Positions 1 through 64,000 of a stretch of 64,000 nucleotides of DNA are shown in pieces. The notes under the pieces are model-generated. The model saw only the letters and a program-made list of their open reading frames with translations. It did no database searches and was not told the DNA's origin. Positions within the stretch are counted from its first letter, which is position 1. Each line of letters starts with the position of its first letter. Position numbers and translations under genes: made by a program. Origin of the DNA: Thunnus maccoyii (lineage: Eukaryota > Chordata > Actinopteri > Scombriformes > Scombridae); assembly GCF_910596095.1 (NCBI RefSeq), contig NC_056551.1, positions 14,525,501 through 14,589,500 on the forward strand, in the 5' to 3' direction.

Positions 1-617
1 TGAGGATATTTCACTTCACTGTAGGGTGACAATATTTAGGTGAAATATACAAACACTGTTGACATATTGAAACAGTTCCTCAGAATGTGACTGCTTTGGC
101 TAAAATAATGACACAGGGAATTTTGACACATGTATACATTAACTGTTTTGAGTGAGATTTGGCTTTTACAGGCTGTACAGCATAATTTCATATGATGATT
201 ACACTCAGTGTTTTGAAAATGTAAATTCATATTTAATTAAAATATTTTATTTGTCTTAATGTTTGTTTTTTAACAATTTAATAATTATGTTTATGAAAAA
301 GTACCCTTATTCAGCCACAGTGCTCTTTTACCACACATTTTATGGTTCATTCGATTGTGAATAAGTATAAAGATGAAAGACTGGATTGAGATCCAATCAC
401 TCAGACCACATTCGGAGGTGGTCTGGGCTGCATGTAACTACATTCTTTTAGTAATGTAAATGCGATGCGAAGTGAGATCTGATCACAAATGGTCACTCAG
501 GATGCATGTGGAGATGCATATTGATACCGGGTGTAAACAGGGCCTTTGTGTGTGTAACTAAAGGTGGACAGGACAGTATTTTACCTAAAACACTGCATAT
601 ATATTTGTGTCTTTCAG

Positions 618-1736
618 TCTTGTGGAACAGCCCAGCCTCAAAATCCTGCATCCAGCAGAGTCCAGCACGACCTGCGACAGGCCCTTCTGGGCTCCAAGGC
701 TGAAAATGAGCAGCTGGTTTCCGAAAACACTGCTCTGAGAAACCAGATTGCCACCATGGAGCTCATTTGGAAGCATGAAAAGAAAAGTCTGAAGGACGAA
801 ATAGACTCTTTGGTCTCCACGTTGTTCATGGCAAGAAATGACATGGACAACCTGGTGAAGATGGTTGAGTCCACCAGAGCCAGTCTAACAAAATCTGAGA
901 CTGAGTGCAGGCAGATGGCCAGGAGGGTGACCCAGATCTCCCTCGAAAGAGATGATCTGGTCAGAGCAGTGATGGACAAGGAGAAGGCTCTTGCTGAGAG
1001 CATTGTCAACCAGCAAAAATACCATGCTCTGCAGAATCATCTCGCACTGGAGCAGGAAGAAAAGAAGGCAAGCCATGAGAGGATGCAGGAGCTGATGGCT
1101 GAAAGAAAGAAAACGGAAGAGCAGTGGCACCGCAAAGAAAGAATTATGGAGCAGGAGATGAGGCTCCTGATTCTAAAAAATATTGAGCTTCAGGTACGCC
1201 ACATCAGCTGATCATTTTGATTTGAATAATAAGAATAATAAGAATTGGATCGTAACAGTTTGTTTGTCTCTTTTCAGGAGCTCGCCTTGAAGACAGACAG
1301 AGAGAAGGTGCAGATGAAAAAGCAAGAGGAGAAAGCCAAGAGGGAAACAGAAAAGAGGCTGAAGAAGGAGAGAAAAGAGAATGAGAAGAGAGAGAAGGAA
1401 GAGAAAAAGGAAAATGACAGGAAGGAAAAGGAGAACCTGAAAAGACAAAAGAAAGAAAAGGAGAGGGAAGAGAAGGAGAGGAAGGAGAATGAAAAAAGAG
1501 AGAAGGAAGAGAAAAAGGAAAATGACAGGAAGGAGAAGGAGAACCTGAAAAGACAAAAGAAAGAAAAGGTGAAAGAAGAGAAGGAGAGGAAGGAGAATGA
1601 AAAAAGAGAGAAGAAAGAGAAAGAGGAAAATGACAGGAAGGAGAAGGAGAACCTGAAAAGACAAAAGAAAGAAAAGGAGAAGGAAGAGAAGGAGAAAGCT
1701 AAGAGGGAGAAGAAAGAGAAGAAGAGAGAGGACTAA
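618..1736 (+). CDS. Coiled-coil protein, last two exons (3' end of gene), unrecognised
   Basis: Two exons are readable: 618-1193 (acceptor ctttcag, donor CAG|gtacgc) and 1278-1736 (acceptor ttttcag, ending in TAA). Both are phase 0 and join into one open frame of 345 codons including the stop. The first exon encodes a heptad-rich helix with few helix breakers, from about SCGTAQPQNP to KNIELQ. The second is almost entirely K, E and R and carries three copies of a 36-residue unit (about 1381-1700) centred on KENEKREKEEKKENDRKEKE. No catalytic domain, signal peptide or membrane segment is seen. I do not recognise the family; trichohyalin-like or CCDC-type proteins would look similar. The 5' exons lie left of the window. 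The gene lies antisense to ssh1, apparently inside one of its introns. Confidence 0.7.
1381..1704 (+). repeat. 108-bp in-frame tandem repeat (3 copies)
   Basis: Copies begin near 1381, 1489 and 1597, exactly 108 bp apart, each with a start like atgaraaragagagaag. The unit is an in-frame multiple of three and encodes 36 residues. Copies differ by a few substitutions, mostly G/A, so the strand stays almost pure purine. Confidence 0.85.
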
Positions 1737-2875
1737 CATCCTTTCTCCCTTCAGCCCTCACCCCCACCTTCTACCCTCTTCCCCCCTTCCTCTGTCTCCT
1801 ACCCTCTTACTCTCTACCTCCTACCCTCTTACCCTCTTCCTCTCTGTCTCCTACCCTCTTACTCTCTACCTCCTACCCTCTTACCCCCTTCCTCTCTATC
1901 TCCTACCCTCTTACTCTCTACCTCCTACCCTCTTACCCCCTTCCTCTCTATCTCCTACCCTCTTACTCTCTACCTCCTACCTTCTTACCCCCTTCCTCTC
2001 TGTCTCCTACCCTCTTACTCTCTACCTCCTACCCTCTTACCCCCTTCCTCTCTGTCTCCTACCCTCTTACTCTCTACCTCCTACCCTCTTACCCTCTTCC
2101 TCTCTGTCTCCTACCCTCTTACTCTCTACCTCCTACCCCCTTCCTCTCTATCTCCTACCCTCTTACTCTCTACCTCCTACCTTCTTACCCCCTTCCTCTC
2201 TGTCTCCTACCCTCTTACTCTCTACCTCCTACCCTCTTACCCCCTTCCTCTCTGTCTCCTACCCTCTTACTCTCTACCTCCTACCCTCTTACCCCCTTCC
2301 TCTCTGTCTCCTACCTTCTTACCCTCTTACTCTCTACCCCCTACCCTCTTACCCCCTTCCTCTCTGTCTCCTACCTTCTTACCCCCTTCCTCTCTATCTC
2401 CTACCCTCTTACTCTCTACCCCCTACCCTCTTACCCCCTTCCTCTCTGTCTCCTACCCTCTTACTCTCTACCCCCTACCCTCTTACCCCCTTCCTCTCTA
2501 TCTCCTACCCTCTTACTCTCTATCCCCTACTCTCTTATCACTTTACCCCATTCTTTCTTACCCCCTTCCTCTCTGTCTCCTACCCTCTTACTCTCTACCC
2601 CCTACCCTCTTACCCCCTTCCTCTCTATCTCCTACCCTCTTACTCTCTATCCCCTACTCTCTTATCACTTTACCCCATTCTTTCTTACCCCCTTACTCTC
2701 TACCCTCTACAATCTTACCCATTTACCCCCTTCCTTTTTACTCCCTATCCTCTTACCCCTTTACCCCCTACCCTCTTACCCCCTACAATCTTACCCATTT
2801 ACCCCTTCCTTTTTACTCCCTATCCTCTTACCCCTTTACCCCCTTCCCTCTTACCCCCTTGTCCTCTACCCCCCC
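1737..2875. repeat. Polypyrimidine minisatellite, ~52-bp unit
   Basis: About 1.1 kb of almost uninterrupted C/T on the + strand begins right after the stop codon of the coiled-coil gene. The clearest unit is 52 bp and combines ctaccctcttactctctacc with ttacccccttcctctctgtc; copies vary slightly and decay toward 2700-2875. It probably forms most of that gene's 3' UTR. Long mirror-like polypyrimidine tracts can form H-DNA triplexes. Confidence 0.9.
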
Positions 2876-2921
2876 TAACCCAACCGGTCTGTGTCTTCTG
2901 TGTTTGTGAAAACTGTCATAA

Positions 2922-2927
2922 AATAAA
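2922..2927 (+). other. Polyadenylation signal AATAAA, coiled-coil gene
   Basis: AATAAA, overlapping a second copy, lies about 50 bp past the end of the pyrimidine tract and is the first candidate poly(A) signal after the stop at 1736. Confidence 0.5.
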
Positions 2928-2939
2928 TAAACCTGTCAC

Positions 2940-4152
2940 CATGACAACTTGACAGCAGAGTTTCCAGATATTTACCTTGTTTAACTTTCTGTAAGCTGAA
3001 GATGACCCTTCACTTTCACCTTAACACAATATAACGTGATCATGGAGCCTGGAGGCTTTACTGCAGCTTTACTGAATGTAGCAGAGAAACACTGCCCTCT
3101 ACTGATACAGGTTTAGTGCTGCATCCAAGAAGATCCATGTTACATTGAAGAAATATATACTTGAGTCTGATATTGCATGATCGGAGATTTCATTCATATT
3201 TAAAATTAATTGCAATTAACTGTTGAGATACATGAACATGAATGATGAAATCTATTTCACTGATCAAAACTCCAACACTAGAAAACACTCAAGCATATTT
3301 GTGACTAGGAAGACGATTTTGAACACCACGCTTTGAAGATGCAATATGTAATTATACATTTGTTATTCATAGATTTGAATGTCCATGTGGGCAATTTTAT
3401 GTAGGATGCACAAAAAGGAGATTTAAAGATTAAGGTTGTAAGAACACAAACATGCCATCTGCTAGGTTATCTTATGGCCCTACATTATGTGAGTTCTCAT
3501 AATTCTTTGGGAATTCACTTGGTTAAATATGTTGGACTCAAGTCTGCCTGACGGTAAATGACAACATTGTCACTGACCGAGGGCTGGATAACGACGTCAG
3601 CAATTTTACAAGTCGGAGGTTGAAAGAAAAGAGTGATGAATAAGTCCACCATCCAAATCTGCAGGTTCTTCTGTCTCTCTCATCATCTTAAATATTCATT
3701 ATGTTCATGTTTCAAGATCAATAGTAGTTTTTTGAGAAATTTCCAGAGCTTTCATTGCACTGTAAACTTCTATAGGGTAAATATATTTGTGATTGTGATG
3801 TGTTTTCTACTTAAATTATCATCTCATTTCACATATGCTAAGTGTTCCAATATCTAAATAACAGATACTGTTTGTATATTTCTTTGAAATCGCTTTAAGC
3901 AAACTGCCTGAGACTTAATCTTGTTTGAAATTATTTGTGAGCATCCCTGATGTGTTCAACTGCGGGTCACTTCAGGTCAGACCCAGCTGGGTAAACTTTC
4001 CTGACTCAGTTTAGAAAACACACAGACAAACCCACAGAGAGAAAAAGCCTCCTCAGCCAACACAATTTTCCTTTTGTCTAGAGCTCATTTATGCAGAGGA
4101 GATGGGCAAAAGAACAAGAAACAAAGCTTCTTTTGTGTGTGTTTGTCCCTAC
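2940..4152. other. No gene seen (ssh1 intron 3 region)
   Basis: AT-rich sequence between the 3' end of the coiled-coil gene and ssh1 exon 3. I see no exon-like reading frame with splice sites and no clear repeat. Confidence 0.5.
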
Positions 4153-7100
4153 CTGCGTGTTTGTGGTGGGTCGGGGTCTTTGGTCCCTCGGCATTGCCGC
4201 CCTGCTGGAGGAAGAGGGCGGCTCCTTTGACCATGAAGAAGCTCTCACTGAGGCTGAGATGCAGAAATGGAAAATAAATTCAGTGTTATTGAAGTCTTGA
4301 CAAGAGTACATTTTGGGAAACAATTTTCATCAAAGAACTGTCTTAATTTTTACTATGTAGAGTAGTTGGCTGCTCTAACTGCCCTCTATTACAAGTCAGG
4401 TGAGACTCTTCAAGTGTACTTGACATCTGCTACTGGCACAACTGGCTTTCACAGGTACAGATGCAGTTTGATAAAACATGTTCAGATTTCCTTCAATAAC
4501 CAGCTGAAAACACATGATCATGTTTAGACTCCATTATTCCAAAGTAAAACTACACAAATTCCCTCCTTTTCCTCCTCAGTTTATTTTGTTGTTGTCACAG
4601 TTCCTGTATTTTTCACTTACTGACTGAATGTCAAGTGGATACTTGTATAATGCATCATTTGGCTTCATCAAAGGGGACGTATTATGCACATTTCTACGTC
4701 TATATGTATATTCTGGGGCTCTGGAATATCTTTGCATGATTTACAGTTTAAAAAAACTCATTATTTATCTTATACCGGCCCTTTATGCAGCCCCTCAGTT
4801 CAGCCTCTGTTTGAAACAGGTCGTTTTAGCTCCTGTCTCTTTAAGGCCCCCCTCCCAATGAGCCCACTCTGTTCTCACTGGTTAGCTCCTGGAAACTGCC
4901 CCTCAACAGACTTACAGCTACGCAAACAAACAGTAGTAGTAGGATTTCACTTATTGTTCTAGTTCTTTACTCTAAATGGAAACTTCTCATATACATCTGT
5001 ACGTGTTTGAGCCTGAATCAGATCTGAAATATGCAAGTGGACAATGTGAACAACATGTAGAGCAACCTTAACAACAACAGCTATGGAACGGACGGCCATT
5101 GTGGGCATGCAGGAACAACCTGATGTCATCACGAGGAGGAAGTAGAGGTAACATTGCAAACCAAGCATTCAGAGGAAGTTGAAGCCCTGGCTTTTGACTT
5201 ACATACGTTCACCTCATGTTTTGGCACTTTGACCATGTTTAACATAGACATCTGACATCGTAACAGTATAAAAATACAGAAAATCCCAAAAAGCATATGT
5301 CCCCTTTAAACTGAGCAACAACTAAATCATTATTAAAATAACTGACTATCCACAATAACCTACCAAACTGTAGTTGGAATCACACTTAAAATATTGTAGT
5401 GTGTTCAAGAATTGCGATTAACAAAGTTGAAACAGAGGCACATGAAATGGCTGCAGTCAGGATACTGTACGTACAGTGAGCAGCCAGGTGTAGGCTGCAT
5501 ACTTATTTCAGTCTTCACTGGTTCAGCGAGCAGGACAGGAGGCTCGGCAGTGATTGAAAGTCAGTAGAGTCCTGATCCAGCAGGTTTTACAGCCCTGTGT
5601 TTTTATAGCATGATGAACAGACTCCATTTTATTGGGTTTGATGACCTTCGGCTGATCATACGTTACACCCTGACTATCCATATGTGTCCTGGCTTTTAAT
5701 CTCATAACTGCTTCCTCTCCTGTCCAACCTGCGCTGGATGTTACACTCCTGGGTCACGACTTGGTTATTATGAAGGCTGCAGTGAGCAGGAGGAGAGCTT
5801 TAGTGTCTTTTCTTACACAGAACAGAGAGCAGCTTTGTTTAACCACAATCTCATTCCCTTCTCAACCAACACACCACAAAGCCTGGCATGACTGAGTGGG
5901 ACCATAACAAGGCCTTTTGTTTCAGCTGCCTCGCTATGTGGTATCATTGTTTCTTTTAAAATTTTGTAAGAGATGAGTGATTTTGAGACGATGGTAAATT
6001 AACCACAAGGCTTAATGAAACTGGAATGAATAACTTTCCTGACACAAGTTTAGGCGACACTTTGGTAGCGCAGAAATGTTCAAAGTAAGAACTACAAAGT
6101 CTTGACAAAGCTCAATCAGGCTGTTCTCTTATAGTAAATACAATTATGATTAAAATAAAAAAAATGAATCTTAAAGAATGACAGATGAAGCTCAAACATT
6201 ATTTTTTCATAGGAAAATAATTACTTTAAGCTTTAAAACCTTAAAATATACCTGTCTGCATTTTTGTTCTACACAATCACCTTCTGTCCTAAAAAATTAA
6301 AGTCCCCCTCCACTCAAAACTGTGTTTTGCTCATTGTTACTTCACTGTGATGTTTGACACTAGAGGCCTTTTTCATATTAATCTTTTGAGGGGGGAAAGT
6401 TTCTCTGCACTCATCTTAAATCTGATTTTAATATGTGTACCTATGAACATAGTTGGTGACATCACAACAGAAGCCAATCATGGTCCTGTATGCAACTTAC
6501 ACAAGTGTGATGTGGAAACTTGAAACCTTCAGTGCGCATATACTGAGACTTTATAACGTGGGAAACATCCTGTATCCAGCAGGAAAATATTTGCATATTT
6601 ATATATATTCTGGATTTCTCAACAAAGGAGAAGGTGTAGATGTAATTTGAAGAACTTCTAACTCGGTAATTTAACTTTTTTTGTGAGAAAAACATCAAAC
6701 ACAAATAATTATTTAAAGCACAGTTGTTTTTTTATGACTTAAATCATGTGGATGGGATCTTTAAGCTTTAAATTACTCACACTGCAACATTATCACTATT
6801 TATTTAAGTTTAACCACTGATTCCAGACATCACAACCTTCCGCTAAGTGTTAAGTTATACTAATAACGTAATAGGTCTAAATGTTAATGCTGCTGTGAAC
6901 TTACATGCGACAGATCTCCCTCTGAGTCAGAGCAGCCTCCTCCACAAAGTGAGGCAGCACGGTGAACATGGATTTATGTGACGTTTTCACCACCAGATGC
7001 ATCCTCCTGGTTGTTAGTGGACTATCTACAGTTTAGTCTCCTCTTAAAACATCCTTCCATCCATCGTCTACACCTGCATATTCCTGTCCGTGGTCACAGA

Positions 7101-10087
7101 GGACTGCAACCTCCCCTTGTAGCATATTTCGTTTTAACTTCTGTCTTCCTGGTCTTGGTCCGATATGTCCTTCCTCTCTTCCTCCCACAGCTTTCTCTCC
7201 ATCTTGCTCCCAAAATCTCCTCGTCTGTGCCGCTCTGCCTGTCTCGGATTCTGCTCTCTATCTCCTCCTCGCAGAGCCTGCTTCACCAATCAGCTCTCCC
7301 TATGTGACACCCGACCACAATAACATCATTCATGCGAGTGTTGGGAGGCTTGGCGTCAATCTCAAAGTTTGACATGCGGAATCCTAAATTAAGACTCTAC
7401 ACTGATGAATCACTGAGCTTCAGAGAAACATGTCAGTCATTGAGTAACTCCAGACAAAGCATGACATGACTGTTTCAACTGTGAATGACCCACACACACA
7501 CACACGCACACACACACGCACACAAAGCACAAAGACAGAGACTGTGCCAAAGTTTTGCTGACATAAATCATGACTTTTCTGATGTCGAGTTGATTAAAGG
7601 AATGCTTTGTAACCGAGCAGGAACAACAATTTTTGTACTCTGTTATGTAACTGAGAAAAGGAGGTATTTTTAAACCTGTCAGGTTAAATCAACTTTAATT
7701 TCAGCAGATTTTTCTTCTTGACAACAGTGAGAAACTAAGGACCAATATAGAAATAGATCATTTGGCCTCGTATGGCTCAGAGAGCCAGATTTGCTGACAT
7801 CACTGAATCTTCACGACTGAGGACAAGACAAGCAGCTCATCAGTTGCCAAAGTGGTTTTTAACAATCCAGGCAGTGTGGTACTTTGACAGTCTAATTTAT
7901 TCTATACAAGTCTGAGACACTGTAAATAAAGCAAATGTGCGGACGGGGTGACAATGTTGAAATAATCCTCTGTTTCTCTACATCGCTATAAACCATTATA
8001 GAATCAATTGGGCAGCGAGCATTTGGCAACAGCACAACCAAATAAGAAGTATCAACAGCAGCACATGAGATGGAAATCTAATCAAGAACTAAATTAACTT
8101 AAAAAATAATTTTCCATATGTACGCTTCTTTCGTGCAATGGAATTGATCATTATTTTGTGTGACACCTCCCAAAATATGATAACAAAATGTTTAACGAAA
8201 TAATTAAAAGCCAGTATGATGTGTAAAAAAGAGAGACATTGTTGTCTTGCTGGTATTTCCCCTCGTTGCTACTACTGAGTAGGATCATCCTCTGATTGAC
8301 GTCAATAGTAGCTACTGTAAGGTCACAGAGGTCAGAGGTCCCACTGACCAAGACAGTGGGAGTGAGAAATACAGTACGTCTGTATTTCTTTGTAAATGTG
8401 TTTCACCTCTCTGTATCTAGAGAACTTCAAATACATGACTTCTAAAAACAGAAAGATCTTACCTCTGATTAATTTTCCGGTCATCGTCACTTCCGAAATC
8501 CTGAAAGACAAAACAAAACAAGGCAGATGCTATAAAGAAAGGATACGATGTAATGTATAACTGCAGTTTAAAATGGGGAAAAACTGAGAGAAGAGTCAGA
8601 GAGGTTTTGACATTCACCTCGTGTACTTAAAGCAGCCATCTCTACTGGATTACTGAACAGAGACTACTTCACTGTGCACAATGAAGCGTTGTTTGAATCA
8701 TCTAGCGGCTGGCATTCATCATGAACATGATACATTATCGCTGTGTAATAGGATTTCTGAATGGACCTTGATTTATTTTTTGTTTAATCTGTAAGACATG
8801 AGGTAGTACAGTAGTGCAAATGGATGTTGAGCATCATGCGTGAGGATTATTAAAGTGTTCCAGCACCATCTGCTGGTACTTCCTAGTCAGTGTCGTGATC
8901 TCATCTGCTATGAATGTCCCATGGAACTGACACTTGAATAATTACCACCACCTTCAAACAACACAAAGTTCTGCAAAAGCACATCCAAACATCACAAACA
9001 TCTACTTTTCCTTCATGCCGGCTGCAGAAAGTGAAGGAAAAACATCACTGCTTATTTTTGTGCCTCGGTTCAGTCAGCCTACTTAAAAGGCGCATAATCC
9101 ACCTTCCTAAATCTAGAAACTGGAGCACTAACCCTGATGTTATAATTTCACTGGGATGTAAAATGTGGCACTGCTCCATATGTGAATGCTGACTTTGTTT
9201 TCTGCTGGTTGGGATTTAAATTCTGCTTCTCAAGCCTTAAACTCCTCTAAGTCAGTGTTACTTCTCATTGTTTCTGGAGCTAAACCTGACTGCAGTAACC
9301 TGACCGCAGTTTCCTAAAGATTTTTTTCACTAAGATGTAAAATATTGGACTAGTCTACAGACAATGAATACTGACTTGGTAGATTTTTCTATGGATGTGT
9401 TGCATACAAATGGCATTTCTCACAATCTATGACATGTCAGCATCTCACTTCACTTGCATCCCACATGTTTTCTCTGAAGATTTTTTCCCTCTTAGAGTTC
9501 ATCAACACTTAACTGAACCGTCCTGGGCCACAGACTGAACGCAATTCAAAGAATAATTGTTGGCATTCCCCTTTAAAAGACTCCTCCCCAGCATTGAGGC
9601 TGCATTACTGCAAATAACAGCCCAATAACAAGGAGGGAGAGCAACCTGAGTGCAACGCAGCAAATGTTTGTGCAGCAGGAAAATGAGCACTTTGTTCTGA
9701 CAGCTAAACCCCAGCAGGCCCCCCCCCACCCCACCACCACTACCCCCCACCTCCCCCCCTTCTCCCCTCCCGCTCTTGCAGGATTTTGTTTACAAATCCG
9801 CTGCCACAGTAGCCACAAACAAGACTCTGCTGGTAACAATGCAACAATATATCAAGTTTATGATACACACACAGCAATGACGGTTAACCCTTCCTGCAGG
9901 ATATTTAACACCATCCGGACTGTACTGATACGGGCTCCTGCAGGCGCATTCTCGGCGTTTCCTCACACCGTTTGCACAAAGACCGAGCCCCGACTTTTCT
10001 GCTTACCTCCCCCGCACTGCTGTTGGTCGTGCTGGCCGAGGATGCTGCACTGGGGGTGGGAGAGCGCTGCAGAGTCACCAGGGCCAT
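4153..10087 (-). CDS. ssh1: Slingshot protein phosphatase 1, first three coding exons (partial)
   Basis: Minus-strand exons: 10087-10007 (27 codons, MALVTLQRSPTPSAASS start, donor GAG|gtaagc), 8500-8463 (DFGSDDDRKINQ) and 4253-4153 (SLSESFFMVKGAALFLQQGG to HKHAG). Phases agree (0, 2, 1). The start peptide and the SLSESFFMVKGAALFLQQG block are hallmarks of slingshot phosphatases and closest to SSH1. SSH proteins dephosphorylate cofilin at Ser3 and so promote actin turnover; they bind F-actin and 14-3-3. The DEK-like and dual-specificity phosphatase exons, with the HCxxGxxR loop, are not in the window and must lie left of position 1. The start is fixed by the conserved MALVTLQ, and a CT-rich 5' UTR tract lies just upstream. 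Intron 3 is at least 4.1 kb and appears to contain the + strand coiled-coil gene. Confidence 0.9.
4670..5309. mobile_element. Non-autonomous DNA transposon (MITE)
   Basis: Imperfect terminal inverted repeats: aaaggggacgtattatgcac at the left end (about 4670) and, read in reverse complement, ttaaaggggacatatgcttt at the right end (about 5309). The ~600 bp interior has no transposase frame. Elements with this 'aaaggggacatattatgc' end are common in teleosts. It lies in ssh1 intron 2. I did not find a convincing target-site duplication. Confidence 0.65.
5310..8462. other. Rest of ssh1 intron 2, repeats only
   Basis: Contains the interspersed repeat at about 6297-6720 (listed separately) and a short CA repeat at about 7491-7525. 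A splice-donor-like site near 6905 was not supported as an exon. No other gene is seen. Confidence 0.5.
6297..6720 (+). repeat. Interspersed repeat, copy 1
   Basis: Shares a long, diverged stretch in the same orientation with about 59880-60195. Shared landmarks are gtttgacactagaggc, a gggggaaagtttctc block, acaagtgtgatgtggaaa, a ggatttctcaac block, and a tail near aaccatatcaaatacaaat. No coding capacity. Likely a short non-autonomous element family of this genome. Confidence 0.7.
9719..9771 (-). other. G-rich tract on the ssh1 coding strand (G4 candidate)
   Basis: The + strand is nearly pure C with A/T interruptions. The minus strand, which is the coding strand of ssh1, therefore has at least six runs of three or more G within ~50 bp, inside intron 1 about 240 bp from its donor. 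Confidence 0.6.
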
Positions 10088-10140
10088 GGTCGGTGGGCTG
10101 CAGCCGTGGAGGGCAGTAGAGGAAAGGAGAAGGAAGGGGA

Positions 10141-10159
10141 GTAGAGGAGAGGGGGGGGA

Positions 10160-10191
<32 letters not shown>

Positions 10192-10210
10192 CAGAGAGAG
10201 AGAGAGGAGG
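10141..10210 (-). repeat. (GA)n/(CT)n tract upstream of the ssh1 start
   Basis: A GA microsatellite with GACA interruptions starts 54 bp upstream of the ssh1 ATG (10087). On the ssh1 strand it reads (CT)n, so it lies in the 5' UTR or core promoter. Confidence 0.8.
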
Positions 10211-11187
10211 AAGAGCGCCTGTGTGGGAAGATGCGCCGCTGAGATTGTCTCTGTCACCGGGGAGAATATGCCTAGTCAGACTCTCATCCAACAGCACCTG
10301 ACTCCTGAGTCCAGGCGCTGCTCCCTTTCGGTCCTGCTCCGTGCGTCCTCTGCGGTTACGGGAGTCCTCATGAGCGGGAAGTCAGGAGAGATTCCCTCCG
10401 TTTGTACCGAGTCAGTAGACCCCGCGATTTCATTGCTGGTGCGCAGACAGACAAACAAAACACGGTGCGGGCTGCAAGCGGGGCAGAAATGACATGCAGC
10501 TTTGCCGGATGCCTGTGATTGGCTGGCCTAGTTTGCGTGTGCGCTGTCATTGGGCCAATGTTGTCAAGGTGACTGGCCAGACTAGGTACTCCCAAATACA
10601 AATGTTGATGAAATGATATTCTGCTCATGTTATGAAACGCAGCGAGGTTGTCATAATGTAGCACCATAATAATAGAACCACAATGCGTCTCTTATTGTGC
10701 ACATTCAACAAAATAAATAGAACCTAAAGCGGACTGAATGACTTTAATTGGCAAAAGGCACGTGGCTTCACATATAAATATATACAAGAGGTCATTTTTA
10801 TCCAAAATGTAAAAAATAAATGTTCAAGTCTTTTAAATACAAGTCTTAAACTGTATGCACAGTTTATCATAATTTTTCAAAATGTCCCCCTGCCGCTTAC
10901 CATGGCCTAAATGGAAGAGAGGGGTAAACAAACCAAAACAGAGGGACACCAGTCCAGGCACAAGTGTGCTTCCGTTCTCATTAGACATGGGCAGTAGGCA
11001 CTTAATTATCACCCGCCTGTAATGAGATCGTCCCCTGCTGTTCTTCACCCATCATCGCTCAGATCATTCAGTCCATCATTTAACAGACAACTGTGGCGTC
11101 TGCAGCAGCTTGGGAGGTGTCTTTTACATGTTTTCCATCCTTCCTGGTCGCTGGTCTACAGCTGGTGTAAGGAGTCTGTTGTACCAT
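10211..11187. other. ssh1 promoter side and svop 3' flank
   Basis: Sequence from 10211 to about 10500 is GC-richer with scattered CpG and fits the ssh1 promoter. From 10.6 to 11.2 kb lies the probable 3' UTR and flank of svop, both genes being on the minus strand. I did not find a clear poly(A) signal for svop. Confidence 0.45.
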
Positions 11188-13032
11188 TTAACTGGTTGGT
11201 TGTGTTGGTGGTCCGGCCTCATGGTCAAGATTGGACTCCTGCAGACTCCTGCCTGACGTCTCAATAGGCAGGATCAAGGATGCAATGCCAGCCAGCAGAC
11301 TGCAGCCACAGTACACTGACAGGGTCAAATACACTGATGTCCTGAGCATCACCTAGAACCAAAACACAACATACACACATACTGTATGACAAACAGAAGA
11401 CGTTTTATATCAGACAGGTGCTGGAAATCTAAACCTGCAGTACAGCATTTATCACAGCTAATATCAGTAATTTATCTTTACCACTAATTTCAAGAATATA
11501 GGATGAATCATAATGTTGATTCCTTTATCTTATGTTTCAGTCATTGCTAACAACTTACAATAAATTTGGTTGCATGCAGGGTGTCACAGTGCACTCTAAT
11601 ATCTAGTAAAGTGAGACTGTAAGGCTGCAGAGAGTCTAGCTACATTTCAAACCGAAGTTGCATTTATAAGCAGCCAGAATTTCATGTATGACTTAAATAT
11701 TTCACACAAAAATGTGCATTCACACCTACGGGCAACTTAGAGTCACCAATTAACCTAAAATGCATGTTTTTGTCTGTGGGAAGAAGCACCCGGGGAGAAC
11801 ATGCAAACTCCACACAGAAGGGCCCCAGCTGGCCGGGGTTGAACTCAGAATATTCTTGTTGTGAGAAGACAGTGCTAACCACTGCACCACTGTGCCGCCT
11901 TGGTGAAGAACTAAATGAAGAATATTGGCTGCACTGGACAAAACATTGCATTGTTCTCAGATTTAAACTCTTCATGTTTTTTAAAACCTGTTTTTTTTCA
12001 GATTTGCACAAAATCTGCAATGAATATTTAATGGTCTCCTGAGCACAAATCCTTATGTTTCTGTTGATCCTCTGACCTTTCATATTGTGGAGTTTAGCAA
12101 ACATCGCAGCATGTGGTGGGATTTGAGAGAATTTGAAGAACTGTTTCAACACATGCCATAGCTAAACCTGCCTTAAACAGAAATATTAAACTTGGAGATA
12201 CAAAATGACAGCATTTTTATATTTAGCAGTTATTTTTGCACAGTACCAACAGAGGTGGTCACTACATACCTGTGCCACAAAGGGAGTTATCAGGGAACCC
12301 AACCTTGCCATCGCACTAGACGTCCCCATTCCTAAGGCTCTGGTTTCTGTGGGGTACACCTAATGAAAATGAAAAAGCAGAGAGAGCATTTTTGACCGAA
12401 TCAAGTTGTCCAACAAATTCATTTAATGGACAAGTGGTCAAATTTGTAGACCTACCTCTGGTGTGTAAACAAAAGCAACTTGAAATCCTCCAGAGATGAA
12501 GGCTCTAGCAATAAAGATTAAGATTGCAAGAGCGATCCTATGAACACAGAGAGACACAGAGAGTTAGAGATCAGCCTTAATGTTTTAATGTATTACTGTT
12601 GGTCCACAATGACAAAGTAACACACACAAACTTACCTCCCAGTACAAGCATATAAGAGCAGAATGAACAAAGAAAACATAAAGAAACACAGTGCCATGCT
12701 TTTCTTCCTGCCAATACGGTCAACTGCCAGGATAATTAAAAGACCTGAAACAAAGACAAACAGAAAACATACCATTTCATAGCTGCGGTTAAGAGTTGTA
12801 AAACAAGAATGAATTACAAAGGAGCAGCCTAAACCACTGTAGGAGTACTGTAGGACTGGTGGTGTCATAAGTGAGCTTATATCAACAAGGCTAAAAGATT
12901 TTTTCAAGAAAGTCAAAATTATAATTATGTAAAGGTGAATCTAATGGCTAAAGATAGCTATATATTTTTTACCAAATGTGATGTTATTTAGATGAAATGC
13001 TTGTTTGACCTGAACTTATATACTGTATATGT

Positions 13033-13065
<33 letters not shown>

Positions 13066-16000
13066 CATCTATTCTTGAATTTTGGCAGAAATCATATCCG
13101 TGTTGTCTCAAAGTTTTGTTGTGATGGATGAATGATGAGTAAATACAGAAGCACCTCATGTGCATAGGCTTACACAATTCTTGGCAACAGCATCACATTT
13201 TTTTTAAACCTTACAGTTTCAATTACACACAACAGCTCTGAGAAAATGCTAATAGGGATCATTTCACCTGGGAATTCAGCCAAGGTCGTCCATAAAAGGT
13301 CTTTGTAGTCAGCTGATGTCAAATATTTGCATTCCAGACTACAGTTCGGTTCAAGCTTGGCCCCTTGGGTCGCTATAAGGAAAGAGAGAGGACAGTTTTA
13401 TTTTGTTTTTGCTTGCATTTAAGAGGTATTATGATAAAAGCTGATGTGCATGGAGCCACATGTTACTTACTCCCACATGAATCTCCACTTTGGAACAGCT
13501 CAGTTGTCAACAGGACTATTCCGTAATAGGAGAAGGCATTTGCAAACCTTTAGAGAAAATAACAACACAGTGTTCTGGAAAATAAGATTTCTAATAATAG
13601 TTGAAAAAGCATTAAATACATGGCCGGATTAACCAAGTATGGGGATGGGGCAAAAAACAGCTGTGGGTCCCCACCAACGCCATGTTGCTCACAGCAGACT
13701 ACACATGGCACTCTCAGTATTATTTCTCCTGATCCCCCAGATAAGAGTCTTCACAGGTCCAAAATGTTATATCCAATCTGAACTGGGCCTTCTATGATAA
13801 TTTATCTCCTTGTTCATTTCCTGTAACACCTATATGAGCCAGGACTCAACAAAACTGTACCTCTACACCCATTCTTTGTAGTCTTAAGAACATGTATATT
13901 TCTACCATGACATTCTCTAACAGTTTGCATTGATGACAAACCTCTGAGGGCTGCTGCTGAATGTGAGCATATGACAGGTTTTTACAGATTACAGTCCTTT
14001 TACATAATCTTTAAACCTGCAGTGCCGAACTTTTACATATAAATGAATATCAGTTATATTCAAGCCCTTGCCAAATGAGTTCACACAATGCTGATTAAGC
14101 CTAACACTCCCAGATAAATCTCTCTGTATTTCACAGTATACAGAGTTTTTAAATCTCCTGTTGGGAGGGACAATCTCGCACTGGCTGTGTGGATGCACAC
14201 CCAGACACTTCCGCTGGCTGAGGCGGCTAACTTATGGTTAGCCCTCTGCTAACTTGAATGGGGATAAAATAATTGAGTCGTGCGGCTCTTCTAGATTCTC
14301 CAAATGTTATCGGACTGAATGGATCAAATTCTGATAGTGAAGTGAGTCATTTCACATGGGTTGTGTGACGCTCACAGCAATTTATCCACCGTTTTACTGC
14401 CACAACAGTAGCGAGGGACTAGGCTATGGTATAGCCTATGACTTAAGCACATGTTGACAGTGTTTTTGTAATTACTCTCACTGCCAGAAGGGGGAGACAA
14501 AAGTCCTGCACTCCAGCTTTAAGTGTATTTAACAATATATCTGTTTCTGATCAGTTCTTCTTTTCCTCAAGTAGCTGTAAATTGTAACATGTAAGATTGA
14601 ATTAATAGAATAGAAATGTAAGATCAAGAGGTTCTCTGTTTTCTCTTAGTTCTTCAGAACTGAGTGTATCTTTTATACAGTTTAAAGTTACAGTTTACAG
14701 TGCACATTAATAGACACTTCTGTAAATGTGCCAGTTTACCCATCTTGGCTAATTAAAAATTAAATTTCAACTGCAGTCCCTGGGCAGGCGTAATGACAGG
14801 CTACAAAAGACTCAAACAATACATTAAAACAGGGAACAGCAATACTGTACATATAGCAGAGCACACTTCATAAGAACACACAAAATACTTTAAAACAAGG
14901 ACAATAATACATAAAACAAAGCACACTGGTTATTTGAATAAATTACAGAGTATGGTCACACACTTGATTGTCTCTTAACCATGATTTTAAATTAATTTTA
15001 AATGAACGATGTGTGTGATCAAGTGGTGCATACTCTCAAACATAATCCAGCCTTGATTAAATACTAACCTGGTCTTTTTTTTTTTTTTTTTTTACCAAAG
15101 ATAAAATTTAAAACGCTAAAGTAGAAAAATATGTTAATCAAGCTAACCATATAAACCACAGGAGAAGAGTAGTACTCCGATACTGAGGTGTGAAGAGGTC
15201 TTTGATCCGTCCACGGTAACCCTGTGAAGTGAAAATGACAAAAATACTTATTTGTTACTTGGACATGCACAACTCCTTTTTCTGAACAAACACAAGGACC
15301 CACATATCTTCCACCTCACCTGTTTATAGACGGTCACCTTCCCTGGAGGCAGGGCCTTGCCGTTCTCTTTGGCGATGCGTGTTAAAGTTGCCATGGCATT
15401 TTCTTTTTTTCCCGCCAGCACGTCAAAACGAGGACTTTCAGGCAGCCACTGTGCAAGACAGAATCATCAGATGAAAGTTTGACTCTGGCTGGTTTGAGTT
15501 TAGGGATCTGATTTCACCACCGACATACTTACAGAGCAGAAGCAAACAAAGATTGCCATTGGTATCGTGGACAGGCCAAGCAGCCACCGCCAGCCGAGAG
15601 TGGGCATTACCAACAGGGCCAGGAGGACCTCAAACACAGCACCAATGGCCCAGAATGCCTGATGTACACAAACACATCAATCAGGTGGGAAATAATGAGC
15701 GTTATACTTACTAGATCAAGGTTTCAACTCTTAAATACGGTGAAAGTCATACTTTAATAACAAAATTGCCACAGTACCGCAATCAGCATGATGCAGGTGC
15801 CTCTCGCCTTCACTGGAAGGAATTCTGAGTACAGTGTTACCCTAAAAAGATACCAAATATTTGTTGCAAATAATGTCTTGGCTCTTAAATTGTCTGGTTC
15901 ATGGTGCAGGATCAGTTCCGTCAATTTTGAATATCTGTTTACTATATGTGAAAAAAGTTCTATAGAGCCTTTCGTGGTTGCAGATAGATTTGCGCAAAGT

Positions 16001-17354
16001 CTGATAAACTCACGACTGAGGAGCTCCTCCGATGCCGAAGCCTACGAGGCCCCGCAGGACCAAGAGCCAACCGTACACTGGAGCAAAGGCACTCAGCAGG
16101 CCGTAGTACAGAGTCCAGCACATACAAAATGTCAGCCCCTGTTTACCACAGAGACAGAAGACACACAAGTTAAAAATGAGATAATGTACAAAAATCACCC
16201 AGTCATGTACTGTATAAAAAACTCAGATGTGAGACTCACTACTTTTCTGCCGTACTTGTCGGACACATTCCCCCATACAGGTGAACTAATCCCTGTCCCG
16301 ACAAACACCACCTGAAGTAAAAAAAAACAACAACATTTGCACAAATCACAAAATCAACAAGGTGTAGAACAGCACATTACTGAGAAGACCTAAAGGACCA
16401 TTACCGATGTTATCAGAGCCACCTTATAGCTGGGCAGTCTCCACTCGCAGTGCAGCTGGGGGCCCAAGATGCTGAGAATCATCATCTCCATGGCGTCTCC
16501 TATCTGCACTCAGAAGCAAAGCGCCACATGATAGACATTCAGTGTCTGGAAATCAAAGCGAGGAATTTTGCGCATGTTGTAAGCTTTCTTACCCATGACA
16601 GTCCAGTGAGGAGAGAGATTTTCCACTGGAACTTTCCAAAGCCAACGGCCTCCAGTGCTTCATCTAGAGTAAAGGTTTCTGTAAAGGGACGAGTCAGTCA
16701 CTGCAATTTCACTCTCGCTTCTGAAGAAATTCATGCAGAATCGTTCAAGAATCAAGCATAACTTGGTGGCATTACTATTTAAACATATCTAAAAAAGATA
16801 GTCACATCACATAAAAAAAATGCAAAATAATGATGTTCAAATAATACTTTAGCTAGGAGCTGATTAGAGTTAATCAGGTGAAGGTGTTGCCAACAGACTC
16901 CAGACCAGCACAGAAACTGAGGAGAGTTGTTGACTCAACTGCGGTCCATTATTATTAATAGTATCAGCTGATCTACATTTAGTACAGTGTTAATCTCTTC
17001 CTCTTGTTTTATGCAAATTGTCCCCTGCCTTTTCCTCACAAATCGATGCCCGGCCAGGACAACATTGAATTTTCAGGTTCCAAAAATTAAATACATACTG
17101 TATATTTTTTTTATTTAAGGTCACCTTGATGATGTGTGTGTTTTTTTTCCACAAACATAGAAGACCACATAAAGAAAGATCAAAATCTGGATAAACTATA
17201 ACTAATAGTGTTCCACAAGCCTTCAGTTTTATTAGATCCAGATGTGGATGCAGACTCTTTGCCTCGTGAGTCGACTCTTGCTGTGGCTATAGTGCAGATC
17301 TCAGCGTCTGTCCCCTGGTCCTCATCACTGTTACCAACAAAATTCACCTCACCC
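11188..17354 (-). CDS. svop: Synaptic vesicle 2-related protein (MFS transporter-like)
   Basis: Minus-strand exons: 17354-17263 (probable), 16678-16593, 16503-16405, 16311-16243, 16138-16014, 15841-15778, 15658-15533, 15448-15320, 15221-15148, 13547-13471, 13372-13268, 12744-12636, 12537-12456, 12359-12270, 11352-11188 (stop). Phases match throughout, giving about 496 residues without the first exon. Key blocks are [40 protein letters not shown], the MFS loop signature [10 protein letters not shown] and its second-half counterpart [24 protein letters not shown], and a C-terminal [11 protein letters not shown]. These fit SVOP better than SVOPL. SVOP is a 12-TM synaptic-vesicle protein of the SV2/organic-ion transporter group; its substrate is not established and it binds nucleotides. 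The N-terminal exon with the start codon was not found. Exon 17354-17263 fits in phase but needs a GC donor. Confidence 0.9.
11700..11899 (-). mobile_element. tRNA-derived SINE
   Basis: On the minus strand it begins GGCGGCACAGTGGTGCAGTGG with an A-box-like TGGTGCAGTGG. A B-box-like GAGTTCAACCCC follows, then the characteristic TGTGTGGAGTTTGCATGTTC body. This is a very common SINE-type repeat in fish. It lies in an svop intron. Confidence 0.75.
13034..13066. repeat. (GA)n microsatellite
   Basis: About 16 GA dinucleotides within an svop intron. Confidence 0.9.
14010..14522. mobile_element. MITE with imperfect terminal inverted repeats
   Basis: The left end, tttaaacctgcagtgccgaa, matches the reverse complement of the right end, cttaaagctggagtgcagga, over about 25 bp with mismatches. 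No reading frame of interest inside. It sits in the 1.6 kb svop intron 13548-15147. Confidence 0.6.
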
Positions 17355-18847
17355 CTAAATGTCAGCACACCGAAAGGAGAAATTCAGGCATTATTAGGCA
17401 TTACAGGTTGGATTTCATGTTTTTTTTTAAAAAAAAGGACATTTTCCTACGTGTGGATACACCTAGCCCCATGGCAACAGTCTGGTGTGTAAACACAACA
17501 GGATAGATTTATCTCAGGGTATAATTTCTTTTAGCATCACAAATGTCTACATGGGGAAAACACAAAAATGTTGTTTTACCTCAGTTCAGCATTTCTCCAA
17601 CGCTTGTAATTGATCCTGGATGGTCTGCTCCAGTTGTCCATTTCAGTATCTTTGGGAGCTGTTACTTACAGTGGACAAACACACCGGTGCCGCTGTCAAA
17701 CCTGCTAGTCAAGTCACTTCAGGTTTCAGTGAGACACCCAATCAGAGGACAATACCTTGATGGAAGAAAGGGGAGGAGTTGCAACAGGAAACAAAGGTGC
17801 TATTTCAGGGCTGAATGGCTGAGGCTTTATGGGTTAGCCCTTGACTATAGCAAAACAGGTCATACAGGTCATATTTATTTCAACATTTCCTCTATATGAC
17901 TAGACTCATTAGATAATAAGTAGGAATAATAAGATTAAAAACAGTGAAACAACACTTACATATTTCAGCCTTAAAACTTCGTCTTCCTTAATTTTCTTAG
18001 GAGTATAAAGTAAAAATAAACTGTTCTTAAGATTAAGTCAATAGGGTGATTAAAACACAACAAACACTAAGCCAGTTTTTTTTAAAAAAAAAATTCTTTT
18101 TAATATTGTCAATAATCAAATTACTAAAATATAAGCAGCCGAGTTAAAGCTGACAGTAATAATCCCACTTCATCCCCTTAATCGAGTCTTTTAGCTTATG
18201 TTCTTATCCACTGAGACTGAAAATACATGCAACAGTAGAATTAGTTTAATTAATTAATCATCAAAATGTAAAGCAAACAGAAAGAGGGTGTGTACAGTAT
18301 GTCAGTGTGCTTACACCCTTTTTGTGACCACGGAAAGATCCTATATGAGTGTACAAAGAGTTTAAAATGTTGATAGAAGAAAAAAGGGATGTGAGAAAAG
18401 GTTTAAGGTTTCAGCAAGAAGAAGGTGTAGCCTACAGTTACAGGCACATTTTATATCAGCGCTGTTGTTCAGTAGCTGTGTGACTGATGGTCCTGCAGCA
18501 GGTGTGACGTCCTTTAGTTCATCAATGTCCAAAAACATGAAATCAAACAAACATTACCTTATACTAGGTTAATGTGAGCTAATGGAGTAATTGTTATAGC
18601 CTGTGGCTAACAGCAGGTTGTGCTCTCATGCTGCTGGTGTTGTTGGTGACAGTTGGTCAAAAAGCCAGAGGGCTCAGGATGTAAACACTGCCATTGTCAG
18701 AGGTAGATCTTCTCGAGTTCATAGTTCTGTATTTTTAGGTCATATTCACACACCCAAAAGTGTTAATTTCACTGTCTAAAGCCTATTTTATGTTTCCTCA
18801 GAGGCCCCATGACAGGAAGGAATTCAGTTAGGACCTGGTAGTCTCTC

Positions 18848-18848
<1 letters not shown>

Positions 18849-18884
<36 letters not shown>

Positions 18885-18905
18885 ATATATATATATATAT
18901 ATATA
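18849..18905. repeat. (AAAT)n(AT)n microsatellite
   Basis: About eight AAAT units run directly into about ten AT units. Confidence 0.9.
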
Positions 18906-19069
18906 ATAACAACATCTTCTTTCTGTGTTAACTCACTAGACTCAGACTTTATGAGGGTTAGTTTGACTTCAGCAGTATGTGGTTCAGGCCTGCTGCTCCT
19001 CTGACACTGGGGTCTGGATTACCTACAGTACCGCAGACAAGTTTCAGTTCTCTGTAAAGTGATTTTCAC

Positions 19070-19372
19070 ACAGTAAATTGAAATATCCAACTATCTTGAT
19101 AATCGACTAATGAATTTGAGTATATTTTTTTATGAAAAAATGCCCAAATTCTCTTGAACCAACTTCTTAAATGTTCTCTCTGTGACAGTAAACTGAATAT
19201 CTTTGGGTTGTGGACTTTTCGTTGGTACAACACAAGATGTTTTAAGTTGCATCTTGGGTTTAGGGGAATAGTGATCAGCATTTTCTGACATTTTATTGAC
19301 CAAAATGACTAATGGATTAATTGAGAAAACAACTGACAGATTAGGCAAAAATAATCATTAGTTGCAGCCCTT
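19070..19372 (-). mobile_element. hAT-like MITE
   Basis: Read on the minus strand it starts aagggctgcaactaatgatt. It then has the teleost-typical ttgtccacaacccaaagatattcagtttactgt-type body and ends near gatagttggatatttcaa. No transposase. A short fragment of the same family end lies at about 55243-55290. Confidence 0.7.
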
Positions 19373-19840
19373 AAAATGAGCTGAAACCGGTCAGTGCCTA
19401 GAAAGTAAAAAAACACATTAAAATACATGACAAAGGCATACTTTAGAAAATGGAATAAGGAGTACAGCAGTGAATGCGTTCATAAATTTCAGAAGCACTG
19501 GTACAACGCCCAAGGTCACATGTTGCATGACCTTTTCAAAACTCATTATCAGCAGTGTAATGTCCTGATAGCCCAGCTATCAACTGATATATCACGTAAA
19601 ATACCACAAAATTACATCTAAAAAAACTCACTTAAATTGTAGAGTTGGAACTGAGTATTTACTGCTACACTAAGAATATCTTCTCATATGAGGGAACTGT
19701 ATGTGACTATTGCGTCTCTCAGTCCTCTGCCCCCCTGCAGTGAATAAGGCCAACCTGAAAATAAAACCTGTAGAAAAGTAGGACACTGTTAGGGACATGC
19801 TGAGGCTGCTGCATTATGGGACGGTCATAAATACAGGTAG

Positions 19841-19963
19841 AATATATAGCACATCCCTCCGTCCCCGCATCCTCTGGTCACATCAGCTGCTTAGCCAGAC
19901 TCACACTGAATCTCACCAGAGCTTTTCTGATTTTACACAAAGAACTACAACATGGACTCAAAG
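19841..19963 (+). promoter_or_regulatory. TATA-box promoter with short first exon (MDSK)
   Basis: An aatatatagc TATA-like element at about 19841-19850 is followed by ~100 bp of leader, then ATG GAC TCA AAG and a good donor (gtaagc) at 19964. The phase-0 junction would splice in frame to myo1h exon 27823, giving an alternative N terminus. No transcript evidence is available, so it could belong to another transcript. Confidence 0.35.
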
Positions 19964-20331
19964 GTAAGCGCTGCAATCTACATGATTAAAATCTAAATGC
20001 CAAAATATTGTAGTCCTATGAATTGAATTGCTTGTTGAAATCACAATCATTGTGCGATTTCTTCACTAAATGCACCACTTCTGAAACTAATAGTCTCACA
20101 GTTCGTTTTGGCCTCCAGAGCTTTGTCCCGGCGACAGCAATCTGTTTGCTCAAATGAATCAGTTGAAAGTTTAGTTTTTTGGAACTAATTTAGCTTGTGA
20201 ATATTTATTTGGACATGTAGTTGATCACAGTAGTGGATCCAACGTGCCCTTCACCTTGTTAGTAACAAGATTGCAATAGACCATATTATTTACCTCTTAT
20301 CAGTGGTTGAGATTTTGAGATGTGTGTGTTC

Positions 20332-20358
20332 CTGTGTGTGTGTGTGTGTGTGTGTGTA
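20332..20358. repeat. (GT)n microsatellite
   Basis: Run of GT dinucleotides with slight interruptions in the svop-myo1h intergenic region. Confidence 0.85.
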
Positions 20359-20999
20359 CGTGCCATACCATAGTGTCTCTGGTTTGATGAATAAAATATT
20401 AAGCATTTTTAATTACTCAGGTACATTATCACTGTAAACCCTCAGTGCAGAGAGGTGAGGCCATGCATGAAATGAATACAAAGGTGAACCATTGTTTTTG
20501 TGTTATCATTAGGACTCGGTATCTGACCACAATAGTTATCAAGGATTGACTAAATTGTGTCCATTGTGGTGAAAATACTGAAAACTGACAGTTAATGCTC
20601 AAATTCTGAATCTTCTTGACTTTCTATACATTTTCCAAATTTTATGTGATTTAAAATATTGTTTCATCATACTTATATCACACCTTTATTATATTATACT
20701 GCATTTAATTTAGAAACCGTTATTTTATGGACTATTGTGTTAATACAACATTCAACTTTGACGCATTTGAAGAAAAAGTTGTTGTTTTTTTTGTTTGTTT
20801 TTTTGCATGAAGTGCGTTTATGCTCACAATAGGACCATAACTCAGAAATCAATGGCATGTACAATAAAATAAGAATTGGGAACAAAATAGCATGTGTGCA
20901 GGTGGTACTTTTGACTGGATTGGCCATGGACCAGTCCTATAACCGCGGTTGTCCCTGAGTGAGTGAGTGACTGAGTGAGTGATAAGGTTTCACCATTGG

Positions 21000-21345
21000 T
21001 CGGCCGGCCGTACAGGCGTTTCCTCATTGGCTGTTGTTCTTTCGAAATGAATCGGCGCGAGATGACAGAAGCGGAGGACAGCAGCAGTTTCCTTCTCCAA
21101 ACTTTGACGCTCTCAGACCCGATGTTAAATGCAGCAGTCGGTTAAACTCCTGTTTAGACAGACACGTACCAGCAGCGTCTCCTCCTCTACCGTCCAGGGT
21201 GATTCACTCTCCGGCTGCTGACAGCGCTGCCAGCCGGAGAGACGCTCCGCGGTGCGTAAATACCAGGACACAAGCTTCTTATTTCTCTGACGTTTTCACA
21301 TCACAAACAATAAACAACAGCATTAAAACACGAGTCTTGCAGGTA
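21000..21345 (+). promoter_or_regulatory. CpG-richer block, possible non-coding first exon
   Basis: Local CpG density is clearly higher than in the AT-rich surroundings, with an inverted CCAAT (attggctg) near 21027. A 32-codon open frame starts at 21047 (MNRREMTEAEDSSSF) but ends in TAA without a donor. A reasonable donor (TTGCAG|gtaaaa) follows at 21342. This could be a promoter for svop (minus), for an upstream myo1h leader (plus), or for a lncRNA. Confidence 0.3.
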
Positions 21346-22903
21346 AAACGTGCGACTCATGTAGGCTGTTATGTCAGTTTACTGTGGGGGAGCTGCTGCT
21401 TTGCAGGTGCGCTTGATTTGACTAACTGGGCGGAGATAAGCCTCCTGAATTTGCATCCAAAATGCTGTTTAAGTTTTCTTTTACAATTTCCACAGCACCC
21501 TCCATGTTCATCAACCAGGAAAGAGGCAGGAAAAAAAGGCGTATCCACAAGTAAAGCACCCCAAATATCCCCATCACTATGACAAAACACTCAATACAGA
21601 GTGAAAAACGAGAGACATCTGCAGTGAAACATATGAAAGAGCAAGGGGAGTTAACATATAATTAGAATAGTTAGAATTAAAATAAGTTCTCCTTCAATTC
21701 AAACATCCCAAGATATGAGTGGAAAGTATTGTTCTTACAACTGCATTCATAATCCTTTTTTGTTGACTCAAACGTTGCTTAACCATGTCATATGATATAC
21801 TACTTCAATACACATCAGGCCACTACAGAAAATAGCAGATGAACATTTAATATCCAGGTATTAACATAATAGACACTATCACTGACTATCCCTGTGACAA
21901 ATTGGCCACAGTTTCACGCATTGACCATACACGGTCCAGCCATATACTAGGTTTTGACCTATAGTCTTGTTTATTTCTTAGTGCAGATTTTTGTTACCCA
22001 ACACCTGCAAAGAATGTATAGATGTAAATGTGCCTTGTGGTAATTGACAAATACTTGTAAATATTATTCTGATATGTTGTGTTTACATGAGAGCTTAAAT
22101 GATACTCAGCATGAACAGTAATCATTAATAAAGGAAATTTGTTTTCAATGGATGCACTGTAAATCAGTAAGTATCACTGTGTGTGTGTGTGTGTCTGTGT
22201 GAGTGTTTGGGCTCTTATTCTAAAAGCAGTGGTCTTTTTTTAAAAAAGAAATTAATCAGTATTTGCATAATGGGTTACATTACATTAATGACGATTTTTC
22301 CAATGTGCTTCTCTCACCTTGTGTTTTGGCCTCTTCAGGCAGTAATGTAAGATGCCTTTGTTGATGCTTACAGGAAGCACAATGTTAAATTTTAAACAGA
22401 GGGCAACGTTACGCCACCCGCAGACATGTCACAGTTGACCCACAAGAAGAAGATGAGATAAAAGATCTAATTTTTATAAAATAGCAAAATGTATTTTAAA
22501 TATTTTCGGCAATTTGGTTATGTTCCTAACAGCTGATAGAGAATATACTAGTCTATAATCCATCAGTATATGTTATAGTATATTCAAATCAATTTTCATT
22601 AAAATTTTTATTCAAGTTTTATTTTAAAGCTATTCTATGTTGCTGATATTAATTATAGGAGTATATTTGGTTTGAATTTGTAATTTTTGACCACAATTTT
22701 TAGATGCGAAGAATCTTCAGTATTTTAATCCCAAACAGGTCGGATCATCCTGGCTCTGATGAGCAGTTAGTAATTAGTTTGAAATGCATCTGCCTAATCA
22801 AAGATCAGTAATTGAATACCTGTGCTGTAATTTTGTGGCGAGGAGGGTGAGGATGGGTCTCTGGGAGGATAGAGTTTCTACATCCTTGTATTACATACCT
22901 GCA

Positions 22904-22905
22904 CA

Positions 22906-22960
<55 letters not shown>
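22904..22960. repeat. (CA)n microsatellite
   Basis: About 25 CA units with one interruption. Confidence 0.95.
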
Positions 22961-23189
22961 GCTTCCTTAAACACATAGTGTAGCTGTTCAACACTCAGGT
23001 GAAGCGCTGAATGAACATTTGCTGCCTGGGCTCCATGAATGTTTAACAACCCTGGTGCCTCCAGAGCCACATAACTCATTACTGCCTCACTACCTACAAT
23101 GCAGGGACACCAGTCCAACAGGAAGCAGCAGTGCCACCCTCCTCCTCCCCCTCTTCAGCCTCTCTGTCCCAGGCCGTGGTACCGGGCCT

Positions 23190-23445
23190 GCTCCGAGCCA
23201 GTATATGAGAAGCCGATGCAAACCTGAGCAGCAGAGGAGAAAGTGGCAAGAGTAGATTATTGGTGAAATATCTTTGCTGACCTACAGAGGCTCCACTATG
23301 GGAGAACTTCTCAACTACTAAAACTCAGGCTATATCTGTCTGAGTTGTAAACCTGAGGACTGTAGTTCAAAATAATTTGGATTTATCAGGTTCATCACAC
23401 AAGACTGATCCAACCATGACGCACATGGCTCTGGAAGTAAAGGAG
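23190..23445 (+). promoter_or_regulatory. myo1h: Possible myo1h promoter and first coding exon
   Basis: A TATA-like tatatga at about 23201 lies ~215 bp upstream of ATG ACG CAC ATG GCT ([10 protein letters not shown]), which has a phase-0 donor gtaatt at 23446. It joins in frame to 27823. The downstream in-frame ATG inside exon 27823 ([13 protein letters not shown]) matches the start used in short MYO1 isoforms, so the longer N terminus is uncertain. Confidence 0.4.
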
Positions 23446-26400
23446 GTAATTATTGGCTGTAGTTTCATTGTGTGTCATTGTATGTAAAGCCATTTTTTGT
23501 AGATTTTCCTGTGATTTTAACATCTTTCAAATAATTCTGATGACATCATTTTATTTGTTTGTAAAAAAGAAATGTTTATATGGGTGAAAATTTGATTTGC
23601 TTTTAGCCCATTAATCCATCAGGTCAGATCACACTGAGTGACTACCACTGAGGGGTGCCAAAGTCAGAAACGTCAATATGTACAGTAGCAGCTTTAAAGC
23701 TGCACTTATCAATATTTTTATATTAACAATTAATTGAATGACAATGTGCAATGTGAAAGGTGTGGCTCATACTGATCATCTGACTTCAGTAACTGTCAGC
23801 TCATTGTTTTGTTTTTACGGCCGGTAACTTTACTGTTTTGGTTCACTCTGACTGTTCTCATCAGTGTTGTTTCCAGCAGCAGCGGGCAGCTGTTTCCAGA
23901 GAAAAGGCTCTGATGAACCCTTTATGTTCTACTCACCCAGCACGAAACAGCAGGCAAACAAAGTTAGCAACTAGCTTGAGAACATTGTGGAGCATTAAGC
24001 AGCTTAAGATCCAGATATTTCCCTCAAAAGTTGGTGGAGTCCACAAAAGAGCTATAAGGAGTTATATTCAAGACTACCCATTGCCAAACCACAGTCCAGA
24101 TTTTTTTTTTTAATTCTTACATATGAGGTGGCAGCTCAAAGAAGTTTACACCCATGTAGGGCTTATATTTGCCAGGCGGCCAGAAACACAACTCCAAATA
24201 AATGTTAATGTTGCTCCATGTCTGCTGAATGTGGAAATAAACAATTGTTTGCTAACTTTATTATCTATTCCACAGCCCCCAATTGGCCAAAAAATCAGTC
24301 AATGCTGCTTTAAACTTGCATTAACCGATTTCATGGCCACTTGGGGGAAACAAGAAGTGAACACAACACCAACATATAACCTTTTAGACAACCAGCAATT
24401 ACAGAGCAACATTATCATTAATTTGGAGTTGAGTTTCAGTCCGCCTAATGTAAGTCCAATATTCACTTTTCTTTAGCTCTGTTTTTTGGTCTCAATCAAC
24501 TCCTGAGGGGAATATTTGGCTCTTTAGCTGCTAAATGCTCCACTATGTTCACCAGCTAGGTGCTAAATGTGTCTGTTTGCCAATTGGTACTGAGCAGGTA
24601 ATGTACAGTAGAGCTTTTCCTCTTGAAACAGCTGCCTGCTGTGGCTGAAAACGACACTAGTGAGCAGTGAGAGTGAACCAAAACAGTAGTTGCAGCCGGA
24701 CAGCTAAACAATGAGCTGAAACTCGGTATAATCTCTGTAAAGCTGAGAGCAGCTGCAGAGTCGGGTGATAATTTTCTGTAGGTTAATCACTACGAGCGGT
24801 GCCTTTGACATTACACACTGTCATTTGATACATTTTTATCACAAAAAATATTGATTATAGCCACAACTTAAGGCTAACTTATTTTTACTGTTCACATGGA
24901 TGCAACACATTTTGTGTCTATTAGCCAATCAGGATAACCAGCTTGCATCATGGTATGACTGTGTGAAACTGTAGCAACAGAGGAGGTACTCTACTCTACT
25001 GGTGCGATGGAGGTCTGTGATGGTCAGGTTTCTCTAGACACCTGGAGCCCCCTAAATGTGTGTTGCCCTGGGTGATGTATGGTGTCAGTCAATGGCCCAC
25101 GAGGAGTGCTATCTCTTTCAGGAGCCTAACTGCCACTTTGTGGCTACGTAACAGGATCCTGCACCATACTGGATAGACAGGGACAATGGAGCGCCCTCTC
25201 GGGTGATGGTCTCCGGCTCAGATAGACTTTCCTCTTCCACTGTAGCCTGACATCAAAATTTGATGTTTGCTGTGGTTGTGCATTTTGGACTTTTGTGTAT
25301 TACCTTGTACACGTGACTGTGTTTTATTTATGGGGTTAACTCTATGTTCATGTTGTTGCCATAAAGTCTTCAAGGCGCTCTGCACTGTCAAGTTTACATG
25401 AGATGAAAATGCTGTCAAGAAGAGTCACCTCTTATCTTGTGGCTCTTTGCTTTAGCATAATTGTCCATCCTCTTACAGCATAGTGTTGTTTTACCATCTG
25501 CCAGGTGTTCAGTAGGGGTCACGTTTCCTTTGAATGGCAGAAAATCTCTGCCCAGCGCTCAGTGCCCAGCCAGCAGCCTGCTCACAAAGACGTCCGCAGT
25601 GTGCCAACAACAGAAAGGACTAGCTGCTTGCTGCTTTTTAGGAAATGTCTGATTTTGCTGCAATACATGTTGGGCGTTGACAACAAAACTCAGGTCAGAA
25701 GGTGTTTTTCAGAGTTGGAGTTACTTACTGACAATGACAATGTAAGCCAGAGACTTTTTCTGCTTCTAGTTTTATTACTCTTGTAATGTTTTTTGGGGGG
25801 GAGGGAATGTAGATATTAAGTATGTTTAGAAAGGCTCTCAATTTCTCAGATTATACTATCACTACTGGTTGTTGGTGTTCTCTCCTTTTTTGTTTAACAT
25901 TTGATGAATTTGCCTCTCAGGTAAATCTGTATTGTGTTTGGGCCACTAAGTGTAAAACTGACTGTGTCATTTGATTTGTACATATTGTATATACAGTATA
26001 ATCAAATTTTCTGTCATTTTAAATGACATTCTTTGTCTTTTCAATATGTGAAACATTTTAAAACACTATAAGAAAAATGCTTTAAGTGGGCACAATAAAG
26101 CTCAAATTAATATTTATGAAATTACAGTGTGAGTTACAACATGCAGTGAATGTTTAAGTATTCACACATAGTTTTCACATAAAATAATCATGTGGAATAA
26201 AAAGAGTCTTTTTTCTGGCATGGCCTCCAGTCATGAAGCCAAATAGTAATATTCTGTTAAAGTGGTTGTGATCATGGGTGTTTAGTTGAGTTTTGTCTTC
26301 AGCATCATTTGATCAGTAAGTTCTTGTTTTTCTCCCTTGATTCATTTTTCTTTTTTCAAATGTATCAGTCGTGCAAACTAATATTTAGAGGTTTGCTGTA

Positions 26401-29400
26401 AATAATTAAAAATGTGTGTGTGTGAAAAAAACAGACTATTCTAGTTCTCTTTTTTAAAATGAATAAGGAGGAGGACAACTGAAATTAATTACTAAAATAT
26501 TCCTTCCTGTGATTTAGATTTGAAATTAAAGTTTGAAATAATGACTCTGACAAAGTACAAACATTTCATACAGAAAATTGTGAGAAGTATTGACACAATA
26601 ATGCAAGGATATTGTACGTATGTGCTCAGGCAACACATCTAACATATCTCTACAAACACAAAAAACAACACACACACACAGACACTCACAAATACATTTT
26701 TAGAATGAGATTTGCTTCCTTCGTCGTACATTCACTACATTATTAATGGTTTCCTATTGAAGGAAGTAGAGACTGTAATCTATCAGTGTTTCCTGTCATT
26801 CCGCTGTCCTTTCCCCTCAATAAAACCAGATGTTTAGTTGTGAAAAAGGTACTGAGGCACACACATCAGGGACCTTCAGGGTAGGTAACTTTTTTGCACT
26901 TTTTCCTGGAAAAACTTTGTTGAACATTTTAATGATCATATGCGGGTTTCAGGATGTGATTTATTGTGACATTTTGCAGTAAATTTCTGCTGGTTCAGTA
27001 GAACAACAGCTTGTTTTACTGGAGAAGGATCTGTGAGTGTCAGTTACTCCAACTTGGGGACCGCTCAATTTGGCAGTGATGAGAGCCAAACTACTGAAGC
27101 ATAATACTGGGTGGCTCTTTCATAGCATCGTAATTAAAGTGCATTGAGTTTTCCGATTATTTTACCTGGCACATCTTCAGTTGTGCTTTTAAGTAGCAGA
27201 ACATCTTCTGTGTTTATGCATAATGAACATAATTACTTCTGCATTATTTACTTCAGTTAAGTTTATATTTGTGTCACTGACTGTTGAAGCCTGTAGTGAA
27301 TTGTCATTTAAAAAAGTGTGGGTGGAGTATTTGGTGTTTTCTCTGTCCTTGCCACATACGTGACTGATGGCTCTTTAGGGAACACAGAAACAGATTAGAT
27401 AGTGCCGGCTGAATTTATATTTATCATGAGCATAAAGGATGTAGCCAAGGCCACCAACTGTTCTGACTACAAGTCACAGATATAGAGAAAAACAGGCAGG
27501 AAATGAGTTCCCCTTTTGGGAAATATATATATTCTAGGTTGTCCATATTGGGGCCATATGTGTGTATGTGTTCATGGGTGGTGACAACCTCAACAAAAAC
27601 AGATAACCTTTGAGGAAAACAGGACACGAAGGACCGGACATATAGGCTTGGTCTTAACAGAGGGGAGAACTGGGCCAAAAATAAGAAAAATGTCATAGAG
27701 AGCAATTAATTGTATCATCAAAGTCTCATAAAATGCATAAAACAGTTTTTTCATGTTACATACTTCTGTTTTGATGCCTTGTTTACTTGCCATGTCACTT
27801 ATGTGTTCCTGCTCGGGCGCAGAGCCTGGATGAGCGGTGTAACCGGATCCTGAGGAACATGGAGGCCTCCCTGACAGCCCGGGATCGCGTGGGCATCCAG
27901 GATTTTGTTCTCCTGGACGCCTACACAAGTGAAAGTGCCTTCCTGGACAACCTGAGGAAACGCTTCCATGAGAATCTCATTTACGTGAGTCCTTCCTGTG
28001 TGCGGTGTCATTCTGGATAACCAACTGCGCTTTTTCTCTTACTCTAATTAAACCTCGACCTTCAACCCAACAAGGTTCCTAATGCTGTGTTCCCTTCTGC
28101 TGAATCTGGCACCTTGTGTTGCTGAAACAGCAGCTCCTGTTCTTTTCGTTTGCAGAGTGAGCACTCTAAAGGTCACCGCTGTCTGTGAGGTCATGACAAG
28201 TGATTAACCAAACTTATTGCTTTTGAGAAGGACAAAATTACTTATCAGTGGAGTGATACATAGATACCACACTGCAGGAAGCCTTATTTTAATGCCATAT
28301 AATGTTGAAGAAAAAACATGATTTATGAAATAACAGGCCAGAAAGCTCATGTGAAAGAGGTGATGACCATGACTTGCTTTTCTTGTCTTTCTCTGCAGAC
28401 CTACATAGGGACGCTCCTGGTGTCAGTCAACCCGTATAAAGAGATAGACATCTACAGCAAGAAGCAAATGGATACCTACATGGGTGTAAACTTCTTTGAG
28501 CTGCCACCTCATATGTAAGAATTAAAAAAAAAATCTGGACTGTGGTTTGGCAATGGGTAGTCTTGAAAAATGTTGCTTATGCAGGAGTGTTGAATGCTAC
28601 ATTGTGTTCAGGACAAACATGTAGACGTTGCGAGATGCCAAAAGTCAAAGTCTGAATTTTAAAAGCAGACTGAATTTGACCCATCACTGTCCTTTCAGTT
28701 ATGCGCTGGCGGACAATGTCTTCCGCACCATGCTGTCTGAGTTCAACAACCATTTCATCCTGATCTCTGGGGAGAGTGGGGCCGGCAAGACTGAGGCCTC
28801 CAAGAAAATCCTGCAATTCTATGCTGTCAGCTGTCCAAGTACCAAACTCCTGAACAACGTCCGAGACAGACTGCTTCTCTCCAATCCAGTGCTTGAGGTC
28901 AGTGTCATAAAAAGTGGATCTGTGTATTGTGTTAGCCCATTGTTAAATTTAATTTATTTTATACCTTCCAGGCTTTCGGAAATGCCAAAACCCTGAAGAA
29001 TGACAACTCAAGCCGCTTTGGGAAATACATGGACATCCAGTTCGACCACCAGGTGGACTGAAATAACCTCATTATTACTAGTGTGTATTACAATGTCAAT
29101 ATGAAGTTGGGTTATGGATTACCTTTCTCCCTCAGGGTGGTGCAGTTGGTGGTCACATTCTCAGTTACTTGCTGGAGAAGTCACGCGTGGTCCACCAGAA
29201 CCACGGAGAGAGAAACTTCCACATCTTTTACCAGCTGGTGGAGGGCGGAGAGGAAGATCTGCTACGCTGGCTTGGCCTGGAGAGGAACTGCCAACACTAC
29301 AGTTACCTGGTGCAGGTCAGTGAAAAAGCACTTTTTTTTTTACAAAATCTGGTGTAACAAAAACCTTCAAAAATGTATTTTGTTCTTTGTCTCCTCCAGG

Positions 29401-32400
29401 GTGATTGTGCCAAAGTGAGCTCTATCAATGATAAAAGTGATTGGAGGACAGTGCAGAAAGCCCTCTCTGTCATAGAGTTCAGTGAGACTGATATTGAGGT
29501 GAGGTTATACTGTACACATTAAAACCTTTATATAAAAACATACATGACACATTTTACTGGTGATTCATCAACTATTTCTCCCCGGGTGTAATGCAGCACC
29601 TGTTTGGAATTATTGCTAGCGTGCTCCACTTGGGAAACATCAAGTTTGAAGCAGATACTCGAGGATACGCCACTCTCAACGGCAACCAGGAGATGCACTG
29701 GGTGTCAAAGGTGAGAACCAAACAAATTCTTTTGTCTATCTTCATGTTATTTCCTGATGGAGATCGGGGAGAGAGAGTTGCTGTTGCATAACCAGTTTTG
29801 CTTTGCCTTTGCTTTGCAGTTGCTGGGGATTCCTATTCAGGTGCTACAACAGGGCTTAACCCACAGGAAGATTGAAGCCAAAACCGAGGAGGTGACTTGA
29901 TTGCTTTCGCTTAATTCATATAATGAAATATGTTATTTGTTATGCTGATTTTTTAAAATGATCTATCTTTTTCTGACATTAAAGGTGTTAAGTCCCTTCT
30001 CTGTGGATCACGCTGTATACGCCAGGGATGCCCTTGCCAAAGCCATCTATGGCCGCACTTTCAACTGGCTGGTCAACAAGATCAATGAATCATTAGCTAA
30101 CCAGGTGAGCAAACAATATAGATGTACCTAAAAAAAGCAATTTGCTCTCTTTTTAATCTTGACCAGCCAGACCTGTCTCATCAATCTCATAGAAAAGTGG
30201 GATAACAAGAGTTTAGTAAACCTTTAAGAAGTCATATGAGTGATTGTGGGTTTGAAAACATCCAAATCTGGAAACAGCACATCTGGCTAATATTTTCTTT
30301 GGGCTACCTTTCTCTATGTAATGTAATTTCATTGTTTTGAAGTAACACTATGAGCTTGAATTTCGCAAGAGAGGCCTGGCTACACAAGTCTATAGCACAT
30401 AATCCATGTACAGTTAAAAACCAGAATGCATGATGTCTGGGTAAATTTTATTTAGGATTCCTCCAGGAAGACAGTAATTGGTCTACTGGACATCTATGGG
30501 TTCGAGGTTTTCAATGTGAACAGGTGAGAACACATACAGATGAATTGGTTCTTCAACGATGAAATGAAGTGTGAAATGAAGAATCCGGAGCTGACGGCAC
30601 CTGTGGTTTATTTTAGCTTTGAGCAGTTTTGCATCAACTACTGCAATGAGAAGCTGCAGCAGCTTTTCATCCAGCTGACCCTGAAGTCAGAGCAAGAGGA
30701 GTACGAGATGGAAGGGATTGAAGTAATAAACACTTTTATTACCAACTACATTTATGTCTCACAGCGCTATAAACAACACCGACATTATAATTCACTTTTG
30801 TCTTTCTCATTTTTTAATACACAGTGGGAACCAGTGCCATTTTTCAACAACAAGATAATCTGTGACCTTGTGGAGGAGAAACACAGAGGAATCATCTCAT
30901 TATTGGTTAAGACATGATTGAGTTATGATTCTGCAAAAAGACAAACAATACTAAAACTGTTGAATTACTGATGCTTGTCCTCTCCTACAGGACGAGGAAT
31001 GTTTACGTCCCGGAGAGGCCACAGATCTCACCTTCCTGGAAAAGATGGAGGAAAAGATAAGTGGTCACCCTCATTTTGTCACGTGAGTTCTACGCTTCTG
31101 CTTTACAGTAAATGCACATTACATGCACATGGCGAAGGAATATGACCCAGCAGCCAGACCTGCTAGAAACACTCATATAATAGACACTAATCTTTACAAA
31201 CTTTTCCCCTCCTGCAGACATAAACTTGCAGATCAGAAAACAAGGAAAACACTGGGCAGAGGAGACTTCCGCCTCTTACACTATGCTGGCGAGGTTACAT
31301 ACTGTGTAATTGGTGAGATATAGCTTCAACACTGAAATATTGTCTCTTGTATATTCATTAACACACACTTGAACCTGAAATACCGCCATATTTTTTGTGC
31401 AAGCTAAATAATATGTGGCTGTCTCTAATTAAATTAGAGTTTTTCTTCTAAACTTTCAGGATTCTTGGACAAAAACAATGATCTCCTGTATCGAAATGGA
31501 AAAGAGGTAATTTTGTTTCATTTTGATTGGATGATGATTCCTAGAAAATTAAAAAATTTATAATTTGATTGATTGTTTTATACATTGCCTGTCACAGACA
31601 TAGATGCAACATCTCCTACATATCTATAGTCATGTATCTATTTTTTTATCCTTGAAGAAAGTAAATAGTAATGAGAATTAAGTTGTATAACTGCTAATTA
31701 CTATTTCACATTAAATTATTATTTACGGGATATATGACTATAATGACGGGTGGTCAACAACAGTTTTCCTGTTCTTTTTAAGGTCATGCGACAGTCCAAA
31801 AATGCTATTATCAAACATTGTTTTCCTTCAACTGAACCAGACAGCAAGAGGAGACCAGAAACTGTAAGAAATTATTCAAATGATGATGCTCAATGACTCA
31901 TTGATTTTATTATTTACATAACTACTATACACAAACTGTCAATACTCATATTCCTGCCATTTTCCTGTGTCTCCTCAGGTGGTGACTCAGTTTAAGAGCA
32001 GTCTGGTGGGTTTGACCGAGATCTTAATGTCCAAAGAGCCTTGGTACGTCCGCTGCATTAAACCCAATGAAGCCAAACAGCCAGGTGAGGTCTTGTGTCC
32101 TAAACATCCTCCATTTCTGTAAAGATATTAGAGCTTCAACCAAGCTTTGTAGCATAATATATAGTTTACATGTATGTTCAGCCTATACTCAGCCTATGAG
32201 CACATGTAGAACAGAAGCACTGCTGTGTCTCCTGCAGGACGCTTTGATGACGTGTTGGTGAGACATCAGGTGAAATACCTGGGGCTGATGGAGCACCTGA
32301 GGGTCAGGCGTGCTGGGTTTGCTTACCGCCGCAAATATGAGATCTTCCTCCAGAGGTAGCTAATCAAAAATCCCAATGCACAAGAAATTACTTTTTCTTG

Positions 32401-35400
32401 CAGAAGACGTTTGGCACACTCTCATTTTTGCCATGGACACATTCACTGCTGGTGTTAGTCTAAACTATAAAGCTGTGTGTGAGCGTGTGGTCTTCTTCTT
32501 CTTGTGCTCAGGTACAAGCCTCTGTGTCCAGACACCTGGCCCAACTGGAAAGGTACTGCTGCAGAAGGTGTGCGGTGCCTGATCAAACACCTGGGCTACA
32601 AGTCTGATGAGTACAAGATGGGCAGGTAGGCAGATGTTAATGGATGGGTGTCATATAGGTGCTGGTTCACCTGGAATAGATTCCAGTCTCATTGTCTCAT
32701 TGTTTGTCTCTTTCCCTCAAGGACAAAAATTTTCATCCGCCACCCCAGAACTCTATTTGCAACTGAGGATGCTTTTCAGGTCTGCAAACACAAGCTAGGT
32801 GAGACATGGCTCCGTAAATTCAGTTGTAGTGTTGGAAAAACATAATGAAACTTCTGATGATTAACTAGTTCACTGTCATTGTTGCAGCAACAAGGATTCA
32901 AGCCAAGTACAAAGGCTACAGGGTGAAAGGAGACTTCATCAAGCAGCGAGAGGCCGGTTAGTGTTAAAATGCACACAAGTTTGTTTAAAGGCAAAAAGCT
33001 TTCTCCTGACTCCATGGCGGTATATTTAAGATATTACTTTTTATTACCTTGCATTATTTAAACAGCCACTAAGATTGAGAACTGCTGGAGAGGTCTGCTG
33101 GCTAGAAAGGAGAGAGAAAAGAGGGCATGGGCTGTCAAGGTCATCAAGAAGTAAGTTAAGAGATGAGAGGTGGCAATGAGATATGATTTTGATGGTAATG
33201 GGAACGATGGCTGTGAGAGAATGAGCTTACCTGTCTGTTGATCTGTTCTAGGTTCATCAAAGGTTTCATGACCAGAAATCAGCCAGCCTGTGTTGACAAC
33301 AGTGAGTACCTGGCGTATGTAAGGCAAAACTACCTCACTCGGCTGAGGGAAAACCTTCCCAAAACAGTCCTGGAAAAGGACTCTTGGCTAACCCCTCCGC
33401 CTATAATGAAAGAGGTGTGTGACACTTTCTTTTCTCACAAACTGCTTCCACAAGACTGCATGCTTGTTGGGCTCATGTTGGTACTTTTGGTAATACCTGC
33501 GCCCTGTAAAAGTGTAAAATCAAACAGCTCATGTAAAATCTTTTGTAGGCGTCCCAGCTTCTGAAGAAACTCTACATTCGCATCATGGTACAGAAGTATG
33601 TTCGAGGAATCACTCCACAGAGGAAATCACAGGTACAATCCACTGTCTTTGATACACAAAGTTACAAACATTACTGTAGGAATCACAATACATCCAATCC
33701 ATTTAAATTCATTTTGGAGGTAGTTTGTGGGCAATGCTTCAGTGCCAGATACATTTCTCTCAGGAAGTTTATCTTATCTCATCTTACTCTCTGTTTCCAG
33801 CTTCTGTTAAAAGTACAGACCAGCTCCATGTTCAAAGGAAAAAAAGAAAACTACCCCTTCAGTGTGTGCAGACCATTCATGGACACCAGGATAGGCAAGA
33901 CCCCAGGATTATTTTCTTATCATTAAGTCTTATGAGGAAAATTACATCATCATAATAATATATTGTTTGTTTTTTCTATTAAGGTGTGGAAGACATAAGT
34001 ATCAAAGTACTTCAGATGATTCGGCATGAGCACATCAAGGTAAACTAATATTGGACCTTACTTAGCATCTTTGTCATCTTTTTTATCGACCCTGACCTTG
34101 TTTATTTCCCTCCCACAGTACAGCGTGCCAGTGGTGAAGTACGACAGGAATGGGTTCAGGCCTCGTCTCCGGCAGCTCATCTTCACCCAGGAAGCTGTCT
34201 ACCTGGTTGAAGAGGCCAAGATCAAGCAGCGGATAGATTACACTTCTCTGAAAGGTAAGGAGTGAGATAACAAGATAGAATATCATTATCTGTAAGGAAA
34301 GCCATACACACATTTGAAACTTGCTGCTGTAGTCACATGTGATTTAAGCTTTAAAGATGACTCCTTTACAGGTGTGTCGGTCAGCAACCTGAGTGACAAC
34401 TTCCTGATCCTTCATGTCATATGCGATGACATCAAGCAAAAGGTAGATGGATCAACAAACTGTTGTCTACAGCGTCAGTGTTTTGTCTTTTTTAATCTCT
34501 AAATCACCATATCTAATGTGAAGGAACTGATGGAGAGCTGGTTAACCCAAACTGAAGAAGTTTTCAGGAGACCGGGATGTCTTACGCAGGAACATTTACT
34601 TAAGGAGATCAAGGAGAACAGAGTTAACAGTACAAGTGAAATCACTGAGTAATGCCACTCAATTCTGCTGGTCTACTTCAGGACATGGAGTATTTAAACC
34701 CTTCACCAAATTCTTACCATACTATGTGTCCAAATAAGGTTATTCTTTAGCCATCTATGCCTCTATTGGATATTGAACTATAGACACTTTACTATAGACA
34801 GTTAACTGAAGTCATGTAGACTGTGCATAGGTCACATGCAATACATTTTTAGAGGAGACCAGTCTGACTGTCTCTCAAAACACAGCATATCTCTACCAGA
34901 CCTTGGTTACCATGGGAGACAGCAAGCCTTATCAGGCAGAGATGAACCGCTCTGAAAGAAACAGGTCATGACCTACTGCTCCTAGAATTGCAGATGATCA
35001 GAGAATGACCCGGGGAACACTGTGTCATTTTACCTTTAGGTAAAAAGGGAAATAATTCCCCCACATCTAACATTTGCAGGACTGATAACTTTTGTTCTTT
35101 CAGGGAGATCTGGTTCTGCAGTGTGACTACCTGTTTGAGGCCTTGACTAAGCTGTGTGTTATTGCCAACAAGCAGAACTACATCAAAGTGGTCCAGGGCA
35201 GGTAGAGAGTCTGGATTGTATATAGCAATATATAAAAAATTAAATAAATATTTAAATTAGGAGTAAAACCCACAAATGATCCTAATCCAGTGAAAACATG
35301 TTATTGTCATGTGCAGTGTGCGGTTTGACATCCAGCCTGGCAGAGAGGGGTTTGTTGACTTCAAGAGTGGTCAGGAGTCAATGGTCTACAGGGCAAAGAA

Positions 35401-35524
35401 CGGCCATTTGATGGTGGTGAGTGTTGAGGGATCAGGTTAAGACAATGACGAATTATTATTCATTTTAACAACTGACTAAGATCTTTTTTTTCTTTAGGAA
35501 TCGACAAGAACAAAGTCCAGATGA
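23416..35524 (+). CDS. myo1h: Unconventional myosin-Ih
   Basis: Thirty-two exons in consistent phase give 1046 residues, close to the ~1030-1060 usual for MYO1C/MYO1H. They start 23416 (tentative), 27823, 28399, 28699, 28972, 29136, 29400, 29597, 29820, 29985, 30456, 30617, 30825, 30991, 31218, 31460, 31783, 31979, 32238, 32512, 32722, 32888, 33066, 33252, 33549, 33801, 33984, 34119, 34372, 35104, 35317 and 35498. The motor spans residues ~30-715 with P-loop GESGAGKT (127-134), switch [11 protein letters not shown] and switch [12 protein letters not shown]. Three IQ-like segments (~715-790: [36 protein letters not shown]) bind calmodulin light chains. The basic TH1 tail (~850-1046) binds acidic lipids. 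Class I myosins link membranes to actin. MYO1H is preferred over MYO1C from [20 protein letters not shown] and from SVOP/SSH1 synteny. The intron after 33894 uses GC-AG. Confidence 0.93.
23692..24860. mobile_element. Foldback/MITE with ~200-bp inverted repeats
   Basis: The left arm, about 23692-23912, matches the reverse complement of about 24600-24860. Shared blocks are atcaatattttt, gtcagctcattgttt, actgttttggttcactct and ggcagctgtttcc. The ~700 bp centre holds a second MITE-like end near 24265-24350 but no transposase. It lies in myo1h intron 1. Confidence 0.7.
24861..27822. other. Remainder of myo1h intron 1
   Basis: AT-rich intron sequence with a short CA run near 26670. Near 26821-26883 is a short leader-like stretch ending in a gtaggt donor-like site that I could not confirm as an exon. 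No gene is seen. Confidence 0.45.
33895..33983 (+). other. myo1h: GC-AG intron in myo1h
   Basis: Exon 33801-33894 ends ATA G and is followed by gcaaga rather than gt. The next exon opens at 33984 after ttaag. Only this GC donor keeps the RIGVEDI reading across the junction. The flanks (TAG|gcaaga) resemble known GC-type donors. Confidence 0.75.
34443..35103. other. Large myo1h intron, nothing recognised
   Basis: A 661-bp intron between exons 34372-34442 and 35104-35201. I see no exon or repeat family I can name. Confidence 0.5.
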
Positions 35525-35931
35525 TGACGCCAGTGATTCGAGATGTTGCTCCTCTCTGTCTCAGAGCTGCAAAGTTTAGTAACAGCCATGCTTTCTCTGG
35601 CTGTTGCCAATAACTTGTGTTTTATGTCAGCTGATTTTTACTTTTTGCATCTTTATGACAATGTAACACGATGAAGTATATGTTATTTTCACACCATTAC
35701 TGCCAATTCTTTAGTTTTAGAGAGTGGACAACATGCTCAGAGCAGAGCCTCGCCAGAATATCAGTGGGTCTGCTTGCTCCTAATGTCTACAATATATATC
35801 ACCCCTGTGTGTATTAAACAGTCCACCTCAGATTCATGCACATATACTGCACCAATATTAATATTAACAGAAGCACTTGTAATCGTTTTTAAGTAAATGT
35901 ACTGTACCTGAAATCCTGTCTGGATGTTAGC

Positions 35932-35937
35932 AATAAA
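35932..35937 (+). other. myo1h: Polyadenylation signal AATAAA, myo1h
   Basis: First canonical signal after the stop at 35524, giving a ~430 bp 3' UTR. Confidence 0.6.
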
Positions 35938-35959
35938 GAAAAACATTAACGTGTGAAGC

Positions 35960-36951
35960 CATGAATGTAACAATGTTTATAATACCTCACCCATGTTTAC
36001 CTTTACATTAAAACATGTTAAACCATGATACCGCTTCTGTGAAGTATCCATATCTCCTGGAAATTAGTTGAAAACACACCAACACATTTCATATGGATGC
36101 TTGACAATCACTGAAGCACTGTGATGATTCCCAAGGCAGCAGCTCCTCCCACTGGTCTACTGTTGGCCCTACAGGTCTCCATCTCAGCATCTCAGGGAAT
36201 GTTTTTATCAGCACTTTCAATTAGTCATGCAGAGAATGAAATTTGCACACACCGTCATCTTTAAAGTCACGTCATCATGATGCCAGAGGCGAAATAAGCA
36301 CATGATGCACAAGACATTAGTCATTAGTCAAAGCTGTATGTTGACAGTAGTTTACCATGTTGGCATATTAACATTAGCATATCAATATGCACAAAGTTTC
36401 ACACTCATAACTCAGATTTTTATTTCATTTTATTCCTAATCCTATGAATCAATGTTTGGCACATATTGTCCTCTTCAGGACAAGAAGGCATTATTATCAA
36501 ATGCATCACAATTACAGATGTGCAGGTCTTCTCCCATCTCAAATGTCAACCTTTAGTTCAAGAGTTCAACATGCTCAAAGTTAGCATTTTAACATGCTAA
36601 AGTACATGCTTGCCTAGAATATTAGTTTTATATTATTGTACACTGATACGATATGTTTTATTGAGCTATTATCTCCAATTGCAGTGTCTTGATAAATTGG
36701 ATTTGTGTCTAAATGTGATAAGTATGAGCCAGGATGAGGTTCTGATATACAATCTACACTAACAAACTCAAAGGTCAAAGGTGATCATGTGAGGGTAAAT
36801 AAAAGATTGTTACCCTAATGACGTCTGGTTGATGATTAAACAGATGCTTGTAAAAGCCTGTGATCAAAGGGCCAAGGTTTCAAAAAATGCTGAGTATATC
36901 TACTCGTGATAGTTGTAGAAGCAGCTAAGCGTGTGAAACGTACACTCTGTC
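35960..36951. other. myo1h-susd2 intergenic region
   Basis: About 1 kb of AT-rich sequence that must include the susd2 promoter. No obvious TATA box in the expected position and no gene is seen. Confidence 0.5.
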
Positions 36952-39900
36952 ATGATGGAAAGATTCACAGCAGTAATATTTGTCCTGCTGGTTTCATCTA
37001 TCTGCAGCACATTAGGTAAGTACCTGCACACTTCTAAATATAATCTTGAACAAAAACATTATGAAAATAAGTATAAATTTAACATGCATTGTAAACCATC
37101 TTTGACATTTTGAGAAATATCCTTGTTTTCTGCCTCTAGCTAGACAAGAGGATCAACGTAATTTCTATGTGTGTAGAACAGAGATGCACTAAGAATGAAT
37201 CCAGAAGTTAACAGTTAACTAAGGTTGCAGGAAATAGTCTTTAAATCAAAGCACTAAACAGATTGTAAATGTTAAGAGACAAGTGAATTGTGAGGCGGAA
37301 CATAAAATAAAGACATAAAGACAGTAAATTGAATGACAAAAAGTAAAAAGTATATTTAAATTTCGATTATCTTTTTATATTTTAAAGACAGAATAATGAA
37401 ATGTAATAATTTGCAAATTAAATAGCTTAAAATATTTGCATTCATCATTAACTGTAACATTTTGTACATTTTTTATCTTTCAATTATTGTATATTCTATC
37501 CTTTTTTTCTAACAGGACAGACATGTGAGGGAAACTGTGGGGAAAAATTAGATTCATGTTCGTGCCACTCAACATGCACATCTCTGAAGAACTGCTGTGT
37601 CGACTATAAAGACTTCTGTGTTGAAATCTTTCCATATTCTGGGTCCATTTTTGGTGGGGCAGATTTTGTTATCCTTGATGCAAGTTTCAATAAAAGCTCC
37701 CACATTGTATGCAGGTAAGACTTGCTTTTACACCTCAGTGCTTACAGGTTCCTAAACCGGACCTGGTTATACATTTGATTGATTGATGGTGTTTAAGAGA
37801 AATACACTGGCTCATTTGTAACACTTGACAAAAAAACAAAAACCTTCATGGTCCATTTCAACTCTTCTAGCTTTTGAACTTACAGCAGCATCTTGTGGTC
37901 TTCTTTTTTTGTTAAACTACCATTTCCAAGGTCAAGAAAGAAGTGTTAAGCACTCAAGTATAACACTTGTTTCAACATTATACAGTTGAAGTACTTATCT
38001 TTTTTTTTTTTTTTTACAATGGCAGGTTCAACAATGATACCAATACTATGGGGTATGTGGATCAAAACGGTCGAGGTCACTGTATCTCCCCACTACTGTA
38101 TCAAACTGGATGGGTTCCTCTGCACATCTCCTCAGATAATGGCACAACTTTCAGTAGAGTTGGAGCCTGGCTATCAGGTACAATAATCCTTTATATCACT
38201 TATTCTTACAGTACGAGGGTGGTCAAAACAATTTCTAAGCTATCAATAACAATAATAATAATAATAATAACTGTATCTGTATAGCACCTTTCATACAAAA
38301 AATTGTAGCTCAAAGGTCTTTACAACAAAAGAAATTAAATGTACCAAGTGTTTCACATCAAGAAAGACATAAAGACATAAAATGAACATAAAAACATGTA
38401 AATGTACATAAGAGGGAAAATAAAACATTTTGATAAAAGATAAAATAAAGGAGTAGGAATAGTGATGAATATCCTGGTGGTCGATATAATGTAATGATAA
38501 GTACTCATAATTCTGCTTTGAGTTCCAGAGTAAGATATTCAAATGACGTAAATTCACCCAAGTCAATGTCATCACACACAAACTGTGTAGAGAAAATGGC
38601 TGCAATCCCTCCTCCTTTCCTATTTTGTCTGACTGACTGATAGAAATTATAGTTTGGAGGTTAAGCCTTTATCAGTGTTGCTACACCAGTAGTGCTGTTT
38701 GACCAGGTCTCAACTAAAAACATACAGTCCAAATTCTTTTCAATATACCATTTTCTTCAATTTGGCGGTGAAACTACATTAATATATGATTTATTTGATT
38801 CAAATGTCTTGCAATAGTACACACTGGCAAGTTCGATGCTAAGTTCAAGGCGATTCTGGACAACTCAACAAAATGGCAGTACTATGGTACACCGGGTGTT
38901 GGAGGCGCTCTTGGGATGACTTGGAATACCTCTTTGGTCAGAGGGGAGAAGGTCAATATAGAGCTCTGGGGATACAGAGAGACAGGTAAGTACACCTGTA
39001 CATACACTTTTGAGATCACATGAATCTGTTAATTGGGGTAAACACTGAATTCTATAAATATTTCCTTGCAGGGGAGCCTTATTCAAACTCTTGGCAGGGC
39101 GAGTGGAAGTATCTGTACTCACTTGCAAAGGATCACCCAAACAACGGTTCCTTTAGCTTTTTACCCAAACCAGCAGAGAACGGCTTTTCAAGCTGGGAGC
39201 TTGGCGCCCTACGTGTCAGCTCCAGCGCCTACCCTGATGGCATATGGTATGTACAAATGCTTCCTGTAATATAGAGAAAGCATTTGAAAGATGATTATTC
39301 TTGCTATTCAATTATGGTTTCCCACAAATCCTCTAAAAATCAATGATAATACAAAATGATAATCTATGCCTGAACAATCTACTTCACCATGATGGAAAAA
39401 CTCATGTAAAAATGTACAATTAATATGTAAAAAAAAGTTACAGCTACTACTTTTTGTCACATGTTTCATTTAGGAATGTACAAGCTGCATGGACAGAGGA
39501 TCACGCTCTAGCCTGGCATCTGGAGCAGAAGTTCAGGGACAACTCAATGGTTTGGGCCCTGGACAAATGTTTAGCATGGGACCAGTTGGAAAATCAGCTG
39601 CCCAACTTCCTCAGTGAGATCATAGACTGCCCCTGCACTCTGGCTCAAGCGAGAGCAGATACAGGGAGGTTTCATGTAAGTGTGAAGAGTCACTCATTTA
39701 GATTAAGCTGCATTCACTTGAGACGGCCTTGAAGTAAATGTTTAATGACAAAGAATGACAAAGCAGAGGTGTGTCTGCATTTTTGTGTGTGGGCTGAAAG
39801 AGGCACATGGAGAGTCTCATGTGGGATCCAATCCTGTATTGAGAAGTACACACCTTGTACCTTTAGTTTACAGATTAATGACTCAGGCAAAGGCTTAAAC

Positions 39901-42900
39901 AGAGAATGATAACTTCATTTTAAAAATAATATAAAGCTTAAATGTAATGTCTTAAATGAACAGAACAGAGATGTCATCAGAGTTTATAAAATTTATTTTA
40001 TGTGCTTTCTAGATAAAAGTTTGGAATTATTTTATGTGTTTATTGAAGTTGGCAGTGGCTGTAGCGTTTTGCTAATCCTCACTGCTTATCTATTCAAAGT
40101 CAAGGAGAGGTCTCCCCTGATTATAGCATTTACACACAGTTTTTGCAAGCGGAACAAGTGTCATAATATATCTTATTGCCTCAATTCAATGGCGGGTGAG
40201 TCTCAAATACAGTGTTTGTATTGCATGTCTGCAGCTAGTGGATTAGTGTATTGTGAAGGGTTCACTGTGAAGTATTTGCTGTGTAACTGTGGTCAAATTG
40301 TTGACAAGCAAACTGAAAAACTGAGTGGCCATTTCCTTATCACAATTATGCCTCTGAACTGGAGTTAATACTATACATGAACAAAGAGAAGCAAATACTA
40401 GGCTGCTAAAGACGTCGTATCTCTCCCCTCAGACTGACTATGGCTGTGATATAGAGAAAGGGAGTGTATGCACCTACCATCCTGGGAGTGTTCACTGTGT
40501 GAGGGCTATACAAGCCAGGTGAGTCCAGACAACTCTGTTAACATGCTGTAAGTGTTGTGTAACAACATTATATTCACATTTTTAAACATGCATTGACGCC
40601 ATTAGCAATACATCAGCAACATATCTTCACATATTTTGTAGACTATGCCTATATAGTGCAAATTTCAGTGTCAGCAATAAATGTATGTGTAGTTATGTGT
40701 AAATAGTTGCAGCTTATAGTTAGTTTGGCTGAATCTGTGACATTGAGCAAAGAGAGGCAACCTCCAGTACCTGCTGTCAAGATTAATATGGAGTAGTATG
40801 TATACAGTACTCACTTTATATGAGCAAAACAAAAATATAAGATCTGCATTTTATGAAGCTGACTTTCCAGTGCTCTACTAATTTATCTAGCATATGTCAT
40901 GAATATTTGCTCATGAAACATTTGTGTCTGACAACTTTATGAATTTAATATATATTTTGTTGACGTATCATAATGCTAAACTGACAGATAGGTTAGCATT
41001 TTGCAAATTCCACCTAAGTAAAACTTATGTGTCATGCAGATTTTACAGAATATTTTAGCCAATTTTAGTCATAGAAAGAAAACTATTGTTCTTACAGTAT
41101 ATTGCACTTTGTCACCTTTTGGCCACCTATCTACATCTTTATTCTTATCATAAATCCCAATTACATGCCCGCACCCTGCCCCCCCTACCTTATCCTGAAA
41201 GTAAATAGTAGTAAATTCCCTCCTCGTGCTCATTTGCATGTTAGCACATACTTTGGTTAAACTCTGTGATAGTGCTTTATATGAATGTCCTTGGATTATG
41301 GCACCTTGGATATTAGCATTATACTATGTGTACTGATTAAAGGAGCTCTCTTTTGTTGAGACAAAAACCATACTCAGTTATTACGGTACATTCATACTTA
41401 AATAACACAGTATATCAAAGTATCCTGATGGAAATGTTATTGTGATCCATTGCTTGGTAATATACTAACTACTATATACTAAATACTAACTACGCTGCAA
41501 TACATTAAATATAAAAAACTGATGTGTGCAACTAGTACAGCCTGCCCATCTCAGACTGCTAGACCACTAATAGTCATTAGCAACAACTTATAACCCTATT
41601 TTAAATTAATAAATATGCTTTTTTTGTGAATTTATATCATATTTTCAGCTACAACAGAGTCCACTGTTTCAACTGACAATACTTTGTAAATGTATCACCA
41701 GTCCTAAGTATGGAGCAGGGCAGCAGTGTTGCTATGACAGCACCGGTGCTCAGATCTTGACAGCAGACTCAATCGGGGGGAGCACTCCAGACCGAGCACA
41801 CGACTGGGGCTCACCTCCCTACAGGAAACCCCCTCGAGTTCCTGGAGAGTCCCACTGGGTGTATGATGTCCTCAGCTTCTACTACTGCTGCCTCTGGTCT
41901 GACAACTGCCACTACTACTTCAAACATCGGCCCTCCAGTGACTGCAGGCGTTACGAGTCACCCAGCTCAGGTGGGTCAATTATTCTAAACTATGGTACAG
42001 TTTATGTGTTATATTATTGTATTATATTATATAAAATTGTTATAATTATTACAATTTTAATGTGTATCGCCAGCTGTGGTGTTTGGAGACCCACACTTCA
42101 TAACATTTGATGGTGTCAGCTACTCCTTCAATGGCAAAGGGGAATACACTTTGGTACAGTCGGCAGTGAAACAGCTGATAATCCAAGGCAGAACAGAGCC
42201 TGTGAATGGTGAGCTACTGAAGGCACTGAGCTTTCTGTCTTTCACAAAAGTGATCAACAAAGTGCTACAACTAAAGAAAGATAACAGATATCCCTAGATA
42301 GTACTGCACATGCAGAAATTATTGTAATGAACTATTACAACAATTCCTTTTCTCTGTGTCATTGATTTGATTCTTTTGCTCATAGGAACGATAAAAGCAA
42401 CAAAGTTGTCGGCTGTAGCCATGAGAGAGGTGGCCTCTGATGTTGTGGAGGTGCGGCTGGTCAGCGGTCACAATGGCCTTGAAGTGCTGCGGAATCAAAA
42501 AGCTCTCTCTTTTACTGAGCAGACCTGGATGGACCTCGATGGTGAGACGCTGATTTACCTTGCAGCACATGATGAAGTCTTTGATTACTAGTTGTAATGA
42601 AATTTTGATGACAAAACCAAAGTTTTACAACATCAAAATTCTGCTTACACATGCAGTTATTCCATCAATTAATGAATGCAGTACTTTAACTTGCAATAGA
42701 GTACACATATTGTACACAATATTGTGTGTTCATGTAGGACCCCATTGCTCACAGTGAGTTCTTGTTATCATCTTGTTAAAACTACCAGAACTATAATTAT
42801 TCACACCAAATCTCTCTTTTAGGTGTGTTCGTGTTTTCTCCGACTTCTACAAATGTGACTGTGATGTTCCCCTCTGGTGCCGGGGTGGAAGTGAGACTGA

Positions 42901-45563
42901 GAGAGGGAACCATGACAACCACTGTGCTCCTGCCAGAGGAGTTCAAAGGCTCCACTCTGGGATTGTTGGGAAAGATGAACGGTGACGCCAAAGACGACCT
43001 TGTTCTTAGCAACGGACAACTTGTGCAGAATCAGAGCAATCCAGAGGAGCTGTTCAACTTTGGGGCAAGCTGTAAGAAATTAGAAATAAGAATCTGTGGT
43101 GTTTAAAATTGATGTTATGGCTTCTTCTGTTGTGAACCTACTTTTATATATAAATTGTCTGTTGTGTGAAAGGGTGCAGAAGCAAATTGTAAAAGTAATC
43201 TTGGTAAACATGACTTCATTTCAAGAAACCATGCTCATTTAATGAAATATCACATTTTTAAGTGCTTTTAATGGTAAGTGGTAACTGTGTGTTTCTTTCG
43301 TCTTACAGGGGCTGTATCCAACGAATCTGCCTTATTCACGTATGATTCAGAACATCTTTTGGACACATATTACTATGCTCCCAGGCATGACTATAGTTTT
43401 ATTCCAGTGTTTTCTGTCCCCGAGAGTCCAGAAGATCCGCTTGAAAATCAGGCGTCTGAGATATGCTCTGGAGAGGGCTCTCAGTTCTGTAGGTATGAGA
43501 AGAAACACATTACTACTTTTACTCATAATAATAATAATAATAAAATCATAATGAAGTGAATATTATCAGATACAGAGCAAACCTTTTATGACATGTTGAC
43601 AGAATGAAGTAGGTCCATTCAATTAAAAAACTCACAATTCAGTAAATAGTTATTTCCATTTTCAGTGAAATAGTTTTGCTAACTATAACTAATTTTCTGC
43701 AAGGTATGATATCCTGGTAGGTCGTAGTCCAAGGCTGGGAAATGCTACCAGAATGTCTTACCAGAGTCACATTTCTCTTGTGGAGGATCTGAAGCCAGGT
43801 GAGTGTAGACGATAAAAAACTCTGAAAACATTTTCATTGTTTATCATGTGTAATATTTACTTGGTTTCACAGTGGTAGTTATTGTTATACTGTGCAGTGA
43901 TATCCTGTGGCTGGCTTGCACCACCAAGTAACGGAAAGAAGGAGGGAACCACATATTTACTAGGAGCTACGGTGCGGCTTTCCTGTGATGATGGCTTCAC
44001 TCTCGAGGGATCAGCAGAGCGCACATGCCAGGAGAATGCCCAGTGGTCTGGAGAGGACACAACCTGCGTGGCTTCCAGTATGAATAAATAATGAAACCAG
44101 TTTTGTCCGATGATTTTGAGCTTTACAAATCAACAGTGGTGTGAGTGTCTGTCTTTGAGTGTGCATGTGTGTGTCTGTGTGTGTGTCATTTGATTCATCA
44201 AATCAGCTGTGATGTGTTGAAATGCAAAAAAAAAAAAAGAAAAAAAAAGAAAAGAGAAATCACTCTGATCATTTTATATAAATCTATAAGACTACTGACT
44301 CAAATTTAATGCATAGTATCAAATCAGAATTTAGCAATGCAACAACTCCATTGACCTACTCTGCAGGAGGGCTCCCTCTTTGTTAAACACAATATAGGCT
44401 CATCTTAAACCTATAATTTATAATATTATAGGTTTAATATATTTAAATCTCCTCTCTGGGTTGCCTAGAATAAGAAAACATCTAATAAATTAATGACAGG
44501 GAATACAGCAAAACAGAAACATTCCTATTACAGGCTACTTATTTTCATCAGAATTGTAATAGCAGCTCTTTCAAACTCACATTTATTAGAACCGTAGTAT
44601 ATTACCAACAAGTTTTGCTATAGTATTGGCAATTAAACGATGATAGCATTAGCCAAAAAACTCTGCTGTCATGCTGAAGGTCATCCACTCGTTACACTTG
44701 GCCTGAGACTACATTTAAGCTACCTGCATAGTGGTGACATATTTTAAAAAGAGGGCCCCAGGATAGTGTGGAATATTCACAGATGACAAGGATGAACTTT
44801 TTTCCTGCTCGGTTCCTCTCCACTGGAACGACTACATGCAGTCAAAGACAATACTAATCATATGTTTGAGAAAGTCCTTTAATCCCATCTTTACAGATGT
44901 TTAGTATGTTGAGTAGCATCACAAAAAATGCTTTCCATGAAAGACAGAAGTACATAAAAAGACCTGAACTAAAATACAAATATGAACACCTTCATGAAAT
45001 AAAAATTTGATACCTTTCTTGTAGTAAGAACAATTTTAGTATGACAATGGTGTGTGATGGAATTGAATCAAACTTTGGGGAATCCTGGCGACCTAGTGGC
45101 AAAGACTCATGCCAAATAACTGCAATGTTCCCAGTATGATTCCTGTTTAGGAGCTCTGCTGCATGTCATACCTCTCTCTCTCTTCCTGTCTGCATCTATA
45201 CTATCTAATCAATACTCACTGCTTTGCAAGGAACTCTGGTTTAAAAACATATTTGTCATATTTCAGATAATATCGCAGGAATTGTGGCCGGTTCAGTCAT
45301 TGGAGCTGCAGCACTGATTGTAATGATAACAACAATCACACTCCACTGCAGAAAACAGAAAAGGTGCGGTACAGTATCTTCAACTGATCTGTTATTAATC
45401 TGTAAGATAATATTTCTAAAATTCATTAATCCATTTACTTGGTATGAGGTAATTTGGACAGATATGTATTGTAGTTTTCTGCTCTGGAATAAAAGTCAAT
45501 TTTCTCTCCTCACTGTTTTTTTTCCCCAATTTCAGGAAAGCTGCGCAGTCAGAAGGATGCTAA
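36952..45563 (+). CDS. susd2: Sushi domain-containing protein 2
   Basis: Sixteen in-phase exons give 812 residues (human SUSD2 is ~820). They are 36952-37015, 37516-37714, 38026-38177, 38818-38985, 39072-39246, 39474-39675, 40433-40518, 41702-41970, 42074-42208, 42386-42541, 42823-43071, 43309-43492, 43704-43798, 43898-44077, 45267-45363, 45536-45563. Order: signal peptide ([16 protein letters not shown]), Cys-rich somatomedin B domain (~24-60), extracellular region, AMOP (~255-438), VWD (~440-620) with the autocleavage motif GDPH (~443-446), one sushi domain (~712-771), a TM helix (~776-797) and a 12-15 residue basic tail. SUSD2 is a type I surface glycoprotein cleaved at GDPH and implicated in adhesion. 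Two ATGs lead the frame; either start keeps the signal peptide. Confidence 0.93.
39676..40432. other. susd2 intron 6, no nested gene
   Basis: A 757-bp intron. A 122-codon open stretch at 40000-40368 has no family motif and is treated as chance. Confidence 0.5.
40519..41701. other. susd2 intron 7, nothing recognised
   Basis: A 1.2 kb AT-rich intron without recognisable exon, RNA or transposon ends. Confidence 0.5.
45085..45190 (+). mobile_element. tRNA-derived SINE fragment, + orientation
   Basis: Begins ggcgacctagtggcaaagac (A-box-like), followed by a degenerate B-box region, then gctgcatgtcatacctctct and ttcctgtct. The same family lies inverted at about 62425-62562. It sits in susd2 intron 14, which is 1.2 kb long and also has a poly(A)-rich stretch near 44227. 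Confidence 0.65.
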
Positions 45564-47636
45564 CCAGAATTGTAGCTTTGATGTCTAACTCTTCATATTC
45601 ATATTTTCATCCACCGACAAAATGATCAGTCAGAAAAAAAGAATTATCACCTTACATGATACATCAAGGCCTAAACCATTTCATCATTTCAGTTTAACAA
45701 AGTGTGTACAAATGAAACATAGAAAAATACAAAAGAGATGTCTGATTTTGGTAAACCGGCCATGATCCAGACTAAAATACTGCATATAAGGTTAAACTTG
45801 AGCAAAAGTCCCTGCACAGTTAAAGAGTAACTACACTCCATGGCAGAAAAAATATTGACTAACTTCTGACTTCTATGTGTTGGACATTGTCCTGTTTTGC
45901 ACCATTGGACCACACCCACCATCTCTGCACTCCATTCTGGGCTAAAAACTGTAGCTTTAAGTTGATTGTAAAGCAAAAATACTTTGCTGAGGTTTGTTGG
46001 TGCTATACCATCAATTCATTCAGTAACAGTTATTGATAAAACTCCTGTCAAAGGCGGAGCAGAGTGCCACCTGCTCCCACGTAAATACTCATTAATGCTA
46101 ATGTCATAGAGTAAATCTCTCTGGAGAAAATGTTTGGACTACTGAGGAAAAAGAAAATCTTTGATCAGCTCTTCAGAACACCTGTGTATTGACAGAAAAT
46201 ACAGATAAAACAACTATAATATTAAATGAACTCAGTACTGTGTATGTATTGTTTGTGAGTTGTCCTCAAATGCTGCTGAATATTGTGGTTCATTTTCCAG
46301 CTTATTGGACAAACAAGCAAACTATTCTGTAGCTTCCTCTCAAGGTAAAACTCCTGTATGACTCCAACAACTATGACAATTTAAGCAAATTGAGAAAAAA
46401 ATGGGTGATGGGTCACCCTAACTACTATTTATCAGATGTTAAGGCTTTGGATAAGAACTAAATGTTAGGAAAATGTTATCAGGAGACAGAAGCTAACAGA
46501 TACCACATTGACTGATTGCTGGTTGCATCAATTACGCTGATAAGGCTTGTCGTGTTACTGTACTTCTACTTGCTCCTGTTTTAACTGATAAAACTGAAAG
46601 CTTGAAAATGCAAATATGCCTCTGTCTTTTTTTGGAGTAACTTACTCATCATAATTACAACTATAACTACGTAATAATTGTTATTATTCTCAGAAATAAC
46701 ACAAATATTGTCTCTTGCCAATATTGCAGGCTATTACTATTACCTAGTATTACCTATAATTCACAGTATGTAGGTCTTTGCTTTGATAATAGTAGTAATT
46801 TTAATAAATCAGGTCATTTAAGATGGTTGTTTCTAACAATATTAGCCTATTTTCTTGGCAATGGCACCACTCAGTTATATAAGTATTATGTATTTACTTG
46901 CTCCAACCATAGTTACTTTTGAGACTATTTCTATTGCTCAGTATATCTGGCTAATACCTTTAGCTACTGCTTTGGATGAGCACAGATGGAAAGGCTACAG
47001 ATATTGCCTCATTAATAAATACCATCCCTCTGTGATAGCGAATGGCGAATTGATTTATTCCTCTAAAGCCTGGTTCATTATTTGTTCAACATAACACTCA
47101 TGAAGATGTAGCTGTCGTAAAATTCCCCACCACCATGCGACTGCGTCAGTCTTTCAATCCATCACTATATCCTGGATGTAAATACTTCTTTAATGTTGTA
47201 ATATATTATCTATATTCTAAAATATCTGCCCCATACTTATCACATGATGGTGTTTGTTTGGTCTTGAGTTTTTTTCTTCAAACTTGTGTTTAGGAACTGG
47301 AAGTAACCCTGTTGTTTACTCTCCCTGTGCGACTCTGAATGTACGTGCTGTTCCCTCACATAACACAAGGCTGTGATTTCTATGGACAAAGAACACCAGT
47401 ATGTGACAAGACTGCAGAGGCCACTGCTCAGTAAACTATCGTCTTTCTGCTTTCAGAGTCATTCACCAACAACTTGCCATAGACACTCGAGAGATATAAA
47501 TACAGATAATTTGCATTATCCTCTTCAGGTCCCAGGGCAACGGAGAGGTAACACCCCCAGCTCATGACATACCAAGTCATTCTCATCCCTTAGATCACAT
47601 TAACTGCAGGACAAGTGTTAAAATGAATCAGCTGGG
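45564..47636. other. susd2-hspb intergenic region
   Basis: Begins with the susd2 3' UTR. The stretch 45790-46090 (a gagtaactacactccatgg...ctgtagctttaag block) looks like a MITE-type repeat. No coding gene is seen. Confidence 0.45.
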
Positions 47637-47644
47637 TATATAAA
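47637..47644 (+). promoter_or_regulatory. TATA box of the small heat-shock gene
   Basis: TATATAAA lies 223 bp upstream of the ATG at 47867. I did not find a perfect heat-shock element (alternating nGAAn/nTTCn triplets) in the 150 bp upstream. Confidence 0.65.
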
Positions 47645-47866
47645 GTGTGCGAAAGAAGCATTACAGGTGCCAAAGCAGCCTTTTCCTCTGAACTTCTGCA
47701 CACTTAATGGTAGCATTTGAGAAGTACTGAGTAAAAATACAGCTGCCCTTTTTGTTTAGTATCCTGGTCATCAATCTAAATTGGTTTGTTAGGGTGGAGC
47801 TTCAGGCTTTGTAGCTTCAACAGCTTCAACATCCCTTTCCTTCATTCTGAGCTTATTTCTTAGGAC

Positions 47867-48971
47867 ATGGGTGACCAAAATAAAGTATTATCCCGTCCCA
47901 TTTTCCGCCGAGATGTGAGCTGGGATAATTTCCCAAACTGGACACAGCCGAGCCGCATCTTTGCGCAGGATTTTGGCCTCCCACCTTTCTTGGAGCCTAG
48001 TGATCTGGACTGGTTAGACTGGGCAAAGAGGAGGCTGGCATCTTTCTCCTGGCCAGGGTACACACAGACTCCCATTCTGCCACCACTCAGGGGTCAGCAC
48101 CCTGCAGCGTTAGACCAAAGGGGTCTGAGACAACTGGCAAGCGGGGTGTCAGAGATCAGAACAGGGAACGACAGCTGGAAGATTAACTTGGACGTCAATC
48201 ACTTCTCACCTGAGGAGATTACAATCACAACCAAGGAGGGTTATTTGCAAATAGCAGGTATGCTGCACGTGCTTCTGTGATTGGCCAAGCTTTAAGTGAG
48301 ATTTGAGGAAAAATATGTGTCGAAACATGAGTAAAAGCATTGTAATATGTTGTAAATTCACCATTTTATGCCATGTGATTAATTTTTGTAATCATTTCTG
48401 TTCTTCATTCCAAGGAAATCATGAAGAAAGGCAGGATGAGCATGGATTGGTTTCAAGGTGCTTCACCCGGAAATACAAGTAGGTCGTCTCTGAGAATATG
48501 AGGAATTTTGACAACTGAAATCCATATATTTTCAGATGTCTGGGTGATTAACATCATTTCTATGTATGTCTATGTGTGAACTGTCCTACTAATGCTGACA
48601 AATAGTAAAACGTTGAAGACGAACATGAACACAGATGATAAGGTATCCTGAAGCAAGAATAGTTTTCATTGAAAGATAGAAAATGTTATCTGATTATTTG
48701 AGACTGTCAAAAACTATAAAAGCATCAATGAAATTGGTCTGCTCAGTTGTATAAGATGACAGGTATTTGCTTGTGTTAGTTGTTGATACGCTTTCTCTTC
48801 ATTTCTTTAAGGCTGCCAGAGGGGGTGGACTTACAGCATATCAGCTCCTCGCTGTCTGGTGATGGAGTCCTGTCTGTAGAGGCTCCCGTCCCCGGGACAT
48901 CCATCAGCGACCCAGCCAATGAGATGGTCATACCTGTTCAGATGAAAGAGAAGCAGGATGGTGAAAAGTGA
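47867..48971 (+). CDS. hspb1: Small heat-shock protein, HSPB1 (HSP27)-like
   Basis: Three exons (47867-48257, 48415-48478, 48812-48971) join in phase to 204 residues, the size of vertebrate HSP27. The N-terminal arm has the WDPF-like SWDNFPNW and SWPGY. The linker has SGVSEIR. The alpha-crystallin domain (~103-185) has [28 protein letters not shown] and the conserved SRCFTRKY arginines, followed by [15 protein letters not shown]. The C-terminal anchor is MVIPVQ (IxI/V-type). Such proteins form oligomers that hold unfolding proteins in solution under stress. Two introns at these places are typical of HSPB1. The neighbour taok3 would predict HSPB8 by human synteny, but the sequence reads as HSPB1-type, so it may be a teleost lineage paralogue. 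Start chosen at the first ATG after the TATA box. Confidence 0.88.
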
Positions 48972-50998
48972 AACCAGAGAGCAAAACTCGAAACTACAAT
49001 CAGATGTAGCCCAAGTTGTGTAGAAAACCTTTGTGGCATGGCTTAAAAAGAAAAACTAGTTTAGTTTGGGATAACTGACTAAATGTGATTCACTGTAATA
49101 ACAGGCTTGTTTTTCTGCTATGAGACAACATCTAATACTGTAATGTATCATCACCATGTCACAGTTACCTTAAAACTCAGTCATGAAATACAGAGCTGAC
49201 TTAGTAGATAAGGAATTATTTTTGCTCGACAGCACTTGGAAAGGGTTAAACATGACCTAGAATTTCATGTAACAATTGTTTCATATTTCATGCAGTTTTA
49301 ATGTCTTCATTATATAAAAAATACATGTCAGATGTTGTTATTCATATTATGCTATTGAATATTCTAAGATGTGTCCTGAAGCTACATTTCACAGCTCCAC
49401 AGTCTAGTTCTCTGACTGAGTTTTTATCATTGAAAGCTACACAAGGAACATTAGCTGGACATCTAAATAGAACCTGATCAATGAACTCAGCTTCAGTTTT
49501 TCACATGGCACACCCATGTGACTTTGGAAGATGGGGCTTTGGAGATTATGTCTGACAATGGATAACATTTTTTAGTGTCCTGGATAGTTACTGACTATTT
49601 ACATATTAACAGGTTATTTACTGTATGACAAATAGATACATGAAACGTATCTGGCCTCTGTATAACAGGGCAGAAAGTTAGAAAAATAATAAGTTGAGTT
49701 GAATTTTATTTTGCTTTTGAAGCAAAGACAGCACATCTGTAGTATAGATTAATTGTGTTTGTTTTTACTGAAAACTGTATATTGATGTCTTGAATAGCAT
49801 GAAGTTGTTCCTGATATCATATAATTAATGTGTTAAACAGCTTCTGCCATATAAAAACATGAATATAATTTTCTTATCTTGTGTCTTTTGTTACTGACAC
49901 CTTTTTGGCAGATTGTAAAATCATCTATTGCTCTATTTCTCAAAGCATGATGAAAATGTTCCACAAGAGGGCAACGAAATCCTGTTTACTGCAATATTTA
50001 GACTCTGTGTCTCATTTCCTGTTATGTCAACAGTATCATTTTTTAAAGTTTATCAGCAATTTCTCTTGAAGACCTTCAAGCAAAGGAGATCTTTCTAATC
50101 AGGTGTTAGATGATTTCAACACCAAATTAAGGTCCTAAAAGATTTGCACATATTCTCAAACAGTATATATTGCACCAAAAGTCTGTTTTAAACTCACTTT
50201 ACATGTAGTAATGTTCCCAGATGTGGTTTTCCACAAGACTTGTGATGTTAAATTTAAAGCAAACACACAGCAGCAGCAGTAGCCTGAAGCTGGATGTAAA
50301 AAAGGTATTTAGAAAGTTGGAAATTACACTGATGTACAGTAACAGCTTAATCTCTGGAAATGCAATGGAGGTTGAAAGGTGCCGGAATAAAAACCAGGTG
50401 GTGAGCTGAGCTGATCAAGGCCATGTCACTTAAAGGTAAACAGTGACATCCAGTGTTTGAACTGGGTAATACATGGTAACATAACTAAGTTACTGTATCT
50501 ACTGTACGTCATCACTTGGAATGAAGCAATGATGGAAATAACTGTTGAAAATACAGCAAAAATACAGATGATTTTAATAGAAATACATTCATGTTATTGG
50601 TTACCTTCTTGGCTTGATCTGTTGATTATCCAACTAAAGGTTGGCTTTAATATGCAAATACTTAAAAGCAATTTGATGAGGTAAGTAACAGCTGATTCAT
50701 TAAATGTTAGTATACAGTGTAGAATGGCAAAGTAAGTGATCAATAGAAAACAGAAAAGTAGCTGCCCAGTCGCTTTTTCATAGAAGCAGAGAATCTAACC
50801 ATGTAACCACTGGCCAAATATCTTCTCAAACTGACAGAAGAAAGATGTACAGATTCTTTAAGGGATGCTGCCAAATTGTCTCTTCACAGCAATCTTTTGA
50901 GGTTTATTGTATTTTTTATTATAATACACTGAATACGTCCTTTTTAGGAATTCAGGCCTTCAGTGCTGAAATGTTCCTGTTCTTGCTTTGGTTTGTCA

Positions 50999-51004
50999 AT
51001 AAAG
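50999..51004 (+). other. Candidate poly(A) signal AATAAA
   Basis: Canonical signal 2 kb after the hspb stop codon; it may serve a long 3' UTR or be incidental. An earlier AATAAA occurs near 50386. Confidence 0.3.
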
Positions 51005-51409
51005 ATTCAAGCCAGCAGGGTGGAAATGTAACACCGAAGATTTATATGGGATGAAAGTCTTTGCATGACCAAATCATTTTTTCTTTCTCCCTTCTTTCAT
51101 TTCTTTTTTCCCTTTGTTCTTCCTGACCCACAGTGGGCTCTTTACCAATAATTAATTGTGAGTCAGTTTGGATAATGAAAACTTAAAAAAGCTTGAAATC
51201 ACCCCAGACCTCTCAGGCCTTCAAAAAACACCTTCAGAGCATGCCTTATGAGTAAAATTCACAGTATTACAGTCCATTTTAATGAGTATACACTTGTCTA
51301 TACAAGTCTTCTAGATCTATAGGCTAAATTGAGATTCATGCAAACTAGATAAAGTAAAAATGTCTGAGGAAAAATGCCTTCGGCCTGGGCAAAATTACGA
51401 TTTTATTAG

Positions 51410-51770
51410 GGTGTTGCTATAGGTGGTTGGTAGGTGGTTGGTGGACTGTTAGGTGGTTGCTATGTGGCTCCTAGGATGTTTCAAGTATTGTTCTCAATAT
51501 TTGACTAAGTAGTCATTAGACTGTTGCTAGGAGGTTTCTGTAGTACTTTGAATGTACTTTCTGGCAGGGTTGTCAGGGCATTTCCAGGTGGCTACTAGGT
51601 GGTTGCTAGGGTGTTCTGCAAGGTTGCCAGGGTTGTACTAAGTGGTTCTCAAGTGGTTGCTATGGTGTTCCAGGTGATTTCAAGGTGGCTGGTATGCTGG
51701 ATGAAGTGGTTATCATGGTGATTTTGGGTGGTTGCTAGGGAGTACTGTATAGTTGCTAAGGCATATTTTG
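51410..51770. repeat. Degenerate minisatellite (ggtggttgctagg)
   Basis: Many diverged copies of a ~15-25 bp unit such as aggtggttgctagggtgttc, with irregular spacing. Confidence 0.75.
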
Positions 51771-53202
51771 TGTTCACAGTAGTCATAGAAGTATTAATAG
51801 TGCTAGTGGTAGAAGCAGTAGTAGTAGTGATGACAGTGCATTAGATTTATCGATACATTCAGCACCATGGACAGAGACAGAGAGAGTGATTTTTTTTAAT
51901 GTTTCAGCACCTTGGAGAGAGACGCTGCATTTAAATGATTTTCTCTGCTGTCCTCTAGCGGTCATATAGGCCTAAACTACCGACGGTATAATGGCAGAGT
52001 TTGTCCCTAAGTCTCTTCATGTCGTCATTATCGAAAAATACAGGTGATGTTCTCAGTCCACACAGGAAAAGATTAATATGCGTATTAAGTTGATCGGTCT
52101 GGATCATTTCTCTTGAAAGAACTTTTTTTTTCTCTCTCTCAGAAACGATAACACGTAAAACTGTTCTATTTTTAAATACAATGACGTTTTAGTATTTTAA
52201 AAACGAGAATATAAACGTGCTATTATGTTTAGCAAGTAGCAGTAAGTGGTCACAGGGGATTATACAAATATTATTGAAATATTAATGAAACATACTACCT
52301 ACCACTAATAATAATATTAATATATTTACAATATAACACTATATATATATATATACATATATATGATTTTTACAAACACTGATTTCCATGTATGGTATCT
52401 AGAAATATTTTAACATAAAGTAGACATCGTTCTTACCATAATAGTTCATTTCATTATCGATATTTACTATTTCTAAAAATCATGTGATAGAGTCTGATGC
52501 TTAATAACTTTAGGCTTGCTGAGATGTGCCTGTAGTATTGCGGTGTCTCTTTAAAGGAAGGGGGAGTGTAGAAGAGGGACAGAGAAAAGAGATGAATAGA
52601 AGGCACCAGAACCACCTACCATGACCAAGTGCGCTGTAAATGTAGGACAGAAATTCGAGTGGAATACAAACGGATCATCAAGCGACATATTCGAGGGAAA
52701 ACCATGTTTGGATGTGCCTTATCTGATTCAAATATTTTTAAATATGGTACCACATGCGATCATGGGAACACAGGAAAAGTATTTTTCTTCCCAAACATTT
52801 CTTGCATTTTGAAACGGAAAAGAAGAGTGGCAGTAAAATATATCCCTGTGCTATCTTTCTCCGATTATCAATGGTAGGCATTGCATAATTCACCCTTATC
52901 CACCGGAGCCATTTGTTTCCTCCTCTTTGGGAAGAGGGGGACGCCAGAAAAAAAAACCCGACTACATTCAGTTGCTGCCTTCTCGGTGGTGCCTGCAATT
53001 GTTTGGCAATGCCCTTTTCTCTCTTAGGAAGGACTTGCAGACAGTAGCGGGGGAACAAGCAGAGGAAGGATGCATTTAACGCTGGATGTGTGCTGCATTC
53101 AGGGAGATTCGGCAGTAATAGCAGCTATAGCAGAAACAGCGAGTGCGGAGGGCCTGGGAAGCACCCAGCCCCACTATCTCCTCCTTTTCCTCCCCCCTGC
53201 AG

Positions 53203-56200
53203 GACCATGCTTGCGTGAGGGATGAGGCTGTGCACAGGGACACCAGGCCAGAGCTGCGGCCTACTTCTCACAAGAGCCGGTCTCTCGACTGCAAGATCAG
53301 TGAACACATTGCCACCATCAAATCAGCATCTTTGGTACGCAGCTCCCTCTCTCCACCATTTGCATAAAAAATACGTATGTGTACGCGCGCGCGCGTGTGT
53401 GTGTCAGCGTGTACGTGCGTGCATGTGTGTGTGTGCGTGTGTGTATGTGTGTGTGTGCGTGCTGGCGGCGGGGGGTGAGGAGGGGAGGGAAGGGGTGTCT
53501 GTGTTCTCAGCTGTACATCTGTAGTCATGGCAACCAGATCCTGTTAATGGATGTCATTTTTTCCATCCTCAGCTTCCCTCTCTGCCTCTGCTTTTATGTG
53601 TGTGTGCATTGCATTTATATGTATTCCATGTAAATCTCTGCCTGCTGTTATTTTACCAGTGAGATTTTGTGTTTGTCATAGATTGTAAGGTGTATTTCCA
53701 CATGTTTTCTCAATAGTCACCATAAAATGTTATTGCACAAATTGGTCTTGAACCTAATATTGACATTATATTGATACATGCTTATTAGAGATGACACTGA
53801 GGTAACTGATTGATTAACATGTTGCTTGGCATTATAAGAAGTTACTCTAATCAAGAATATAAATGGGATTAAACAGCAGACCCTTTCTATGTTGATGAAC
53901 TTCACCTCTATTGTGTGACAGTGTTGCTGAAAAGCACTGATATTGTTAGCCTTCACCCTTGTTAAGTTCTTTGGTTATAGAGGATGTGCTAGTTTTCTTT
54001 GAAAGACATTTGTTTGCCACTCTACTGTATGTGGTCTCTTTTTAACACAAGGCCATGGCCCTTGACTTTCCAGCTCTCTATTTCTTTGTGCGTGTGTGCG
54101 TCAGTCCTGGCGGTTGTTTCTTTCTGCTTGCTCTGTTTCTTTTACTTCCTTCTTCCTGTGTTCCTCTGTCTAGGTCATCAGGTAGATCCAGGAGCATGAG
54201 CAGGACTTTGAGCTGCGGGAGCAGATGTCTGGGTATAAGCGCATGCGGCGGCAGCACCAGAAGCAGCTGATCGCCCTGGAGAACAGGCTAAAGGCCGAGA
54301 TGGATGAGCATAGGCTCCGGCTGCAGAAGGAATTAGAGACACAAGCGAACAACACTTACATTGAGCTGGAAAGACTGGCTAAACGCCACGTTGCTCAAAC
54401 AGACAAAGAGGTAGAGCCTCAACAGCAGGTGTTATTTGTGAATGAAGTTGAAACTAAGGAGTGATGTCATTCACTTCAAGCCAAACAGTGTCCTTATAGG
54501 CATTTTTGTCAGTAAATAGATCAATAAAGGGTGATCATTTTCATGTCTCCTCACAGATGAAGTCAGTTGCAGCTGAAGAGAGGAGGATCCAGCAACAGAT
54601 TGTTGCCCAGCAAAAGAAAGAGCTGACTACTTTCTTAGAGAACCAGAAAAAGGAGTACAGGCTTTGCAAAGACAAGATCAAAGAAGTAAATATGAAACAC
54701 AGTTAAAGCACAGTTTATTACCTCATACATTATATATGTACAGACTCCATTCACTCTGTTTGTTCTGTTATTTTTTTGTTTTTCATTTGTTGATGTGTTA
54801 TAGGAGATGAATGAAGACCTGTGTACACCCAAGGAGGAGAAGCAGGAGCGTCTGTCCAGGCACAAAGAAACAATGCAGCGCTCTCAGGCTGAGGAGGAAG
54901 CCCATTTGCTGGCCCAGCAGAGGCTGGTCTACGACCGGAGCTGTAGGGCCCTCAAACACCGGAGTCTGGTCAGGAGGCATGAGTTTGAACAGGAGCAGCT
55001 GAGAGAGGTAATGTGTTTTCCTGACATTACATAACATACTGTATTGAGTAACCAAGACTGCGAAGAAATTCACAAAATCAGCAGAATTTTGGATAGTGTT
55101 TTCAGAAGATTTTTGGACAGCAGAACATTTTGGCAAATTATCATTGTCAGTGAGGATATGATGATCAAATCAAGACCTTATTTATCAAAAAACTTAGTTC
55201 CCTGATATGGATGAATCTGGTTGATTAAAATATCAGGGATAAGGCTGCAACTAACAAATATTTTTTATTATAAAACAGAAAAAACAGCAAAACTTGATAT
55301 TGGGAACATTGAGAACAACAAAGATTTGGGGTTTTCCCAAGCTTCTCTTCTCCAGTGGGAAAGGGTCTGAACAAGGCAGACTTCAGGACAGCCCACAATA
55401 TTTTGACTAAAATAGGTCATTCCCACCCCTACGAAACATTTTCAATCTGGACCTTAAGAAATGATCATCCTCAGCTGTGTCTCATGCCACCATGGAACTG
55501 TTTAATACACAATCTCTCACTGATAAATCCCTCCTCATACATGACCACATCTTGGACAAAGAGCTTGACTTCATATGCCTAACTGAAACCTGGCATAAAT
55601 CAGGAGATTACTCTCTGCTTAATTAGGCCTGTCCTCCTGGCTATAGTTACATGGAAAAAACCTGCAGCACTGGTTGTGCTGGTGGTTTAGCAATCATACA
55701 CCGGATTGAACTGAAACGGTCTCCCCTGCCAATGCCTGATCTTTCTTCTATTGAATGCCTTACTCTAAAATGTAAACCTCTGTACTCCATGATGGTGCTT
55801 CTCATCTATGGCCCCCAAACTCATCTTTCCTACCTAAGATACACGACCTCCTCACCTCACTCTGCTCCATGTCAACCAACATTGTCATTGTTGGTGATAT
55901 GAATATACATGTCGACAACCCTTCTGTCATTTGCAGTGGAGTCTGAATGAGTGTCTTGGCCTGAAGCATTATGTTGATGTCCATACTCACACCAAGGGGC
56001 AAACACTTGACCCGGTCATCATTAACTCCACCCCCATCAATAACCTACAGGTCTATGATATGGGTGTGTCTGACCACAAGGTGGTCTCAATGGCTTTGAC
56101 ATTCCTGTCACCCCCTACTAAACCCAAGCATCAAATGCTTTTTCGGGACCGGAAAAGCACGGACCCAGCCATCATGACTATGGACCTCCAGCACATCACT

Positions 56201-59200
56201 TTCCCAGCTTCTGCATCAGTGAATGAACTGGTGGAGCTCTAAAATACATCTCTGAGCAGTGTCTTTGATCTTCATGCCCCTGTCAATACGTGTGAGGTCA
56301 ATTTTTCGAGCTCCGCTCCCTGGTTCACTCATGACTTGCAGAAAATAAAAACAGCTGGACTTGTCCTGGAACGATGCTTCAGACACTCTGGGCTCGCTGT
56401 CCATAAACTGGCCTTCCGTGAACATCAAAGGGCTAACTCAAAGTCCCTTAAAGATGCTTGGTCACAGTTCTACTCCAATCTAATTAATAACAATCCTGGC
56501 AACCCTAAGCATCTTTTTTTCCACCATAAACTATCTCCTGAAGCCCCAATCATTTTCCCCAATTGAGGCTACAGAAGAGCAATGTAACAGCTTCATTGAC
56601 TTTTTCGGAGCCAAGGTCAACAACGTCCACTCTCTGATGTCCAGCTCTTCCTCTCTGCCTCCTCTGGCCATCGACCCTCTGTCTGGGAGCTCGCCATCTC
56701 TACTCCATTTTACTGGTGTCAGGTAGAGCCACATTGAGGAAATCCTCAAGAAGATGAAACCCTGTACTTGTGCCCTGGATTCTATTCCCACAGCTCTGCT
56801 CAAATTATACATCCCCAGTCACAGCTCCCTGATCACCCAAACTGTCAAGCTCTCCCTTCAAGCTGGTAGTGTTCTATCTGCCCTCAAGGTCGTAATCATC
56901 TGCTCCCTCCTCATGAAGCCCACCCTGGACCCAGAAGTTCCTGCCAGCTACAGACCTATCTCCAACCTCCCTCTCCTGTCCAAGGTGTTGGAGAATGTGG
57001 TTTCTTCTGAGCTTCAGGGCCACCTTAAACACAACAACCTATTTGAAAAATTTCGGTCGGGTTTTCATTCAGCACACAGCACTGAAACAGGTCAGCTCAG
57101 GGTTGTGAACGACCTTTTTCATGGCAGCTGATGCAGGGTCCCTTTCTCTCCTGATTCTCCACCTGAGTGCTGCATTTGACACTGTGGATCAAACTATCCT
57201 CTTAGAGTGCCTCCACACCAGCACTGGGCTGTCAAACTCTGCACTTAAGTGGTTTCAATATATTTCACTGGGTTGATGCAGGTCTAGATTGCTCCCTGTC
57301 ATCTGTGGTGTTCCGCAAGGATCGGTTCTTGGCCCCACCTTGTTTACCCTCTACATGCTCCACCTTGGACATGTCATCATTAGATATGGGATGTTTTTTC
57401 ATTGCTATGCTGATGATACCTAGCTGTACATCAAAATTGCCCCAAGCCCTTCTGCAGCCATGTCATGTCTCAGCACCTGTCTTAAGGAGATAAAGGCCTG
57501 TATGTGTACAAATTTCCTACAATTAAACAGCAAAACTGAAGCTCATTTTATTGGTACTCCACATCAGATTCAGTCATCCCCCATACCTCATCTCACCTTT
57601 GACGGCCAGGACATCCCCCTTTCCTCCTCAGTCACAAATCTGGGTGTTAGGTTTGACCCTGAGCTGATTTTTGATGACCATATAAGACATCAAGGCAAAA
57701 CCTCTTTCTACCATCTCAAAAACAACTCTAAACTCTGCCCCTCTCTAACCCTGTCAGATGCCCATGCCTTTATCTCCTCAAGACTGAACTACTGCAATGC
57801 GTTCTTCACAGGGATCCCTGGCAGGAGCATCCAGAAGCTTCAGTACATTCAGAACAGTGCTGCCAGGATCCTGATGAGAGTGCAAAAGCACAAACACATA
57901 ACACCAATTCTGTTTTCATTGCACTCGCTCCCTATCTCCTTTAGGACAAAGTCCTGCTACTCACATATAAATCCATCAACAGACATGTGCCTCCCTACCT
58001 ACAGGAACTGATCATACCACAAACCTCCATGCGCACCCTCAGATCTGCCAGCAGCTTGCTCCTCCGGGCCCACAGTACTAAGCTCCACACCACAGGGGGT
58101 CGAGCCTTCTGCTCTGCTGCACCACACTTATGGAACAGCCTTCCTAACCATCTGAGGGCAGCACAGACCCTAGTCTCTTTTAAAAAAAAGCCCTAAAAAC
58201 CTTTCATGCAGGAAGGCTTTTTCATCTTAACTCTTATTACTATTTTTTTTATGTTGTGTGTTCTATGTTATTAACACTGGGGCACTTTGAGTTGAATGAA
58301 AAGTGGGGTGCAAATTAAATGTATTATTAGTACTAAGATACATAGCTCTGGTCATTCATGTTAATCTAAACAGATGCTGGTACTATTTTAGTCTCCACAA
58401 AGGAAATTAGCCAGCCTTGCAAAATGGTATAAATCAGATTGTGATTTCTTTGTCCGTAAAAAATGACATTACATCAAACTTCTTGTCCCAGGAGTTGAAC
58501 AAGAAGAGGACCCAGAAAGAGATGGAACATGCCCTGATGATCCGGCAGGACGAGTCCACCCAGGACCTGGAGCGGAGGCAGCTGCAGATGCTGCAGAAGC
58601 TACGTATTGAACTCATGCGGCTACAGCATCAGACGGAGCTCGAAAACCAGGAGGAGTACAATGGCCGGCGGCAGAGAGAACTACACAGGAAACACACTCT
58701 GGAGCAGCGGCAGCAGCCCAGAAACCTCAAGGTGCCTGGAAATTTTCACTTTGGCTTGTCATTCGTCTGCTGAATGTTATTTAGTGAGTTGATATCCAGT
58801 AAACCTCATTTTAAGAAGTTTTAAAAGTTTGTTTATAAAAACAATGTGACATGTTTTAGAGGATTACATAATATAGATGAAAGACTGAAATGTACCTTGT
58901 AGTCTTATTCTAAATTGCCTAGTAGAGAACTGTAGAAAAAACACTAATCATGAGAACTGCTTCTTCCAAAATATTACTGTGATATCCATTCTTTCACAAA
59001 TTTAAATATTCTCTCCTCCTTTTATCTATTAATTGACAGTATTTTTCAGTTTGAGCTACAGTGGAAAGAAGTGAAAGCTCAATTATGCAAACTTAACAGT
59101 TTAAGGCTTAATGAGCAAATTATTTATACCTCTACATCCACTTTAAAATGATTTTCTCTACACTGAGAGGGTGGGTTGAGAGCAAGGTGAACATGTATAC

Positions 59201-62200
59201 AGGTTTGTGTCTCATGTACTGAGTGCACAAGCAAAATTAATCAGTCAGATTAAGAGAGATGTTGAAAGAGTCATATAAATAACTTTTTATTACTGTTTAA
59301 TTGCTTTACTATTTATGAGAATCATTTTTCATCCATGTTTAAGTCAAATGAACCAGCACCAAATCTGGTTAATGCAATATTTGGCTGACTTTTGATTTGT
59401 GACATGGAAGAACAGGAAACTAGCAGCAATGATTTGTCTTTTAACCCTCCGCAGACGCTGGAGATGCAGATCAAGAAACAATTCCAGGATACCTGTAAGG
59501 TGCAGAACAAGCAGTACAAAGCTCTTAGGAACCATCAGCTGGAGGTCTCTCCCAAAGGTGACCATAAGACCATCTTGAAGGGCCTGAAAGAGGAGCAGAC
59601 ACGCAAGTTGGCCATACTGGCCGAGCAGTATGAGCAGAGCATCAACGAGATGATGGCATCACAAGCGGTATGAGGATGCTGAAGCATCTTGTCTTGAATA
59701 GCAAAAGTGGGCCCTGTTTATCATTTGTATGTTGTGTATTTACTTGTGCAACACATTTGCTCTTCACATCAGCCGACAGCAGAGACAATATGTGGATCTG
59801 TTCTTGTCTCCACTCAAATCTGTGTTTTACTTATTTTAACTTCACTTGGATGTTTGAGCTTCACTGTTCAGAATGATGTACCGTATGTACAGTTTGACAT
59901 TAGAAGGCTGTTTTCACATTCATCTGCTGAAGGGGGAAAGTTTCTCACCTAAAATCTGAGTTTCAAATATGTTCGTATGAGCTTGATTTTGTGACAATCA
60001 CAACTAGTTTGGAAGCCAACCATGGGCCAGTATGCAATTTACTCAAGTGTGATGTGGAAAAGAAGATTTTTTGCACATTCATACATTTTGGATTTTTCAA
60101 TAAGGGAGGAGTAGATGTAAGAATTTTTAACTAGTTAATTAAACTTCCTTGTGGAAAAACCATATCAAATACAAATTATTATTCCAAGCACTTTCACTCT
60201 GCTGAATAATGATGGCGATCCGTTTTTTCTGTTTACACAACACTTTGATCCAGAGCAAAACATCTAAACTTGTGGCATGGTTGTCATGAATTAAGCTGTG
60301 GATATTTATGGTCCACAGTGGCTGATTCCTAAATGACACTGAACATCCACTTGTGCACAAGAAATATTAAAATCCAATATTTATTAGGGGTCCAATTAGG
60401 AGTCCAACCATGTTGGTGCTTGTATGCCTAATTAGCAAAGTGGAAATTTACTGAGTACATGTATGCTCCTCTGAGGATGAAGCCTTTTTTATTTTGACAC
60501 TATGAAGTTTTCTCCAGCGCCACCCTCAGGCCAAAATGTGAACTTCACACACAAGATATCTCGTAATTAAAGGGTAAAAATTATTTTTGCTCACCTTTCT
60601 CACTTACAAAACCAAGAGTTTAGAGTCTATCAAAACACTATTAAGTCTATCAAGATCAAGTCACCACATCAGGTTTGTCCCGATCTGCTTCTCAGTACAC
60701 TTCCCTTTATAGCTGCAACTAATCTGTATTCCCAGTTATTATTTAATTACTGATTGTTGCATGAGTATAATGGTAGGTATATTATATTATTAATCTATAG
60801 AAGTCTTATTTGCAAGTTCCAAAAAATTAAAGATTGAAAGATTCATATATTCAAACCTCTTTAATGCTGTTTAATGCTACAGTGGTTTTTGTAAATCATT
60901 TTCCTAAAATTGTTGGTGCGTTGTTTGATAAATTATGCCCAACCTTAGGTTGTTGTTAATGTGTTTGTAACTGCCTCTGTCTTGCCTGGTCTCTAGATGC
61001 GATTAGATGCAGAGCAGGAAACAGAGTGCCAAGCTCTGAAGCAGCAGCTGAAGCAAGAGATGGAGCTACTGGACGCCTACCAGAGAAAAACCAAGTCACA
61101 GATGGAGACCCAACATGAGCGAGAGCAGCAGAAACTTGAGCAGAAGGTCTCCATACGCAGAGCCCACCTTGAACAGAAGGTAGGTTTAAGATCGAAGCCG
61201 TGCTTAATTTTTTTAAAATTAATGCACCATAATACCATACTGTATAAAAATGACCTGAAGACCTTAGGATAGGAGGGCAGATATAAAAATGTCTAGAAAG
61301 AGACTTTATAAGTTTGCAACACTATTACAGTAACAGTTTTGTTGGGAGATTTGTCAATTTAGTGCCATGTTAGTGACCCCCAGAGGCTGTACTTTTCATT
61401 ACAACCACAAAAGTGTTGCAAAGAACAACAAACTCAAAATTTTGACCTTACCAGTAGTATGGCTGAAAATGTACATTTTACCACAAAGACCTCAGGTCCG
61501 TGACTTCCTGGTCATGTTTTCCAATGAATTGCAGAGTTTGCAGTTAGGAATGCAACTCTTACTGGTTGACTGGGATATCTACAGTGTGTAGGGAATACAG
61601 CAATTTGAAATTGGAAGAAAACATAGACAAAAATGCAAAAATAAATACATGAAAAAAGGAAGTTTGTTCTTTGGGGTGTGATAGAGGAAGAGTAATGGGG
61701 TCATTTAAAAGGTTAATTCAAAAGTCTTTATTAAGCCTTGTGTTTTGTTGGCATTGTCTTTACTTCCTTATTGTTTGGGGTTCGACTTAGACCCTAATGC
61801 TGTATGTGCATGAAAAGTATTTTGTAGTATATTATATTATTTTATAACTTTTATTTAATCAGATAGCCTCATAGAGATCAAGATTTAACAAGAGAGGCCT
61901 GAGAGCAGCAGAGGAAATAAAACTGAGATAAGACACCTGACAAAAACAGCGACAGTCACACACAAGTATGTACAGACAGCATCAGAAACAATTACAGACA
62001 CTTATAAAAGAGGTCCCAAATTAAAAGTCAAAATTCATCCAATGTGATGAGACTTTCTGACTTTCAAGTTTTAATGTTCTTTGCAGTACTGGAAGGCAGT
62101 ACTCTCAAGTTCAGCGTTAACTCATGAAGTGGTAGCCCCTCCCTGTGCCACAAACTGAGCTTGAACATTTGAGGAAGGCGACAAATACAGAAATGACCAT

Positions 62201-63398
62201 GAAACATTGTTATTACACCAAAGAAATATTTCACTCATATGTCATATGAGATATGCATGAATAAATATATATTCCTTTTGTTTGACAAAAAGTCTTTCAC
62301 AGACAAAAAAAAAGCATTTTGGTGATGGTAAAGTAAAGCTGCCACAATGTTCACAATGGAAAGGGTGTCATCTACGAGGGAGCATGGGAAAGCATACTGT
62401 ATTTATTTTTATTTTTGGGGCAATTTATGGTCTATTAGTGAGTCAACAGTTGAGACAGGAAGTGAGGAGAGAGAGATTAGGAACGACATGCAACAAAGGG
62501 CCCCAGCTCAACTCGAACCAGGGACATTTCATTGTGGTCTGTGTCTTTACCCACTGAGCTCCACTGATACTTTCAAATCCAGGCTGAAAACACATCTTTT
62601 TTCGGTTTACTATGACCTTTCCTAATTTCACCGCCTGGGAACCCAAAACATGAGCTGTTTTCCTCCTTGACATGTAGCTACCCCAACCCTGTTAGGGTTA
62701 TATGATCTCTGTTTTAAAATTACTAACCTCAACCTTGTTGTAATATTAACATTACTACCTGTGTATCAGTGTGTGAATGTGTGTGTATGTGTGTGTACGT
62801 TTACATGGAATATTATGTGCTCCTTTTTCCTGTTGTTGTTGTTATTGACTTGTAAGGTGTACAGAGACTCTCTAGGACTTTAAATAAACTGAAGTTGAAG
62901 TTGAAGTTAAACCCCTACTATAAGTCACAGGGGTGCCTCAGCATACTGTATTATAAATACTCAGTACATGTGGTAATCTACTTTTTGGATTATTTAAGTT
63001 TTCTTTTGGAGAAAAACGTCAATGGAGCCACTATAGCGGTCAGATGCATCCTTTGGGAAGCTTGAATACTAAATGCATGAATGCTACATTTTAATGGAAT
63101 CTGGAGAGTAGCCTTTGTGACGTCTGTGAACCAAAGTGTTGGAGTTAATGACCAATAATGCTCCGTTGCTGGCAGGGCAAAACATAATCTAAAATTTCAT
63201 GACCATATGAAGAAATATCATGTTTTTCCATCGCAGATTGAAGAGGAACTGGCCGCACTTCAGAAGGAACGTACTGAAAGGGTCAAGCACTTGTTGGAAC
63301 GTCAGGACAGAGAAATGAATGCTTTTGACACAGAAAGTAGAAGCCTCGGCTTTGGAAGCCTGGGATCTCTGGACTTCCCCAAAGAAGACAACAGATGA
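53203..63398 (+). CDS. taok3: TAO kinase 3 C-terminal coiled-coil part, kinase domain absent
   Basis: Eight exons: 53203-53334, 54174-54410 (or 54192-54410), 54557-54685, 54804-55007, 58492-58731, 59455-59667, 60997-61179, 63237-63398 (TGA). All are phase 0. The protein matches the TAOK C-terminal half. Landmarks are [90 protein letters not shown], and an ending [11 protein letters not shown] like the TAOK3 terminus (not TAOK1 or TAOK2). Full-length TAOK3 is a ~898-residue Ste20-type MAP3K acting in JNK/p38 and stress signalling. No kinase exon lies upstream, where susd2 and hspb intervene. At 54183-54185 an in-frame TAG replaces a family Gln. An acceptor AG at 54190-54191 would skip it in frame, or translation could start at MSGYKRM (54225). 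It may be a kinase-less paralogue, a decaying copy or a misassembly. Confidence 0.8.
53385..53463. repeat. Alternating GT/CG purine-pyrimidine tract
   Basis: cgcgcgcgcgtgtgtgtgt followed by interrupted GT runs, ~50 bp downstream of a taok3 donor. Such alternation favours Z-DNA. Confidence 0.85.
55243..55290 (+). mobile_element. hAT-like MITE end fragment
   Basis: aaggctgcaactaacaaata resembles the terminal sequence of the element at 19070-19372, truncated after about 50 bp. Confidence 0.5.
55340..58335 (+). mobile_element. L2-like LINE, 5'-truncated and inactivated
   Basis: Lies in the 3.5 kb taok3 intron 55008-58491, same strand. Broken frames in order: endonuclease pieces ([13 protein letters not shown], 55571-55610; [12 protein letters not shown], ~56068-56103), reverse-transcriptase pieces ([20 protein letters not shown], ~56938-56997; then CYADDT*LY with a stop right after the YADD catalytic motif, ~57403-57430) and the C-terminal block ([15 protein letters not shown] to [18 protein letters not shown], 57780-58170). 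The 3' end is gcaaattaaatgtattatta, typical of L2-type LINE tails. Several frameshifts and stops show it cannot move itself. Confidence 0.85.
56754..57131 (+). pseudogene. LINE reverse-transcriptase fragment (broken)
   Basis: A 125-codon fragment carrying the N-terminal RT region ([41 protein letters not shown]). Downstream RT parts ([28 protein letters not shown], CYADDT) lie in other frames or beyond stops. Confidence 0.8.
58732..59454. other. taok3 intron, nothing recognised
   Basis: AT-rich 723-bp intron without recognisable elements. Confidence 0.5.
59880..60195 (+). repeat. Interspersed repeat, copy 2
   Basis: Second copy of the repeat described at 6297-6720, same orientation. It is shorter, lacking the ~80 bp around the 6535-6610 part of copy 1. 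It lies in the taok3 intron 59668-60996; the rest of that intron is unremarkable. Confidence 0.7.
62425..62562 (-). mobile_element. tRNA-derived SINE fragment, - orientation
   Basis: On the minus strand it reads gctcagtgggtaaagacaca (A-box-like), then ggttcgagttgagc (B-box-like), then tgttgcatgtcgttcc and a ctctctc run with cacttcctgtc. Same family as 45085-45190. Confidence 0.65.
62562..62905 (+). mobile_element. 3' end fragment of a LINE
   Basis: Starts with an ORF2 C-terminal remnant [11 protein letters not shown] and ends in a gaagttgaagttgaagtt tail. A ~340-bp 5'-truncated copy in the last taok3 intron, abutting the inverted SINE. Confidence 0.6.
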
Positions 63399-64000
63399 AA
63401 GTGGATTTATCTTTAGAGGACAACATATCCGTGCCCTTTTCATGTCCACTTGGCCGTTTGTCACATCCACGGTGACGAAGCTGGATAACTTTCTCTATTG
63501 CTTTCTTCTCTCTTAGATATTGCATCTTTGAATCGAGGTGTTACGTGCAATGAGAACTTCTTTTGTGAAACTTGAAGGGTTGGGGGTGGGGGGAAGTAAA
63601 ACAAAAGAATCTACAACAACATGTCAGTAAAAATCAAAGCTAGTCAGTGTAACTCAAAACTTATGTGTTTAAAAATAACAGACTCTTTCCTCCATGCCAT
63701 TTTCTCCTTTTGGTATGAATTGAATAAATCAGGAAATTTTAGTAAAATGGGCACTTTGATATGTTTAAGTAGAAACCCATCATGTTCATACGATGCTTAA
63801 TGTGTGTGTTACATGGAGGGACATTGTGGAATGTGAGCTGCGGACTCCCCCGTGGTGTTAAGCTGCTTTGTCTTTTTTTTTTTGTTTTTTAAAAATCTCA
63901 TTTTATTTTTGTTTTATTTATTTTTACTTACTCAGAATGTGAATATTACTGTATGGGGTCACTGGATAAAGTCAGAGTTTATTCATTTTTTAAAATGTTT
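63399..64000 (+). other. taok3: taok3 3' UTR and flank
   Basis: Sequence after the TGA at 63396-63398. A canonical AATAAA lies at 63723-63728, giving a ~340-bp 3' UTR. T-rich sequence follows to the window end. Confidence 0.6.

Follow-up and report, generated by a model that had tools for sequence, protein, structure and literature searches.

Our analyses indicate that one taok3 copy of Thunnus maccoyii has lost its kinase half, a loss that is real and well defined as far as one assembly shows. The copy lies in the window, i.e. the whole stretch of 64,000 nucleotides that was analysed (contig C19, 14525501-14589500, of a 782-Mb assembly in 54 contigs), where eight exons code for TAOK3 sequence from the last part of the linker through the coiled coil to the C-terminus. 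In our view, held with a confidence falling just short of even, it is what is left of the second teleost taok3 ohnolog, a C-terminal half persisting today as a coil-only gene; a very recent pseudogene is a close competing explanation.

In the scenario that we favour, the exons upstream of exon 9 would have been lost, most simply by one deletion that would have joined DNA near hspb to the intron preceding exon 9, and the coil half would have held its frame under weakened purifying selection until now or very recently. Transcription might start from a CpG-retaining stretch at 51.7-53.1 kb, with exon 9 and the start of exon 10 serving as 5' UTR, and translation from an internal ATG of exon 10 would then yield a coil-only protein of up to 438 residues. 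Towards full-length TAO kinases, such a protein could serve as a partner, a localising factor or a competitor. That the copy is a working kinase-less TAOK3 coil gene in this full sense, with its own promoter and internal start and a role as partner or competitor of TAO kinases, is a claim that we hold more tentatively, at somewhat below an even chance.

Exon structure and the kinase-bearing sister gene

All eight exons lie on the forward strand between 53203 and 63398, in phase 0 and with AG/GT ends (Table 1), and 495 codons plus a stop form a single intact frame across them if exon 10 is begun at 54186. A first-pass annotation, made from the sequence alone, had recognized these exons as the C-terminal TAOK3 half from the linker onward, in agreement with our results; the start that it gave, 48972, is the base after the hspb stop codon, and the taok3 exons start at 53203. 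The C-terminal half shows the exon structure of the TAOK family, and the coiled coil is so named by likeness to that family. Searches of the coil against PDB and Pfam returned no match, nor did Rfam at window 47-64 kb. One piece of the LINE-like remnant in intron 12 was scanned against Pfam, with an unrelated sub-cutoff match as the sole result.

Table 1. Features of the taok3 coil locus, in window positions
Feature	Position	Strand	Description
CpG-retaining stretch, candidate promoter	51651..53150		longest window run with CpG o/e >=0.5 in 500-bp frames
Exon 9	53203..53334	+	linker end (to ATIKSASL), phase 0, no in-frame ATG
First four codons of exon 10 from ancestral acceptor	54174..54185	+	GTC ATC AGG TAG, in-frame stop
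Exon 10, coiled coil	54186..54410	+	IQEHEQ...QTDKE; ancestral start 54174
Exon 11, coiled coil	54557..54685	+	phase 0
Exon 12, coiled coil	54804..55007	+	phase 0
LINE-like reverse-transcriptase remnant in intron 12	55400..58200 (approximate)	+	ORF pieces read by eye
Exon 13, coiled coil	58492..58731	+	phase 0
Exon 14, coiled coil	59455..59667	+	phase 0
Exon 15, coiled coil	60997..61179	+	phase 0
Exon 16, C-terminus and stop	63237..63398	+	...LDFPKEDNR*
AATAAA, possible poly(A) signal	63723..63728	+	3' of stop codon

The search of the whole assembly for a second full-length taok3, which had been suggested as a check, found a copy with a kinase half on contig C9 (8098437-8132928). The exons of its kinase half are open and were read by motif (MPSSTRKGVPKD, HRDVKAGN, MAPEVIL, ERKPPLF, FVDYCLLKIPQDRP and VRELD, followed by the serine linker). 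Over exons 10-16 its coil is 78.2% identical to that of the window copy, which is 60.7-63.4% identical to the coils on C13, C6, C18 and C20; by its identity to C9, the window coil is thus nearest to TAOK3 rather than to TAOK1 or TAOK2. Identity between the two copies is 48% in exon 9. In the protein tree the window copy groups with C9, and the split from the other four is supported 100/100. The names taok1/2/3 are applied to these loci provisionally, after the human sequences.

The gene order around the two copies is similar as well. Nearest upstream of the window taok3 lies an HSP20-like gene, then a VWD/AMOP (susd2-type) gene and a myosin-head gene, all on the same strand, a domain scan that agrees with the previous naming of hspb, susd2 and myo1h as unrelated upstream neighbours. 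An exon at window 39424 considered as part of the myosin gene was rejected as such, since its AMOP domain assigns it to the susd2-type gene. On C9, susd2-type relatives are found at 7.58-7.59 Mb, hspb-type relatives at 7.85 and 7.86 Mb and taok3 at 8.10-8.13 Mb, all on the forward strand save one of the two hspb matches; in the window, susd2, hspb and the taok3 coil follow in the C9 order within 25 kb, or about 35 kb with the myosin gene. Since the C9 hspb and susd2 relatives are just 32-71% identical to the window genes, homology of the block is likely rather than proven, and the best relative of the window myosin exon lies outside it, at C9:19.7 Mb. Judged from tree and gene order, the window copy and the C9 taok3 are probably an ohnolog pair of the teleost duplication.

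Two repeated structures were observed towards the start of the window. A coil-rich protein exon at 615-1181 has a 98% identical copy 8 kb upstream (C19:14518039-14518605) and a diverged copy (59-67%) 15 kb upstream (14510771-14511393), pointing to recent local duplication, and a long degenerate repeat array occupies 1657-2952, with a GC skew of -0.88 at 2001-3000 (C over G) and all three forward frames open for about 390-430 codons.

Search for the kinase half

None of nine kinase queries matched anywhere in the window (tblastn, E up to 0.5), so that the earlier statement that the upstream 4.2 kb hold no kinase exon can be extended to the whole stretch. At the same threshold the C9 serine-linker query gave no match to the window, while the exon 9 query did; in another search the best window match to the serine-rich linker exon (NSLGSNHSIPS type) had an E of 0.45, at chance level. 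The window copy therefore presents neither the N-terminal STE20-type kinase domain nor the serine-rich linker exon of the TAOK family.

Genome-wide, coil halves fall into six clusters, namely the window, C9, C13, C6, C18 and C20 (47 of 47 candidates scored), against five TAOK clusters of kinase halves, the sixth not being found. A query built from C9 exons, covering the later half of the kinase, the VRELD exon and the serine linker (E up to 10), was scored on 150 of 175 candidates. All five of its exons matched in every one of the five other clusters and none near the window; the five linker matches were all outside the window. The first-half query (95 of 95 candidates scored) gave the same five clusters, with three of five exons matched in all five, one matched in C9 only (86% identity) and a 15-residue exon that alone matched nowhere. 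The recovery of kinase exons at all five other TAOK loci provides a positive control for these searches. Together with the kinase-bearing sister on C9, they support the previous proposal of a teleost paralogue reduced to its C-terminal half; the scaffold or dominant-negative role proposed along with it is putative.

Matches to the kinase queries elsewhere on C19 (six at 1.9-27.5 Mb, one at 13.1 Mb) were rejected as other kinases, with 34-50% identity, and neither the local tblastn nor the two genome-wide searches placed a TAOK kinase exon on C19 near 14.5 Mb. A match in the downstream flank (40% over 25 residues, E 0.35) was taken as chance. The same flank carries, about 4.4 kb downstream of the window (L042:3506-3970, forward strand), an exon resembling LIF/OSM-family cytokines (Pfam LIF_OSM, E 2.9e-5), followed by a minus-strand gene that is tescalcin-like by eye and of which the piece scanned gave no Pfam match. 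On contig C3 (15290521-15290619, minus strand), a stray 33-residue coil match, 76% identical and with a stop, corresponds to the exon 12-13 border of the query and is a possible further TAOK3 coil fragment.

The alternative that the kinase exons exist and are here missing or misjoined, as an assembly or haplotype artefact, appears unlikely to us. One assembly was examined and fractionated loci are easily misassembled, but the window contains no N, the assembly that lacks these exons here shows them at all other TAOK loci, and those of the sixth copy were found in none of the 54 contigs. Moreover, the only tandem array at 48.9-54.2 kb is a short GT/GC array (53393-53462), and an independent in-frame TAG in exon 10 fits a real loss.

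Candidate promoter and translation start

In the paralogues on C9, C13, C18 and C6, exon 10 starts 12 bases 5' of the conserved (I/M)(H/Q/K)EHEQ, and the four codons in between are sense codons (V-T-K-Q, V-T-R-E, V-T-R-Q and L-T-R-Q, in four of five paralogues); the acceptors were assigned by inspection rather than cDNA, and the C20 junction is unreadable. The window copy retains the ancestral acceptor (TCTAG), after which the fourth codon is a TAG at 54183-54185. The previous claim that the coil exons keep frame and splice sites is thus valid from 54186 on but does not hold for the first codons of exon 10, since splicing at the ancestral acceptor includes this stop codon. An alternative acceptor, GGTAG|ATC, lies in frame 12 bases downstream of the ancestral one. 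As exon 9 also has no in-frame ATG, production of a coil protein needs an internal start or the shifted acceptor. An internal ATG in exon 10 opens a frame of 438 codons; this first in-frame ATG sits in a weak context, with three out-of-frame ATGs ahead of it in exons 9-10, and the third in-frame ATG, in the context GAGATGG, opens 413 codons.

The same stop codon bears on the notion that the coil exons are merely the 3' exons of read-through or fusion transcripts starting at hspb. This gene lies on the same strand 4.2 kb upstream, but it has its own stop codon (48969-48971), and phase-0 entry to exon 10 at the ancestral acceptor runs into the TAG, which makes such an origin very improbable.

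A start of transcription close to exon 9 had been suggested at 52.55-53.2 kb. That suggestion gains some indirect support from the longest CpG-retaining run of the window, at 51.65-53.15 kb, which consists of single-copy DNA. CpG o/e is highest in the frames 52001-52500 (1.14) and 51901-52400 (1.03), against a window median of 0.29, with small CpG counts at the peak (11 and 13 per 500 bp) because the DNA is AT-rich. The neighbouring G+C-richer 53.0-53.5 kb includes the GT/GC repeat. Besides itself, 51801-53340 has 18 genome matches, none over 101 bases, and a young transposon was rejected on this basis. Non-methylated islands in zebrafish overlap 55% of transcription starts and predicted CpG islands 17% (PMC3583005), which makes CpG retention a sensible yet indirect sign of a promoter. 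We consider the stretch at 51.7-53.1 kb a candidate promoter of the truncated gene on its base composition; other possibilities are an enhancer or the former promoter of a deleted gene. In a comparison of window 48972-54185 with C9:8089001-8123075, exon 9 was the only DNA similarity, so that a retained ancestral taok3 promoter is neither supported nor excluded.

The next-longest CpG-retaining runs, at 9751-10950 and 20551-21700, are possible promoters too. The latter may serve a transporter-like gene on the minus strand (about 12.6-16 kb), presumed to be svop-like, whose two pieces gave no Pfam match.

Evolution of the coil and comparison with known systems

Downstream of 54186, 1353 coding bases (451 codons) contain no stop or frameshift, and the splice dinucleotides are intact. 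With its introns present and a single nonsense codon, at the edge of exon 10, the copy does not resemble a decayed or processed pseudogene. If a transition bias of 2.5 is assumed, together with indel/substitution ratios of 0.05-0.15, the absence of lesions limits the time without constraint to at most 0.020-0.012 neutral substitutions per site (95%).

Exon 9 and the final 11 sense codons of exon 16 were excluded from the rate tests, and gaps replaced the opening 27 codons of exon 12 in C13 as well as, in C20, the initial 16 codons of exon 10 and the final 2 codons. When a neutral phase was added to the C19 branch of a codon model, lnL was -5352.44, -5352.12, -5352.23, -5353.62 and -5356.41 at d=0, 0.01, 0.02, 0.04 and 0.06, i.e. 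lower than without such a phase by 1.2 at d=0.04 and by 4.0 at d=0.06. The profile allows a neutral phase up to d of about 0.04; a short one is neither required nor ruled out, d=0.01 fitting very slightly better than none. The dN/dS check that had been recommended was partly informative: omega=1 on the C19 branch is 12.1 lnL units worse than a free omega, whereas the estimate itself, 0.019, is not to be trusted, as synonymous sites are saturated (terminal branches about 1-4) and omega consequently averages the time before and after kinase loss.

The window coil is the fastest of the six, with a protein branch of 0.229, whereas C9 has 0.031 and the other tips 0.030-0.056. Tajima counts give 44 residues unique to C19 and 11 unique to C9 (chi2 19.8), and the codon-model branches give a milder ratio of about 2.5 (4.11 vs 1.63); the coil has therefore evolved 2.5-7 times faster than its C9 sister. 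Among sites invariant in the other five coils, 31 of 263 changed in the window copy, compared with 8 of 240 in the equivalent count for C9, and 20 of the 31 changes are conservative, where 42% would be expected in the absence of selection (P=0.009). About 11 changes at the 263 sites would follow from a neutral phase of d=0.02 (0.70 missense per mutation, 3 bases per codon), so that much of the acceleration arose while the frame was still protected.

These results bear most directly on the possibility of a very recent pseudogene, an ohnolog that remained intact until lately, lost its 5' half, gained the TAG and is decaying without a product. The stop at a retained acceptor, an exon 9 that has no in-frame ATG, the failure to find the kinase half and the accelerated coil all agree with it, as does the best-fitting neutral phase of about 0.01, though this is hardly better than none. 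However, the otherwise undamaged codons and splice sites imply a very young death, and the changes at invariant sites exceed the neutral expectation and lean towards conservative replacements. We consider this explanation somewhat less probable than not. A coil-only gene is our preferred reading, against which stand the TAG at the start of exon 10, which is what early decay would look like, the weak context of the first ATG, the fastest coil of the six and a CpG peak that may not be a promoter.

If expressed, a coil-only gene would mean that TAO coil and TAO kinase have been separated naturally, would reveal functions needing the coil alone, and would make it possible to test directly whether the coil by itself localises full-length TAO kinases or holds them in check. 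Should the locus be a very recent pseudogene, it would offer a clean case of a duplicate gene at the first step of decay. In literature under CC0, CC BY or CC BY-SA, no report of a kinase-less TAOK3 was found among the matches listed.

The closest known system is TAOK3 (TAO3, a STE20-type MAP3K) itself, as represented by the C9 paralogue. Both loci have the eight 3' exons, all in phase 0, a coil alike at 78% of residues and the C-terminal ending LDFPK(E/D)D(N/Y)R, but C9 has an N-terminal kinase and a serine-rich linker, whereas the window copy has neither and carries the TAG at exon 10. TAOK1 reportedly remodels the plasma membrane. Slik is a Ser/Thr kinase of the STE20 group, from a subfamily other than TAO. 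Its C-terminal coiled-coil domain acts without the kinase domain, at the plasma membrane (PMC12000455), and TAO coils likewise sit in the C-terminal half, the C-terminal region of TAOK2 binding microtubules (PMC7589832). By analogy, a coil-only TAOK3 could localise full-length TAO kinases or compete with them; the coil-only form of Slik is an experimental construct. Loss of parts in duplicated kinases is already known, e.g. in the MadBub family, where BubR1/Mad3 paralogues lost kinase function after duplication and teleost BUBR1 underwent duplication and fission (PMC5204127). As in the window, a multidomain kinase was duplicated and the copies retained different parts. In MadBub, however, the kinase occupies the C-terminal end and essential motifs are known from the remaining part, whereas any function retained by the window copy is putative.
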